Origin: Branchiostoma floridae
Taxonomy: Eukaryota > Chordata > Leptocardii > Amphioxiformes > Branchiostomatidae
NCBI RefSeq assembly: GCF_000003815.2
Contig: NC_049982.1
Location: 191,209 to 255,208, forward strand
Reading direction: 5' to 3'
Length of the DNA: 64,000 bases
This document shows, piece after piece, positions 1 to 64,000 of the stretch. The stretch's first letter is position 1, and each line of letters opens with the position of its first letter. Position numbers and translations under genes: made by a program. Under the pieces are notes generated by a model, which was not told the origin of the DNA, searched no databases, and saw nothing but the letters and a program-made list of their open reading frames with translations.

Positions 1-194
1 GCGTGGCGATGTACGATCGCTCCTCCATGTCATAACCCTGAGAAAACACAGTTTTGTTTTAATGTGTGGTTCATGACAGTTATCATTATCCATTATCCAG
101 AGAACACACGACAATGTAAGGTTCATCATCAGCATATCGTAACCCTGAAATACACAACAATATTGCAGAAATAACTGTACATTGATTTGAACCA

Positions 195-255
195 TTGGTA
201 TGATTTTTTAAAACCAATTTACGATATAGGTTATCACGTGGATAAAGGTAAAGTA
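195..255. repeat. Fragment of the GCTAGTTCACC inverted-repeat family
   Basis: The words GATATAGGTTATC and GGATAAAGGTAAA followed by GTAGCGTTAT match the right end of the complete element at 25218-25430. Only one end is visible here. The rest of 1-339 and of 417-720 shows no further exon or clear repeat. Confidence 0.5.
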
Positions 256-339
256 CAGTGTAGCGTTATCTTCCTAATCCTCTTTTTGTACAAGACTAGT
301 GCTTAAAGTATCAGATGATGATTGAATTTGATGGCTTAC

Positions 340-3300
340 CTTGACATAGTTTGCATTGATATATGTAGTAAGAAGGTCATTGTCCACTTCTGGGAGAACC
401 ACTCTGGAGTGGGCATCTAGAAAGGTTGTAAGATAAATCTGATGAAAACTCTAAACTATATTCTGTTCAATACTCAGATGGTACTGTTCACCTTTATTTT
501 CTTAAGGACGGGACCAGGAAGAATGTGGAAAGATGATGCATCGCTTTCTTTGAGTCAATCATTTTTCTTATATTCGCCTAATACAAAGGAAAGAATTTGA
601 AACCGGCAATTGAACAGTATAGTGATTTGAGTTTGAAGAAATCCTAGTGTTGCGCTGAAAGCTCTCAGTGAAGGGACAAGTAGTATGAGATCATTGGAGC
701 AATAGCCATGGAAGACTTACTTGGCAGGATAGTCTTGTATCTGTTCTTGGTCCCACACCCTGGAATCTCCACCTGCTCAGGGTGGTTCATGGGGATCTCC
801 TGCAGACAGGACGGAAGGAGAAATCATCAAAAACTTTGTCAGTGAAATACTTTTTTCTCCCAGGTTGTCAATGCAGGGCTCGAAATTCATTTTGGGGATT
901 AGGTGCACTGGTGCACCCAACCTAGAAAATTGGGTGCACCAAAAGTTTTTTGGGTGCACCACATAAAACAAAATAAAAATATCACACAGTTTTGGGGCAT
1001 TGAAAAGATTGATGAAAACAAATTCTGACTTCAAATTCTTAAACAAGTACTATGACAGGCATTTTATTAACTTTTTAACACATAGATATCAAGAATATGG
1101 TGTTCACTAGTATATTGACATCTTTACATACATAAGCCTATGAAAAGCACCCTGTGCACCCACAGAAAAAAATTGGGTGCACAGCTCCAATTTTGGGTGC
1201 ACCTGGGTGCACATGCACCCAGTATTTCGAGCCCTGCAATGCAACAACCTGAGTCAAAAGCCATGCTGCGCCATCAGCATTTCAGGTTGCCCCAATTCCA
1301 TTGGAATCCTTATTACTTTCTTTTAAATCAGCTACTTATCCATCTATTTTTCCTATTACATTTTTATGTTTGTCTTATCAAGAAATAAAATCAATACTTA
1401 AAGCTTAATAAATGCATATTAAGATGGGGGAAACCAGTGTTCCAACTTCAAAATTGCAGGTTGCTCTATGCACAACCTGGGTTTAAAATCAAGTCTATGC
1501 ACCAAGCAAAATGTAGTAACCGTTGCATTTGCAGCTGTGCAAGTGGGTGTTTCAAGCACTGCCTTAATTGTTTCCTAGCTGCAAATGTAAATAGACTGGA
1601 CAAATCATCATAAGCAATCATGTACATTGTATGAGAGAGCATAAAATGCATTCATGAATCTGATTTTGTACGTAGTAGTACATGTGCAGATGCTTTTTAC
1701 AATCTGCTATACTAAGCTGTGAGCAAATTTGAATGCAGCTTAGTTGTACACCTTTGGTACCCTACTGCCTCTTGATCTCAATAAACATTGATTGACTGAA
1801 ATATAGTCAATACCCAGGGCTCGAAATACCACCTGCATATGCAAGTTAGTGCAGGTAAAATTGGAGCTGTGCAGGTATTTCTGGTGTCTACCTGCACCTA
1901 ACTTGCACAGGTCCATGTAAAGGGTTTAGTACATAAATGTCCTGTGATGTGGATTGTTATTAGCTGCATTGACTTTTACCACCTATAAAGTATAAAAGAA
2001 AAAATAGCAATGGTTCCTGAAAAATTCTAGTATGATCTATACTTCCTAAATTCAGATTGTTGCAGGTAAAGTTTGTTTGGTGCAGGTAATTTGCAATATT
2101 ACTTGCACCTGAGTGCAGGTATGCAGAAAAAAGTATTTCAAGCCCTGCATTGCCTGAACTGCCTGAACTGTCAGCTAAGGCCTTGACATTAAAAAGGCTT
2201 CCTAAAAAGAACCCCACACACAGAGACTTGGCATTAAAGCATGCTTCCTAAAAAGAACCCCCCACACAGAGACTTGGCATTAAACATGCTTCCTAAAAAG
2301 AACCCCCCACACAGAGACTTGGCATTAAACATGCTTCCTAAAAAGAACCCCCCACACAGAGACTTGGCATTAAACGTGCTTCTTTACCTACGTAGAACCG
2401 CCCATAAAGAAACTTGACATTTAACATTCTTAAGCAGCCACCCACACACCCATACAGAGCCTTGACATTAAACGTACTTCTTCACATGACAAGAACCCCC
2501 CGTACAGAGCTTTGACATTAAACATTAGCTTCTGCACATACCAGGAAACCCCATACAGAGCCTTGACATTAAACAGGCTTCTGCACCCGCACAGAACCCC
2601 CCATACAGAGCTTTGATATTAAACAAGCTTCTGCACATACCAAGAACCCCCATACAGAGCTTTGACATTAAACATTAGCTTCTGTACATACCAAGAACTC
2701 CCCACACAGAGCCTTGGCATTAAGAATGCTTCTGTACCCACCCAGAACTCCCCATACAGAGCCACGACATTAAACAGGCTTCTGTACCCACCAAGAACTC
2801 CCCATACAGAGCCTTGGCAGTAAAAATGCTTCTGTACCCACCCAGAACTCCCCATACAGAGCCTTAGCGTTGAGGATGGACTGTCTCAGCTCTGCCCGTG
2901 TCATCTTCCTGGTCCCTGACTGGAGCAGCTCATCAACAATACTGGGGTGGGAAAGAAACATACAATGTACATCTATGTTTTCATCATGGAAATCTATTTT
3001 ACAATGCCCCCTTTAGATCTGCAAAAGGCAACTATAAATGCATTAATCAGATTACGTACATTTCTGATTCTTGAGATTGAAGGTTCTTGAATTTGAATCT
3101 TTTCAGGCCATATATTGAGATTGACTTTCCTTTTATGAATTGAACGAACAATACTTGGTTTCTTTAATTTTTTGAACGATGAAAAAAGGGATTAGAAATG
3201 GTAAAACAACAGGCATTTATACAACTTTTACTAAAAATCTGAAGAGACAGAATTTGACATAAATTGCAGTATATTTCGAAGGGGTTTAAAGAAAATCTGT

Positions 3301-6300
3301 GAATCTAAACTCCACCCACCTCTCCTTCGGTGGCGTGCCACATTTGACAGAGTCTGCAGACAGTGGAGGCATCGGCAAGTCAATGGACAGGGACACGTTG
3401 GAGCCCCTCCTGGAAAAAATGTGGTGAAAAAACAATGTCATCTCAAATGCAATTGAAAAAAAAAATATCTAAAATTCAAGGATTCATTGCTTAAGTACCC
3501 AATTGAAACATATGCTCACAAAACCATTTCACACACTCAATATCCATTAAAAAAAATATCAGAACAATCTTGATTCAAAATTTTACTCAACACCTGCAAA
3601 TAACAGTTACTGTACAGCTCTAGGCAGGGGAGAAAACAAACAAACGTCACACAAACAAACAAACACCTCACCTCTCCTGTAGTCCCTTAGGTTTCCCTGC
3701 CTTGGGAGACCCTCTGTACGCTGGTGAGGGGGAGGGGCTTGCCGAGATGGACGAAGAAGGCGTCAACTTTGGGCTGTCCGGCTGGATGACCTTGGTTGTC
3801 TTGACAACAGGCTTGACCCCCGGGTAGACGCACATCTGGTCCAGGTCGGGTTGTCCCTTCTTGGTCGGCTTGTTTCTCTTTCCGTAAAAGTACACCTGCG
3901 AATGATTTGGCATAGAGGTTTTGGTGTTTGCTCATAATGTTATACTGGGAAGAATATATTTAGGTACTTTATCCTTTTGTTTTTTATGCAGTTTTGTTTG
4001 CTTGTTTGAACTTTATTTCATTCATGAAAAGTTAAAATCAGCCACTGTTCATTGAGGTCATGAGGGAGGTAACTAAAGGTACATCAAGTGCTAATAAATC
4101 TATTAAAAACATATAAACTGCCCACAGAAATCATTGATGGCACTACAACTTCTAAGAAATGCACTTGTTCCAAAAGATCAATTTATGCATCCATGTTCAA
4201 ACTGGGTTAAGGGTTGACAAACGGGTGACGACCTTTGTTACCATGGAAACTCACCATGGTGACGACGATGCATGCCAACACTGCTGCTGCCGCGGCAACC
4301 ATGAAGGGCAGGTAGTTGCCTTCCCACAATCCCCGGTGGTAGCTGGAGCGAAGGTAGGAATTCTGGAGAAAAAAAAAAGAAGGTCGTCAAGGTAGAAATG
4401 GTCACTTTGAGTTTGATTTTGCTTTCTATTGTTGAGAGTACAACTTCTACTAGAGTTCAACTGTAGGTTTGTTGAACATTTCCTTGTAATATTTAAAATT
4501 ACTCTCTGCAACAAGAGCTATTTTCCACTCTACAGCATGTCCAGAACATGAGACATCAAAAAAGGAAACTTCCTCATTTTGCAGCTACATTGTACGATTC
4601 AAAGTACAGTCAAAATTTTTTGCAGGAAATTGATGCAGAGATGTCAAACATATAATTCAGTCAACATAGCCTTAGAGAATAAACCTGTCCACATATTCCT
4701 GCTTCAAAATAGTGAATATTAGATGAAATGAAATGAAATGAATTCTCATACAAATATTCAAGCAATAGCATAACTGGAAGGATACCATTACCTGTGGTAG
4801 AATGGACTCGACTACAGGCAGGGCAATCGCCCCCAAGTATCCTTCAGTCTCATGAAATCAAGATGACACGACTGGACAATTCAGACTTTGTACGGGGCAA
4901 TCGCCCCCACAAGTCATTATTCGCAGGACTTGAGCGTCTTGAAAAGTTACATTCTAATCCAACATGGCTTGATTTTCATACAATTTTGCACTGCGTTTTC
5001 TGATTATCAAGTAAACTAAAAGGGAATAAAATGGATTTTCCCTAATTATTTTGGATTCTGTTTATATATATAAAATGGCTTTCCTTACCTGTGGCAGAAT
5101 GGACTCGACTTGCAGGTCGGACAGATAGAAGCTGAGCAGGTCTACATCCAGCAGTGCAATAATGTCAGTAGCAGAAAGGGGGCGCTGGTCCTCATCTGTC
5201 ATCCACATCTTGATGGCATGGTTGCCAGTCTGACCAATCAGAGTAAACAGTATGTTAGGGATGATTCAATGATACTTCAAGATTAGGGGTGGGTACCGGT
5301 GCAAAAACATTTTTCTTGTTGGACCGGTCCAAAAAAACTGGACCTGACAAAAATCAGTCGACCGGATTTTGGACAAATTAGAAAATGAACAATAATATAA
5401 ATAATAACAAGAGGGAAGTATGGCAGAGTTGATAAACATTTTTACCAAGTTTCTATATATTAATCAAATTTAGTCTAAGTTTAATTAACAGATACATTAG
5501 TGTTATTTATATTAAGATAGCATTTTAAAATGCCAGTAGAAGTCAGATTCAAAAAAGCAAAATGGACCAATGTTTTGTGTGTCCATTCACAACTTTTCAG
5601 ACAATAAGGTCCTAGTCTGGAACTGGACCATACCTGTACCTGAATTTTCTCTACCGGTACCCTCATCTATTCTAGAGGTATCAAAAGGGAAATAACTAGA
5701 AAGGCAACAGTTGGGAGCAAATAAAAATGTTAACAAATGTATCTTCACAAGCCTAACAAACTATTGCTTTGTTTAATCTTACTCAAAGGTATTCATTGCT
5801 TATGATGACCAGCCCTTCAGCTCTCTCCTAGTTACCAGTAGCTACATTATGTGATTGAGCACTATTGAGTGTCTGACACACCTCCAGTTATCATGGTGAC
5901 AGGTCATTGACCTTATTTGTGTAGAGAAGGTAAAGAAGAGGAAGAAACAGTGCAGAAACAATGTGTTTTCCTTCTCTAAAAGTAGATACATTAACTTTGG
6001 CAAATAGCTCCAAAAATACATCTATACAAAAAATTATTTTGATAGATATATTATGCTAAATGACTGAGAAATAAATTAGGAGAATGAAATGAAACAGAAA
6101 ACACAACATTCCTTTCCCGTAGGCCTTGTCATCTAATGTGACAACAGTGGAAAGCAACTGTAACAAGATTCAACAATGAAACAACATGGTATTTACTTTC
6201 ATTGGTATACTATATTTTGTCTAAAAAAAGAATAATTTATAATTTCTGACCCTAATTTTTTCAGAACTGAAACAGGAAACACAACATTTGTTTCCTAGGC

Positions 6301-9300
6301 CTTACCATCTAATTTGACAACAGTCACAGATTCAACAATGAAACAACATGGTATTTACTGATTGGCATACTGTATTTTGTCTACAAAAACACAATAATCC
6401 CTGCCTACTGACCCTCATGTTTTCAGGACTGAAACAGGAAACAGAACATTTCTTCCCAAGGCCTCACTATCTAATGTGAGAACAGTGGAAAGCAACTGTA
6501 ACAAGAGTCACAGATTCAACAATGAAACAACGTAACTATTTATTCTTATTGGTATACTGTATTTTGTCTAAAAATAACAAAACACAATAATTCCTACCTA
6601 TTGACCCTAATTCTTTCAGAAATGAAACAGGAAACACAGCATTCTTTTCCTTAGACCTTAAAAAAAACAACATATTATTTACCTTCATTGGTATACTGTA
6701 TTCTGTCTAAGACAAAATAATTCCTGCCTACTGACTCTAATTTTTTCAGGACTGAAACATGAAACACAACATTTGTCCCCAAGGCCTCACCATCTAATGT
6801 AATAACAGTGGAAAGCCATAGTAACAACAGTCACAGATTCAGCACTAAGGCAAGATCCTGGATTGTAAAACTCAAATTCTACTCCCTGCCCCATCTTGTA
6901 AGCAGTATTTTTTTTTTTGAGAAAGCAGGTGATATAGTATATACCATGTAATATATAGAATACAACAAAGGGTATTCCTTCTCGCCCGAAGTACTTTATT
7001 TGCATCATGCGAACTCAAGAAAACTCCAGTTTATCGCCCAAAAAAGAGCAAAAGATGTGACATCAACTGGACATCAACAACTTTGTCAATTTGAACAAAT
7101 TTGTTAAAGAGCTGGGCAAAGGAATCTAACAGTGGTGCACTCAGGCAATTTCGAATTGTTCAAATCAAACTATGGATCCCCGTACTGTACTGTAAAACAT
7201 GGACCGGTGGGAACACCGACATTGAACATAAGTACAGACCAGGTATGATGTAAATGACTATATACAGCTCAATGTATGCGTTGAACACCTTTTGCCACGT
7301 GAAAGATTGGAGACAGATTATAGCCTTAAGGGCCTCCCACCATGGCCTATTTTACTATTAAAAGGATTTCTCACAATAAAGCACAACCAAAATACCTGGT
7401 ACTCAGATACACTTAATTATGTATTGAAGTTAAAACTCCAAATTTATGAGTGAGAACAGCATTGATGTAGTAACTGCCTTTCACCAGGACGAAAATCTAA
7501 AACATAGATTATACTTGTAAGGAATAAATAAATAAATAAAAAATACTTGGAAGAAGAGAATGTTGTCTTTGATACTGTTACAGATGTCTCATAATAATGT
7601 TACAGATGTCTCATAATAAAGGAAAACCAAAATACCCAGTACTCACTTGTACCTGTATTGTAATCTTCCAACCTCTAGCTTAGAAGATGTGAACACCTTT
7701 CACGATCACCAGGTAGAAAATTTGAGAAAGAAATCAAAACAACAAGGACCTTAAAAATGTGGTCTGGGTACAAAACACTGTACCAGATATAGTATGTCTC
7801 AAAGGTACTCACAAAACCTGTATTGTAATCTTCCAACCTCTAGCTTAATAGATGAACATCTTTCACCAGGTATAATATTTGAAAAACAAACCACAGCAAG
7901 ATTAGGACCTCCAATGTGATCTGGGTAAATGTTACAGGTATTAGAATATGTCTCAAGGTACTCACATAACCTGTATTGTAATCTTCCAACCTCTAGGCAA
8001 GAACAGTTCGGAAGATGATGTACACACCTTCACACCTTTCATCAGGTAGAAGATTTGAGAAAGACATCATAGCAACAAGGACCTTAAAAATGAGGCCTGG
8101 GTACAAAACACTGTGCCAGATATTACAATATGCATCTAAAGGTACTCACATAGCCAGTATTGTAATCTTCGAACCTCTTACAGAGACCAGCTGCCTGGAT
8201 GTGAACAGATGTATCCAGGTGGAAGATCTAAGACAGAAACCAGAGCAAGAAGGACCTCTAAGGCGATCTGGGTAAATGTTACAGGTATTAGAATATGCAT
8301 CTAAAGGTACTCACATAGCCAGTATTGTAATCTTCATACCTCTTACAGAGAACAGCTGCCTGGATGTGAACAGATGTAACCAGGTGGAAGATCTAAGACA
8401 GAGATTACGGCGTGAAAGGCCTCCCCATGTGGTCGTTGATAAGCCAAATTCCTGCTCGCCACCAAATCTCAGCCAGGCAACAAAATACTGAATGAACGGG
8501 ATCGTGTGAAGCGGCGGGGGTGTCCGCAAACTAGTTGTAGAATTAATTAACTGCCTGTATATCTTATGACACTCATTATCATATATGATCATCATGATAT
8601 GAGAAACAGGACAATGTTGTCTGAAGAAGTGTGGCCCAGGACTGATTTTAAGGACAAAAAGAGGAATGTTTTATGTGTTTTCATCGATGCGAGACAGAAA
8701 ACACCCCTCGACATGAGTGGACCGGTCTGGTAATTCAGCACAGGAAGTGATGCTGGTGTGTGGGCGGTGGGCAGTCATGGAGGACAGGTTTCAAATTACA
8801 GTCAGGGTCCGTTCTAATGCAGTACCTTGTTTCTAAATGACTTAATATAGGACAGGTTTCAAATTACAGTCAGGGTGATTCTAAACTACAGCTTTGCTTC
8901 TATTTGGCAAGGTAATATAGGTTTTAAATTACAGCAAGGGCAGTGCCTTGTTTCAGTAACCCAGTCACATAGCAAAAACAATCCTCTCCATTGACTCTGA
9001 TTTGATTTGATTTATCACATGTTGTATAAAAAAATACAGCCAGGACTACTATACCCAACTAGTGGAAGGCTGTCACAAAAGGCTATCCCTGGTGGCTAAG
9101 CCATGTACAATAACATACAAGTGAATACAAGGCATATATGTACATGTAGGCGTTTACAGAGCACAAGGAATTACCTGTATATACCATTATCTTTTTACAT
9201 AGATTACACAAAGCAGTGAGTCATTTCAGATGAATCACCCAAGCCTGCGATATTGTTGACTAGGGGTGTGTACTGTACCAGTACAAAACCATTTTTTGTT

Positions 9301-12300
9301 GTTGGACTGATCCAGAAAAACTGGCCCTGAAAAAATCAGAGGACTGGATGTTGGACAGATTATACCAACAGGCATTCACATGATTTGGCACTTACAGGCC
9401 AAAAAAAAAGTAATGTAAGCGAAGAAGATAATCATTTCTACCAAGTTTCTACAGTCAAACTTGGTCTAAAAAAGAGACAATTAGTGTTGTTTACATGAAA
9501 ATAGGATTTCTAAACACCAATGGACGTCGGATACTCCACCTAACAGAATCCTTTGCTAGCAAAATGGACCATTGTATTGAGTATGATATGTTCACAGATA
9601 CATAGGTCCAGGTTTAGGTCCAGACCCGATCCTCTGGACTTGGACCATATCTGTACCTGAATTTTCTGTGCCCACCCCTCGACCATTCGAGCCCATAACA
9701 CCGAGGAAGCCACACGGCAAAACATGTTTGTTGTGTGTCGGTTCGATTAAAGTTCCTAAACGGGGAACATGCGGCCCCTGCGTCTTTTCTGAAGATGTGG
9801 CGTAAGTGTGAACGGTTGGCTTGAGGTTGTCTGTCTCCATATATTTTCTGTACCCACCCCTGTTGTTGACATAAAGCTATACGTATTTTGCCAGAACCGG
9901 GGTCCATCGACGTGCTGGTTAGGTTTAATGTAATCCTGAGGCTGACAGGACTCCGGAAGTACCCGGGCATCCCGCAGGACCTGGGCAGACATTAAAGCTG
10001 TCAGACGCAGCTCAGGTTACCGTGGGTGAACACTGGGCAGTAGCAATCCAACTATGGGTGTAACGCCAAGCTGGGAACAACACTTGTCTATTGAGACCAT
10101 TTATGGTGCTCTACCACAGGTGTCTCACAGACTCAGACAGAGTCGGACACAGTTAATGCTGGACACTGTCACTCACATATAAAAGCTGTCAGAAACGTCT
10201 CAGGTTACCGTGGGTGAACGCTGGGCAGTATCAATACAACTACAAGTTTACTATCCAGATAAATAAGTTTTTAAGCACAGGGACTCATATAAAGTAATTT
10301 GTAATTTCTCTCTGAACGTCCTTCAGCACCAGGGTCAGTTATGGTAATTTTGGTTGAATTTCACTTAGCACTAGGGATAGCTATTATAGCAATTTGCGTT
10401 AAGAATCATTTAGCTACATGAACAAATATTGCAATTTCCAATTCAAAGTAAAATCAGCAATTCAGCAATCTCTATTTGAAGGTCACTTAGCACCAAGGAC
10501 AGATGAAACAATTTTCTACATTTGATTTTCGGTAATTCAGCCATGGGAACACAATTGAATTGTTAATCTCTATTTGAATGTCATTCAGCACCAGGGACAG
10601 AGGCACAAATTCCCAAATCAAAGATAATTAACACAAGTGATAGTGACATCAATGTCAAACTGAATACAATATGTCATCTAATTTATGTTCTAGACAGCAA
10701 CTGCACATTCTGATTAAAACAAATGTCTACAGTAGCTAGTTTGTTATTAGTGCTTCACTTTCGTATATTGTGTCAGCTTGTTAACCTGAAACCCAAAGCA
10801 AAACATCCATGGGCTTTGCAACCTCAGACTCAATACTACATCCTTCTAACTAATGATAAAATTTCTTTAATGTGCACTGAATGACTACGAGCCTGTAGTT
10901 CAAAACTAACAATAATCCATGTGCCTAATACTAACCCTATCATCTATCAAGACACAACTATTGCGCTTGTATAAATCGTTTGTCACTAAAGCTAACAACA
11001 ATACCCTCAAGGACCAAAACTCAGTTGGTGAGACAGTGTGACCTCGGGCCAAGTTCAATGTCCTTTGGTAACTTTGGACAGTTTTTGACAATGATCAATT
11101 TACTGTAATGTGTCCCAAGGATGTGCACTAATCTAGTTAATCTACAAGCAGATCCACGGTGGTGTAATATAGTATCAAAGCCTGTTTGACTCCCTTTGGC
11201 TGGCTATACTCCTTGGCCAGCTTTGATACTATCTTATGGCACCGTAGGATCTGCTTGGAGATTGTAAGCTAGTTAACTTGGAGTAGTCTGTGTAACACAA
11301 ACTCCGCTGTCCAGGGCTGTAACTGGCCCCTCCCTGCAGATGTTTGCCGGGCTGCTATAAGCGAGATTTAATCAGGCTAAACTTGGAGCAGATAACAAAA
11401 CCTCCCATCCTACAACACACTATTGATCACAGTGAATTAGTCTTGCTTGGCACAATGTCCTCCAGTGACACCTTAACATTGACTACACGATTCAGAAGAT
11501 GTCATACATCTAAGAAATCTTCGAGGTCTTAACCTTGAATTCACAAGAACATCCACCAAGACACAACTAATCAGGCTTTAGTTGTACAACCTTTTCTGAG
11601 AACAACGACCTTAAATAACCGCTTAACCTTGAATAAACGAAAGAAAGATGTCACACATTTAAGAAATCTTCGAAGACACACAATTGATCATGCTAAGACA
11701 ACCTTCGTCTGGGCACAATCATCAGTGCCCTCCTTCTGGACTGAAAGAAGACATCTAACATTTAAGAAAACTTTTATGTCTTATCCTGGAGTTCACAAGA
11801 ATACCTCCCATTCTCCAAGACACGATTGATTAGGCTAAGACAACCTCCGTCTGAGCACAACGTCCTCCAATAACATCTCAACCTTGGCTACTGGAAGAAT
11901 AATTGTCTAACAGCTAAGAAACCTTCAAAGTAAAACCTTCAAAGTCTTCTAGAATTCATTAGATCATCCAGAAAGACCTTCCAACACACTCCAATAACAT
12001 CTTTGACTAAACGAAGACGTCATTCATCTAAGAAATTCTTCAAGACACAATTAATGAGGCTTAGACAACCTCCGTCTGAGCACAACGTCCTCCAATAACA
12101 TCTTAACCTTGGCTACTGGAAGAATAATTGTCTAACAGCTAAGAAACCTTCAAAGTCTTCTAGAATTCATGAGAACATCCACAAGGACATTCCAACACAC
12201 TCTAATAACATCTTTGACTAAACGAAGATGTCATTCATCTAAGAAATTCTTCAAGACACAATTAATGAGGCTTAGACAACCTCCGTCTGAGCACAACGTC

Positions 12301-15300
12301 CTCCAATAACACCTTAACCTTGACTACAGGAAGGCACCTTACAATCTAAGAAACCTTCACAATGTCTTAAGTACTGACGTAAGCTGTGGGTGGAGGAAGC
12401 CAAGCAGACAAAATAACGATGTCGCTAAGGATGCAGGAAGCGAGAGACTCATTGCCAGCGGTAATTAAACGTGGGCGTGTTTCGCTACTTGTTACCGCAA
12501 TAATGTCAAAGCACCCACATGCATCTACATGTACTTCGAAAAAAAGGAAGTATGACAACAATAAATGGCCTTGCAATTCAGAGTGGTCCAGGTTAAATTT
12601 GTCTGGTGCAGATAACTTTCAATGCCAACTGCACCAGTGCAGGTATGCAGATAAACGTATTTCGAGCCCTGGTGTAGAAAGTGGGAGACTCATTGCCAGC
12701 GGTAATTAAGTGTGGGCGTGTTTTGTTACTCCTTGATCGCAATAATGTAAAAACACCTACATGTACTATCTACTACGCAAAAAAAAGGAAGCGTGATAGC
12801 ATTACTACATAGTACAGCCTTGCAAAGTAGAATCGGATATACTAAATAGGAATGAAGAATGCAAGGTTGAAGAGTCTTTCTAGGACACTGGATTGTAATG
12901 TCTACGATAAGTAGAGACTGAAAGAGAAATCACATTATTACAATTAAAACAATTTAAAACACTTACTCAATCATCATCATCAGTGAGTATATAAACCTGT
13001 ATCTGAATTTTCTGTACTGGTACCCAGAGTTCTAGCTAGTGCATTTTAGCGTAGTGGACCCACGGTGGTCAAAAAGGCCCTCAAAAATCCTCACTCGCAA
13101 ATCATGCATATGGATGAGGAAATCAATGTCAATCATCCATTTCACTACTGGCAACATTTGCTGATTGGTTTACGCCGTTGTAGGCGGGGATTACATTTGT
13201 TTTTGGTCGCTCCAAGTGGAGCTATTTTTTTACGCGAACTTGCTCCTTTGATATGCGCGTCTTTTCTCCGCCCCCATTGTTCTCCACTTACCAAGTTAAC
13301 AATACCTGAGCTTTTCTGTCGGCCATTCTCACGCTGGAGCTCGGCATTGAAACCACCGTTTTAATTCTTTCTGAACTATATATTTGTCTATATATTACAC
13401 AACATGCTAAAACTAAACCTTAGGTGAGCAAAGATCGAAGGAGTTACCGTCACTCCCGGGTCACCGCTTGGGACGGAGCATTGGGCGTCGTTTACAGACA
13501 CAACCCGGAAAATTATCCGTGCCTTTTTTTACACACACACATACAAAAAGTTGAGTGATAGAAATTCAGTAATTTTTCAGCGAAGATGAGTATCTATATC
13601 TAGAACATGAAAGCTCACCATACTAGTATACTTAGACCCAAACGTAACGAACCCCTCGATATATTGCGTCTTTGACCAAAGTCCCGGCGTGTCTGTTCCT
13701 GTCCTGTATACACAACGACTCAATTTAAATAATTATAAGAAAATAATTGCAACCTAAGTTTTTTGATAAACGTGTTCTCTCAAATAACAAACTCCTTATA
13801 TTCTCGTCATTCTGTAAATGAACTAGGTCCATACCAGCGCTTGACGTGGCGAATGTATCGATATCCGTAATACGCTGGGCATTACATCACATGGTAAACT
13901 TCAAACTGGCGTCCTTTGCCCCGCAATTTTCTTTGTTTAAATTATACCTTATACTATAGAATGGGTTTGAAGTAGTAATAAAACGCATGGTAGCACGGAC
14001 GAAAGCATAGCAACCGCAACACCATGAAAATTCACCCAACTTACCGTGACCGTCACTGCCGGGCGCAGCTGCAAGATTCAGCGGGGGCGGCGTAGAGCCC
14101 GCCCGCCCGTATATAAACACAACCCGGCCTTTCCTACGGAAGTCTAATATTCTCTCCCTCTCTCTCTCACTCCACACGCACACAGTGTGACATACACACA
14201 CACAATTGAACGACAGGACACCAGTTTATTTTCTTGGTAAAGTGAAATTCATATTTTGAACATTTGCACGGAAGCTTACCGCACACGGAGAACGCAATGC
14301 ACACTGACCTCACGACAAAGCGCGTCTTCAAATCAAGATTCACGAACCGGCGTGTTTAGTCCTGTCCTACAAAATAACTAAAAAATGAAGAAAAAACTTC
14401 GTTCTCCACTATTTGTAGAAACAATTTTATATTCCCGTGAATTTTGTAACAGAATCTGCAGTTCGCAATTCACTAACCTTTGTAACATTACACACCCAAG
14501 CGTTTGATGTGCTATCGGCTTGCATACACTAAACGAAAAAACTAAACTTTTGGCGCCCTTGGTAGAAAAATGAAAACGGTTCATTGCTACAAAGAAAAAG
14601 ATTTAGACTTAACTATCAAAGAAGCACAGTAGTAAATCAAACTTTTGTGAAGTAGGGGTCAGATATGTAGTGTTGTTACCTGACAGCGGAACCGGATGAA
14701 ACCGGTTTTCTCTTTTGTTTACAAAGAGAAAGTCGAAAAGACGCCATTTTACTATTTGGAACCTCGTTCAAAATTTCTAAAATAATATTAACTATGGGAG
14801 AAAGTGCAGCTGCGAAAGTGCACTAAAGATCTTGTAGAATTAATGGTAGCTTCTTGCAGACACAACAAACTGTACAAATAATTTGCTACAGCCAATTCTC
14901 TCTCAAATTTCGCGCCGGGGACGACAACAATGGGGCCACGCCAGCTCATTTCCATATCACTGCCGTCCCAGGTAAGTTGTTGTAGTAAGAACGTACGGAG
15001 GCAAGAACAAACCGCTCTGATGTTCGCCGACAACCTAATTATAAGTCAAGAGCATAGCCATTCTTCCACGTGAAAATCTGAACAAAACGTACAATTCGTA
15101 TTTTGAGCCATATCTCCCTGTAGTTAACACTTAAGCTGACCAAAAAAACTCCATCGTGAAGAAAAAACTATCGCCGCCATCTTGGAGAAAAATCAATCGA
15201 TTCTCTTCCATCGCTGTGGAACTATGGGACAAAACGTAGTGAAAATGTGACAAAATTAGCTAAAATGTCGTAGACACTTAAAACTGCATAAGGTGAAATA

Positions 15301-18300
15301 TTCTTAGAGGTCCTAAAGTCTAAAGCATAGGTCAAAGCTTTGCCTGGTGCGTAAAATAGAGCATTAAATTCAAAGTTCAAAGTTCAGTGACCCAAAACGA
15401 CCTCCAATACGCACATAGAACAGCGGGCGATTTGAAGCGTTTTGCACACGGTCATCCCAAATAATTGAGATATTTTTAAGGCGAACTAATGTAATTTTCG
15501 TGTGCATATATTTTTTTCTTGATGTGATAATCATATCGTGCGTTATGTTGGATGAAATTTGTGTTGTTTTTTTCACACCGCCACGGCTCGCGCGGGCCGG
15601 AGTGTGGGCGGAGCACTCTGGCCTGGCAACGCGGATACTACCCTAGCAACGTGACCACCGTGGACCAGTTACTATGCTATGATTTGTGACCACTACACTA
15701 AAATAAGGGCCACTACGCTAATTTTTACGCTAATTTTTAACTAGGGTAGAGGTGCTTTGCTATCATTTCCTTGTTCAACAATGTCTGTAGTGATCAATAT
15801 TAATGTCTGAACAATGAAAAATTATGATATGCCCCTTCAAATTAGATGTGATGTTAACAGAGTGCCAACTTTTAACTCTACTTTTTCAAAATCTCACCGT
15901 GGAAGGGCCAAGACCCCCCTTCCACACCAATCTCCTGATTGGTCGCTTCGCTACCATGCCATTCCCACTACGTATACGCTAAAATGAAATCCTGGCTAGA
16001 ACCCTGGTACCCACCCCTAGTTATCATGCTTTCTTACCAGAAGAAGTAGAAGATTGATTCATCAGAAGAACAAAGCATATAACCTGATTTCCATCCTCCT
16101 TTATCTCCTGTTTTTCCAGTAATATTTGGTCGCATCCTCACAAACTATTCCGGTTCCTGTCCCTATTAGATTATTTATTCCTAAGTGACACTTCCTGTAT
16201 TATTTTGGGCATCACATATTTCTCAGAAGTGGTGTAATGGAATATTAGCAAATGCCTGTTCAAATGCTGTTACCGTGGCGATACAAAACAGTCCGACTCT
16301 GAGTAAATCTTTCACAAAATAGCATGTTTCAGGCAAATACAAATGTAGACAGACGCTATATCCAGAAAAGGAAGAGATCAGAGGATTAAACCGGAGCTGG
16401 GAGAAGTCCATTATTGAAGTGGGAAGTTACAACCAGACTCCTCCGAATAATAGACTCTGTACACTTTGTAACTCCAACCGTATAGAGAATGAAGTCCATT
16501 TTATATTAGAGTTTTCTTTATACAATGATATACGCAACTCTTTTATCTCAACGTAGATACACGATGTAAACAGTCAACTAACGACAACCTGTTTGTACGT
16601 ATAATGACAACCACAGACAACATTGTCCAACAAAAACTCTGTGAGTTCGTATACACATGTTTTAAGAAAAGGGATAAGGCATGTAAACGCTAGATATAGT
16701 GATGGCATAGCTCTAGATCACAGTATTACAATCGAAACAATTAAGAACACTTACCTAATCATCATAATTAGTGAGTACATGTATATAAACCTGTATCTGA
16801 ATTTTTTGTAAGTTGGTACCCACCCCTAGTTATCATGCTTTCATACCAGAAGAAGAACAAGTGGAAGAATGGTTTAGAAGAAGAAGAAAACATGTAACCC
16901 GATTTTCATCCTCTTTCATCTCCTGTTTTTCCAGTAATATTTGGTCGCTTCCTCACAAACTATTCTGGTTCCTGTCCCTATTAGATTATTTGGTCCTAAG
17001 TGATCTTTCCTGTATTATTTTGGGAATCAAGTATTTCCTTGAAGTGATGTAATGGAGAACAAATGCCTCTTCAAATGCTATTACCATGGCGATACAAAAC
17101 TTCCAACTCTGAGCAAATGTCTTATAACAGTGCATGTTTCAAGCAAATAGTCAGACGCCGTTATCCGGAAAGGGGAGTGATCAGAGTAGCAAACCCCAGC
17201 TGGGATACATTAAATTTTGTATGTCCATACATGGAGGCTACATAACCTCCTTGGTCCATGGTGGTTACACATCCAGGCAGGCTCTTAGCCAGGCAGCCAT
17301 ACAGGCGTACAATGCATACATTGTACGACCTGTTAAAAAAATAACTCAAATTGTAAGGCCTTACACTGGGGAGCACATCCTCTGACAAGCATGAAATTCT
17401 GATTGACCAGGGATGCTACAGGTCTCATGTGGCTGTCTGACAGTAAATTTGCTTCATTGCCCAAAATTTGCACCTCAAGATGTGGGGAATTGTGTTTCAG
17501 AGAGTTATAAATTTTTAAATTTTCTGAGTGAGGATGTCCCCAGACCCCCTACAATACTCATACCTGCAGCGGTCGCCGAACTGCAAAAAATTTGGACACC
17601 CTATGATAATATCCTAGCTAAAAGCCTGCATCCAGGTCATAAGATATGAAAGGTATATTTAAGTCAAGCAAATTGATATGCATCAGCTACATCATGTATT
17701 TTCAGTGGCGGGAGTAAGATCTAAGGTTTACAGGGCTTTAGGGTTAGGCAAAAACAGAGACCACGGCCATTTTGAAAATAAATAAATTTTGATAACCAAA
17801 TTGCTTGTAGTAAAGGCTTAGTAACATCGCAGAGCTGGAAAAAGTTGAATACCTGGCCATCATCCTACGCAGGGACATCCAACGGCGAAACCGGCTGTCT
17901 GGATGTACCCTGCTTTCTCAACCATCACTCTTAGTTCCTGTGGACGTCACCCCCAAACTAGCTGTCAGCCAATCAGAGAATAGGCCTTTCAAATGGGGTC
18001 TTGCATATAAGCTCATTAATGTTAAGAAGCAGGGCGGTCAGGAACTAAGGGTGACAGTTGAGAAAGCAGGGTACATCCAGACAGGCGGTGTCGCTGTTGG
18101 ATTTCTCCATGTACGAGGATGATACCTGACAAATTGCAAACTATTTCCACATCTAGCCTCGCAGTCTTATTCAATACAGATATTGTAACTTTCTTAATGA
18201 AATAATAAATGTTAATTTTACTATGCTTGATGAATAAACAAATGAATGTCTGACCTTGTTGATGACATGAACGTTGCTCTCCGCCACCCCGAGAGCAGCA

Positions 18301-21300
18301 GCGAAGCCGGACTTTAGCCGCGCCGACAGAGACTGGTTGGCTGGAAGCTTGCTTGGATTGGAAACAGTCTGTGGGAAAAAAGTTACACTTTTACAAATTC
18401 TCTAATCTTTTGTGTTGTATACAATAAATTGAATAATTCCCAATGTTGTGTAATACCAAGCATGCAGGGCAACTGCCGCATGGCTAATAACTCCAACAAG
18501 TTCCTACTAGTACTTGTGTCCAGAGTTGGATGTTAAGCTTAAGTACTTGATCAAGTACATGTACATGTAGCTCAACACTACAGCAAGACATTAGCTGCTT
18601 GGTGGCTGGACACGAAATCTACCAGCACTTAAGGTGCTGTGTGACAAAGAACTCATGAGTACAAGGGTTACAGTTACTTTAGTTTTAACTCTTTGCTTAC
18701 ATGATACAGTGTTACACAGCTATGTGACATTTTGCTGGCAATATATAAGGCCAGGTAAGGTAATATATAATACTAAAATAAAGACTATCCACTTTTCAAC
18801 AAAAAGCAAACCTAACAAATCCAGCTTTGCAGTGGGGGTAAAGACGTGGGATTGGAAATGCACTTGTAGGTAAATGTGTTTTGCTTTGAAGTGATGGCTC
18901 AACCATGCTAGAAAAAGCCAAGATCCGGAGCTTTCAGCCTCCTAGAAAAAAAGTACTGTAATGCATTTAAGTTCGCGGGGATATAATTTCGTGTTAGCAG
19001 GAAAAAGGACTTTTCGCAGCGGTTTTAAGTTCGCCGTAATGCCATAGACTGCAGTCTAATACCACAATAGTAAAATGTTTGCCGTGAAGTGGTCATCGCA
19101 AAAAACGCGAACATTTCTGCATTTGAATTTTAAAGTAACAAAGAAGAGTAGTATACAGTGAGACCAAGGAGGTTTTATCCTTGATAAAACCTCCTTGAGC
19201 TAACATCATGAATAATGTTCCCTGGAGTGAAATTCACCACGCGAGGGCCGGCACTCATTTGTTCCGGGGGACCTCCCAGACACCTATGCACCCTCCCACG
19301 CACGCACGCCTACTGCCTCATTATGCACCAGTAGGCTACCAGCGTACTGTATAATCTCCAAGCAGATCCTACAGTAGCATAAGATAGAGAAAGCTGGCAG
19401 AGGAGTGAAGCTGGCTTAGGAGTGTGTTTTGCTACCAGGGACCTGCCTCAACTGAAACAGGGCGGAGCATTTCTATTCAACAATGGTGTTGCTGCCCCTC
19501 CCTGTTGCCAAGTACTAATGATTTTACGAGCGACTTATATATAATAACACTGGGACAAAGTCAGTGACCAGCACATGTCCCAGTTGGAAGTTAGCACCAA
19601 ACAGGAATGAGGGCAATTAGCACCTACACTGCAAGCACAGTTTGATTGGGAAACAATCAGATGTTAATAGCCATTGTTCTAGCCAACTGGGGACAGATTC
19701 TACATGGCAAATGTATACCTCTTGGCTGCACTCCTTGGACAGTTTGGTGCTAATTTTTATGCCATTGTAGGATCTGCTTGGAGATTACGTACTGTAGTAC
19801 AAGGCTGCAAACTATGCATGGGTGGGTACCAGTACAGAAAATTCAGGTCCAGGTACGGTCCAGGTACGGTCCAGGTCCAGATGATCAGGTCCTGGTCTGA
19901 ACCTGGATCTAACTGTTTGTGAATTATAATGGCGATACTCAAACAATGGTCCATTTTGCTTCAAACTTTGAATCAAAGGAATCTGTTGGTGTAGTTACTC
20001 CTATCTTCACATAAACATTGCTAACTGCCTCTGTTAAATTAGACTTGTTTGACGGTAGAAACTTCAATTGATAAAAAATGACTGTTCTTTAGATACTTTG
20101 CTCTATTTCCTTGGACAAAAAGCCTCAAAACACATGCACACCTGCCACCATAGTGCGTGTATAATCAAATTTACAGTATGCAAGAGAAATGGCAACAACA
20201 AGAAATGGTACCAGGCATAACCTTTTTTGCATCCTGTTTACATAATGCTTCTTGGATCAATACAGAAAATGAGCCAATCCATTTTTGTAAAGTTTGAACT
20301 TTGCTTCATTCTGTAAAGATGTTTATTTTGTATTTATTAAGTTTCTGATGTAGTTTTCTATGACCGCGCATTCTCTTAATGTATATTTAATTGTGCAAAA
20401 TATGTATAACAAAAACAAACTCTGTTATGACAGGCCAGAGTCACTGGATATCCGAGAAACTCTGAATATTCAGAATCTTTGAACATGTATGAATTATGCA
20501 AAAAGAAAAATAGGGAAAAAAGAAAAGAACGTATAATTATGATCCGCGTTGTTCAGTCAAAAATTTGGTTAGTCCAATTTATTTGTGCTGAAAACCACTG
20601 TTTAACTCTTTCCAGAACGACTTCTAATACCAACACAGATGAACTTTCAAGCTAATGTAGTCCACAGTTTGCTTCTATAATGTTATGACAAGCCAGAGTG
20701 GATTGTTAATTACTTGACAAAGACTGGTGTTGTTCAGTCAAAAATGTTTTCCCTATTTTTCTTTTCATTACTTGATGAAGACTGGCGTTGTGCAGTCAAA
20801 TATTTGGTTAGTCCAATTTTTTGTGTTGAAAATCACAGTACTGTTTAACTCTTTCCAAAATGACTTCTACCAACACAGATGAACTTCCAAGCTAATGTAG
20901 TCTGCAGTTTGCTTCTATACTGTTATGACAAGCTAGAGTCTTGGTTAGTCCAATTTTTTGCATTGAAAATCACAGTTTAGCTCTTCCAGAATGACTTCTA
21001 CCAATACAGATGAGCTTCCAAGCTAATAGTCTGCAGTTTGCTTCTATACTGTTATGACAAGCCGGAGTGGATTGCCCGTTCTTGACAAAGACAGGTGTTG
21101 TTCTGAGAATCTGAGTCAAAAAATGTCTTGCCTATTTTTCTTTTCATCACTTGATGAAGACTGGCGTTGTTCAGTCAAAAATTTGGTTAATAGCCATTTT
21201 TTGTTGTTGAAAATCACAGTTTAACTTTTTCCCGGAATGACTTCTACCGACACAGATGAACTTCCAAGCTAATGTAGTTGGTAGCTAACTCTGTAATCTT

Positions 21301-24300
21301 ATGACAAGCCAGAGTCTCTGGATAATTTGGTTAGTCCAATTTTTTTGTGTTGAAAATCACAGTTTAACACTTTCCAGAATGACTTTTACCAAGCTGAACA
21401 GTCACAGATGAACTTCCGAGCTAATGTAGTTCGCAGTTTGCCTCTATACTATTATGACATGTCTCTGGATAATATTCCGCCCACACACTGCGTAAAAAAA
21501 AACGCCACCGGGGGCCGTGAGTCGTGACCGTCTGGGCCGCCCACGCGCTCACGTTACCTCGCATGCTGCTAGCTGCACAGATCTAACAGTACCATAACCA
21601 ATGAATATGGGTGTGTGCCTGTGCCTAACAGTTCACAGTGTACTTAGTAATTCGTAGTTTCCAACACTAGCATAGAGTGGTATTTGTTGCCGTCAACTAC
21701 AGTAGGAGCATGCATCATGACATTACATGTACACTAGAATGTACAATGTCATGTACATCCACTTCAATGACCACTTGATACCCATAGACTATTAAAAAAA
21801 ATACCCAGTGGATAAAGTTGAACTAGTGTTACTTGTTCCTGTAACTGTACAATGTACTGTCTTGTACCTGTATTATTCTGTACATGCATATACAATAGAG
21901 TACCATGACCAATCAGGGCTCAAAATACTGGGTGCATGTGCACCCTGGTGCACCTAAAATTGGAGCTGTGCATCCAAAATTCTGTGGGTGCACCAGTGCA
22001 CACAAACGTTCTTGCAGATTTACACACGCATATGTAAAGACATCAGAATCTGATCTCTTTAGTGTAACTTTATGCACCATACTCTCAATATGGAATTGCT
22101 GGAAAGATAATAGAATGTCTGTCATAGTAGTCTTGTTTAAGAATTTGAAGTTGGACTTTGGTTTCATCGAAAATTTTGCCACTCCAAAACTTTTTTTTAA
22201 AAAGGTTGGGTGAAACCAGCACACCTAATCTCCCAAAATAAATATCGAGCCCTGCCTTGCACTGCTGCTAGCTGCACAGATCAGTAACAATGAATGAATG
22301 AATGAATGAATGAATGAATTTATTGCTCAACAATCGCACAGGGTACAATGTATGGCAAATAATAACAACTAATAGCTATACAGACAGTAGTACTAAGAGG
22401 CTACATACAAAACAACAACAAAACATTATCGATAATAGTACAGTTATGTATGATTAATCTGATCTCGCATTTGGAATACATTACAAAGAAACTGGCCTAC
22501 GTAAACGGATATATGAGTTGAACATGAGAGCAATACATGGAAAATATTGCTTTCTGCACCAGCGAGAGAGATGTGTGTTTTGGTTCTAATATTCTTAAAC
22601 AATGTTTCTCTCTCTTTACTGTAGGTGGGACATTTCATAACAAAGTGGAATTCATCTTCTATATTTTCATGACATGTAGGACACAGTCTCTGAGTGGCTG
22701 GTGTGTTACGGTGACGACCTTTTTCAATTTCTAAGCAATGTGCACTTATTCATGACCAATGAATATGGGTGTGTACCGATCCTTGGCCTCCTGTACCAAC
22801 TGTGTAAGTACTATACTTGCTAGTCTGTAATAGTAATTTGTACTTTCCTACATGTAGCACTATATAATATATAGTGTTAATGACATGCTAGACCCTATAT
22901 GTTGATTTAATCACACCTATAGATATCCATATATGTGTGTTTAGTTGTACTGTAAGTAGTTGTTATACATGTAGACCTTACGAAAGTCGCTGTACTTTTG
23001 TCGTGTCAATAAAGATTGTTTTATAATAGAGTGGAATATACATTCAACTACAATTAAGGAGCACCCTCATAGCAAAAATATGCAAAATAACTGCTCTGCT
23101 ATTAGAAAGAATACCCAAACCAAATGATTAGCCTACTCCATTGCATCTACTATTATGTTAGCCCTTATTCAATTGTTATGCTACCTCGGTTGTTAATAGC
23201 TTCATCCTATACCTCTATTTTGTACTTTGTGAAATAGTTGTTGCCATACATTGTACCGCGAACAATTGTCGTGCAATAAAGTTCTTCATATGTAATGTTA
23301 CATCCATTTGATATCCGTAAACACAGTTTATGAAAATAACAAAGGTCACTCCGCAGATATTTAGGTGAAGTTAGAGAGAGAGACTCAGAGAGCTGGTTTA
23401 TTTAAACACACAATTTCAGGTACAAGATGATAGTTCGAAGACTAAATTGCCTCATACAATGTTCACAAAGGACATGGTGTTTCTGTAACTGTACTTGTAC
23501 TTGAACCTGTATTTTTCTGTACAATGACTGAATGAGTTGTTAAAAGGTTCTGATCCAAAATACCTGAATGTCTGTAAACCTCAGTAACTTGGGATTATTC
23601 CGATGTGCACCTGAAAATGTACCTGTACTCTGGGCTTTGTCTAAAGAGGATTACAGCATCACAAGCTGTGGCCACATGCCCTGCCCATGCACCCCCTTAC
23701 CCTGGGGAGCAGATACTCTGGCAAGCATAAAAATTCTGAATAGACATTATGATGACGGGCATAATCTTCGTGATCACCTGTGACCTGTCTGACAGTACTT
23801 TTGTCCCTTGGGAAGCCTTACAATGTCCCATTTTAACTGTCTCATCTTAACTGTTATTGTCCACACCATGGTAAGGAGGACCCCCCTTCTATTCCACCCC
23901 CCTGCTTGGTTGCTCCGCATCCTTGCAATGCCTCCCCTTTGCAATTTTTTCCTAAAGAAAATACCACAGTGTACTTACATTTAACCTACTTATGGTATCT
24001 TGTCAGGTACAAGAAATGATATGTAGAATTGTTTAGGTACAGATCCATGTCTAACAACGAGGGCTGCGCAAATCACAGCTCCTAATTACAAATACAGTAG
24101 AAGCCAGTTAATTGCACAACGGATAACTGCACACTTCTGTTAATTGCACGTTATCCCAAAGTTCCGTAATGATGCGGTCCAGCTGAATAACTTCGCTTTG
24201 TTGCACCATCCGGATAATTGCACAAAATGTACTGGCAAATGGGGAGTGCAATTAAACGGCTTCTACTGTACATGATTCATGTACTAAATGGTATGATTTA

Positions 24301-27300
24301 AATTGCATTCCATATGCATGATTTCACACATTTCCAGTCCTTACGTTAAATTTTATGTTATGCAATCGTCTCTTGCCGAGGTTACATAAGCAGCTCACAC
24401 CCACACAATCACGAGGGGACACAGATGCTACATACACATGACTTTGTTTGACAGGAAGTTTGGTGATTAACATCAAGGACTTATCCATGCAGGTGGCAAA
24501 TGTTTTAGAAGCATTTGGATTTATTTTGGGTAAAAATGGTGTGAAGAATACTTGAATGTGTTTAAGTCTCTTTACTTTAGGCCTGAGGAGTAAGGTTGCA
24601 AATCTATTACAGTCAAACCTGTAATAGCGGCCACCTTTGCATAGCAGCCACCTGGCCATAGTGGCCACATTTTGTCGGTTCCTTGGATTCGTAATGATTA
24701 AGAAATAGGCTTAGCGGCCACCTGTCCAACGCGGCCACGACCACGCGATTCCCGGTTGCGCTGATAAAGAATCAGGGCCTATTGCAACCATACTGCAGCC
24801 TTATGTTACCCTGTACCGAGTTTGAAATTGTAGTTTGCGAGGATTCGGAGTTCCTGACAGGGTCATTTTGGCGGTAGCACAAGGTATGCATGCCTTGAGC
24901 ATTAAAGTGCAAGTCTTTACCAATGAAGTTACCGATTGAAACAATGTTACTTGGTGAGAAAGATTAGTGGGAACTGAAATCATGTGTAGCTTGCTCATGG
25001 TCAATTGATCAACATTTTCTCTATAGTGGCCACCTGTCTATAGTGGCCATATTTCTCCAGTTCCTTGAGTGGCCGCTATAGACAGGTTTGACTGTATATA
25101 ACTCTTGCGGGGGGTGCGGGAGTAGGGATTGGGTGGGGCACACAACGGAAAATGATGAAAGAGATGATTTTTAAGAAGGGGTTGACAGATTGCTATTATC
25201 TGTTAACATTGGTTAATGCTAGTTCACCTTTATCCGCGGGGTAACCTATATCCGATGTTTAGCAAAACAGTGTATCTAGGCACATCCATTTGACGGGTGG
25301 TAGTTTGAAACTTCAATGTACTGAATATATTGAAATTTTAAACCAACGTCCGTCAATGTGATATCCACAAATACCCTGTTTTTAAAAGCAACGGATATAG
25401 GTTACCCAAAACGGATAAAGGTGAACTAGCGTTATATAGTATAGCTTAACGGATATAACAGATAGTGAGTGAGTGAGTATAGTAGTAATTGACATTAGAT
25501 AGCGTTTGTTCAAATTTGCATTGTTAGATCGTTTTTGGAATAAATTTGACTCACCACAACAAGTACATACTGGCTTGGCACTTCGGCGGCCTCTGTGGCG
25601 ATGGCTCTCGTGTCCTGTCCTGCCTCCTGCACGATTATCGTCCGCTTCTCGGCGTCACCGCTGGCACCTTCCCCGCTGACATGGGCTGCCTCATCACTGG
25701 GTGCTTCTGTAACAAGTTCAAACAGCAGTGAAATATTTGTGATATTCCATAGGAGTTATTAAATTGACATGTTAAACTAGTTTTTTTTTTTTTTCTAGTT
25801 AGCTGTACTTGTATTGAATTGTTCATTCTAGTGATGCTGAATCAATTAAGAAGAGTGCTGGATGTCATTCGAAACGTCCGGAAGTAAGTTATTTTTCCAG
25901 TAACTGCTGTAGAGTTGAATTGTGATGAATTCAAAAAACTGTTACAATCATGAAAATGGTACAGTGGCCGAGTGGGTGGTTGTGGTAGGTTGTGAGTTCC
26001 ATCCCTGGCTGAATCATGTAAAGTACTGGGAAACAACAGTGAATATTTTGTGATGAATTCGAAGAACTCTTACGATCATGAAAAGGTGCAATGGGCAAGT
26101 GGGTAGTGTGTCCTCCTTGTATTTGGTAGGTCAATTTCAATAGTCCATTATTTCTAATGCCAGGTGCATACATGTGTATCAGCCAGCTCAATTCACTCTT
26201 TACATAATGTACTTTTAGCCTGCAAAATGTCGTGATGAATAAAGTTTAAAGTTCAAGTACTGTAAATGCATATGATTTCGCGGGATTTAACTTTGCGGTG
26301 GATGGAAAAAGGACTTTTCACGGTGGTTTTAAGTTTGCAGTAGCACCTGGTATACACTGTATTCTCTTACTGCTATGGAAAAATGTTTGCGGTGGTTTTA
26401 AATTCACGGCAAAGCAGCCAGCCAGCGAACATTAAACCACCGCAAAAGTTTCTGCATTTACAATACTTATCTTTGATGTAGAGAATATTTTGTACGAAAT
26501 GCTAGTTTTGTTTGATAATATTATAGTCATTACTTCTCATATAACTTTAAAGCTTTCTTGTTCCAACTGAAATGTCAAATATTCCTTTAAAGAGACCACA
26601 AGTCCCGCCCGTGCTTCACTGCTGTAGCATGCATTTCACTACAAACTCTCTCAGGAAATTGGTGGAAAAAAAAAGGCGGAATCATACAAACGCTACAAAG
26701 GACGTCATGGACCTAATTATATTTTTGTCACTTCCTTTTGATCCTTGGAATCTTGAACAACTCAAAGAGAAGTAACGCTACCAGCTGTTGGGATTTGAAC
26801 TAAAAACTGTAAATAAGCTCTTTAATCTGGGTCAAATAGTCTATTCACCCTCTACACTGGTTAAAATATAGCATAGGGATCCAAATCATTAAGCATAGGG
26901 GGGCACTGCACTCAAACTCAAAGTATGCTAGCTAGAAAACTGCAATGACATAACGAACTCAACGTGATGCAGATTTGAATTTTGAGACCATAATTTCCTA
27001 ACTTCTTATATTAGTAACAGTACACCAAGCCTACAATCTTTATTCATATCATCTATATTCATTTTTTGCTGGCAATTTTGAAGTCGCTATTTTTCTGCAA
27101 ACTGCAGCTTAACACTCTAATCAACTGTGTGATTGTTTGATGTTCGATCAGCTTTGAAAAAGACGGCGACTCAGTCGAACTTAAGAAGATCAAAGACAAC
27201 AAAGTGCAAAGTAGATCTTTGATGTCCCCTAACTAACCCCTAAGGACTTCCTATAGTCACCTTTAATATCCGCCTGATCAAAGTAATAAAGCAAATTCAC

Positions 27301-30300
27301 GCATCCTGTTTTTCATTTAGGACCAAAAAAACTAGGACAACTTTGAAGAAAAAACAAGCATGCAATCTGTAACCTAGAAATTTCTTTCCAGTAAAATACA
27401 TGAACATAATCCACACATTGTCACTGTTGAATAATACACCATACAGAGTAGCTTATGAAGTATAAAGAATATACTGAAGCTGGGTTTGAAACTTTTTTTT
27501 GCTCGCAAAAAATTAGTCCAGTTTGATTTTTAAGAATTTGAGATGTGATAAGGATGGGAAAAGACTGTGTAAGCAGAGAAAGGAATGAATGACTGAGTGA
27601 ATGAACAACTGAATGAATGAATGAATCAATCAATCAATCAGGCAAGCAAGCAAGCAAGCAATCAAATCAAGTCATAATCATCTGAAATTTGCAACTGGCA
27701 CACACAGACAGATTCCAGAATAAATGGTATTTCAGCACCAAGGACAGGGGTGACTAACTGACTAACTCATCAGTTGTACACTTAAACACGTAACTGATGT
27801 AATTCAATAAGTGAGAGGCTGCACAAAAACAATATATGTTGCAATGACTAAAATAAATAACATCTCCTCAATGTCTTCTAGCACCAAGGACAGGGGTGAT
27901 TAACTGATCTCATGATTATCCAAGACATGAGTGGCTGCACACAAAAAAAAACAAAAAATATATATATATATATATATTTCAGTCGTTGCATATATATATA
28001 TATATATAAAAAAAAATATAATAAACAACATTTACTCAACCTCAATTGTGGGAAAATCAAGGTTTGGCAGTTCTTCTAGCACCAAGGACAGGGGTGATTA
28101 ACTGATCATGATTATCCAATAGTACACTAAAACGTACTGTGAGTCTGAGGCAGCAAAAAAACAGAATGTATCTTTCCTATGTTGTAACTACTAAAATAAA
28201 CCATAACTTCTACTTAACCTCAATTGTTGGAAAATCAAGTTATTAAAATGAATGGTCTCTTAGCACCAATGACAGGGATGATTATCCAATTGTACACTAA
28301 AACGTACTGTGAGTCTGAGGCTGCAAAAAAAAAAGAATGTAGCTTTCCTATGTTGTAACTACTAAAATAAACAATATATTCTAATTAAACTCAATTGTGG
28401 GAAAATCATGTCAATAAATGACCTTGTTGCTCTTGTCTTCTACCAGGAAACTAGGTCAATATAATGTGTGTCAAAGGTCAGGTGTCAGAGTTCAGGGACA
28501 AATGCCGAAGGTCATTATTGACCCGCTATTTACCTTCAACAGGGATTCCAAATACCTATAGTGCTTGCAATATGCAACAAAGAATGGCCAAAATGGATGT
28601 TTACAATTTAAGTATAATTATTATATGTATGTAAATCAGATGTGTGCAAACCCTGGGTATATACTGATTCTATTGGTAGAAAAGGCCACACGTGGCTGGG
28701 AACAAATTTGTACATGGATACAAAATGTATTCTTGTAGGGTTATGTGCACAAAGATGCTATAGAAGTATAGTACTTAGAAGCCAGTTAATTGCACACAGT
28801 TAACAGAATGACACTTCTGTTGATTGCATCATAAAATCAAACAAATCCTGTCGTGGTGCGGTTCAGGTGGATAACTTTGCCTCCTTGCACCATCCGGATG
28901 ATTACACAAAATGTGCAGTTTAATGGCTTCTAGTACACAAGAAACAAGAAAATTCTAATATATCATTAATACATTAGCATGACAAAATTTCTGATGTATT
29001 GTTTGTTTGTTGTGAAAAGATTAAAAAAATTTTGAGATGTACTCAGTTATACATACCCTGTTCTAAGTCCTGGATAAAGCTGAAGTCACGGTCAGGCAGG
29101 TCAAAGTTCGGGGCCAGAGGTGAGAGGTCATCGGCTGTTGTGGAGAGGTCGGCAGGGTCAACGATCTGGCTGGTCTGCCTGGCAAGTTGGCACACTGGTG
29201 GGGATAAGGAAAAACTGATTGCAAAGTTTCAAACAAGTTAATATTTTTTTACCTAAAGTTTATTCAACCGCGATACATCTTCGGTCTAAGCCGTTCTTCA
29301 AGATTTCAAGGTTGGAGGTCAAAGGTCTTATCTGAGTGTACAGATAATAAACTGGAATACTGGAGAAAATGAGGCATCCTAACTCTTAGTCTTAAACCCA
29401 CGGAGGTAGACAAGAAATACACTAACCTACCTATACAGGTGGTTTTGTTTTCCAGCATTGCAGGATTCTGACTATTTACCAAAAATTGACTAAACATCAG
29501 TAAAAATTGACTCAAAAGAAATGATAAAAATCTGTCCTGTTCTGAGGCCAAAGTCCGATCTAGCAAAAACAAACAAATGAAGGCAATGTTATCACACGAT
29601 CTTACATAATGCAAAGAGCTTTCAGTGCAGTTTCAACCGCTTCTGACCCTGCATTCAGTGCACTGTAATGGATACTGTCCAATGAACTCACCCAAATGTA
29701 CATGTAGTGCCTAATTGACTACGTCCTTTGGTTGTGCAAGGTTAATGAAATTTCAGACTGAACAAAATTTGGTACACAAAAGATAAATTTCCCTTTCAAA
29801 CGGTGTCTGCGACACAACTAATACATTACAGTTTTTGTGTTTTCTTTTGCTTTTTCTTTTTGCTTTGTTTATGTTAGAATCTTAGTCAAGCATAAGACAA
29901 AACAAAAAGGACACTCAGAGGCTGCACAACAAAAATCGCTGACCCATGAACAAGACTTTGAGGTCAGGTGTGTAGGGACATTGTTGTACAGGAGGACGGG
30001 TGGGTGACTTGCGGCATCAAGGTATGTTCCCGCTTCCCTTAATTCTAAGTCCATGACATAACCCTAACGTTACACACATCATGACAAGCAAAACTGCTAT
30101 TGACAGGATCAGCTGACAGGTCGGAACAGTCAATTCAAGAGTAAATCCTGCATTCCAACGGATAATCCCAACTCTAAACCCTAATCCTAAATCCGCGCGT
30201 ACAAGGTAACACCTCCCCCAATTCAAAGGGATTTTATATTGCACAGTGCCAGGTAAACTTGCAGTGCAGGGTTCGAGTCCCATATGACCGTTATCTGGGG

Positions 30301-30669
30301 CAATGTCGTTCAACCTCGCAAACAACCACAACCTCAGCTAACATTCACGTTTACACGAACCTACTCCAAATGCATACATTCTAGCAATGTTGACAGCTAG
30401 CTTTGACCGTCTGACATGTAGAAAATTTACGGTTTCGTGTCATCGATAATATTTCACGAAGGCGGACACTTTAAGGACAACATTACAAACATGGCCGCCG
30501 CAGTGGGACCTGGGAGTCTCTCAGAAACAGCCCCACAAATAGACGTTTCTGTGCAAAACCGTGCAGATCTGAGCTCACCTGAGGTTGGTGGAAGTACTAG
30601 GAGGGTGCAGCAAGCGGCTAGAGCGGCTGGCAGCCGCAGGTTGAGCCATATCAGGCCGTATCGGCCCAT
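340..30669 (-). CDS. PTPRR: Receptor-type tyrosine phosphatase, KIM-PTP family (PTPRR/PTPN5/PTPN7-like), 5' 11 exons
   Basis: Dephosphorylates and holds MAP kinases (family knowledge). Exons on the minus strand: 30669-30579, 29194-29057, 25706-25555, 18368-18255, 5229-5089, 4362-4255, 3895-3672, 3409-3320, 2941-2842, 799-721, 416-340. All have GT-AG borders and the phases join into 438 codons without a stop. Residues 1-30 form a signal peptide with hydrophobic core LPAALAACCTLLVL. Exon 4 (GFAAALGVAESNVHVINK) and exon 5 match the membrane-proximal ectodomain of PTPRR. Sequons NQS and NKT are present. One membrane helix lies at about 230-252 (YLPFMVAAAAAVLACIVVTM). The kinase-interaction motif GLQERRGSNVSLSID is at about 319-333. 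The phosphatase domain starts at EIPMNHPEQ (residue 387), with NRYKTILP and TTYINANYVK; the catalytic exons lie beyond base 1. Exon 2 was given the acceptor at 29195 because it has the better pyrimidine tract and keeps the signal-peptide frame. It is probably the single amphioxus counterpart of the three vertebrate genes. Confidence 0.93.
874..1236. mobile_element. Non-autonomous inverted-repeat element, hAT-like ends
   Basis: Bounded by CAGGGCTCGAAAT and its complement ATTTCGAGCCCTG. Inner arms are rich in GGGTGCACC in opposite orientations. The flanks share CAATG immediately outside each end, which may be the remains of a target duplication. The element carries no coding capacity. It sits in the intron between the two exons that open the phosphatase domain. 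Same terminal word as the elements at 1815, 21914 and, in part, 49473. Confidence 0.7.
1815..2147. mobile_element. Second hAT-like inverted-repeat element (CAGGGCTCGAAAT ends)
   Basis: Starts CAGGGCTCGAAAT and ends ATTTCAAGCCCTG (one change). Inner sequence is built from CCTGCAC/GTGCAGG words rather than GGGTGCACC, so it is a subfamily distinct from the 874 copy. No clear target duplication is visible. It ends about 25 bp before the tandem array at 2172. Confidence 0.65.
2172..2880 (-). repeat. 50-bp minisatellite made of an exon end plus its 5' splice site
   Basis: About 14 units of 46-52 bp adjoin and overlap the 3' end of the KIM-PTP exon at 2941-2842. Read on the minus strand, the true exon ends AAGGCTCTGTATGGGG then AGTTCTGG, followed by donor GTGGGTAC. 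The following units repeat this exon end, the donor and about 20 bp of intron. Roughly half keep a usable donor (GTGGGTAC or GTATGTAC). The four most distal units have drifted to TTCTTTTTAGG, which looks like an acceptor. A unit of about 50 bp is not a multiple of three, so use of another donor would shift the frame. Confidence 0.85.
4788..4830 (-). repeat. Single duplicated copy of an exon 3' end with donor
   Basis: On the minus strand this repeats the last roughly 20 bases of the KIM-PTP exon ending at 5089 (GTCGAGTCCATTCT, then ACCACAG) followed by GTAATGG in place of the true GTAAGG. It lies about 290 bp downstream of the real donor, inside the following intron. The 14-base word GGGGCAATCGCCCC also occurs twice close by (near 4821 and 4896). 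Confidence 0.7.
5284..5672. mobile_element. Inverted-repeat element, GGGGTGGGTACCGG family
   Basis: Left end TAGGGGTGGGTACCGGT and right end CTCTACCGGTACCCTCAT are inverted relatives. Inner GGACCGGTCC and GGAACTGGACCATACCTG stretches recur in the copies near 9263 and 19818. No coding frame of note. Inferred non-autonomous DNA element. Confidence 0.6.
6080..6850. repeat. Tandem array, about 155-bp units
   Basis: Four to five diverged units share ACTGAAACAGGAAACACAAC, AGGCCTTACCATCTAATG and GGTATACTGTATTTTGTCTA. On the minus strand (sense for the surrounding gene) several units carry CATTAGATG followed by GTGAGG or GTAAGG, a 5' splice-site consensus. It lies in the 13-kb intron of the KIM-PTP gene. 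Confidence 0.75.
6851..7559. other. Intronic stretch without recognisable features
   Basis: No conserved exon, RNA gene or clear repeat was seen. The sequence is A/T-rich with short microsatellite runs (an AAAT-type run near 7525). Confidence 0.5.
7560..8480. repeat. Tandem array, about 160-bp units with a conserved donor-like word
   Basis: Five units (near 7640, 7800, 7955, 8135, 8300) share CTGTATTGTAATCTTCCAACC, of which at most 20 bases are strictly kept, and GGTACTCACATA. On the minus strand each unit reads GATTACAATAC..GTGAGTACC, a strong 5' splice-site match. The two rightmost units are nearly identical. Short open frames here are a consequence of the repeat and show no family match. 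Confidence 0.75.
8785..8950. repeat. Three short tandem copies (CAGGTTTCAAATTACAGTCAGGG)
   Basis: The word GGTTTCAAATTACAGTCAGG recurs at about 8787 and 8852, and as GGTTTTAAATTACAGCAAGG at about 8920. Spacing is 65-75 bp. No coding meaning seen. The remaining bases up to 9262 hold only a short GATTT microsatellite near 9000, possibly the tail of an old retroelement. Confidence 0.5.
9263..9690. mobile_element. Inverted-repeat element, GGGGTGGGTACC family
   Basis: Left end TAGGGGTGTGTACTGTACCAG and right end GAATTTTCTGTGCCCACCCCT match the 5284 and 19818 copies in outline. Inner words GGACTGATCCAG and GGACTTGGACC are also shared. A second right-end-like piece, TTTTCTGTACCCACCCCTG, lies at 9844-9862. 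Confidence 0.55.
10000..10235. repeat. Direct repeat, about 190 bp apart
   Basis: AGCTGTCAGACGCAGCTCAG and CAGGTTACCGTGGGTGAAC, then CTGGGCAGTA, occur near 9995-10050 and again near 10185-10235 with few changes. No gene is seen. Inferred local tandem duplication. Confidence 0.6.
10320..10600. repeat. Short tandem repeat, about 100-bp units (CACTTAGCACCAAGGACAG)
   Basis: The core ACTTAGCACCAAGGACAG is present in four variants (near 10325, 10370, 10485, 10585). The same core heads the units of the separate array at 27720-28440, so both arrays probably derive from one element. The stretch 10601-11139 shows nothing further. Confidence 0.5.
11140..11262. mobile_element. Short inverted-repeat element, CTCCAAGCAGATCC family
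   Basis: Ends ATCTACAAGCAGATCC and GGATCTGCTTGGAGAT are complementary. The inner arms AGTATCAAAGC and GCTTTGATACTAT also pair. It is the smallest of six copies in the window (see 19354, 32372, 42178, 48997, 50185). Confidence 0.75.
11340..12370. repeat. Satellite-like tandem array, units about 110-225 bp
   Basis: Units carry AAGACACAATTAATGAGGCT, TTAGACAACCTCCGTCTGAG and CACAACGTCCTCCAATAAC. The last units (near 11817, 12042, 12252) are the most alike. The left units are shorter and more diverged. Open frames such as 11344-11532 and 11629-11829 are by-products of the repeat. Confidence 0.8.
12405..12800. repeat. About 130-bp direct repeat split by a hAT-like fragment
   Basis: GAGACTCATTGCCAGCGGTAA, with following GTGGGCGTGTTT and AAAAAAGGAAG words, occurs at about 12444-12560 and 12687-12800. 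Between them, 12580-12673 holds the right part of the CAGGGCTCGAAAT family (ends TATTTCGAGCCCTGG). Confidence 0.6.
13046..15712. mobile_element. Inverted-repeat-bounded segment with promoter-like modules
   Basis: The left border TTAGCGTAGTGG then CCACGGTGGTCA is found inverted at the right (TGACCACCGTGGACC near 15652, CCACTACGCTAA near 15711). Inside, two diverged roughly 600-bp modules lie in tandem (about 13430-14030 and 14035-14650). Each has a PuCCCGG-rich head, ACACAACCCGG, and CGGCGTGT followed by CCTGTCCT. On the minus strand the second module reads a TATA box (GTTTATATACGGGCG near 14105-14119) followed 60-70 bp later by a strong donor (CACG then GTAAGTTGG near 14044). No protein-coding frame was recognised. 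Confidence 0.5.
16012..17125. repeat. About 300-bp segmental direct repeat, 795 bp apart
   Basis: 16012-16310 and 16806-17125 share CCCCTAGTTATCATGCTTTC, TCTCCTGTTTTTCCAGTAAT, ATTTGGTCGC and TGTCCCTATTAGATTATTT with scattered substitutions. The left flank of the second copy (TACCTAATCATCATAATTAG, TATAAACCTGTATCTGAATT) is also found at 12960-13020. Confidence 0.8.
16390..16690 (+). pseudogene. Relic of a LINE C-terminal region
   Basis: Plus-strand reading near 16395-16540 gives TPPNNRLCTLCNSNRIENEV then HFILEF, the Cys/His motif found at the C-terminus of CR1/L2-like LINE polyproteins. The complete LINE in this window has the matching RICQFCTSNMVEDEVHFTVDC. The frame is broken by stops, so it is a dead fragment. 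It lies between the two copies of the 16012-17125 duplication. Confidence 0.7.
17355..17480. repeat. Dispersed repeat (CTGGGGAGCAGATCCTCTGGCAAGC)
   Basis: Shares CCCTTACCCTGGGGAGCA, CTCTGGCAAGCAT and TTCTGATTGACC with sequences near 23690-23750, 47425-47480 and, inverted, 55105-55165. Four copies in the window mark it as an interspersed element with unknown ends. Confidence 0.55.
17840..18135. mobile_element. Foldback element with about 95-bp arms
   Basis: The left arm (17840-17940: GTCTGGATGTACCCTGCTTT, CTCAACCATCACTCTTAGTT) is the near-complement of the right arm (18040-18135). The loop contains GCCAATCAGAG and GCATATAAGC, which resemble CCAAT and TATA elements. It ends about 120 bp from the KIM-PTP exon at 18255. 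Confidence 0.7.
18955..19135. repeat. Interspersed inverted-repeat element (ACTGTAAATGCATTT family)
   Basis: Left end ACTGTAATGCATTTAAGTTCG and right end CGAACATTTCTGCATTT are inverted relatives. The inner word AAAAAGGACTTTTCGCAGCGG recurs in part at 26265-26470 and 49965-50030. Confidence 0.65.
19354..19785. mobile_element. Inverted-repeat element, CTCCAAGCAGATCC family, full length
   Basis: Ends ATCTCCAAGCAGATCCTAC and GTAGGATCTGCTTGGAGAT, flanked on both sides by TA, which fits a TA target duplication. Inner words CTGAAACAGGGCGGAGCATT and ACAATCAGATGTTAATAG recur in the 32372 copy. Non-coding. Confidence 0.8.
19818..19935. mobile_element. Partial GGGGTGGGTACC-family element
   Basis: CATGGGTGGGTACCAGTACA and GAAAATTCAGGTCCAGGTAC start a copy of the family seen at 5284 and 9263. 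The 10-base CAGGTACGGT word is repeated in tandem. The right end is not clear. Confidence 0.5.
20410..21480. repeat. Tandem array, about 120-240-bp units
   Basis: Units repeat TTATGACAAGCCAGAGT, TTGGTTAGTCCAATTTTTT, GAAAATCACAGTTTAACTC and GACTTCTACCAACACAGATG. At least five partial units. No coding sequence seen. It lies in the KIM-PTP intron 18369-25554. Confidence 0.75.
21914..22254. mobile_element. hAT-like inverted-repeat element (CAGGGCTC ends)
   Basis: Begins CAGGGCTCAAAATACTGGG and ends AAATATCGAGCCCTG. The inner GGGTGCACC words are in the same style as the 874 copy but it is inserted in the opposite orientation. Short opposite-strand frames inside are chance. Confidence 0.65.
22285..22740 (-). 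pseudogene. 3' fragment of a CR1/L2-like LINE
   Basis: Minus-strand reading from 22738 gives RHRNTPATQRLCPTCHENI then EDEFHFVMKCPTYSKERETL, the LINE C-terminal Cys/His motif, followed by about 60 residues to a stop. The 3' end is a (GAAT)n/(ATTC)n tail at 22285-22320 next to TTTATTG, just as in the larger LINE at 35560. It is 5'-truncated. Confidence 0.75.
22960..23300 (+). repeat. Two retroelement-like 3' ends
   Basis: TTACGAAAGTCGCTGTACTT then GTCGTGTCAATAAAGATTG (about 22978-23017) and CGAACAATTGTCGTGCAATAAAG (about 23259-23281) both carry an AATAAA signal near the end. A related end occurs near 51335-51380. Probably tails of 5'-truncated LINEs on the plus strand. Confidence 0.45.
24095..24268. 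mobile_element. Pogo/Tigger-like MITE
   Basis: Ends CAGTAGAAGCCAGTTAATTG and AATTAAACGGCTTCTACTG are inverted, flanked by TA on both sides (24093-24094 and 24269-24270). A diverged second copy lies at about 28773-28935. The assignment to pogo/Tigger rests on the CAGT ends and TA target. Confidence 0.7.
24610..25094. mobile_element. Pogo/Tigger-like MITE, CAGTCAAACCTG ends
   Basis: Ends CAGTCAAACCTGTAATAGCG and CTATAGACAGGTTTGACTG, both flanked by TA. GTGGCCACCTG words repeat inside each end. The minus-strand open frames at 24324-24668 and 24801-25004 cross or lie inside this element and match nothing. Confidence 0.75.
25218..25430. mobile_element. Inverted-repeat element, GCTAGTTCACC family
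   Basis: Ends GCTAGTTCACCTTTATCCG and CGGATAAAGGTGAACTAGC are perfect complements. The inner pairs GGTAACCTATATCCG and CGGATATAGGTTACC also match. It lies 124 bp from the KIM-PTP exon at 25555. Confidence 0.75.
25930..26150. repeat. Local direct repeat
   Basis: GTGATGAATTC then AAAAACTGTTACAATCATGA (near 25922-25954) recurs as GTGATGAATTC, GAAGAACTCTTACGATCATGA (near 26051-26083), each followed by an AAAAGGT/CAGTGGCCGAGTGGGTGGT-like stretch. GTGGCCGAGTGG resembles a tRNA-Leu/Ser D-arm but no full tRNA follows. Confidence 0.4.
26265..26470. repeat. ACTGTAAATGCATTT-family inverted-repeat element
   Basis: Starts ACTGTAAATGCATATGATTT and ends TTTCTGCATTTACA. It carries the CGCGG/CCGCAAA style inner words of the 18955 copy. 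Beyond it, 26471-27410 holds no recognisable gene. Confidence 0.65.
27600..27665. repeat. Microsatellites (GAAT)n, (CAAT)n, (AAGC)n
   Basis: Consecutive four-base runs: GAATGAATGAAT, CAATCAATCAAT and CAAGCAAGCAAG. Similar ATTC-type runs mark LINE 3' ends elsewhere in the window. Confidence 0.8.
27720..28440. repeat. Tandem array, about 170-bp units, with a TA-rich hairpin
   Basis: Units share CTAGCACCAAGGACAGGGGTG, AAACGTACTGTGAGTCTGAGG, and CTCAATTGTGGGAAAATCA (near 27735, 27885, 28075, 28260). A (TA)n inverted pair lies at 27958-28016. The unit head is also found at 10320-10600. Confidence 0.75.
28773..28935. mobile_element. Diverged second copy of the pogo-like MITE
   Basis: TTAGAAGCCAGTTAATTGCAC and GCACCATCCGGATGATTACAC match the 24095 copy; the right end TTTAATGGCTTCTAG is still recognisable. 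It lies about 120 bp from the KIM-PTP exon at 29057. Confidence 0.65.
29195..30578. other. First intron of the KIM-PTP gene, no features seen
   Basis: No conserved exon or repeat structure was recognised between the first two coding exons. Minus-strand open frames at 29306-29614, 29869-30054 and 30017-30331 show no family resemblance. Confidence 0.5.
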
Positions 30670-30765
30670 CTTGGCTCGGGCTGGCGACAACAACACGTAC
30701 ACAACATCCCGCTGCACAGCGCGCATGTGCACACGTCATTCATAAATAATAGATTCCCGGGGTGA
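30670..30765 (-). promoter_or_regulatory. Likely promoter and 5'UTR of the KIM-PTP gene
   Basis: Directly upstream of the signal-peptide ATG (30669). On the minus strand it holds an A/T-rich TATTTATGAATGACGTG stretch near 30740-30755, with a CRE-like TGACG, and an NRF-1-like CACATGCGCGCTG stretch near 30718-30730. These are motif matches only; no transcription start can be seen. Inferred from position and motifs. Confidence 0.4.
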
Positions 30766-30825
30766 ATGAAGAAACGAGCGGGTGAATGGAGGTGGCAGCT
30801 GTGTCTGTGTAAGGGAAAAACTGGG

Positions 30826-31410
30826 CTACAAGACAACACAACACAACACGTTACACGACAAACACAACAATACTCTGAACAATACAGCGCAATACAACAA
30901 TACAATACACAACACGGCGTTTCCGTGAACAAATCCAAACTACACAGGTAACGTTACATTGTATTACAACAAAGCATTTTACACTTTTAGATTTGGGTAT
31001 TAAAGTCCATGTCATCATGTCATGCTTAATAAGTGTTTGGTTAAGTTTAGTTTAGTTGTTTCATAAAACATTATACACTCAAACATGTTGCGCAACAAAG
31101 CATTTAACGTTACACAGTAGAACAACAAGACAGTACACATGGTACACAGTACAACATTACAACAAAACATGTCAGTACAACATTGCGACAAAACAATACT
31201 TAAATAGCAATATTATAGCAAAACATTACATGATAACAAAACAGTACATTGTACAACATTGCAGTTAAACGTGACAAAGTAACGTTATATTGCTTCAAAA
31301 CATCAGTGCACAGTACAACATTGCAACAAGCAGTAAAAAGTACAACATTGCAACAAAACATTACTCACACCGGATAACATAACAACAAAACATTGCAAAG
31401 TATAACATAC
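30826..31410. repeat. ACAACA-rich low-complexity tract
   Basis: Composed of words such as ACAACACAACAC, CAACATTGCAACAAAACATT and ACAGTACAACATT, with strong strand bias against G. It looks like a degenerate short-period repeat. The frames at 30766-30951 and 31056-31268 are products of this composition. Sequence from 31411 to 32370 shows no gene. Confidence 0.7.
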
Positions 31411-32371
31411 AACTAGATGAGATTTCGTGCCAATACATATAACGTTACCTCCAGATCTGTTTGTTTTTGGTGTTCAGAAATGATGGTTTCTGTAACCACG
31501 CGTCCAAGTTTGAACCTTTGCTTATTCGATCGATCTAAACATGAAAACAAAACACTAAGTCACTGTTGCAGTTTGTTTGTTTTTTATTTTCTTCCTTTTT
31601 TTGTTGCATCATAAGTTGAAGCGATATTCACAGCATTTGAATGTGGTCTGGGAAGTTCCCGGTAGACTGCCAAAAAGTATTACATAAAAAAGGGCACAGA
31701 ATCAATCTCCCAGCTCTTCACGACAACTAGTGCTATCAAAATGAAAGATTTACAGTGAATGTCGCTTGAAATCAGAAGGAAAATGTCCAGACTTTGCGTG
31801 ATGCACAAGATGGCTAATGAACTGTTGGACATACCGACTGAGTACCAACCTTAAAGGATTGATGTGTTCAAACATTGTATTTTCGCAGAACTATGATCGA
31901 AGAATGGAATCTGTTATCCCAGTACCATCAAGCACAGTAGGGGCATCTTCGCTGTAAATTCGGGGATTTTTTTTCCAACCTTTATTTAACCTTGGTCTTC
32001 GGCCTAAAAGCTGCATGTAGATGTGCAGAAGTTAGGTGTGACGGGCCGTTCAATGTAACATAACCAGCTGCTGCCGCGCCGTGTGCCTGCGAAGCTGGTG
32101 TGCTACACCGAAAGGAAGTACAGCTACATACATATCGGAGACTTCGCACAATTCTCTCCCTTTGCGTTGTTTACCTGCACTGAAAATGTGGAAAAAATGA
32201 CGGCGAATATGATGAAAATCAGTTGTAGATGTCAAATTCAGAATAAGTTGCGGTTTTGGCGCCAAAGGTCTACAATACGTACTGTACAATACGTGGCGAT
32301 GATGGCAATGGAGTAAGTAGTACTTTATTAAACACATTGCACGTTCTTGACTCAGTGAGCCGGTTGAATTG

Positions 32372-32685
32372 ATCTCCAAGCAGATCCTACGGTGCCATAA
32401 GAGTATAACTTTATTGCACAACAATTGTACGAGGTACAAAGATAGTATCAAAGCTGACCATGGAGTATAGCCGGCCTGAAAGGGAGTCAAACGGGCACCG
32501 GGGATCTGCCTTCACTGAAACAGGGAGGAGCGTTTCAATTCAGTTTGATTAGGCAACAATTGGATGTTAATAGCGTTTTTCCCACCGACTAGAGGCAGAA
32601 CCTCCGATCGCATACACACTCCTAGGCCGGCTTGATTCCTCTGCCAGCTTTTGATGCTTAGTAACCGTAGGATCTGCTTGGAGAT
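32372..32685. mobile_element. CTCCAAGCAGATCC-family element with a nested insertion
   Basis: Ends ATCTCCAAGCAGATCCTACG and CGTAGGATCTGCTTGGAGAT. The left arm of the family normally runs CATAAG-ATAGTATCAAAGC. Here about 40 bp (AGTATAACTTTATTGCACAA to GGTACAAAG) interrupts it at 32401-32440 and resembles a LINE 3' end. Confidence 0.75.
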
Positions 32686-33261
32686 TAGGTTGAGAGTGGG
32701 TGGAGTCGGTCATCATTCTTTACTCGTAGGAGGGAAATACCCTTTCAATACTACATCATTAGCCAGAAGTCAGAAAAGGTCAACCACAAGGTCATCCCGT
32801 AATTGCGCGGTTTGCTGCCGTTTCGTGACTCGCAGTTGACCTTTTGTGTTCTGTTGACGTAAAACGTAAGCAGTAGATGAACCACGAAGATGATCTTTAA
32901 TAGGGCCATTCATGAAAAACCTAAAAGACGATGTGTAGTCTTTAACAACGGACCAACTGTCATAGTTACAACAAGCAGAAAATTCCTCCGAAACGGATTC
33001 AGAGTAGTTGTTATGATTAGTATTCCATTTTATGAGTTCCGCTTATTTTCAGCCAGATAGCTGTTATTGATGTTGATGTAAAACGTTCGTAGCAACTGAA
33101 ACTCGTAGATGATTTTAGACCCATAAGAAATGTGTTGGAGTTAATCGTACTGACAATCAGCAATGCCTCGCATGGCCAAAAAGATTTATTAGATACTTTT
33201 ACTTAATATTCATGTATTTCATTTTATGCATTTCATTTATTTTTACTTGTTGTATTTTCTC

Positions 33262-33305
33262 TCTTGCTCTCCCTCTCTTTTTCTCCCCCTCTCTTCTCTC
33301 TTTCT

Positions 33306-33343
<38 letters not shown>
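33262..33343. repeat. Polypyrimidine (CT)n microsatellite
   Basis: A long CT-rich run including an uninterrupted CTCTCTCTCTCTCTCTCTCT core. Both opposite-strand open frames here are artefacts of it. Confidence 0.9.
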
Positions 33344-33346
<3 letters not shown>

Positions 33347-33559
33347 AACTCTCTCAATGTTAGTAATTGCTTGAGTGTGTGGCGGTTTACTGTGTTTGTA
33401 TGCAATGAAATCATAACAATTCATTGTACAAAATTAAATAGCCGCCCATTCTTTCCTGTTCCGCTGTAACACAACCAAAAACTGCATCTGAGCTGCCGCC
33501 ATTGATAACTCTAATATCCGGACACGAGGCAATATTTGCATCAAACGCTTCACAGAGCG

Positions 33560-33700
33560 ACCTTCAGATTAACCCCCTCCGTTCGATCTCCATGGCAACG
33601 GCGGAAGGCCCGCGGAGGGAGACACTGTGGGCGCTGACGTCATACATCCGGGTGTTGAGATAACGGTTGTTCCGGCCGGATATGCCGCGGGATGCTGTGT
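33560..33700. promoter_or_regulatory. CpG-rich patch with CRE and X-box half site
   Basis: Contains CCATGGCAACGG (RFX half site), GGCCCGCGGAGG, a full CRE TGACGTCA (about 33637) and GTTCCGGCCGGAT. This G+C-rich island stands out from A/T-rich flanks and could be a promoter. A plus-strand frame (ATG at 33681, 57 codons) follows but resembles nothing known. No transcript evidence is available from sequence alone. Confidence 0.3.
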
Positions 33701-33919
33701 CTTCAAAACACCTGCCGTGTTTTTATGTGTCCCAAATGTTACCGGACGATACCGCGTTTATGTTTATTTCATCCAGGCAGGGTCTTGAAAACGTTAGAGA
33801 GCAAATCAAATGCATATCCAGCCATTCATCGGCTATATTTTCAAGAATGTAACTTAACAACGGTAACGTTATATTCAAAATGACTTGTCTCATCGTCAAT
33901 AAAGTCAAAGACAACATAA

Positions 33920-34690
33920 CGTTATTTTCAAAATTATCGATGTTGGACTTTCGATCGACGAAAAATAATCACTACGATTCTGACCTATATTGTATAGTAT
34001 AGCCTTTTTTATTCTAAAAGGTTGATTTTTTCGACGCGTACTACCATTCACATCACATGATAATGTCCAACAAGTAACCAAGCTAGCTACGTTTAAACCA
34101 GAGAACGCTGCACATTTTGCAGCTCACAATTTGTTCTATTACATGCAATGACTACTGGTCGACCTTATCATGTACGTGAAGGGAGTATAGGTTAATTGGC
34201 ATTGATTACACCTGCCAGTATGGCTGTAGGTGGCTAGAAAGATGGTTTGCTGAACACGGTCATTGTGTTACTTTAATAATTATCTACAAGAATGAGGCAC
34301 TCTTTTAGGTTCGAATTCTATACGTGTGTTTGCACATATTGCTCGAGATAGCTTTGATGAATGAATACATTTGTATGTGTGTGGTTATTGAGGTACCGGA
34401 GAAACATGGCGATTTTGATCCCCTATAAGGCCTAGCATCTTTTTCAGGAACTGCAGCATTTCAGACCAGCATCTCCTTGAGATGTTGAGCACAACATGCG
34501 CAGATTAATATTCTGTAAAGGTTGGTAACAAAAATAAATCCGTCATAACATACCTTGATAACACAGGTGCTCTAATCTTATCACGACTTACATTATCATC
34601 ATCCGGCTCTTCTCACAACGTGAAATCCCAATAGGAAGACTGGCATAAGGTAGCTTACCCATACATGCAGCATTTACGTTTGGACCATGT
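33920..34690. other. Intergenic stretch without recognisable features
   Basis: No exon, RNA gene or repeat structure was identified on either strand. Confidence 0.5.
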
Positions 34691-34699
34691 TACGTGGTG

Positions 34700-35130
34700 T
34701 CCTGTGTGGCGTAACTGGTAGAGCGTTCGGCTCGAAATCTATAGATCCCGAGTTCGATACCCGCCGTGCCCCCGACGTTGTGCCCTTGGGAAAGGCACTT
34801 TATACGACCTTTCTCACTACCTTACTTACCTAACTTCGGTCGGGGAAGTAAAAGAAAAAACCTTCTGTCGCTACTGTATAAGTTACTAACTTTGAGTGCA
34901 GTGCCACGTTGTTCTCGTTTTTCCAAAACAGAAGATCCCTGGGTGGGAGTCCGATACCAAGCTCGGATATGTTGTAAGGGATATCGCTCCTCCATTTCTG
35001 ATGCGAATCCGGCGGCCCAGTGCATGTTTGGGTAGCTTCAGGCTTAAGTCTCAGGCGTTCGATGTCTGCACGTAAAAGAACCCAACACACAACTGGCAAA
35101 CGTGAAGAGGAGAAGAGTAGGGGTGACCTG
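34700..35130 (+). mobile_element. tRNA-derived SINE
   Basis: Head TGGCGTAACTGGTAGAGCG (box A) and GAGTTCGATACCC (box B) have the polymerase III promoter layout. They are followed by TGCCCTTGGGAAAGGCACTT and, further on, ACGTAAAAGAACCCAACAC. The same body recurs at 45290, 46515, 49830 and, inverted, 41575. The acceptor arm does not pair, so it is not a functional tRNA. Confidence 0.75.
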
Positions 35131-35283
35131 TGCATGGCTATAGTATAAACGCGATCAGTAGTGAAGCCGCAGTGCATTACGTATACCAGTTACAGAGAAA
35201 GCATCGCGCGTCGAGTTGGACAGACGGTAAAGAACTACTAAAGAAGAACAGTTCTTCCGGGATGCGACGAGATCTCTGTCTAA

Positions 35284-35480
35284 GCCCAAGGATGTCCACT
35301 CCTTGAGCATTGAGGTCAACCACAATTTTGGATAAGAGTCGGAGTAATTGCCACTGATAGAAAACTACAAGGTGGTGAGTTTCACTCTGACGACTGGCAG
35401 GCTTTCCAATGTGAACTTTCGCACCAAGTTTCTGCTGACATATGCTGCCACTTATGGCCCAAATGTCAACACTTACTCAT
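35284..35480 (+). other. Orphan exon-like reading frame of unknown family
   Basis: One plus-strand frame reads KDVHSLSIEVNHNFG, then two stops, then LIENYKVVSFTLTTGRLSNV, NFRTKFLLTYAATYGPNVNT and YS directly before GTAAGTC, a good donor at 35481. The composition looks like real protein but I do not recognise the family. The two in-frame stops suggest two exon pieces or a decayed copy. It lies between the SINE and the LINE tail. Confidence 0.3.
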
Positions 35481-35559
35481 GTAAGTCTTCTGACTGATCT
35501 TGTTCATTATTTTTGAGGGGACATCAAATATTGCCCTTAATGACTTTTATTGAATGAAT

Positions 35560-38500
35560 GAATGAAGACCTTTATTGTACAATTTTGCCCAACCGGGCTA
35601 AGTACAGGTCACAACGAATCAGGATATATACATACATAAAAGTGTCACAAATCTAGTCTAACACAAAAGTTCGGCTTCTTCTCGCTTCTTGGTAATAGTG
35701 AAAATGTAGGACTGTATGGGTTTCGCTATTGTCGGTTTGTCAAAACGCATGAGAAATATAAACTTGTCAGTGCTACTCATGTGTCTAAAATGAGGGAATC
35801 TACTTTCTATATAACTAAATAGAGTATTTCTATCATTCGCATACATATCGCAATCAACAGTGAAGTGCACTTCATCTTCTACCATGTTTGAGGTACAAAA
35901 TTGGCAGATTCTTTGTTCTAGAGGAGTGCGGCTGTGCCTTCCCGATTCAATTCGCAGTCGGTGGCAACTGATTCTTAGTTTGGCAATGGTAGTTCTATGC
36001 CGAATGTTTGTGATTTTCAAATACTGCTCTTCATTGTATGTGGATTTCAGTAGTCTGTACGTTCGGAGTTTGTTTTTCGCACGTAAACCTTTATTATCAT
36101 TATGAATGTTGGTTAGAAAATTCTGGAAATAAATATCATTCAGTCGTTGGTGGATTGCAGAAATTAGGTGGGATATGTTTGGATCTGTTGACTTACGGGC
36201 TTGCCAAACAAAAGGGTAACCACACTCCTCCAAAGTTTTGCGAACACCAGATGCCCAACATTTGGTACCTGATGAATCTAGATTAAGCTGACATAAGAGA
36301 GCGTCTGCCTGCAGACTCTCAGCTGGCACATTCTGTTGAATTCTAATGAAATATTTGATGGCGTTTAGGGAGGCTTCCAGTTGGATAGGAAACCTCCCTA
36401 ATTCAGCGCGTACAGCAAGGTTAGATGCAGTTTTCGGAACATTAAGTGAGTGTTTACAAAATTTCAAGTGCACTGTTTCAATAGGACAAGATATAGGACT
36501 TTTGAATGAGCTCCAAATTTCAGATCCATATAACAAAATAGGTTTAACACAAGTGTCGAAGAGTTTGTTTTTAACTGATAATGGTGCGTCTGCTTTGTCT
36601 AATGATTGTCTAATTCCAAATAGAGCTTTCAATCCCTTGCTGTATAAGTATTTGCTGTTGGCTTTGAATGTGCCAGCTGAGGATACAACAATACCTAGAT
36701 AACAATAAGATGTTACTATTTCTAAAGCATTATTATCAAACAAAAAACTACAATCTTTCGGTAAGCGGCCTCCCTTTGTAAATACAATAACCTTTGTCTT
36801 TTTCAGGTTAACCTTCAGCTTCCATGATTTACAATATTGTTCTAGTCTAAGTAGGGAGGACTGTAAGCCTTGTTGGGATTCTGAGAAGATAACCAAGTCA
36901 TCGGCATATAAAAGACATGGCACTTTCATGTTGTACAGAATAGGAGAATTGCTAGAAGAGTTATCAAATTCAGATACTATATCACTAATGAACAAATTAA
37001 ACAATGTTGGACTCAGATTACAGCCTTGTCGAACCCCGCAGTTAGTTACAAATGTTTCGGTAAGACGATTGTTGGTTTTGATACAGTTATTAGTTTTGGA
37101 ATACATGTCTTTTATGGTCGATAGGAAGTTTCCTCCTATTCCAAGATTATTTAATTTGAACAGGAGACCCTCTCGCCAAACAGAGTCGAAAGCTTTGCTA
37201 AAATCAACAAAGCATGCGTAAAGACGTGAATTTTGACTGAGATATTTGCTTACTAAAGTAGTTAATACGAAAAGATTATCAGACGTTCTATAGTTTTTTC
37301 TAAAACCGGCCTGTTGAGGTTTAAAAAGGCTGTTCTGTTCCGCATAGTTCACAAGACGAGTATTCAAAATGGACGAGAATAATTTCCCCAGACAACTCAT
37401 AATGGAGATACCGCGGTAGTTGTCTGGGACTGAGGTATCACCTGACTTGTGTATTGGTACTATATGACTAAGTGACCATTCTTTGGGAAAGTATCCGTTT
37501 TGCAAACATGAATTGAAGAGATGAAGCAGTGTTTTTTGTAGGATTGGTTTACCACACTTCAGCATTTCATTTGTAATCATATCACTACCACTAGATTTGC
37601 TGTTTTTTAGTTTGGAGATGGCTATATCCAGTTCCTTAGCTGATATCAGAGAGTCCAAAAAGGAATTCTCTGTAGGAGGGAGAGGGGAGGGAAAATGAGT
37701 TTGAACATTTGTTGAGTTATTAGTTGAAGTTTCTGAGTCACTGATGGAAGATTTGTCTATTCTATTAAAATGTTTTAACCACGCCTCATCCGTTATTTGA
37801 GAACTTGGCTCTTGTGTTTTCTCTGACTTCAGTTTCTTCAATAAGTTCCAAAACGCGTTTGGGTTTTCTTCCCTCAAAGAGGACAGTTGGTTAACGATTT
37901 GTTGATGAAAGTCTCGTTTCTTTTTTTTTAATAGTTTTCTATATTCTTTTTTCCTTTTAAAAAACCTTCCTCTCACGTCTGAGTTCTGTGGATTTTTCTC
38001 GAGTAAAGATGCCAGATTTTTTAGCTCCCGTTTCATTTCACAACAGCTTTTGTCAAACCATTTCTTGTTTTTTATTTTCCTTGGCCGTTTTCTATTAATC
38101 TTTAAACACAATGATTTGTAACCGACATCTCTTAATACTGAGCTGAGATCCGAGACGTAGTTTTCAATGTCGTGGGCTGCGCTTTTGGTTCCTCTAAGTG
38201 AAAGGTTATTAAGTCTATCTATAATGTGTGGTTGGCTGAGGGATTGAAAAAACTTTTGTGCAGAGGTTTCATTCCAATGGAATCTTTTAGAGAGAGGTTT
38301 GCTGTTTCCACTTATCTGTTTCTCTTTGGCAGGGTGATTTGAGGATTTTGTACGTAAGACAACAGATAACATGCAGTGATCAGAGAATGTGGTTAGGGGG
38401 TTAACTCGAAAAAATAAAATGTGTTCTAGAAGCGGTTGGTTGCATATTACATAATCAACAGTGCTGCTACCGTTTGGCTGATGACACGTGAATTTTCCTT

Positions 38501-38757
38501 GTAGATCACCGGCTATTCTGCCGTTAAGAATTTTAAGATTTCCTTGAATACATAAATCAGCCACAAATCTGCCAAACTTGTTGGGGGGAGCTTGATCCAT
38601 GTGTTGTCTATCTAATGTAATGTTTGAGAAGTTATTCGGGTGATTATCACAGAAAGTGTATTGCTGTTTAACATGACCGCATTTCCAGAAGTATGCACAA
38701 ATAACGTGGGGTATGACAAAAGGAAGTACTCCTTGTATACGGCAAGCCTGACATTTT
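35560..38757 (-). mobile_element. Non-LTR retrotransposon (LINE), 5'-truncated, 980-codon open frame
   Basis: Encodes the C-terminal part of an APE-type endonuclease (VDYVICNQPLL, FSDHCMLSVVL), then a reverse transcriptase. The RT carries FVDFSKAFDSVWREGL, GVRQGCNLSPTLFNLFISD and the catalytic YADDLVIFS at 36897-36908 (about residue 564). The C-terminus has a Cys/His motif, RICQFCTSNMVEDEVHF. From the first internal ATG the frame spans 38600-35658. It continues open upstream to about 38757, where a stop precedes it, marking the 5' truncation. The 3' end has GACCTTTATTGTACAATTTT with a (TTCA)n-type tail at 35560-35575, as in the fragments at 22285 and 60160. The intact frame suggests a young copy. 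Clade (CR1, L2 or Jockey-like) is not settled by eye. Confidence 0.9.
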
Positions 38758-38820
38758 TGTTATAAAATTGCTCTTATTTTTGAGCACATGCCTTACAAAC
38801 ACGGATATTAAGGCACGGGC

Positions 38821-38828
38821 ATATAAGG
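38821..38828 (+). promoter_or_regulatory. TATA box of the dermatopontin-like gene
   Basis: ATATAAGG lies 55 bp upstream of the ATG at 38876, leaving a short 5'UTR if initiation is about 30 bp downstream. Position and sequence fit a core promoter. The LINE 5' junction is only about 65 bp further upstream. Confidence 0.6.
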
Positions 38829-38875
38829 GACGAACGTAACACATCGCAAGCATTCTGACTGTGAACTCCGCAACA

Positions 38876-40133
38876 ATGGCATCTGTGCGAGTGCAACTGA
38901 TCATTGTGGCGGTTATGGTTTCCCCCCTCTGTGGTGGTCCCGTTGACAGCCAGAGCAGTGGCGACCGTGGCAGACCTCCTTGCCCATCGCACACGTCGGC
39001 CCTACCCGGCGCCATCAACGACTGGGACAGGACCTTTACGTTCCAGTGTCCGGCTGGTCAGGCCGTCTCCGTCGTGAAGAGCCGTCACTGCGACACGACC
39101 GAGGATCGGGTGTGGCGGTTCGTGTGCAAGGCGGTCCCCAACCTTGGTGACTTCACTGACCACTACTGGACGCCTTGGGTGAACGAGTTTGACGGCGTCA
39201 TGAACTACGCTTGCCCTTCCGGAAGAGTCGTCACGGGGTTTCGCAGCGAGCACTCCAACTATCACGAGGATCGACGCTGGAAAGTAGGTTTTACTGACAA
39301 CACTTACCTTCCTTGCCATCTTTTCATCTTTTTTTAATGTTCCAATTTGCCTCTTATACTTAATCATGTCTGACGAAAAAGTTTTTTGAAATGAATTCAT
39401 GACATCCTCTTCGTGTCTTCAACAGATCCGATGCTCCCGTAAGGCCGGCATGACCACCAGAAACCACTACCAGAGCCTGTACGCAAACAGCTGGGACGGC
39501 GACATGAACTACAACGTTCCCACCAACTTCTACATTCGGGGGATGCATGGATACCACGACAATGAGAAAGAGTAAGTGTATTTAAAATTGTTGTTATGCT
39601 CTTCGCTTCCAAACGTTTAACATCAATTGAGAAGGTTGTCCTCATCTGCAGGCTCGCATGTGGTTGTGTAGTCCAATCTAATTTTAAATGTTGTAAATGC
39701 ATCAATGTTTTAAAGTTGATTTTGTGACTGATGACGCATTTCATGTGTATATACATGCCAAATCATTCAGGAATAAAGCTGAATCTGAATCTGAATCAAT
39801 CCTTGATCTACACATCCTGCTGCTGCATGGTCATATGAAGCCCTGTGTAGATAGTGGCTAGTGAGTTACAGCTTGTAGCGTTTCTTGGGAGCTCCTCTGT
39901 TTGATGTTTGCTTGTTTGTTCACGTTTGCCCTTGCACAGCTCTCCGTAGAAGATAGCTTTGGGCATCCTGGAGTCTTCGATTCGTGACAGGTGGCCAGCC
40001 CAGCGGAGCTCCTATAACTTTCTTTCGCATTCATAAGGGGACTCTTTGTGTGCACTGGTTATTTTCAAGAGTTTTTTATGTCCTCTCCAGGGATCGGCTC
40101 TACGGTTTTGACCTCTGCAGAGTCCAGCTGTAG
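38876..40133 (+). CDS. DPT: Dermatopontin-family secreted matrix protein, three exons, 198 residues
   Basis: Extracellular-matrix protein of the dermatopontin family, which binds matrix glycans and collagen partners in vertebrates (family knowledge). Exons 38876-39283, 39426-39571 and 40091-40133 join in phase. The signal peptide is about residues 1-20 (VQLIIVAVMVSPLCGG). Family features are visible: WDRTFTFQCPAGQAV, repeated DR-x-W-x-F-x-C motifs (EDRVWRFVC, EDRRWKIRC), GRVVTGFRSEHSN, FYIRGMHGYHDN, and a last exon reading EDRLYGFDLCRVQL then TAG, which matches the C-terminal DRQWKF-x-x-CR of the human protein. The last exon is only 43 bp and was placed by phase (GA plus G) and by that motif. 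Human dermatopontin has about 200 residues. The start follows a TATA box by 55 bp. Confidence 0.92.
39640..39800 (+). repeat. Retroelement-like 3' end with (TGAATC)n tail
   Basis: AATAAAGCTGAATCTGAATC ends a 3'UTR-like stretch in intron 2 of the dermatopontin gene. Inferred remnant of a retroelement. Confidence 0.4.
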
Positions 40134-40885
40134 ACCACGCCAACACGCCTGAGGCAGCTACCACATGTGTTCTGTTCCGAATAAGGTGCATTCTTTGCAC
40201 TTAAAATATGGTTTTGTGAATTTAGACTGCATTTGATTTAGATGAGTAAAACTTAAACGTCATGTTAAAAAGTGTCCAAATCTGAAATTTATCTAATGTT
40301 AAGTAAAAGAAAATTAATTTGTGTTGCTATAAATGAGGATCTCTTACTTGGAGTCGATGGATAAATCTTAAATAATTTACAACATTGACATAAATGCAAC
40401 ATTGGCGCTTTGGTGACAATACAGCAATCCACTTTAGCAATTTATTATTATTTCTGTCTGTATCTACATGTAACGTATCTTGCAGGAAAGTTTCCATGGT
40501 TTCTGTATACTCAAGACGTATTCTCTCCTCAAGAACAGAACATTAATGTGATGGAACCATCTATAACATGATGGTAATTATAAAGTTGCGGGGTGTGTAT
40601 TCATTGCGGAAATAAATCCGTTCTGAAATGACTCAAGGCTTGTTTGTCACTTATTTACCGGGATTCCTTAACCCTATCCGTTCCTTAACATTATTCATCT
40701 TGTATTATGGCCAATGATGTAATAAAATTAGCATAATTTATTCATATTTGATTATGAAAGATATTCTAGAGCGCATAGGATTTATTTCATGTAGAAAAAT
40801 AGCAGTAACATAGGAAATAAACGCGAAAAATACATTGTTAGAACTAAATTTAGCGATTGTCGTCAAAAATGCCTGCCAACAAACG

Positions 40886-40899
40886 GTTACCATGGCAAC
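40886..40899. promoter_or_regulatory. Perfect RFX X-box
   Basis: GTTACCATGGCAAC fits the palindromic X-box consensus GTNRCC-N0-3-RGYAAC exactly. It stands alone in intergenic sequence between the dermatopontin and PTDSS2 genes, about 2.8 kb upstream of the latter. Function unknown. Apart from this and the repeats listed, 40134-43731 holds nothing recognised. Confidence 0.45.
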
Positions 40900-41574
40900 A
40901 CGAAAAAGTGGATTTTTAAATTTTTTTTAAAAACTGTGTGAAATTGTTGCCAACTAAATTTGAGGAAAACTCACTAAATTTGGTGGCTCTAGCGAAAGCC
41001 GTTCTATGCTAGATGAAAGTTGGCGCGAGCCTCAAAAGCACCCCCCCTCTCCGTTTGAATAGAGTTAAGTCCTTTTACACAATCGCGGGCAGACTAGTTT
41101 TTCTTCTGTTTGACAGGGGTATATGAAAAACCAATAAATGTGGCCAAGACTTCTATCTGCCCTCAAGCCATGCCAGGTGTTTCGTCAATTGTAAACCAGT
41201 AGCAATAAATTTTGTAGCGAGTTTTTCACGTTCTTTCTCAAATACATTTTACAACTCCCTCTCAAACAAGCACACTTGTTACCACCTGAAAACTAACTTA
41301 AAGTGTAGTGACCCTTTTGCTGTTCCAGCAACGGACTCCCGCAAATGATGACTGTTGACGATGGTTCTCTTGAAGCAGCTCGCTTTCTGGCAAATTGATA
41401 TGTACGAGAGCAGTCCAAACAATTTTTTTAATTAGTTTTCTTCGCTTAGTCTGACTTTTCCTTGCTGACGCATTTGAAAAATAGTGGCAAACGTTGTCAC
41501 GTACGAGTACATGTGGACACTGGCACGCCAAACCCGTGTGTGTTTTAATGCACAAATTGAAGACGCTCGGTGGG

Positions 41575-41710
41575 CGTCACTCCACCGTCGGGAATGTGTA
41601 AAGCGCCTTTTCCGCAAGTGTAAAACGGGGGCACGGTGAGTATTGTACCCATGCAGAACCTCTAGCTTCCGAGCCCAACACTCTACCAGTTTCACCACAC
41701 ACGACGCCAC
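41575..41710 (-). mobile_element. tRNA-derived SINE, inverted copy
   Basis: On the minus strand it reads GTGAAACTGGTAGAGTGTTG, GGCTCGGAAGC, CCGTGCCCCCG and GGAAAAGGCGCTTTACACATT, the same order as the SINE at 34700. Confidence 0.65.
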
Positions 41711-42177
41711 TAAGACTTTCATTTGTCCTCACAATATACCAGGTGTTTTGGCCAATGTGAAGCAGTCGCAACAAGTTTGCTGTGAATTTTTCACGTTCTT
41801 CCTCTAATACATCACAACTCTCTCAAAAAAGCCCACCTGTAAACGGAAAACTTGTAGTGGCTGTTGACGAAAGTACTCATTGAATCTGCAATAGTTTGAA
41901 CCTCCCCCTTAAGCTGGTAATTTGATATGTACCAGAGCAGTTAAAACATTTTTTATTAATTTTCCTTGCTCGGTCTGACTTATCCTGTTGGTACATGTCA
42001 AGTTTGAGTGTTAACATTTAAGACCCATGAGTTTCCGGAAATGACATCATTTGGTATATGAATAGGTACAACAGCAAACCAAACAAATTTGCGCGGTGCA
42101 TATTTTTCTTGTCACGATCGATCACGTTTCCGGAGGACATTTAATGACCACAGTGCTTTTACTACGACATTCTCACG

Positions 42178-42326
42178 CTGCCAGAGGAGTAAAGCGAGAT
42201 CTGCGGTCAGTCGCCATGAAAAAAAAATATATTAACATCCAATTGTTGCCTTGCCAAATAGCCAAACACACTCCTACGGTAGCTTTTGATACTATCTTAG
42301 GCTACCGTAGGATCTGCTTGGAGATA
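42178..42326. mobile_element. Truncated CTCCAAGCAGATCC-family element
   Basis: Keeps GCTGCCAGAGGAGT, TTAACATCCAATTGTTGCC and the complete right end TAGGATCTGCTTGGAGAT. The left end is missing. Confidence 0.6.
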
Positions 42327-43731
42327 TATGTTACACACCCATATGATCTGTGCTATCCACGCATTCTGTAGAAAGTAATGGCCAACGCCAAGCTTGTGAG
42401 TATGTGACGTACGGTTCTTATGCCTATATTATCCTAACTAATATCGATATGGGTAAAACCAGATGTCTACTTTGAAAACTATCTTTGATATCTAAAAAAG
42501 ACGTACGGAGGATGATGACATAAACTTCTCAAATTTATTCAGTGCATATTTTTCTTGTCGCGATCGATCAATTTTGCTGGGGGCTATTATATGGCGGTGT
42601 TTTCGTTACAACATTCTCAATATGAATCATATTAAAGTCTACAAAAATTTGCACTTGATGGTCAGCTAGCTTTTAAAGGTGTCAGTACTTACTGTAGCTG
42701 AGTCAGGGTGGAAAGCCAGGTTTAATTCTGGACAACAAAGTGTCTGATTAATATCTGGAAGACATCAGAGAGATTCAAGACCATGCAACTTGAGATTGCG
42801 ATTAAAAAGAAAGAAATCATATACTTTTCACCAAGTTAAATTATTTTCTGTTTGCGTTCAAACAGTTACAAAACCACACCAGGATACCACACACAAAATA
42901 CTCATGAAGCTGTTTGTTGATTACGCAGTGTAGTTTTGTTGACGTGTTGCAACTCAAAACTTCGCAGTCCCGTGTGTAATTCGACTCAAAAAAACGCGCG
43001 TGAAAATCGAGCCACGATTGAAACATGTAATTCCACCCAGAAAGATGGGCGAGATTTAAATATGGTCTTGGGTAATGGTGCGCAGAACAGGTGCGCGTAG
43101 ATGCCCGAGTGGTTCGACCGGTTTTTATTTAGGTCAGCTGGTCTTGCCTCGTTTCAGTCAAAAAGGTTCCGGAGTAAGCCATAAATAGCAAAGTAAGGTG
43201 GCGATTAAGATATGATTTTTGTCAAGTGAGGGATAGAGAGGTGAGTTTTGACTTAGTTTTCACCTTCTTTTCCCAAATCACTGCCACAAGCAAGAGATCA
43301 AGCTCTTGTTGTCGGTCTGTAAATAACATTACCCCTTCCCTATTGGAATGTCTCCTTATTGCGTGTTTCTTGCAGGAAAGATAATACACATGCATTTGAG
43401 GATAGCGACATGTAAAAGCCTCTTTATGGTTTCAATCTGACAGAGAAATTTGGTCAAAGAACAAATACATTTGGGTAACAAATACAACGAAATATACAAC
43501 TTTTGGAGCAGGGGTGTTCCGCATGACTTTAGCAAGTAACTTACATGCAAGTAGGGTCACGCTGAAAATTAGCATTAGTATTTGCAGTTACCATAATTTT
43601 GGCCTGTAATAAACTGATCTCCACGCATTTGAAAAGCAGGCTAGGGTGCATGAATGATGTGGCGCTTAAACAAAGAAGAGCACAGACAAAATTAAGTGTC
43701 GAAGCCTATAGTCTACAGGTCCCCTCCTGAA

Positions 43732-46700
43732 ATGTGCGAAGCCTCGAGGATAGCGGAAGCTCACCGTGCCGATAGCTGCAATTCGTCGGGGCGAGGAGCA
43801 CACAATACCCGCCAAGGAGGTCGCAGTGACCCGGTGCCAACGGACGACGACGACCTGCTGCCATGCGAGTTTCTACTACAGAAGAAAATGGAGTGGAGTC
43901 GGGAGACATGTGCAGCGGCAGATAAGGACAGAAAGACCTCGCACTTTTGGTAAGGTTCTTTGACACCTTGAGAAAACTTGACTTGTCAGTCCAGTTTCTT
44001 AAAAATCCATTCTCGCACGAGGGTTGGCTTTTCAATAAGCCTTCTCACACTAGTTACTACGCATGCGCGGGTGAAAGGAACTCTGGGTAATATGTCAAAG
44101 TTAAAGGCCCTCAGACGTCAACAGCCTCGTCTATACCATTGTTTCGATTTGTGTAACAATGTCCAGAACGTAGATAGCGGAATGTTGATTTTTTGGGGGC
44201 CTTCAACTTATTACCCAGAGTTCCTTTCACCCGCGCATGCGTGGTAACTAGTGTGAGAAGGCTAATACACTCTTTGAACAGTCCGTTTATTCAAGGCGTG
44301 AAATATGGTTGAAATATGCTGTATTTTATCGCAAGTATTGCCCGTCTAGTGCCATTGCATATCTTACCTTCACTGATCTACTACAACTTATTTTCCCTTA
44401 GGCGAGGCTACACCCTGCTTTTGGTGCTGACATGTGTGTTAGTTTTCGTCGCACCGTTCGAAGAGACACCAACAAATGACAAACACAACACCCAAAGGTA
44501 TGTTACAAATCTACATGATCTATTCTATGCATATATTCCGGAGAAAAATTAAGAACAACGCTTTTTGTACAGTTTTGGAGTTTTGTAGTCAAGTGATGTG
44601 GGGTTCCTTATTCCTATATTCCAAACTAATATTAACCCCGGTAAAAACAGATATCTACTTTCAGAAGTATCTTAAATTTCTAAAAAAAAAATAGAGACGG
44701 GGGATGTTATAAACTTTCTGACACTTTTGACTAATTACTGACGTCAGCAGTCCGTGCAATCACGTGTTCTACATGATTGGTCATTCGACCCAAATGACGA
44801 CTGCAGTACAGACTTTAGAATTTGTTTTAGGACTGTGTTCGCATTTTTTGTAATAGAACACAGTACAAATATTCGTTGGCGTCTGCATACAAAAGCTTTT
44901 GATTCCGTAGGTACGTTGGGATTTTTGTGACGATGTCTTTGGTCTTTGCTGTACTCTTCGCACCCGATGGACCATTCAAGTGGCCTCATCCAGGTACCAG
45001 AAGCCATCCTCTTTACTCTTAATTCGATTCGTTTACAATTGATTATCGTTTAGATTTCAGCTATGTTGAGATGAATACTGCAAAATTCAATTCCAAAAGA
45101 ATGATTTCATGAAGAAATATAATTTATAATGAATATGATTTATTCATGAACTTACTTGGCGCATCTTGTTGTCGCCTTGCACCCTCGAAGGGAATAGAAT
45201 TGTAGTGTCTCCCTGCAGTTTTCTGGAGAGTGCTGACGTGCCTGTGTGTCGTGTACCAGATGGGTCTGACCTTCCTGCTATTTCAGGTAAATATTTATCG
45301 TCGTTTACGGGAATTTCCTCACCCGAGAAAGGTGCAAATGAGTACCTAACGTCCGATAGGGATGTGCCTCGGACAGGACGATGAATGACGGTCCCGTGTT
45401 AAGGAGATCACACCTCGAGCACATTAAAGAACCCACCACAATTATTCATAAATGTAGGGATCCTTCCCGGTGTGAGTGAATCAAATAAATCTGTCTGGAT
45501 ATACAGCTCGCACTTTTCAGTACAAACCAGCAGTGCTACACCATAAGGCGATTTACCGGATGTGGAGTACAAACAAATAAACAAACAAACATTGCTGCTC
45601 ATCAGATGTTGTCTCTCGTCGTTCCACAGACTGCAGACCAGAGCAGACAGGTGTTGAAGTACCTGGATGAATCGCTAGGGGAGCCGCTACATTTTAAGTC
45701 TTACGGCGAAAACTGTACGTTTTGGGACGCTGACCATCCGGAGCGAGTTGTACACAAGATATGGGTAACCCTTTTATTAAATTGTTAGTTGTGAAACATC
45801 GTCCTTGTCATCGTATGAAATAGTGTACAGTATATCGTTCTGTAGATCCTTAAGGCCTTGCATAATCTAGTGTATACATATTTCACTCGATAGTTTGGAT
45901 AAGTAATTAATAAAAATCCGTTTTCGTTGTGACTTCCAACACAGAATAACATTTTCTTGTGTTTTTCAGGCAGAATGCGATATATATTGGGTCTCGCACT
46001 TCCTGGGATTTTACCTGAATGTGAGTAACTATCCAAGGACTATAATAATAAGGTGTTAACCTATAGCTACTCCTCCGTCGTCCGTCGGCAGGTACTCCTA
46101 TGTACTAGGTTCAAGATGGCAGCACTCTGCTTGAAGTTAAGGCGATTGACAGAGTCTTCTGTGGGATTGTAACCCAATCCTTGCACGAAAATCGCGTCCA
46201 CAGTTTGGGCACATATATTCAGATGAATTTACAGGTTGCAGTCTTTCTTCACGTTTTTGTCTTCTTCACTGTTACGCATTATGGTATCAAATGGTTCTCC
46301 TTCAACCCACAAGGCCCTCGCACTGCGGGACTACTGGATCACCCACGTGATGAGCGTCATGTTCGAGCTGATAGAGTACAGCCTGGAGCAACAGCTTCCT
46401 GAGCTCGAGGAGTGCTGGTGGGACCACGTGAGTACTAACTTATTTTTTCAATACGTTTCTACTACCTGAATCCTTTTTTGTCTGCGTCTTCTTACGTAAC
46501 AACGTCTATCAGCCGTCACATGACTCGGGACCGAGAGGTCTCGAGTTCGAATCCTGCCGTGTCACCGATCTTGTGCCCTTGGGAAAGACACTTTGCACGG
46601 CATTCCTCACTTTACTCCGGTGAAAATGAGTACCTAGCTTCGTCTAGGGCCGTCCCTCGGATAGGACGTTAAATGGAGGTCCCGTGTTTGGGGAGCACCA

Positions 46701-49424
46701 CACCCCACGCATGTTAAAGCACCCCCACACGCGCGATGGTGCGGTGTGCGATGGTGCAAATCTTTCCGACTAGTGACATACATGTATCAGTCACTATTGG
46801 AGATCTGTACCAAATCAAACCAAACCAAACGTGACAAGGAAACTCCAAGACGAAATTTACCGGGTTGACAAAGAAGCAGCGTGCGTCTCGAAAGCTTCCT
46901 AAGCTACGAACTGACTGAAGTTTGTTTATAATTCCATATCGGAAACAATTCTACGAGCAACAGGCGACCTTTTTTTGTTATCTCAACTGTGATGTGGGGT
47001 TGAAAAGCTGCAATGCTTTTTGATCGACGAGATTCTCTGCTAGTGGGATGACCAAATGTCATATTTCGAATTTCTACATTTTGTACCCCAACATCTGCTT
47101 GAAAATTACCCGCATGCTTATTGTTAAACCTCGTTTTTCCAGTGGATTTTGGACGCCGTCCTGTGCAACGGCCTGGGGATCTGGTGCGGTATGAAGACAT
47201 TGGAGTATCTGGACATGAAGGTGGATTTATGTTATGTTATGGTTATTATTTTATGGATAACATCCTCTTGAGACCCCAAAAACTAATGTGCGAGGGCGAA
47301 AAAGTAAAGAAGGACCAGCCCAAAATGTTTCTAAATTACACGACTGAACATCCAGTGCATTTTCTTCCCCAGACTTAGTAAGACTGTACGAGACAATCAC
47401 CCTTTGTCCTGACCATATCCCCCCTTACCTTGTAGAGCAGGTCTTCTGGCAAGCATAAAATACTGATTGACCATGCAGGGATGTTGATATTGTGACATGT
47501 GGCCACACTTGAGAATAGGCGAAAATCAATAAGCGCGCGGATGTCATCCATAGAATTAAGGCAGTGTGGCATAACCCTAAATGCCCGAAATTCACTGAAT
47601 GATAATAGGGTAACTTACATGGACATGACGTCACTTGTAAACGCTCTCTGTTGTAAGTACGTAGCCTTAGCATTTGCCGTAGAAAAGGAGGCAATGAACG
47701 AATGTTCCTGCAACAGTGTTTCAGAGAAGGGAGCCTGTTCTGAAAAGGCTAAACGACCAGACAGACTGCAGGTTGGGATGAAACGGAAATAGTACATGCA
47801 AGCTGAGTCTAGGTGATACCCGAATTCTTAACAGATTCTTAACGAGAGATTAATGTCACATAATATTTCTTTCCTTGCAGCTGTACAACTGGCGTGGCCT
47901 GTGGAAGGTTCCGGTCTATGATAGTAACAGAAAGACAACAATGGAGCAGTTAAGGTCTCCAGACTGGAGCCGTGCTCGACGTTTCAGACGCTGTCTGGCT
48001 GTCTTTGGGTTCATCATAAGTGTAAGTGTGTGGCAATGAATACACACACACAAGCACACGAAGCCTTGTAAAAAAACTCATTATATGTTGTAACTGAAAA
48101 GAAGTCTAACGTTATATCAGTTACCAAGTCGGACGCTACACTTAATGCTACCACACCAGTGGCATTTTTACAAGTACAATCAGGCCTACGACATATTATT
48201 CCATTTGGTTTTTTCTGGCCATGCTAACCATTTCCTGAGGGGGAAAAGGTGATTTTTTTTTAAATCAGGCGAAAATTAATTAGCGCACTTATGTCATCCG
48301 TACTATAACTTGCTGTCAGAACAGACAGATCTTACAGCGATTGCTTAGCTCATAAGCGTAAAAAATAATGAGTATTAGGATGTTCCATATTCTCCTAAAG
48401 CCCCCTTTACAAATCAAGAATTTAGCTCGGCCGAGTGGTCAGCGAGCTCTAAATTACGAGGAGGCATGACCCTGATGCCGACGAACAAATGGCAGGGTTT
48501 CTTCGTCGGCATCAGGGCCATACCTCCTCGTAATTTATAGCTCGCTGACAACTCGGCCGAGCGAAATTCTTGATTTGTAAAGGGGCTAAGGNNNNNNNNN
48601 NNNNNNNNNNNNNNNNNNNNNNNNNNNNNNNNNNNNNNNNNNNNNNNNNNNNNNNNNNNNNNNNNNNNNNNNNNNNNNNNNNNNNNNNNNNTAACTGCTT
48701 TTTGGTGTGTCGTTGTCCATATTTCTTTGAAGAGGTTAATCAGTCACGTATGTATACAGTTACTACGAATTTTCTTCCAACAGTGACTGTCTTAAAGGTA
48801 AGGTACATACCCCCAAATTTTCGATGTCTGAATGTGCCAGAATGTGATGTCCGACATCGAAAATTTGGAGGTCTGTACCTTACCTTTAAAACAGTCAATG
48901 TTGGAAGAAAATTGGTAGTAACAGCCCATATTTCTGTGTTTAAAGTGTTTTTTTTTCTTTTACAGGAATTGTAGGAGTCTCGGTCAGTGTCAATTGATCT
49001 CCAAGCAGACCTTACGGTAGCATAAGATGGTATCAAAAGCTGGCAGAGGAGTGAAGCTGACTTAGGAGTGTGTTTCGCAACAAGGCAAATGGACATCTTT
49101 TGGCTGACTACACTCCTTGGCCAGTTTGGCACTATCTTATGCCATCGTAGGATCGGCTTGGAGATTAAGTGTCAGTAACTGTTTTTTGGTGTGTCTTTGT
49201 CCATGTTTTGTGTTTATTATTATTATTTTTCAAACAGAAGCTGTAAGAGTCTCGGCCATTGGACGTGGATGGCGTTTCTACTGGTGCTGACGGAGCTGGC
49301 GATCATCCTGAGGTTCGGCCGGGATCTGCTGCTGATCCCGCTCCCGGATCACGTCCTGCGCTGCTGGATCGCGGGATCCGTCGGGCTGACGTCATGGGTC
49401 GTGTGGACGTGTTTCATCAGGTAG
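43732..49424 (+). CDS. PTDSS2: Phosphatidylserine synthase 2 (PTDSS2), one exon missing at the gap
   Basis: ER/MAM membrane enzyme that exchanges the ethanolamine of phosphatidylethanolamine for serine (family knowledge). Exons 43732-43949, 44402-44497, 44911-44993, 45219-45286, 45630-45764, 45970-46020, 46314-46427, 47143-47220 and 47881-48021 join in phase for 328 codons. Signatures: [79 protein letters not shown]. Exon 49238-49424 continues as [20 protein letters not shown] to VWTCFIR and ends in TAG, or splices at 49421. The family segment AELNTFYLKFVLWMPP to DFMDDP, about 55 residues, is absent and should lie in the N gap. Its length should be 3n+2 to fit the phases. Hydrophobic multi-span pattern kept. 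Introns are filled by MITEs and SINEs. Confidence 0.94.
44039..44262. mobile_element. PIF/Harbinger-like MITE in PTDSS2 intron 1
   Basis: Inverted ends of about 54 bp with a single mismatch, beginning GCCTTCTCACACTAGTTACT. TAA lies directly outside both ends (44036-44038 and 44263-44265), the target type of PIF/Harbinger elements. The arms hold CGCATGCGCGGGTGAAAGGA. It makes up half of the intron. The near-perfect arms point to recent insertion. Confidence 0.85.
45290..45560 (+). mobile_element. SINE body in PTDSS2 intron 4
   Basis: GGTGCAAATGAGTACCTAACG, GGACAGGACGATGAATG and ATTAAAGAACCCACCAC match the 46515 and 34700 SINEs. The tRNA head is missing. It fills most of the 343-bp intron. Confidence 0.65.
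46515..46770 (+). mobile_element. SINE in PTDSS2 intron 7
   Basis: Box-B-like GAGTTCGAATCCTGCC, then TGCCCTTGGGAAAGACACTT, GGTGAAAATGAGTACCTAGC and CGTTAAATGGAGGTCCCG. Related to the other SINE copies in this window. Confidence 0.7.
47380..47500. repeat. Copy of the CTGGGGAGCA...TCTGGCAAGCAT repeat
   Basis: CCCCTTACCTTGTAGAGCAG, TCTTCTGGCAAGCATAAAA and TACTGATTGACC match the copy at 17355. It lies in PTDSS2 intron 8. Confidence 0.55.
48394..48591. mobile_element. Foldback element with about 95-bp arms abutting the gap
   Basis: Left arm (CTTTACAAATCAAGAATTT, GCTCGGCCGAGTGGTCAGCG, CCTGATGCCGACGAA) is mirrored by the right arm ending TTGTAAAGGGGCTAAGG. About 190 bp in total with a loop of only a few bases. 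The right end coincides with the first N, so the hairpin may have broken the assembly. Confidence 0.8.
48592..48691. other. Assembly gap (100 N)
   Basis: Exactly 100 N, the usual placeholder for a gap of unknown size. It falls where the missing PTDSS2 exon is expected. Confidence 0.99.
48759..48922. mobile_element. Foldback element with about 70-bp arms
   Basis: Arms GTTACTACGAATTTTCTTCC, AAAGGTAAGGTACATACCCC and AAATTTTCGATGTC pair with their complements on the right. Both opposite-strand open frames reported by any ORF scan here come from this symmetry. Confidence 0.75.
48997..49165. mobile_element. CTCCAAGCAGATCC-family element before the last PTDSS2 exon
   Basis: Ends ATCTCCAAGCAGACCTTACG and CGTAGGATCGGCTTGGAGAT. 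Left inner arm CATAAGATGGTATCAAAAGC. It ends about 72 bp before the exon at 49238. Confidence 0.75.
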
Positions 49425-49472
49425 TTCACTGAGGAGTCTTGCGGCGTAATATGCAGGTCGTTTGGTCCAGAA

Positions 49473-49816
49473 CAGGGCTCTAGCCAGCTCGAATTTTTTT
49501 TCCGTCAGCCAATTCCCATTGTCGCGAAAACCGCAATGGCAATTAACTTAGAAAGACGAAACGGAGACCTTGAAAAACGGTTTTTTACTGAAATTATCGT
49601 ATGCAAAAGGTCGCCGACACACTAAGTCAACAATTATAACAATAGCAAGACAAACAGTGTGTGGCTTTCCGACCGTGGACAGCGTCCCCAAGCCGCCTGT
49701 AGCTTCCACCAATAATTTTTGTCCGTCAAGGTTGACGGATTGGTTTTAAAAAATTTTCATCACACGCAGCAAATTCCCGTCAATTGACGGAAAAAGGGAC
49801 GCTGGCTAGAGCCCTG
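49473..49816. mobile_element. hAT MITE with perfect 8-bp target duplication
   Basis: Ends CAGGGCTCTAGCCAGC and GCTGGCTAGAGCCCTG are perfect complements. GTCCAGAA flanks both sides (49465-49472 and 49817-49824), the 8-bp duplication typical of hAT transposition. Inner CCGTCAATTGACGG palindromes. Inserted between the intact and broken copies of the last PTDSS2 exon. Confidence 0.9.
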
Positions 49817-49829
49817 GTCCAGAAGCAAG

Positions 49830-49935
49830 TCCTGGGGTCAAACCCTGTCACGCTACCGATCGTATGCTCTTGTGAAAGGCACATTACCAGACCTTCCTCA
49901 GCCTACCCCTTCCGAGGATTCGACTTAATGTATCG
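49830..49935 (+). mobile_element. SINE fragment
   Basis: GGGGTCAAACCCTG, ATGCTCTTGTGAAAGGCACAT and CCTTCCTCAGCCTACCCCTT correspond to box B and body of the SINEs at 34700 and 46515. Confidence 0.6.
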
Positions 49936-49964
49936 TTAGCCAGACATGTAAACATTCATTTACT

Positions 49965-50032
49965 GTAAATGCATTTTTACTTCGTGGTGATTTATGTTGG
50001 CGGTAAGAGAAAATGGAGTGTTTACGGTGGTT
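49965..50032. repeat. Left end of an ACTGTAAATGCATTT-family element
   Basis: TACTGTAAATGCATTTTTACT and GTGTTTACGGTGGTTTT match the 18955 and 26265 copies. It stops where the duplicated exon begins at 50033. Confidence 0.6.
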
Positions 50033-50168
50033 TTGGTGGAGCTGGCGATCATCGTCAGGTTTCGGCCGGGATCTGCTGCTGATCCCGCTCCCGGATCACG
50101 TGCTGAGCTGCTGGATCGCGGGATCCGTCGGTCTGACGTCATGGGTCGTGTGGAGGTTTTTCGTCAGG
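50033..50168 (+). pseudogene. Broken duplicate of the last PTDSS2 exon
   Basis: Repeats the 3' 130 bp of the exon at 49238-49424 almost base for base (GAGCTGGCGATCATC, GGGATCTGCTGCTGATCCCG, GGATCCGTCGGTCTGACGTC) through the same CAG-GTAGTT end. One extra T (AGGTTTCGG against AGGTTCGG) shifts the frame. The 5' part and acceptor are replaced by a repeat. Its end reads VWRFFVR in the restored frame, closer to the human VWRFFLR than the intact copy's VWTCFIR. Confidence 0.85.
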
Positions 50169-50184
50169 TAGTTCGTTGATGGTA

Positions 50185-50363
50185 ATCTCCATGCAGATCC
50201 TACGGTAGCATAAGATAGTATCAAAAGCTGCCAGAGGAGTGAAGCCGGCCTAGGAGGAGTGTGTTTCGCTACCAGGCTCTGCCGGTACTGAAACGGGGAG
50301 GAGCATTTCTATTCGACAATGGTGTTGCTACATCTTCTGCCATCGTAGGATCTGCTTGGAGAT
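50185..50363. mobile_element. CTCCAAGCAGATCC-family element after the broken exon copy
   Basis: Ends ATCTCCATGCAGATCCTACG and CGTAGGATCTGCTTGGAGAT, flanked by TA on both sides. It begins 17 bp after the duplicated exon. Confidence 0.75.
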
Positions 50364-50699
50364 TAGTTAAAGGGTCGTTTGGTGTAACTCCAGGGTGTTT
50401 GGCCCTGCAGTCAGAGGTCAAGATACAGTATATTAGCGCAAAAAAGAACAAGGAATTGTCATGCCTTCAAGTACCAGAGTTACTAACATAGGATTGATAT
50501 GTTCAAAAATTCGTATTTTTAGGACTATCATAGAGTGGAATCTGCCCTTTACATTGTCGTACACTGCATCCTAAACTGGCCTGAAACGAGACTATTTGAT
50601 GTTACCAATGCAATGTTCTTTTGACGAAATAGGTGTTCCTAGCTAGTGGTTGCATGGGCCCGACAGCTGAAGAGGGATGGGTGGTTCGTTGGCTAGCTA

Positions 50700-51390
50700 G
50701 TTTATCAAATAAACTTTGATACTTGTGATACTTTGATACTTTATTCAGTCTATTATCTAACATACATAATAAATACAAAGAAGTTTATCTTCCTTGACTT
50801 AACGTAAACACAAGAACATACAAATTCCATAAACGTTAAAGTATAACATACGCATACTTATACAAACTTTCATGCAAACCCCAGTTGTTAAAGTCCACAT
50901 ACCAGCCACACTGCCACAATTGATCTCATTTGCTATACAGTTACATTGCTGACTTAGAACAGACTTTTAGCGTAACTAGCCCCACTTCTTAAACGTGATA
51001 TGCCAGTCACCCTTCCGCCTTTAACGCCTCCTTACTCGCCTGGAGCCAGACTAATTTGTATTGATACATTACATGACATCCTATACTGAATTCAATCAAA
51101 AGATCAAAAGAGAAGAGATGACCCATACTGTACATCAATGCACCGATACGACAAAGAGTACTCTACTATATGTAACGCGTTAGATCTTATAATCAGTGGT
51201 ATGAGTGTTCCGTTATAAATGTTAAACTCAGCATTGAACTCTGAGTCAACATGATAATGTATTCAATATACTGATACATAGGTTAATTTATTTGTATTCA
51301 GATGTTTATTTGTATGCATTGTTGTAGAAGATCTTACGAAAGTCGCTATACTTTTGTTCATGTCATTAAAGATATCATCATAACATTATA
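50700..51390. repeat. Retroelement-like fragment pair
   Basis: A TTTGATACTT microsatellite near 50710-50745 is followed by TTTATTCAGTCTATTATC, a LINE-tail-like start in minus orientation. The other side (51330-51380) has TTACGAAAGTCGCTATACTTT and ATTAAAGAT, as in the plus-strand tails near 22980. No open frame remains. Confidence 0.4.
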
Positions 51391-51396
51391 GCCAAG

Positions 51397-51954
51397 CCTC
51401 TACCAGGCTCCACAGGTCGCTGGAAAAATAGCACAACAGTGCCGCAGTGAACGAACCACGCAGTGCCGCACCGGTGCCCCTATTGCAAGTCTAGTTCTTC
51501 TAGCTGACATGTCAGCCGCCCTGCCAGAATCGTAGTCTCTACCAGACTACTACGCTGGTTGTTATAGGGAGAAAAAATTGCCAGGGGAGTTTTGCTACCA
51601 GAGGAGTTGGTCGGCCGGAGGGGAAATATGCACCTAAGCATGGACTGACTTACTAGCCAATTTTCCGTGTATTTTTTTTTTAATTCTACGATCCCCGACC
51701 GTCGTAGGAAGACCTGATGGAGCCTACTAGAATCCTAGTCTCTACCAGACTCCCACCAGGCTGAATAGGGGACTTAATTTGGCCAAGTTAGAAACAAAAC
51801 CCTGGTAGGAGTTAATTGGCCTAGGAGTGTTGGTCTTGCGTCGCAAACTGTTCTCCTCGGTAATTCCTCTGACGTGTTTCAGTCTTATTTGGTGTATTTG
51901 GCCAATTTCTACTATTTTTTTTCAGCACCCTGTGGAGCCTGGTATAGGCTAGTA
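51397..51954. mobile_element. Inverted-repeat element, GCCTCTACCAGGCTCC family
   Basis: Ends GCCTCTACCAGGCTCCACAG and CTGTGGAGCCTGGTATAGGC are inverted; inner words GCTGGAAAAATAG and CTATTTTTTTTCAGC also pair. Related pieces occur at 60866-61013 and at the right window edge (63903). Confidence 0.65.
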
Positions 51955-52199
51955 GAATCCCCCGGTCCGGTCTGACCGGGGGATTCACAAAAATCAGTTC
52001 CGCCAACATCTCGCGGCTTCGGGCGACGCTCATGATTAGAAGACAAATTTCTCAAAGGGTCTATCTAGGGGGCTGCGTAAAATTTCCTTGGGGATGCTAG
52101 CCCTGAAGCCGAAGGGCTGACCTGTATAGGCCCTGACAACAGTCTGGCATCCAGGCTAAAGTTCTTCTAGATGGCATGTCAGCCGCCCTGCTAGAATCC

Positions 52200-53000
52200 C
52201 CGGCCCGGCCCGGCCCACACTGATGATCAGTTCCGTCAACATGTTGCGGCGTCGGGCAATGACGGCAGCCGAGTCGTAAAAATTCCGGCGTCGGTCGGGA
52301 CCCGAACCGCTCGGCAAATCTTATCGTGGGGCCAATTACGGTGGGGCTGTTTTACAACCGTACCGAGTACACACGGACATTGGGGCAACCGTGTTTTTTA
52401 CAACCGGCGGGGACGCTTTGAAGTCGCACGGCCATTGTTGTTCCGAGTGGTGCGTTTGTGGTTAAATCTAGGTGCGGTTGTATTTCTTGTTTTAACTCCA
52501 AACGCACAAAACAGCCGCTTTGCAGGGCACTTAATCGTTTCACCTCCGATTGCAGTGTTAAAGAGTAAAAGACCGTGTGTTATAGGATGGGGTTTAACCT
52601 GTATTAGGCACTAGTGAGGGTAAAAATAAGGTGTGGTTTGTCGCGCTGGGGGAAGCAGGCATGGAGTGCTGATGGCGGTGCAGAGTTCATGATATGTACA
52701 TTAAACGACTTACGCTGAAAAGAATTTGCTTCGGGATGACCTCATGTGTTCCCTCCTCCGGATCGCCATAGCTGCGGTACCAGGGACGGCAGACACGCCA
52801 GGCTACCGCCGCAAACACGACTCTGAAACGCCGACAACACTTCTACCGACTTTAAACACTCTCAGCCCGCCCAAAAGTCGCAAAACAAGTCTAGACACAT
52901 CCTCTTGACCATCTTTTCAAGATTCACGCATCCGGACAACTTTGCTTTACCAAAGAATCCCGCGAACTTTCGACTACGCTAGAGCGAAGTCCGCCGTATC
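52200..53000. other. G+C-rich stretch with one plausible but unassigned coding segment
   Basis: Rich in CCGGCGTCGG-like words. A plus-strand frame at 52726-52908 reads DDLMCSLLRIAIAAVPGTAD and ends SPPKSRKTSLDTSS then a stop. I do not recognise it and see no clear acceptor in front. It could be a terminal exon, a 5' exon of another gene, or chance in a G+C-rich region. No PTDSS2 C-terminal tail was recognised here. Confidence 0.25.
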
Positions 53001-54425
53001 CATGGTTTTGCGCGGGCTTATGTCTGGTTTACATAGCTAAGCACTTTATAACTGATCTCAATCGTTACTCGATTTATTCCGCAGTGTCTGTGTAACTTTT
53101 TAATGAACATTAATACGGGAGCAAACATATAGCGCGAATCGGGTTGATAAATTACACATGAAGCATTCATTTGTGAAAGGTTGGTCAGTTGGCTACGGTA
53201 GGTTAGACCTGGCTTCCCGTCAGTGTGTGGTTGCTCACTTTACAGCGGGTATGTCACTGAAGATGCGGCACGTTTGCGACCGGCGTCACTGTGGCCGAGC
53301 GATTTTTTCAGAGATCTAAACGAATCTCATTGATAAAATACGAATCTTTTGTTTTAGCTTTTTTGTCGTTGTCGTTTTAGTCAAAATGCATGTTTTACAC
53401 GTTCTCGTTAGAAAGTGAGAAGGTAACACAGACTAGATCCAATCGAAAACTCATGCAATGCCACTAATGTACCTTCTGTGTCGCAACTCGCAAGACAACT
53501 TAGGTCTATTGGACGCATCCCCGACTATAACAAGAACGTCCTTAGTTTGCTGTCACAGACCCGTCGTATGAAGACTCTATCACAACATGCCAGCTTCCAA
53601 ACTAGCCATGGCGACATTGATTAACAACACGGAATGGGTATTAACTAAAATTTACGGAACTGACATAAAGAATATCCGTAAATAGTTTCATCAAGCTGGT
53701 GCTAGTTTAACAATTCAACATAGTTTTCTCTATCCAACTTTTTTTCTGTACAAACCCTTATTCTTCTGCTATACTGATATTTTGACAGTAGTATTAGCCG
53801 CTGCTGTTCCATAGTGTAAAAATCGTCGTCTCCCTTGGTTTATTACCGTACCAGCATTTCACATCGCAAACCCTTCCTACGTTTGCCTGGAGATGCGGAC
53901 CTTTTGGTATGCCTCCATCAGATATGATTGAAAAGGGAACACCACTTCAGATCTGCGCTTCCACTTGTAGGTCTGCTACCCGGCGACTTGTGCAGGCCTC
54001 AGTCCCACTTATAGTTCTGTATCCTAGAAACTTTTAACTCAGCAAAACATTCGGAATACGTCATTGAAAGACAGCTTCGCGTATGTGGAATGAGATTAAT
54101 TGATAAGCAAATGGAAAAATAAGATGGTGCTTCTGATACAAGTTATGCGTTTACAAGTGTCACCGTTTGAGGTGGGCTGTGAGCATGCTTTGGTGTTTAA
54201 AAAAACGTTGTTAGGCCAAAAACAACGGAATACTTTGATCTGTTGTCAGCAAACTGTTTTTATAAACAGTTCGATTAAAATGTCTCTTGTCCCGCAACTC
54301 AGCTAACCGCCAACGCTACGGCGGCATGGCACTCACCGCTGACATGTGTGGTACATAATTATTCAAAAAAGTTCAAAAGTCATATTTATAGGAGCGGCGA
54401 TCTATTGGCGGCGTGGTAATTGTTT
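53001..54425. other. Intergenic stretch without recognisable features
   Basis: No exon with family similarity, RNA gene or clear repeat was found on either strand. Confidence 0.5.
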
Positions 54426-54429
54426 GTGT

Positions 54430-54560
54430 GTATGTACACTTCTGATTAAGGCGGGGGGCGCCCATACTTCCATAGCTCCGATGCCCAACTATTTCGGGGA
54501 GGTGGCCAATCAGAGGATGATCTGCCACAATCCCGTTGCCAGGCAACAGCCAAGGGCGGT
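54430..54560. promoter_or_regulatory. Promoter-like cluster: CCAAT box and RFX X-box
   Basis: GGCCAATCAG (CCAAT near 54505) lies 25-30 bp from GTTGCCAGGCAAC at 54535-54547, a palindromic RFX X-box with a one-base spacer. The patch is more G+C-rich than its flanks. No gene start was recognised next to it. Motif-based inference. Confidence 0.35.
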
Positions 54561-55099
54561 TAGGAGAAGATCGGAATCCATCAACATGTTGTGTGTATGA
54601 ACTGTTGTCAGTGGTTGCAGTAACTCTATCTGGGACACCCTCTTAAAAACTACGTTACTAAATCTAAGTTGTAATTTGCAATGGAATGCTTACGGAAAAG
54701 GGTCTTTTCCAAGATACCTTGGTTGCCGTATTTTGAAATACTCACTATGACAGTAGACAGATTAATAAGGGCTATTATTGGATTCTAATAATTAAATGGC
54801 TTAAACAATTCAGCATTATCTTTTGTTCTTAAAACTAATGATTTTTAAGTGAGGTCTTCAACCGAAATACTCGAAAGGTTATCGGTTTTTCCCAGATCAT
54901 GCGCTCTGATATTTTGTACAACGAATCTATCTTTGTTCCGCTCTGAGAAAATGTTACTGTTGTACAGATGTGAGTTAGTGATGAAAAACTTTCTATCCCC
55001 ACAATCTAGGCTACACTGACATAATGTTTTTGGTGACATCCGCGCACGCATTGACTTTCGCCTGTTTTAAAAAATGTGGCCAAATGTCATCCAACATAC

Positions 55100-55170
55100 A
55101 ATAACATCCCTGGTCAATCAGAAATTTAAGCTTGCCAGAGGATCTGCTCCCCAGGGTAAGGGGCACTTGG
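55100..55170. repeat. Inverted copy of the CTGGGGAGCA repeat
   Basis: GGTCAATCAGAAATTTAAGC, TTGCCAGAGGATCTG and CTCCCCAGGGTAAGGGG are the complement of the 17355 and 23690 copies. The rest of 54601-55849 shows no gene. Confidence 0.55.
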
Positions 55171-55849
55171 TAAAGGCACGGGTCAAAGCTGCTTTGCATT
55201 TTAAACATGATGAAATGACAACGATTGTTTCTTACAGTCTTACTTGGGGTGAACATCAGACACACCAAGCCTGGGAAAGAATGATCTGGATGTTTAGTTA
55301 TGTGGTTTAGCAGAATGTTTTGCTGGATTTTTTTCTCGTGCATTACATATAGTTCTGGGGTCTCCACATTACAAATAAGTTAACAAAGTAATACATTCTA
55401 CGAAATGAAAACGATAAGAAAATGATAGTAAAGTATTCAACCAAACGAGCAAAACATCGCTCCTTCTTTATGCTACGATGAAAGATTTATTCTCACCTGT
55501 GGACCATTGCTTGTTTCTTTCTGGCCTATTCGAGTACTTTACCTTGTCAAAGCAGCAATGGTTACTGTTCACGACTTCACGTTATAAAATGTTGTTCTCT
55601 CTTTAAATTTCCTTATGTCAGTACTGAGTTTGGTTGTTGAGGTATTTACGTCGGGCATATTGTTAGTCGTATATCAAAGATATTGTCATGATGTATGCCC
55701 AACTAGTTAAATAGTTTATGTTGTAACATATGACTTATTTTCTAAACCTTTACACATGTAAGTAGGTCAAAGCCCAAGAATTACGTACTCTAGAAACATC
55801 TACGTACAAAAGAAACATCTTTCCGTCCGCCATAATTTAAAAAAAAAAA

Positions 55850-56790
55850 ATCAAAGTCTTGCTTTGCCATCATTGTTATTGACTGAAGACAATGCAATGC
55901 GAAGGTAAAGTCAGTCGGAATTTTTCCGTTACATTGCTGTAGACATCGTATTCGTGTCTTGTCAACATCCGTATTAACTAAAACTGACGAGTGTAAAGAT
56001 ATGTTCAATAGGCATCGCTACTAGACAACTAGACATAAGCTTCTTACCCTGTTAAAATCTCTATTGACTAAAGACAGCGTAACTTTAATGTAAACACCTT
56101 AGGTATACTTCCTCTCCCTGATAATCATTCCACTACTAGACATTACAATCGCATTATTTGAACCTTCTCGTTGACTCAAGTCAATACAAAGGTAAACTCA
56201 TTAGGAATCCTTCCGCTTCTTTCCTGCATACATACTTTGAGGACATTGCTATTGTATAGATACATTACAATGTGGGGGTACTTGCTGTCGAAATCATTGC
56301 TCTAATAGACATACGATTCTTACTCTGCTAACTCTGTAACGGCCATATAGCTAAAGTCGATACAAGGGTAGAAACTAATTCGGAACCATCCTTCTATATT
56401 TCTTAATTAAGACTTCAGATTAATTCATACTTCGTCGACCTTCATGTTGACTAAATACAATAAAAAGGCAAAGGCACAACGCTTAAGGAATCTTTTTATT
56501 TTTTCTACTAGATTCTTATAGACATCAAATTTAAAGTAATTCGGATTCGTTCTTCTATATTTCTTTAAGATTTCAGATTTAAGTCTTATTTCGATAACCT
56601 CCATGCCAGTTATTGAATGAATACAACATACAGGCAAACGTACAACACTTTAGGAACCTTTTACAAGATTGTTATAGACATCAAAGCCCTATCCGCCCTA
56701 CCTGTATTGACTGAAGACAAATTGATGTTAAAGTAAACTCCACAGGAATCCGGTGAATCACCTCTGCTTGATGACGAACTGTTTGGGCAA
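55850..56790. repeat. Highly diverged tandem array, about 130-190-bp units
   Basis: TTGACTGAAGACAA/ATTGACTAAAGACA, GGTAAA-C-CA and AGGAATCCTTCC words recur in order near 55865, 56060, 56180, 56350, 56450, 56590 and 56710. Frames inside it, and the 104-codon frame at 56889-57203 beyond it, match nothing known to me. Confidence 0.55.
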
Positions 56791-58228
56791 CCTCCTCCGG
56801 ACGGGAATATCTGTTTTGTATGACTTGAGTCACGACTAAGGTATGTGTCCTTAGATAAACTATACTCCTAGGTACAGACTCACACCTCATGCTTATGTTA
56901 GGTGTTAGCTTCAATCTACCAAGTTCTCCTTTAGATCGTCACAGTCTAACAAGAAAAATCACAAGAAGGAAAAGAAGCTACGTTATAGCAATGCTGTCTA
57001 CGCTAGTTTTCTATTCTCATTTCTTGCTCATTCTTGAAGGTATTCGACTGGTCTTTGTGCAAACTAATATCATTCAAGCTATTCTAAGAATAGACAAAAC
57101 TATCACTGCTAAATGTCTGGGTATACTTATTGAGCCTTCTGGCAAAATATCAGATGGATTAATCATAATTGTTGCTGCATTTGAAAGTACAATAGGCAGT
57201 TAGATTGTTGTCAATATTTCTGTACTTTTTCGGGGAGTATATCCTTCAATTGGTAAGAAGGCATACTTCTTCGGTCTTCTTCGTTTGTAACAGCTGGTTC
57301 TAACTTTCTTCTTCTGTCATATATTTGTGTTTTGAAAATTATTCTCCTAGTCCGACTCTGACTACTTGTTTTTCCCCAGTCAGTCAACTTTATTGATACA
57401 AAAAATGTTCAAATACTTACGTGAGGTGATTCACAAATATTATTGATACGAAAAACAACACACCTTCAAAACCTGCAGCTGTATAGTGTCGACTAGAATG
57501 ATATGATATACAATCATATACATAACAAGTATCTCGGCTATCTTTTTCTACATTTTTGTATTCGGATATAAGTCCTGGAAGCCCTTTCCCGACATGCCCC
57601 GGAGTCCGCCATGTTGACGTAGCGGTGGGGTTCCCAGTAATTAGCCAGCTTGAGTAATCTCTCCCCCATCAAACCCTGTGTAATCTCTCCCCGGACCATC
57701 AAACACGGCCCTCCACACGCAGTAAAACAAAAACCTTATCAGGACCGAGTCAAGCACATTGTTGTTCCGAACGGTGGGAAGGACGGACAAACCGAGGGCT
57801 GGCTGCAGACGACGCGAAGGCAACACCTGACGACACACCTTTTCGCGCCAGGTGACCCGCAGGGGTTCGAACGACTTGGACAGACCAAGAAGGTTAACCC
57901 CCTTGCTTGGACCTTACTTGGACATCGGACCGAAAGGATCGAACCTTTGTTGTCAAGGTCAACCTGTCCGTCAGCAATGTAATGGCGTCCGCTGTCCTGT
58001 AAACACTTCGTCGAAAATTGGAATCAGATACTGTCAGACTTTTTCGTCCAAGTCTAAGTTGTGTAGGACCACGCCGTGCTATTCAGCAAGTATGTACCTC
58101 TTGCAAAGGGTGCAAGTATAGACTAGGATTGTGCCGCCGTTTAAAAACTTTTGAAAACTGAAATAGTCAAGATTTCAGAGGACGTTTGCAGCTCTGTACC
58201 AGTCCGCACAAACTAACTTTACCGCACA

Positions 58229-58436
58229 ATGGACCTGTCAACTATCCCGACGCTCAGACACTCCATCGACAACATCCTCGGGAGGTCGGCGGCGGTCCCT
58301 CGGTGGCAGGGGCGCCCGGGCACCGAGCGCAAGGACACCTGCTCCCCGGTGGGTCCCATCGACTACAGCCTGCACTCGCTAGCGTCACAGGAATCCAGAA
58401 GTGCTCAAGAGGCGCAAGACACTGTGGAAATATCAG
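58229..58436 (+). CDS. First coding exon with eh1-like motif, probable homeobox-type repressor
   Basis: The ATG at 58229 opens 69 codons ending before a donor, CAG-GTACGT at 58437. Residues 8-18 read TLRHSIDNILG, close to the eh1 Groucho-binding motif (F/H-S-I-x-x-I-L) that stands near the N-terminus of PRD-class homeodomain proteins and a few other repressors. The remainder is low in hydrophobic residues, as expected for a disordered N-terminus (GRPGTERKDTCSPVGPIDYS). The upstream sequence is open to transcription but no TATA box was seen. No homeodomain, forkhead or T-box exon was recognised up to base 64000, so the gene either continues beyond the window or is of another kind. The family is an inference from one short motif. 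Confidence 0.5.
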
Positions 58437-60150
58437 GTACGTTGCAACTTTTAGTACCATTTACCGCCCATCGTGTTGTTATAAAATGGAGAACAGCCTT
58501 AAATCCCTTGGCATAAATATTCTGAGTCAGACGCAACAAGCGTTTGATAAATCAAGATACAAATCGTGCCTTGCCACTTGTTTTCGAAAGCGGAACAATC
58601 AGCAAAACGTGTCAAAATAAACTACTTCCAGCCACAGACAAGTATAATCGAAAAAGGAAATATGTCTGCTGCATCGACAGATATTCTTGCAAAAAATAGT
58701 TCTTAGAATTTTTCAAAATCAAGTGTGACAACAAGAAGTGACAACATGTTTCTGCTTGACATAAGGTTGCTACTAGGAGCATATCGATATCAACGTAGGT
58801 ATATTTTATGGCAGGAAAAGTTATATATTTTTATAACTCAGGGTTTATAACTAAAGGCTATGTATGTTTGTATGTTTGTATGTATGTATGTTAACTCTTT
58901 AAATTAAAACGCAGAGAAGGTTCTAGATGTGTTCGTGTTTGATTACCCCACCATACGAATCCTGTTTTCAGAGACTTCTTGAGTTTCTACCAGAATAATT
59001 ATCTGTGTTTTGCCTCGCTCATAGACTAGAACGTCGCAACTCAACAGAATCAGAGCGACGAATGCCGTTTATTTAGCGATGTTTTGTTTCCTAAGTCGTA
59101 TACCTTTTAGTCTGTGACTGTTTTCCTTAATAGGCTAACATGTGGCTGGACATGCTAGCGTAAATATGCAACAAACTTAAGGATTAGGTTTGTGACAAAG
59201 TTAGACTATTCGTAATGGAAAAGCTTTAAACTGTAATCTATGTATTGAAGTAAACATAATTAATAAAATGAAAATGACTATATTGTACATTGACCATAAG
59301 GAACAATAAAGAGCAACAGATATGCATCTGCATGCATCATATGAATTTTAAGACCCACAGAAGCACTGTATTAAATGTTGCTTAATGACATAGCAATTAG
59401 CTATAGCTCACTCAGGGACTGCTTCTCTAGCACAGCAATAGTGATGTAATAGCACAGGTGTGGCATGTGGTTTAGTATGGATCTTTGCCTATTGTTTTTC
59501 GGGACCAGTAGCAGTTTAAAGTCTGAATAAACGTAAGCCAAAAAACAGAAGTACAGGTTTCAGCGCAGTTCTGTTTCTAAAACAATAGCGTCAGGCTGGT
59601 ACAGCTATGGCATGTGTTATTGGTGGATCATCTTAAATTCAAATAGAAACTTTATATGAAATTAAAAGAATGTCCATGTACAACATTACTGTGCCAAGGA
59701 AAAAGAAAAAGCGCTGCACGCTGGTTTGTACTTTTTTTGTCTTAATCCCAATATATATCATACATGTACATGTAGTTCCAGAGGGCGTGAGTTAGAAGCA
59801 AGCCCAGTACAGATACAAGAAATGTAACTGTGCCTTAGATTACAGAAAATATAGAGTGATAACAAGACGACAACAGCACGGGCTTACTTTTTTATGCATC
59901 TGCTTTCTTATTTTTATTTTTTAATATCATGAAATTTATATTTGTATCTAAACGCCCCTGAGTCGGCAAAAAGCAGTTACTCAATCCACTGGATATGATT
60001 TTGGAAACGGTCAGACGTTTTAGATAGCATCCACTACCTATCGTCAGTGACTTGTCAGCTTGACTTTGTCCTCGGCTTGACTTTGTCTTACCTTGTATCT
60101 AATTGGAAAATTCAAATCTGTCTTCAGCGCATTTGATTTCATAGTTATGG
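58437..60150. other. Intron or intergenic stretch, no features seen
   Basis: Apart from a (TATG)n run near 58862-58890, no exon, RNA gene or repeat family was recognised. Confidence 0.5.
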
Positions 60151-60159
60151 TATAAAAGA

Positions 60160-60260
60160 AGAAGACCTTTATTGCAAACTTTTGCCACATCAGGCAATGT
60201 ACTGATAACAACAATACATGTTGAAGAAATACAGTTAATAGATACATAATGATAAAGCTA
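60160..60260 (-). mobile_element. LINE 3' end fragment
   Basis: AGAAGACCTTTATTGCAAACTT, GCCACATCAGGCAATGTACTG and ATACATAATG repeat the 3'-terminal layout of the LINE at 35560 (GAAGACCTTTATTGTACAAT, then GCCCAACCGGGC). Minus orientation, no coding part. Confidence 0.6.
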
Positions 60261-60865
60261 TCGTTAGATAAATACAACTTATAAAACCAGTTTCTTCCAG
60301 ATAAGTGGATACATTGAACTGAACTGAAATCCAGATCTCTTGAGTGTCACTAACGAAAGATCGATAGTGCAAACTATCTATCTAAAGCATCTATCGTTTC
60401 CCAAACCATATCAAGGTGCTTGAGCGAGTAACTTTTTGGGGCGTGTGTTTTTACCTGGATGTCTATCCTTCACAGACGCCCCTGTGTCGGCTCTCTGGGG
60501 TCGCACACTGTCACTGAAACTTTACAGCCGGCTCGGACCATATTTACCCACCAAACAGCACAGACATGAAAAGAGCCGAGTTGCGATAATAATCTGTGTT
60601 ATGGTGTTTTTTATGGCTAGATACGAAAATCCACAAAGCGTTACTTCTCCATCGGGACTGGAAAAAGTATGGAGTTTCGGGTTCGGATTCTTGAGGAATA
60701 GTTTCAGGGACTAAGTCGGTCTTCGGTTTAAACCTCGCGATCGCGGCTTCCGAACTTGCCTTTTGATCGTGCAACTTTCCTCGCTTTTAAAAGCAGGATT
60801 ATGAAGGCGGACTGGAAGGAGTTCCCTGTCCTTCACTTATGGATAGTCTTCCCGTTGGTTCCCAG

Positions 60866-61013
60866 GAAAATAGTCGAAATTGGCCACAACACTGTATGTT
60901 TTGCCACATGAGTTGGTCAGCCATGCAGTTATAATTTTCAACCTACACAAATCGACGCATCTCATCTAACTCTTCTGCATGTTGTTCAGTTTATTTGGCC
61001 AATTTCGACTACT
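60866..61013. mobile_element. Foldback fragment (AATAGTCGAAATTGGCCA)
   Basis: AAAATAGTCGAAATTGGCCA and TGGCCAATTTCGACTACTTTT are complementary, about 110 bp apart. Related words lie in the elements at 51397 and 63903. Confidence 0.5.
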
Positions 61014-61059
61014 TTTCCATCAACCCACCAATCATGTTAATAGCAGTTAAGACTATGGC

Positions 61060-62045
61060 TGACTCTACTCTTCGCCACATGTATACGTAAGGCAAGAATT
61101 GTGAGAAAAAACTGCGAACAGAAAACTTGTTAATGCAACCTTGCAAGACTGCCCTAAAACAAGCCCTAGGTTGAATCATGTTAGCCTATACCATTTACTT
61201 GTGCGCCTGTCTCTGTACTAATGACTTGCGACATATCTGACTGTATTGTTCGCTGTATGGAAGGAAAGAATTACAAGTGTATCAGAACAACCTAGGCGCT
61301 AGAAACTTGTTTGCATTACGACCCTATAGCTGAGTCAGACTCTTAGTGGAATCATTTAAACTTACATCTACGCCTCAGCATGTCCGTCTCTGTACCTCTG
61401 GCTTGCATATCTGACTGCATTGTTCGCTGCATGGAAGGCAAGAATTGTAAGAAAAACCTGCGCGCCAACGGTTTCTTATACATCTTTACAAGACTGCAAT
61501 AAGACAAGCTCTATCGCAGCTATATGTTGAGTCGTCTTAGCCTATATTATTTATTTGGGTGCCTGCCTCTGTACCCATGACTTGCAGCATATCTGACTGT
61601 ATTGTTCGCTGCATGGAAGGAAAGAATTGTAAGAACAACCGAGGCGCTGGAAATCTGTTAGCAATACGACCCAGCAGCTGAGCCAAACTCGAGGTTTGAA
61701 TCATTTTAGCTAACGCCAACGCCTTAGCATGTCCGTCTCTGTACAGGTCTATACCCCCTGTATATGACTTGCATATCTGACTGTATTGTTCGCTTCATGG
61801 AGGGAAAGATTTGTAAGAACAACCTAGGCGCTGGAGACTCGTTTACAACCTTGCAAGACTGCCCTGAGACAAGTTCTAGGTTGAATCATGTTAGCCTATA
61901 TCCTTTAGTTGTGCAAGGAGGTTCCTTGATTTGTGCGCCTGTCTTTCTGTAACCATGACTTGCAGCATATCTGACTGTATTGTTCGCTGCATGGAAGGAA
62001 AGAATTGTAAGAACAACCTAGGCGCTGGAGACTTGTTTATACAAT
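61060..62045 (+). repeat. Tandem array, about 175-190-bp units, with a Cys-bearing frame
   Basis: Five full units (near 61221, 61400, 61574, 61764, 61953) and partial ones. On the plus strand the shared core reads MTCSISDCIVRCMEGKNCKN then NLGAGD, with four cysteines in the best units; some units have lost one or two. The core is preceded by GACTTGCAG and contains AATT-GTAAGAAC, so it could also be seen as a small repeated exon with an acceptor and donor. Between cores lie CTTGCAAGACTGCCCT and TTGAATCATGTTAGCCTATA. Function unknown. Confidence 0.7.
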
Positions 62046-62189
62046 AGGCTGGGTAATTGTTGGAGGTACCATTCGGTGCCGGAGTTCAATTAGATTAAGT
62101 GGCGGCATAATTAAGGCACAATGGACCATAAATTTGTCGGGCCGAGTTTATTAGTTGCCCGAGCAGGGGTTACCTGGTAGGCGGTGAGG

Positions 62190-63100
62190 GGAGGGGAGAT
62201 ACGGGCGGGAACGGGAGACCTTCAGGACGACGGATCTGATAACGCAGGTGGTTTATGACCTTAACAATATTGAGAGAAACACAAAGGTTAGAAAATGTCA
62301 AAAAGGGGGCGGAATTTGTACAGGGGGCAAGGCTGAGGAGAAGGGGCGTTTGCTGGGCGCAGCAATTTTCGTTTAAAAAAAAAACAAATATAGAAGGGGC
62401 AATGTGGTACTGCACTAAGGCTCCTTTTCGACTAGACGGCGATCGCGACCCGCTTTCACTGCGATCTAAATAGGATATGTGTAATCTTCGCTTTCAACTG
62501 GGCAATGTAAATGTGTGACTGACCAGACAACAAAACATACAAAGTGTAAAAAGATTCGTTTCTTTTCTATAGAATACGGGAGGGAACGGGAGACCTTCAG
62601 AACGCCGGATCTGATAACGCAGGTGGTTTATGACCTTAACAATATTGAGAGAAACACAAAGGTTAGACAATGTCAAAAAGGGGGCGGAACATACAGGGGG
62701 CAAGGCTGGGGAAGAGGCGTTTGCTGGGCGCAGCTTTTTTTTTTAATGAATATAGAACGGACAATGTGGTACTGCACTCAAGTTAGGCCCGCTTTCCACT
62801 AGACGGCGATCGCGACCCGCTTTCACTGCGATCTAAATAGGATATGTGTAATCTTCGCTTTCACACTGGGTAATGTAAAAGTGTGACTGACAAGACAACA
62901 AGGTGTGAAAATATTCGTTTCTTTTCAATACAAAACGGGCGGGAACGGAGGACCTTCAGAGCGCCGGATCTGATAACCCAGGTGGTTTATGACGTTAACA
63001 ATATTGAGAGAAACACAAAGGTTAGAAAATGTCAAAAAGGGGGCGGAACTGAAGGGGGCAAGGCTGGGCAAGAGGCGTTTGCTGGGCACAGCAAATTTTT
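62190..63100. repeat. Tandem array, about 365-bp units, 2.5 copies
   Basis: Units start near 62200, 62572 and 62929 with GGGAACGGGAGACCTTCAG and contain TATGACCTTAACAATATTGA, GTCAAAAAGGGGGCGGA, GGCGTTTGCTGGGC and AGACGGCGATCGCGACCCGC. Copies differ by few bases. The frames at 62255, 62515 and 62883 are the same repeated frame and do not resemble a known protein. Confidence 0.85.
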
Positions 63101-63900
63101 TTAAAGAAATCTATAATCTTATCATTTAAAGTTGATTTATTTCTGATAATACTACAATTTTGCTGAGAACATGCGACTTACTGTTCAACCTATTTGACCG
63201 ATATCTGCTAAAGCTTAGCAAAACCTATTAACAAGATACAATAAGAAATAGAAAGCCCGATAAAACGACTGAAACATAACGTTAAAAAAACAGCAGGAGC
63301 CTAACTTCTGCTTGGAGAGTAGACTATAATACCATTACTAACAATGGGTATCAGTTACAGACACAAACAATAGGTCATTGAGGCGCAAACTTTGTCCAGA
63401 GATTAACCCAGGATTACAGCGGCGGAGCAAAGCCGGCGTGTTGGACTTACATTACGCTAATCCTCATGACGCAAGGCCGCCGCCATGTACACTTGTTTTG
63501 ATGGATACTGTGGTACACTTAATTATGTAACAGTATTGTGGTGAGCTGGCTGTACTATCTGCATGATTGCTGTGTATCACAATATGTGTTGTTACATTAG
63601 GTACGGATAGCTACATTCGTACATATGTAAACTTAGGGTTAGCTTATGTTATTTTCATAACCATAGTACAGTTGTGAGCTCCCCTGTAGCATCTGCATGT
63701 ATTATCTGTATGCTGTTTTTCACAATAAAAAAAGGCCGCCGCCATGTTGACATGACGTGTAAGCCTATTACTCCGTGTGGTCGGTCAACAGCGTTAACAA
63801 TGGAGAATGGTGGGACAAAACTTTGCGTAATGACTTACGACTTTGCTCTGAGATAAGGATATATGATGTGAGCAGTGCCGACACCGGCTACGTATAATTA
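63101..63900. other. Non-coding stretch with two GCCGCCGCCATG sites
   Basis: GGCCGCCGCCATGTACAC (about 63475-63492) and GGCCGCCGCCATGTTGAC (about 63734-63751) form YY1-like sites about 260 bp apart, each following TTACATTAGG/CATCTGCATG-type sequence, suggesting a local duplication. No gene recognised. Confidence 0.4.
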
Positions 63901-63902
63901 GC

Positions 63903-64000
63903 CTCCAGCAGGCTCCGGCCCCAGGTTGCTGAAAAATAGTAGAAATTGGTCACATAGACAGAAAACACACCAGAGGATTTGGTTGACAGAGGAGTACAGT
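63903..64000. mobile_element. Left part of a GCCTCCAGCAGGCTCC-type element, cut by window end
   Basis: GCCTCCAGCAGGCTCCGGCC, AGGTTGCTGAAAAATAGTAG and AAATTGGTCACATAG match the left end of the element at 51397. The right end is outside the window. Confidence 0.5.

Follow-up and report, generated by a model that had tools for sequence, protein, structure and literature searches.

Duplications of intron-exon boundaries that resemble minisatellites have been described in amphioxus under the name “mirages” (PMC3087553, PMC3902484). The genes reported to host them are Adh3 and the globins BflGb6 and BflGb9 (PMC3087553), together with TnC and PGBD5 (PMC3902484). Many but not all of the repeats keep their splice signals, AG/GT (PMC3087553, PMC3902484). 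In the accessible parts of these two papers, data on Adh3 and RT-PCR of the globins suggest that mirages leave regular splicing undisturbed, and the same has been suggested for the TnC mirage (PMC3902484). Haplotypes of BflGb6 carry 6 and 3 units (PMC3087553), and the repeat numbers of PGBD5 differ between two lancelet sequence versions; in that gene an exon had been modelled from repeats, and the accessible text describes it as lacking EST or mRNA support (PMC3902484). The globin paper proposes that new introns can come from mirages and cites the Rogers model, under which introns are gained by AG/GT tandem duplication (PMC3087553). A minisatellite in the human gene IFI6 (6-16, G1P3) has been reported to provide repeat donors that are used in mRNA (Turri 1995, as cited in PMC4526556).

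Here we describe an array of this type at an exon end of a KIM-type tyrosine phosphatase gene, found in a 64,000-nucleotide stretch of Branchiostoma floridae DNA that was analysed as a whole (the window). As far as the accessible parts of the earlier reports describe them, the amphioxus mirages share its main traits: tandem units straddle the boundary (here from 2868 in the exon and over the donor at 2842), splice signals are kept in many but not all units (GT in 8 of 14), the units have diverged, and turnover comes with local homogenisation, as likeness drops with distance and U11 equals U12. The 50-bp unit is inside the 10-72 bp reported for Adh3. Unlike the known mirages, the host is a KIM-type tyrosine phosphatase gene; the array has 14 units, against the 6 and 3 of the BflGb6 haplotypes, and its units go down to 63% identity with the exonic one, whereas BflGb6 repeats are reported to be 81-100% identical to each other. 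Like the minisatellite of IFI6, it provides an exon end with several splice donors, but the downstream units of IFI6 are reported to be used in mRNA, while the decoys of the phosphatase are predicted sites, and those tested stop the frame. The duplicated segment holds splice signals, as in the account of the Rogers model given in the globin paper, but the array copies the donor end of the intron, and the acceptor end has no detectable relation to the unit. The phosphatase array adds a new gene to the known mirage type, and such arrays have already been described in amphioxus. Among the papers listed by our searches, which covered few subscription papers, no title or opening of an abstract concerned a mirage in a phosphatase gene.

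The phosphatase gene and its array

An initial annotation, made from the sequence alone, had placed the gene in the KIM-PTP family, and homology bears this out. Exons A to F (Table 1), when spliced in silico, give a single open frame of 202 codons. The top match of exons C to E is PTPRR (1jln, E 2.4e-20), with PTPN5 next and then PTPN7; among the nearest solved relatives, the 15 top-ranked of 57 matched sequences all belong to PTPRR, PTPN5 or PTPN7, and the Pfam match is PF00102 (1.6e-09). The join of exons A and B reads GLQERRGSNVSLSIDL, which by its look resembles a kinase interaction motif. The C/D junction is ungapped in all three alignments shown (two with PTPRR and one with PTPN5), and because of this ungapped homology we place the authentic donor at 2842 and the acceptor before 799, which gives an intron of about 2.04 kb.

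Cut at common anchors, the array comprises 14 diverged units and a short degenerate stub on the minus strand. Ten of the units measure 48-52 bp (U1-U10) and four measure 45-46 bp (U11-U14), with U1 starting inside exon C and U14 finishing at 2187 in the next intron. Each is made of the last 27 nt or so of the exon, the donor, and then some 23 nt of intron. The initial annotation, which had described about 14 tandem 50-bp units starting in the exon and composed of the last coding bases, the donor and about 20 bp of intron, was accurate in these respects; its extent (2172-2941) was too wide, as the array proper covers about 2868-2187, and a length of 50 bp is too long for the four distal units. 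TRF reports a period of 50 with 13.5 copies at 2203-2865, along with overlapping rows with periods of 45, 90, 91, 101 and 151, and the repeat search returned a 56-nt family in 12 copies and a 14-nt family in 13 copies. The array is beyond chance: copies of the exon C donor junction score 112, and the best of 200 dinucleotide shuffles of the intron reaches 36. Two stretches elsewhere in the same intron, at about 1810-2145 and about 878-1240, have ends that are similar by eye (about GGGCTCGAAATAC ... TTTCGAGCCCTG, minus strand) and look like two relatives of one short inverted-repeat transposon.

Table 1. Positions in the window of the features described in the text. A slash marks the splice position; for a decoy donor the two coordinates are those of the G in GT and of the final exon-like base; scores are from the vertebrate matrix.
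Feature	Position	Strand	Basis or remark
Exon A	3895-3672	minus	KIM-type tyrosine phosphatase gene
Exon B	3409-3320	minus	KIM-type tyrosine phosphatase gene
Exon C, 100 nt	2941-2842	minus	End ...AKALYGEFW, phase-0 donor; PTPRR/PTPN5 homology and open frame
Exon D (EIPMNHPEQVEIPGCGTKNRYKTILP), acceptor partner of array donor	799-721	minus	Homology and open frame
Exon E	416-340	minus	KIM-type tyrosine phosphatase gene
Exon F	From 37 to window edge	minus	KIM-type tyrosine phosphatase gene
Unit U1: authentic exon end, donor TGG/GTGGGT (2842), 23 nt of intron	2868-2819	minus	Unit alignment and donor scoring
Units U2-U14, intronic; U10 ends at 2369; degenerate stub after U14	2818-2187	minus	TRF, repeat search, unit alignment
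Units U11-U14, donor deleted by 5-nt loss, TTCTTTTTAG/G left	2368-2187	minus	Unit alignment, acceptor scoring
Decoy donor U2, TTG/GTGGGT	2791..2792	minus	Score 2.32, U1 pairing -9.8
Decoy donor U3, 9-mer identical to authentic	2741..2742	minus	Score 2.00, U1 pairing -11.0
Decoy donor U4, TTG/GTATGT	2691..2692	minus	Score 2.03, U1 pairing -6.7
Decoy donor U5, TTG/GTATGT	2640..2641	minus	Score 2.03, U1 pairing -6.4
Decoy donor U7, CTG/GTATGT	2541..2542	minus	Score 3.65, highest in array; U1 pairing -6.4
Decoy donor U10, TAG/GTAAAG, 4 nt off homologous place	2387..2388	minus	Score 2.00, U1 pairing -6.7
First in-frame stop past exon C	2772-2770	minus	Met with 7 of 8 decoys; U2 decoy stops in exon D
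Decayed copy of exon F acceptor junction, in preceding intron	156-114	minus	Junction-copy search
Further tandem arrays	6166-6486, 11933-12333, 61231-62039, 62201-63110		Viewed as sequence

Identity to the exonic unit falls along the array, with values from U2 to U14 of 90, 88, 81, 78, 78, 73, 68, 70, 72, 70, 70, 63 and 67%, and this fall is strongly related to distance without being strictly stepwise (Spearman -0.92 for U2-U14 and -0.93 for U2-U10). Units that lie nearer to one another are also more alike (Mantel r -0.46, 6/5000 permutations), including when U1-U10 are considered alone (r -0.38, 67/5000). The likeness within U1-U10 is 0.779 at offset 1, 0.796 at offset 2 and 0.798 at offset 3, and the slightly higher values at offsets 2 and 3 are as block duplication would give. 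As to the exclusion of boundary units from homogenisation that goes with mirages, the picture is mixed: the exonic unit, 90% identical to U2, does not look excluded, and the distal stub is degenerate. U1-U10 differ mutually by about 10% or more, and U11 and U12 are the only identical pair among the 14, which suggests that they are probably the product of the youngest duplication. Their identity and the distance-graded likeness of the units would be expected if small blocks had been copied by local unequal exchange or slippage. The 5-nt deletion common to U11-U14 would most simply have preceded the multiplication of those units.

Donor sites, reading frame and predicted folding

The GT at the homologous columns is kept in eight of the 14 units (U1-U5, U7, U9 and U10), and a donor score of at least 2.0 is found at the homologous place in six (U1-U5 and U7), with U10 having such a site 4 nt away, so that the initial estimate that about half of the units keep a donor consensus was a fair one. 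GT was lost by substitution in U6 and U8, and in U11-U14 by the one common 5-nt deletion, which also creates TTCTTTTTAGG. Scoring the donors with a 5' splice-site matrix had been proposed as a check on their competition, and the outcome depends on the measure. By our matrices, which for donors and acceptors alike are rounded vertebrate frequencies and not amphioxus ones, the authentic donor TGG/GTGGGT scores 2.00, the lowest of the gene's five (the others reach 4.90-7.19), and six array sites reach the same score or a higher one, 2.00-3.65 (2792, 2742, 2692, 2641, 2542 and 2388). Predicted U1 pairing, which for the five donors of the gene is -11.1, -11.0, -10.2, -9.5 and -5.6, ranks the authentic donor second (-11.0); only the U3 decoy ties with it, with the remaining five decoys lying between -9.8 and -6.4. 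Donors scoring at least 2.00 number seven per 700 bp in the array, the authentic one included, and 1.55 in the window. Mononucleotide shuffles of the array gave a mean of 3.4 such donors and a 99th percentile of 8, so the count of seven is by itself within the range of base composition, and the regular spacing of the donors follows from the repeats.

The initial annotation also held that the use of these donors would disturb the frame, and this proved correct: extension of exon C to the decoys led to a premature stop in all eight that we tested (the six main ones and the weaker sites at 2450 and 2392). Because of these stops, regular use of the decoys would cost the gene. Some leakage to the array donors is plausible, since the matrix places the authentic donor last of the five and six array sites level with it or above.

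We found no special RNA structure in the 770-nt array stretch (z -1.78; one of 20 shuffles as good), and no consistent hairpin across the 14 single-unit RNA folds. Two of these 14 had p<0.05 (U10, 0.010, and U4, 0.047), and their folds differ from each other; U2 had p 0.053, and with DNA parameters one unit of 14 (U6) was below 0.05. An imperfect 8-bp stem at the donors (GCTCTGTA with TACAGAAGC) was considered and rejected, as 149 of 500 shuffles did as well. On U1-U10 (10 of the 14 units), 93.8% of the cells of this stem pair, compared to 17.5-53.8% when it is slid, and one pair is changed on both sides, in U10.

Origin of the array and competing explanations

We believe that the array is a mirage of the amphioxus kind, a minisatellite that is neutral or almost so, and we put the probability of this reading at roughly 0.83. 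A 50-bp segment that by chance straddled the donor of an existing intron would have been duplicated in tandem. The copies would then have multiplied one to three units at a time, through replication slippage or local unequal exchange, and decayed through point mutation and small deletions. One deletion that removed the donor would then itself have been copied into the four units of 45-46 bp. The spliceosome would keep the donor at 2842, the intronic copies would leave with the intron, and splicing would be unaffected; continued use of the authentic donor is the most likely state of the gene.

An alternative is that the array acts as a splicing control, with the decoys competing with the donor at 2842 and the number of units setting the share of transcripts that undergo NMD, which would make it a length-variable dosage knob for the phosphatase. 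The two measures of donor strength point in opposite directions here, as the matrix makes the authentic donor the weakest among the five, with six array sites as high or higher, but U1 pairing makes it the second strongest, with only U3 equal to it in the array. The eight decoys tested all stop prematurely and upstream of further exon junctions, and minisatellite donors are reported to be used in human IFI6 (PMC4526556), which favours such a control; however, the amphioxus mirages, in the accessible parts of their reports, are suggested not to disturb splicing (PMC3087553, PMC3902484). The seven array donors of at least 2.0 are within the shuffle 99th percentile (8), donor copies have been lost in U6, U8 and U11-U14 as drift would give, and neither special RNA structure (770 nt, z -1.78) nor a consistent hairpin was seen. 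We therefore regard a splicing control as improbable, and a little more so the specific form of a length-variable rheostat, in which the six decoys and the copies of the exon tail would draw U1 off the authentic donor and unit number would set the NMD share. If such a rheostat did exist, individuals would differ in phosphatase dosage, and somatic instability of the array might make cells differ as well.

The initial annotation had also raised the possibility of a snapshot of intron or exon creation, with copies becoming exons or the intron itself born from the array, and we consider this very unlikely. The units do carry exon-like sequence and donors, and the globin paper proposes such a route (PMC3087553). 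The most distal units had been called acceptor-like, and the four of them do contain TTCTTTTTAGG, which scores 1.31 by the vertebrate acceptor matrix (one of the four was scored), slightly above two of the six real acceptors of the gene (1.27 and 1.23); but 664 of 7570 AG sites in the window reach this score, and no acceptor in the array exceeds 3. As there is no donor scoring at least 2 past these sites, in 2340-850, they cannot easily define an exon, and a cryptic exon from a distal acceptor to a later donor was rejected. If the intron had been created from the array, both of its ends would derive from the duplicated unit, but the array touches the donor end only and halts about 1.39 kb before the exon D acceptor. 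No copy of the exon D acceptor junction was detected in the intron, array included (score 24, with 39 of 200 shuffles as high), in a search that would miss a strongly decayed copy, and the protein junction is ungapped against PTPRR. With no detectable copy of the acceptor end and no exon defined distally, the array is best described as having copied a single end of an intron that was already there; the intron would be older than the array. Least credible of all is an assembly artefact, in which misassembly would have expanded a short repeat. The locus is represented by one sequence, and PGBD5 repeat numbers are reported to vary between lancelet versions (PMC3902484); yet only U11 and U12 are identical, there is no N in the stretch of sequence viewed, and the mutual differences of about 10% or more among U1-U10 indicate that most units are not one unit repeated by mistake.

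The phosphatase array is a long and clearly graded addition to the small number of minisatellites described at splice junctions. Since every decoy carries the donor together with the exon tail, it is also a natural test of donor choice among near-identical neighbours.

Local duplication in the window

For two of the 11 junctions of the gene, the donor of exon C and the acceptor of exon F, the neighbouring intron contains a copy of the junction sequence, in a test in which exons A and B began 2 and 1 bases off. With the exon F copy, the gene has two boundary duplications. This copy lies about 107 nt before the real junction, with TTTCAG/GGTTACGATATG against TCTCAG/GGTTATGACATG, and its score of 35 was reached in none of 200 dinucleotide shuffles (maximum 34), none of 466 window tiles and one of 5000 mononucleotide shuffles. 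As an acceptor, the copy scores 3.08 and the real site 6.07 by the vertebrate matrix. An adjacent copy was also found for 68 of 627 arbitrary segment sides at a score of at least 35, and for 45 of 627 at 60 or more, in a count that spans the whole window and has six of the 68 within the exon C array. Since local tandem copies are common in the window, two junctions of 11 need no splice-site targeting of duplication, and we do not claim it. Given this base rate, mirages may arise without special targeting: local tandem copies are plentiful in the window, and a fraction of them will fall on junctions.

The region covered by the window is rich in tandem duplication. It contains 46 direct-repeat families within 500 bp, with spacings mostly of 130-400 bp among the 20 listed, and diverged local tandem families are present at 6166-6853, 7633-8423, 11678-12367, 20546-21474 and 62164-63110. 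The array at 61231-62039 has a 75-nt stretch five times at a spacing of 174-194 bp; in some copies ISDCIVRCMEGKNCKNN can be read in one frame, with stop codons in between, and a piece typed by eye gave no Pfam match. A 1033-codon ORF at 35658-38759 on the minus strand has a reverse transcriptase domain (PF00078, 3.3e-41) and by its look is probably a LINE-type retroelement. On the plus strand, a Dermatopontin-like frame is found at 38840-39337 (PF14704, 4.3e-26), with a similar stretch at 39465-39512.
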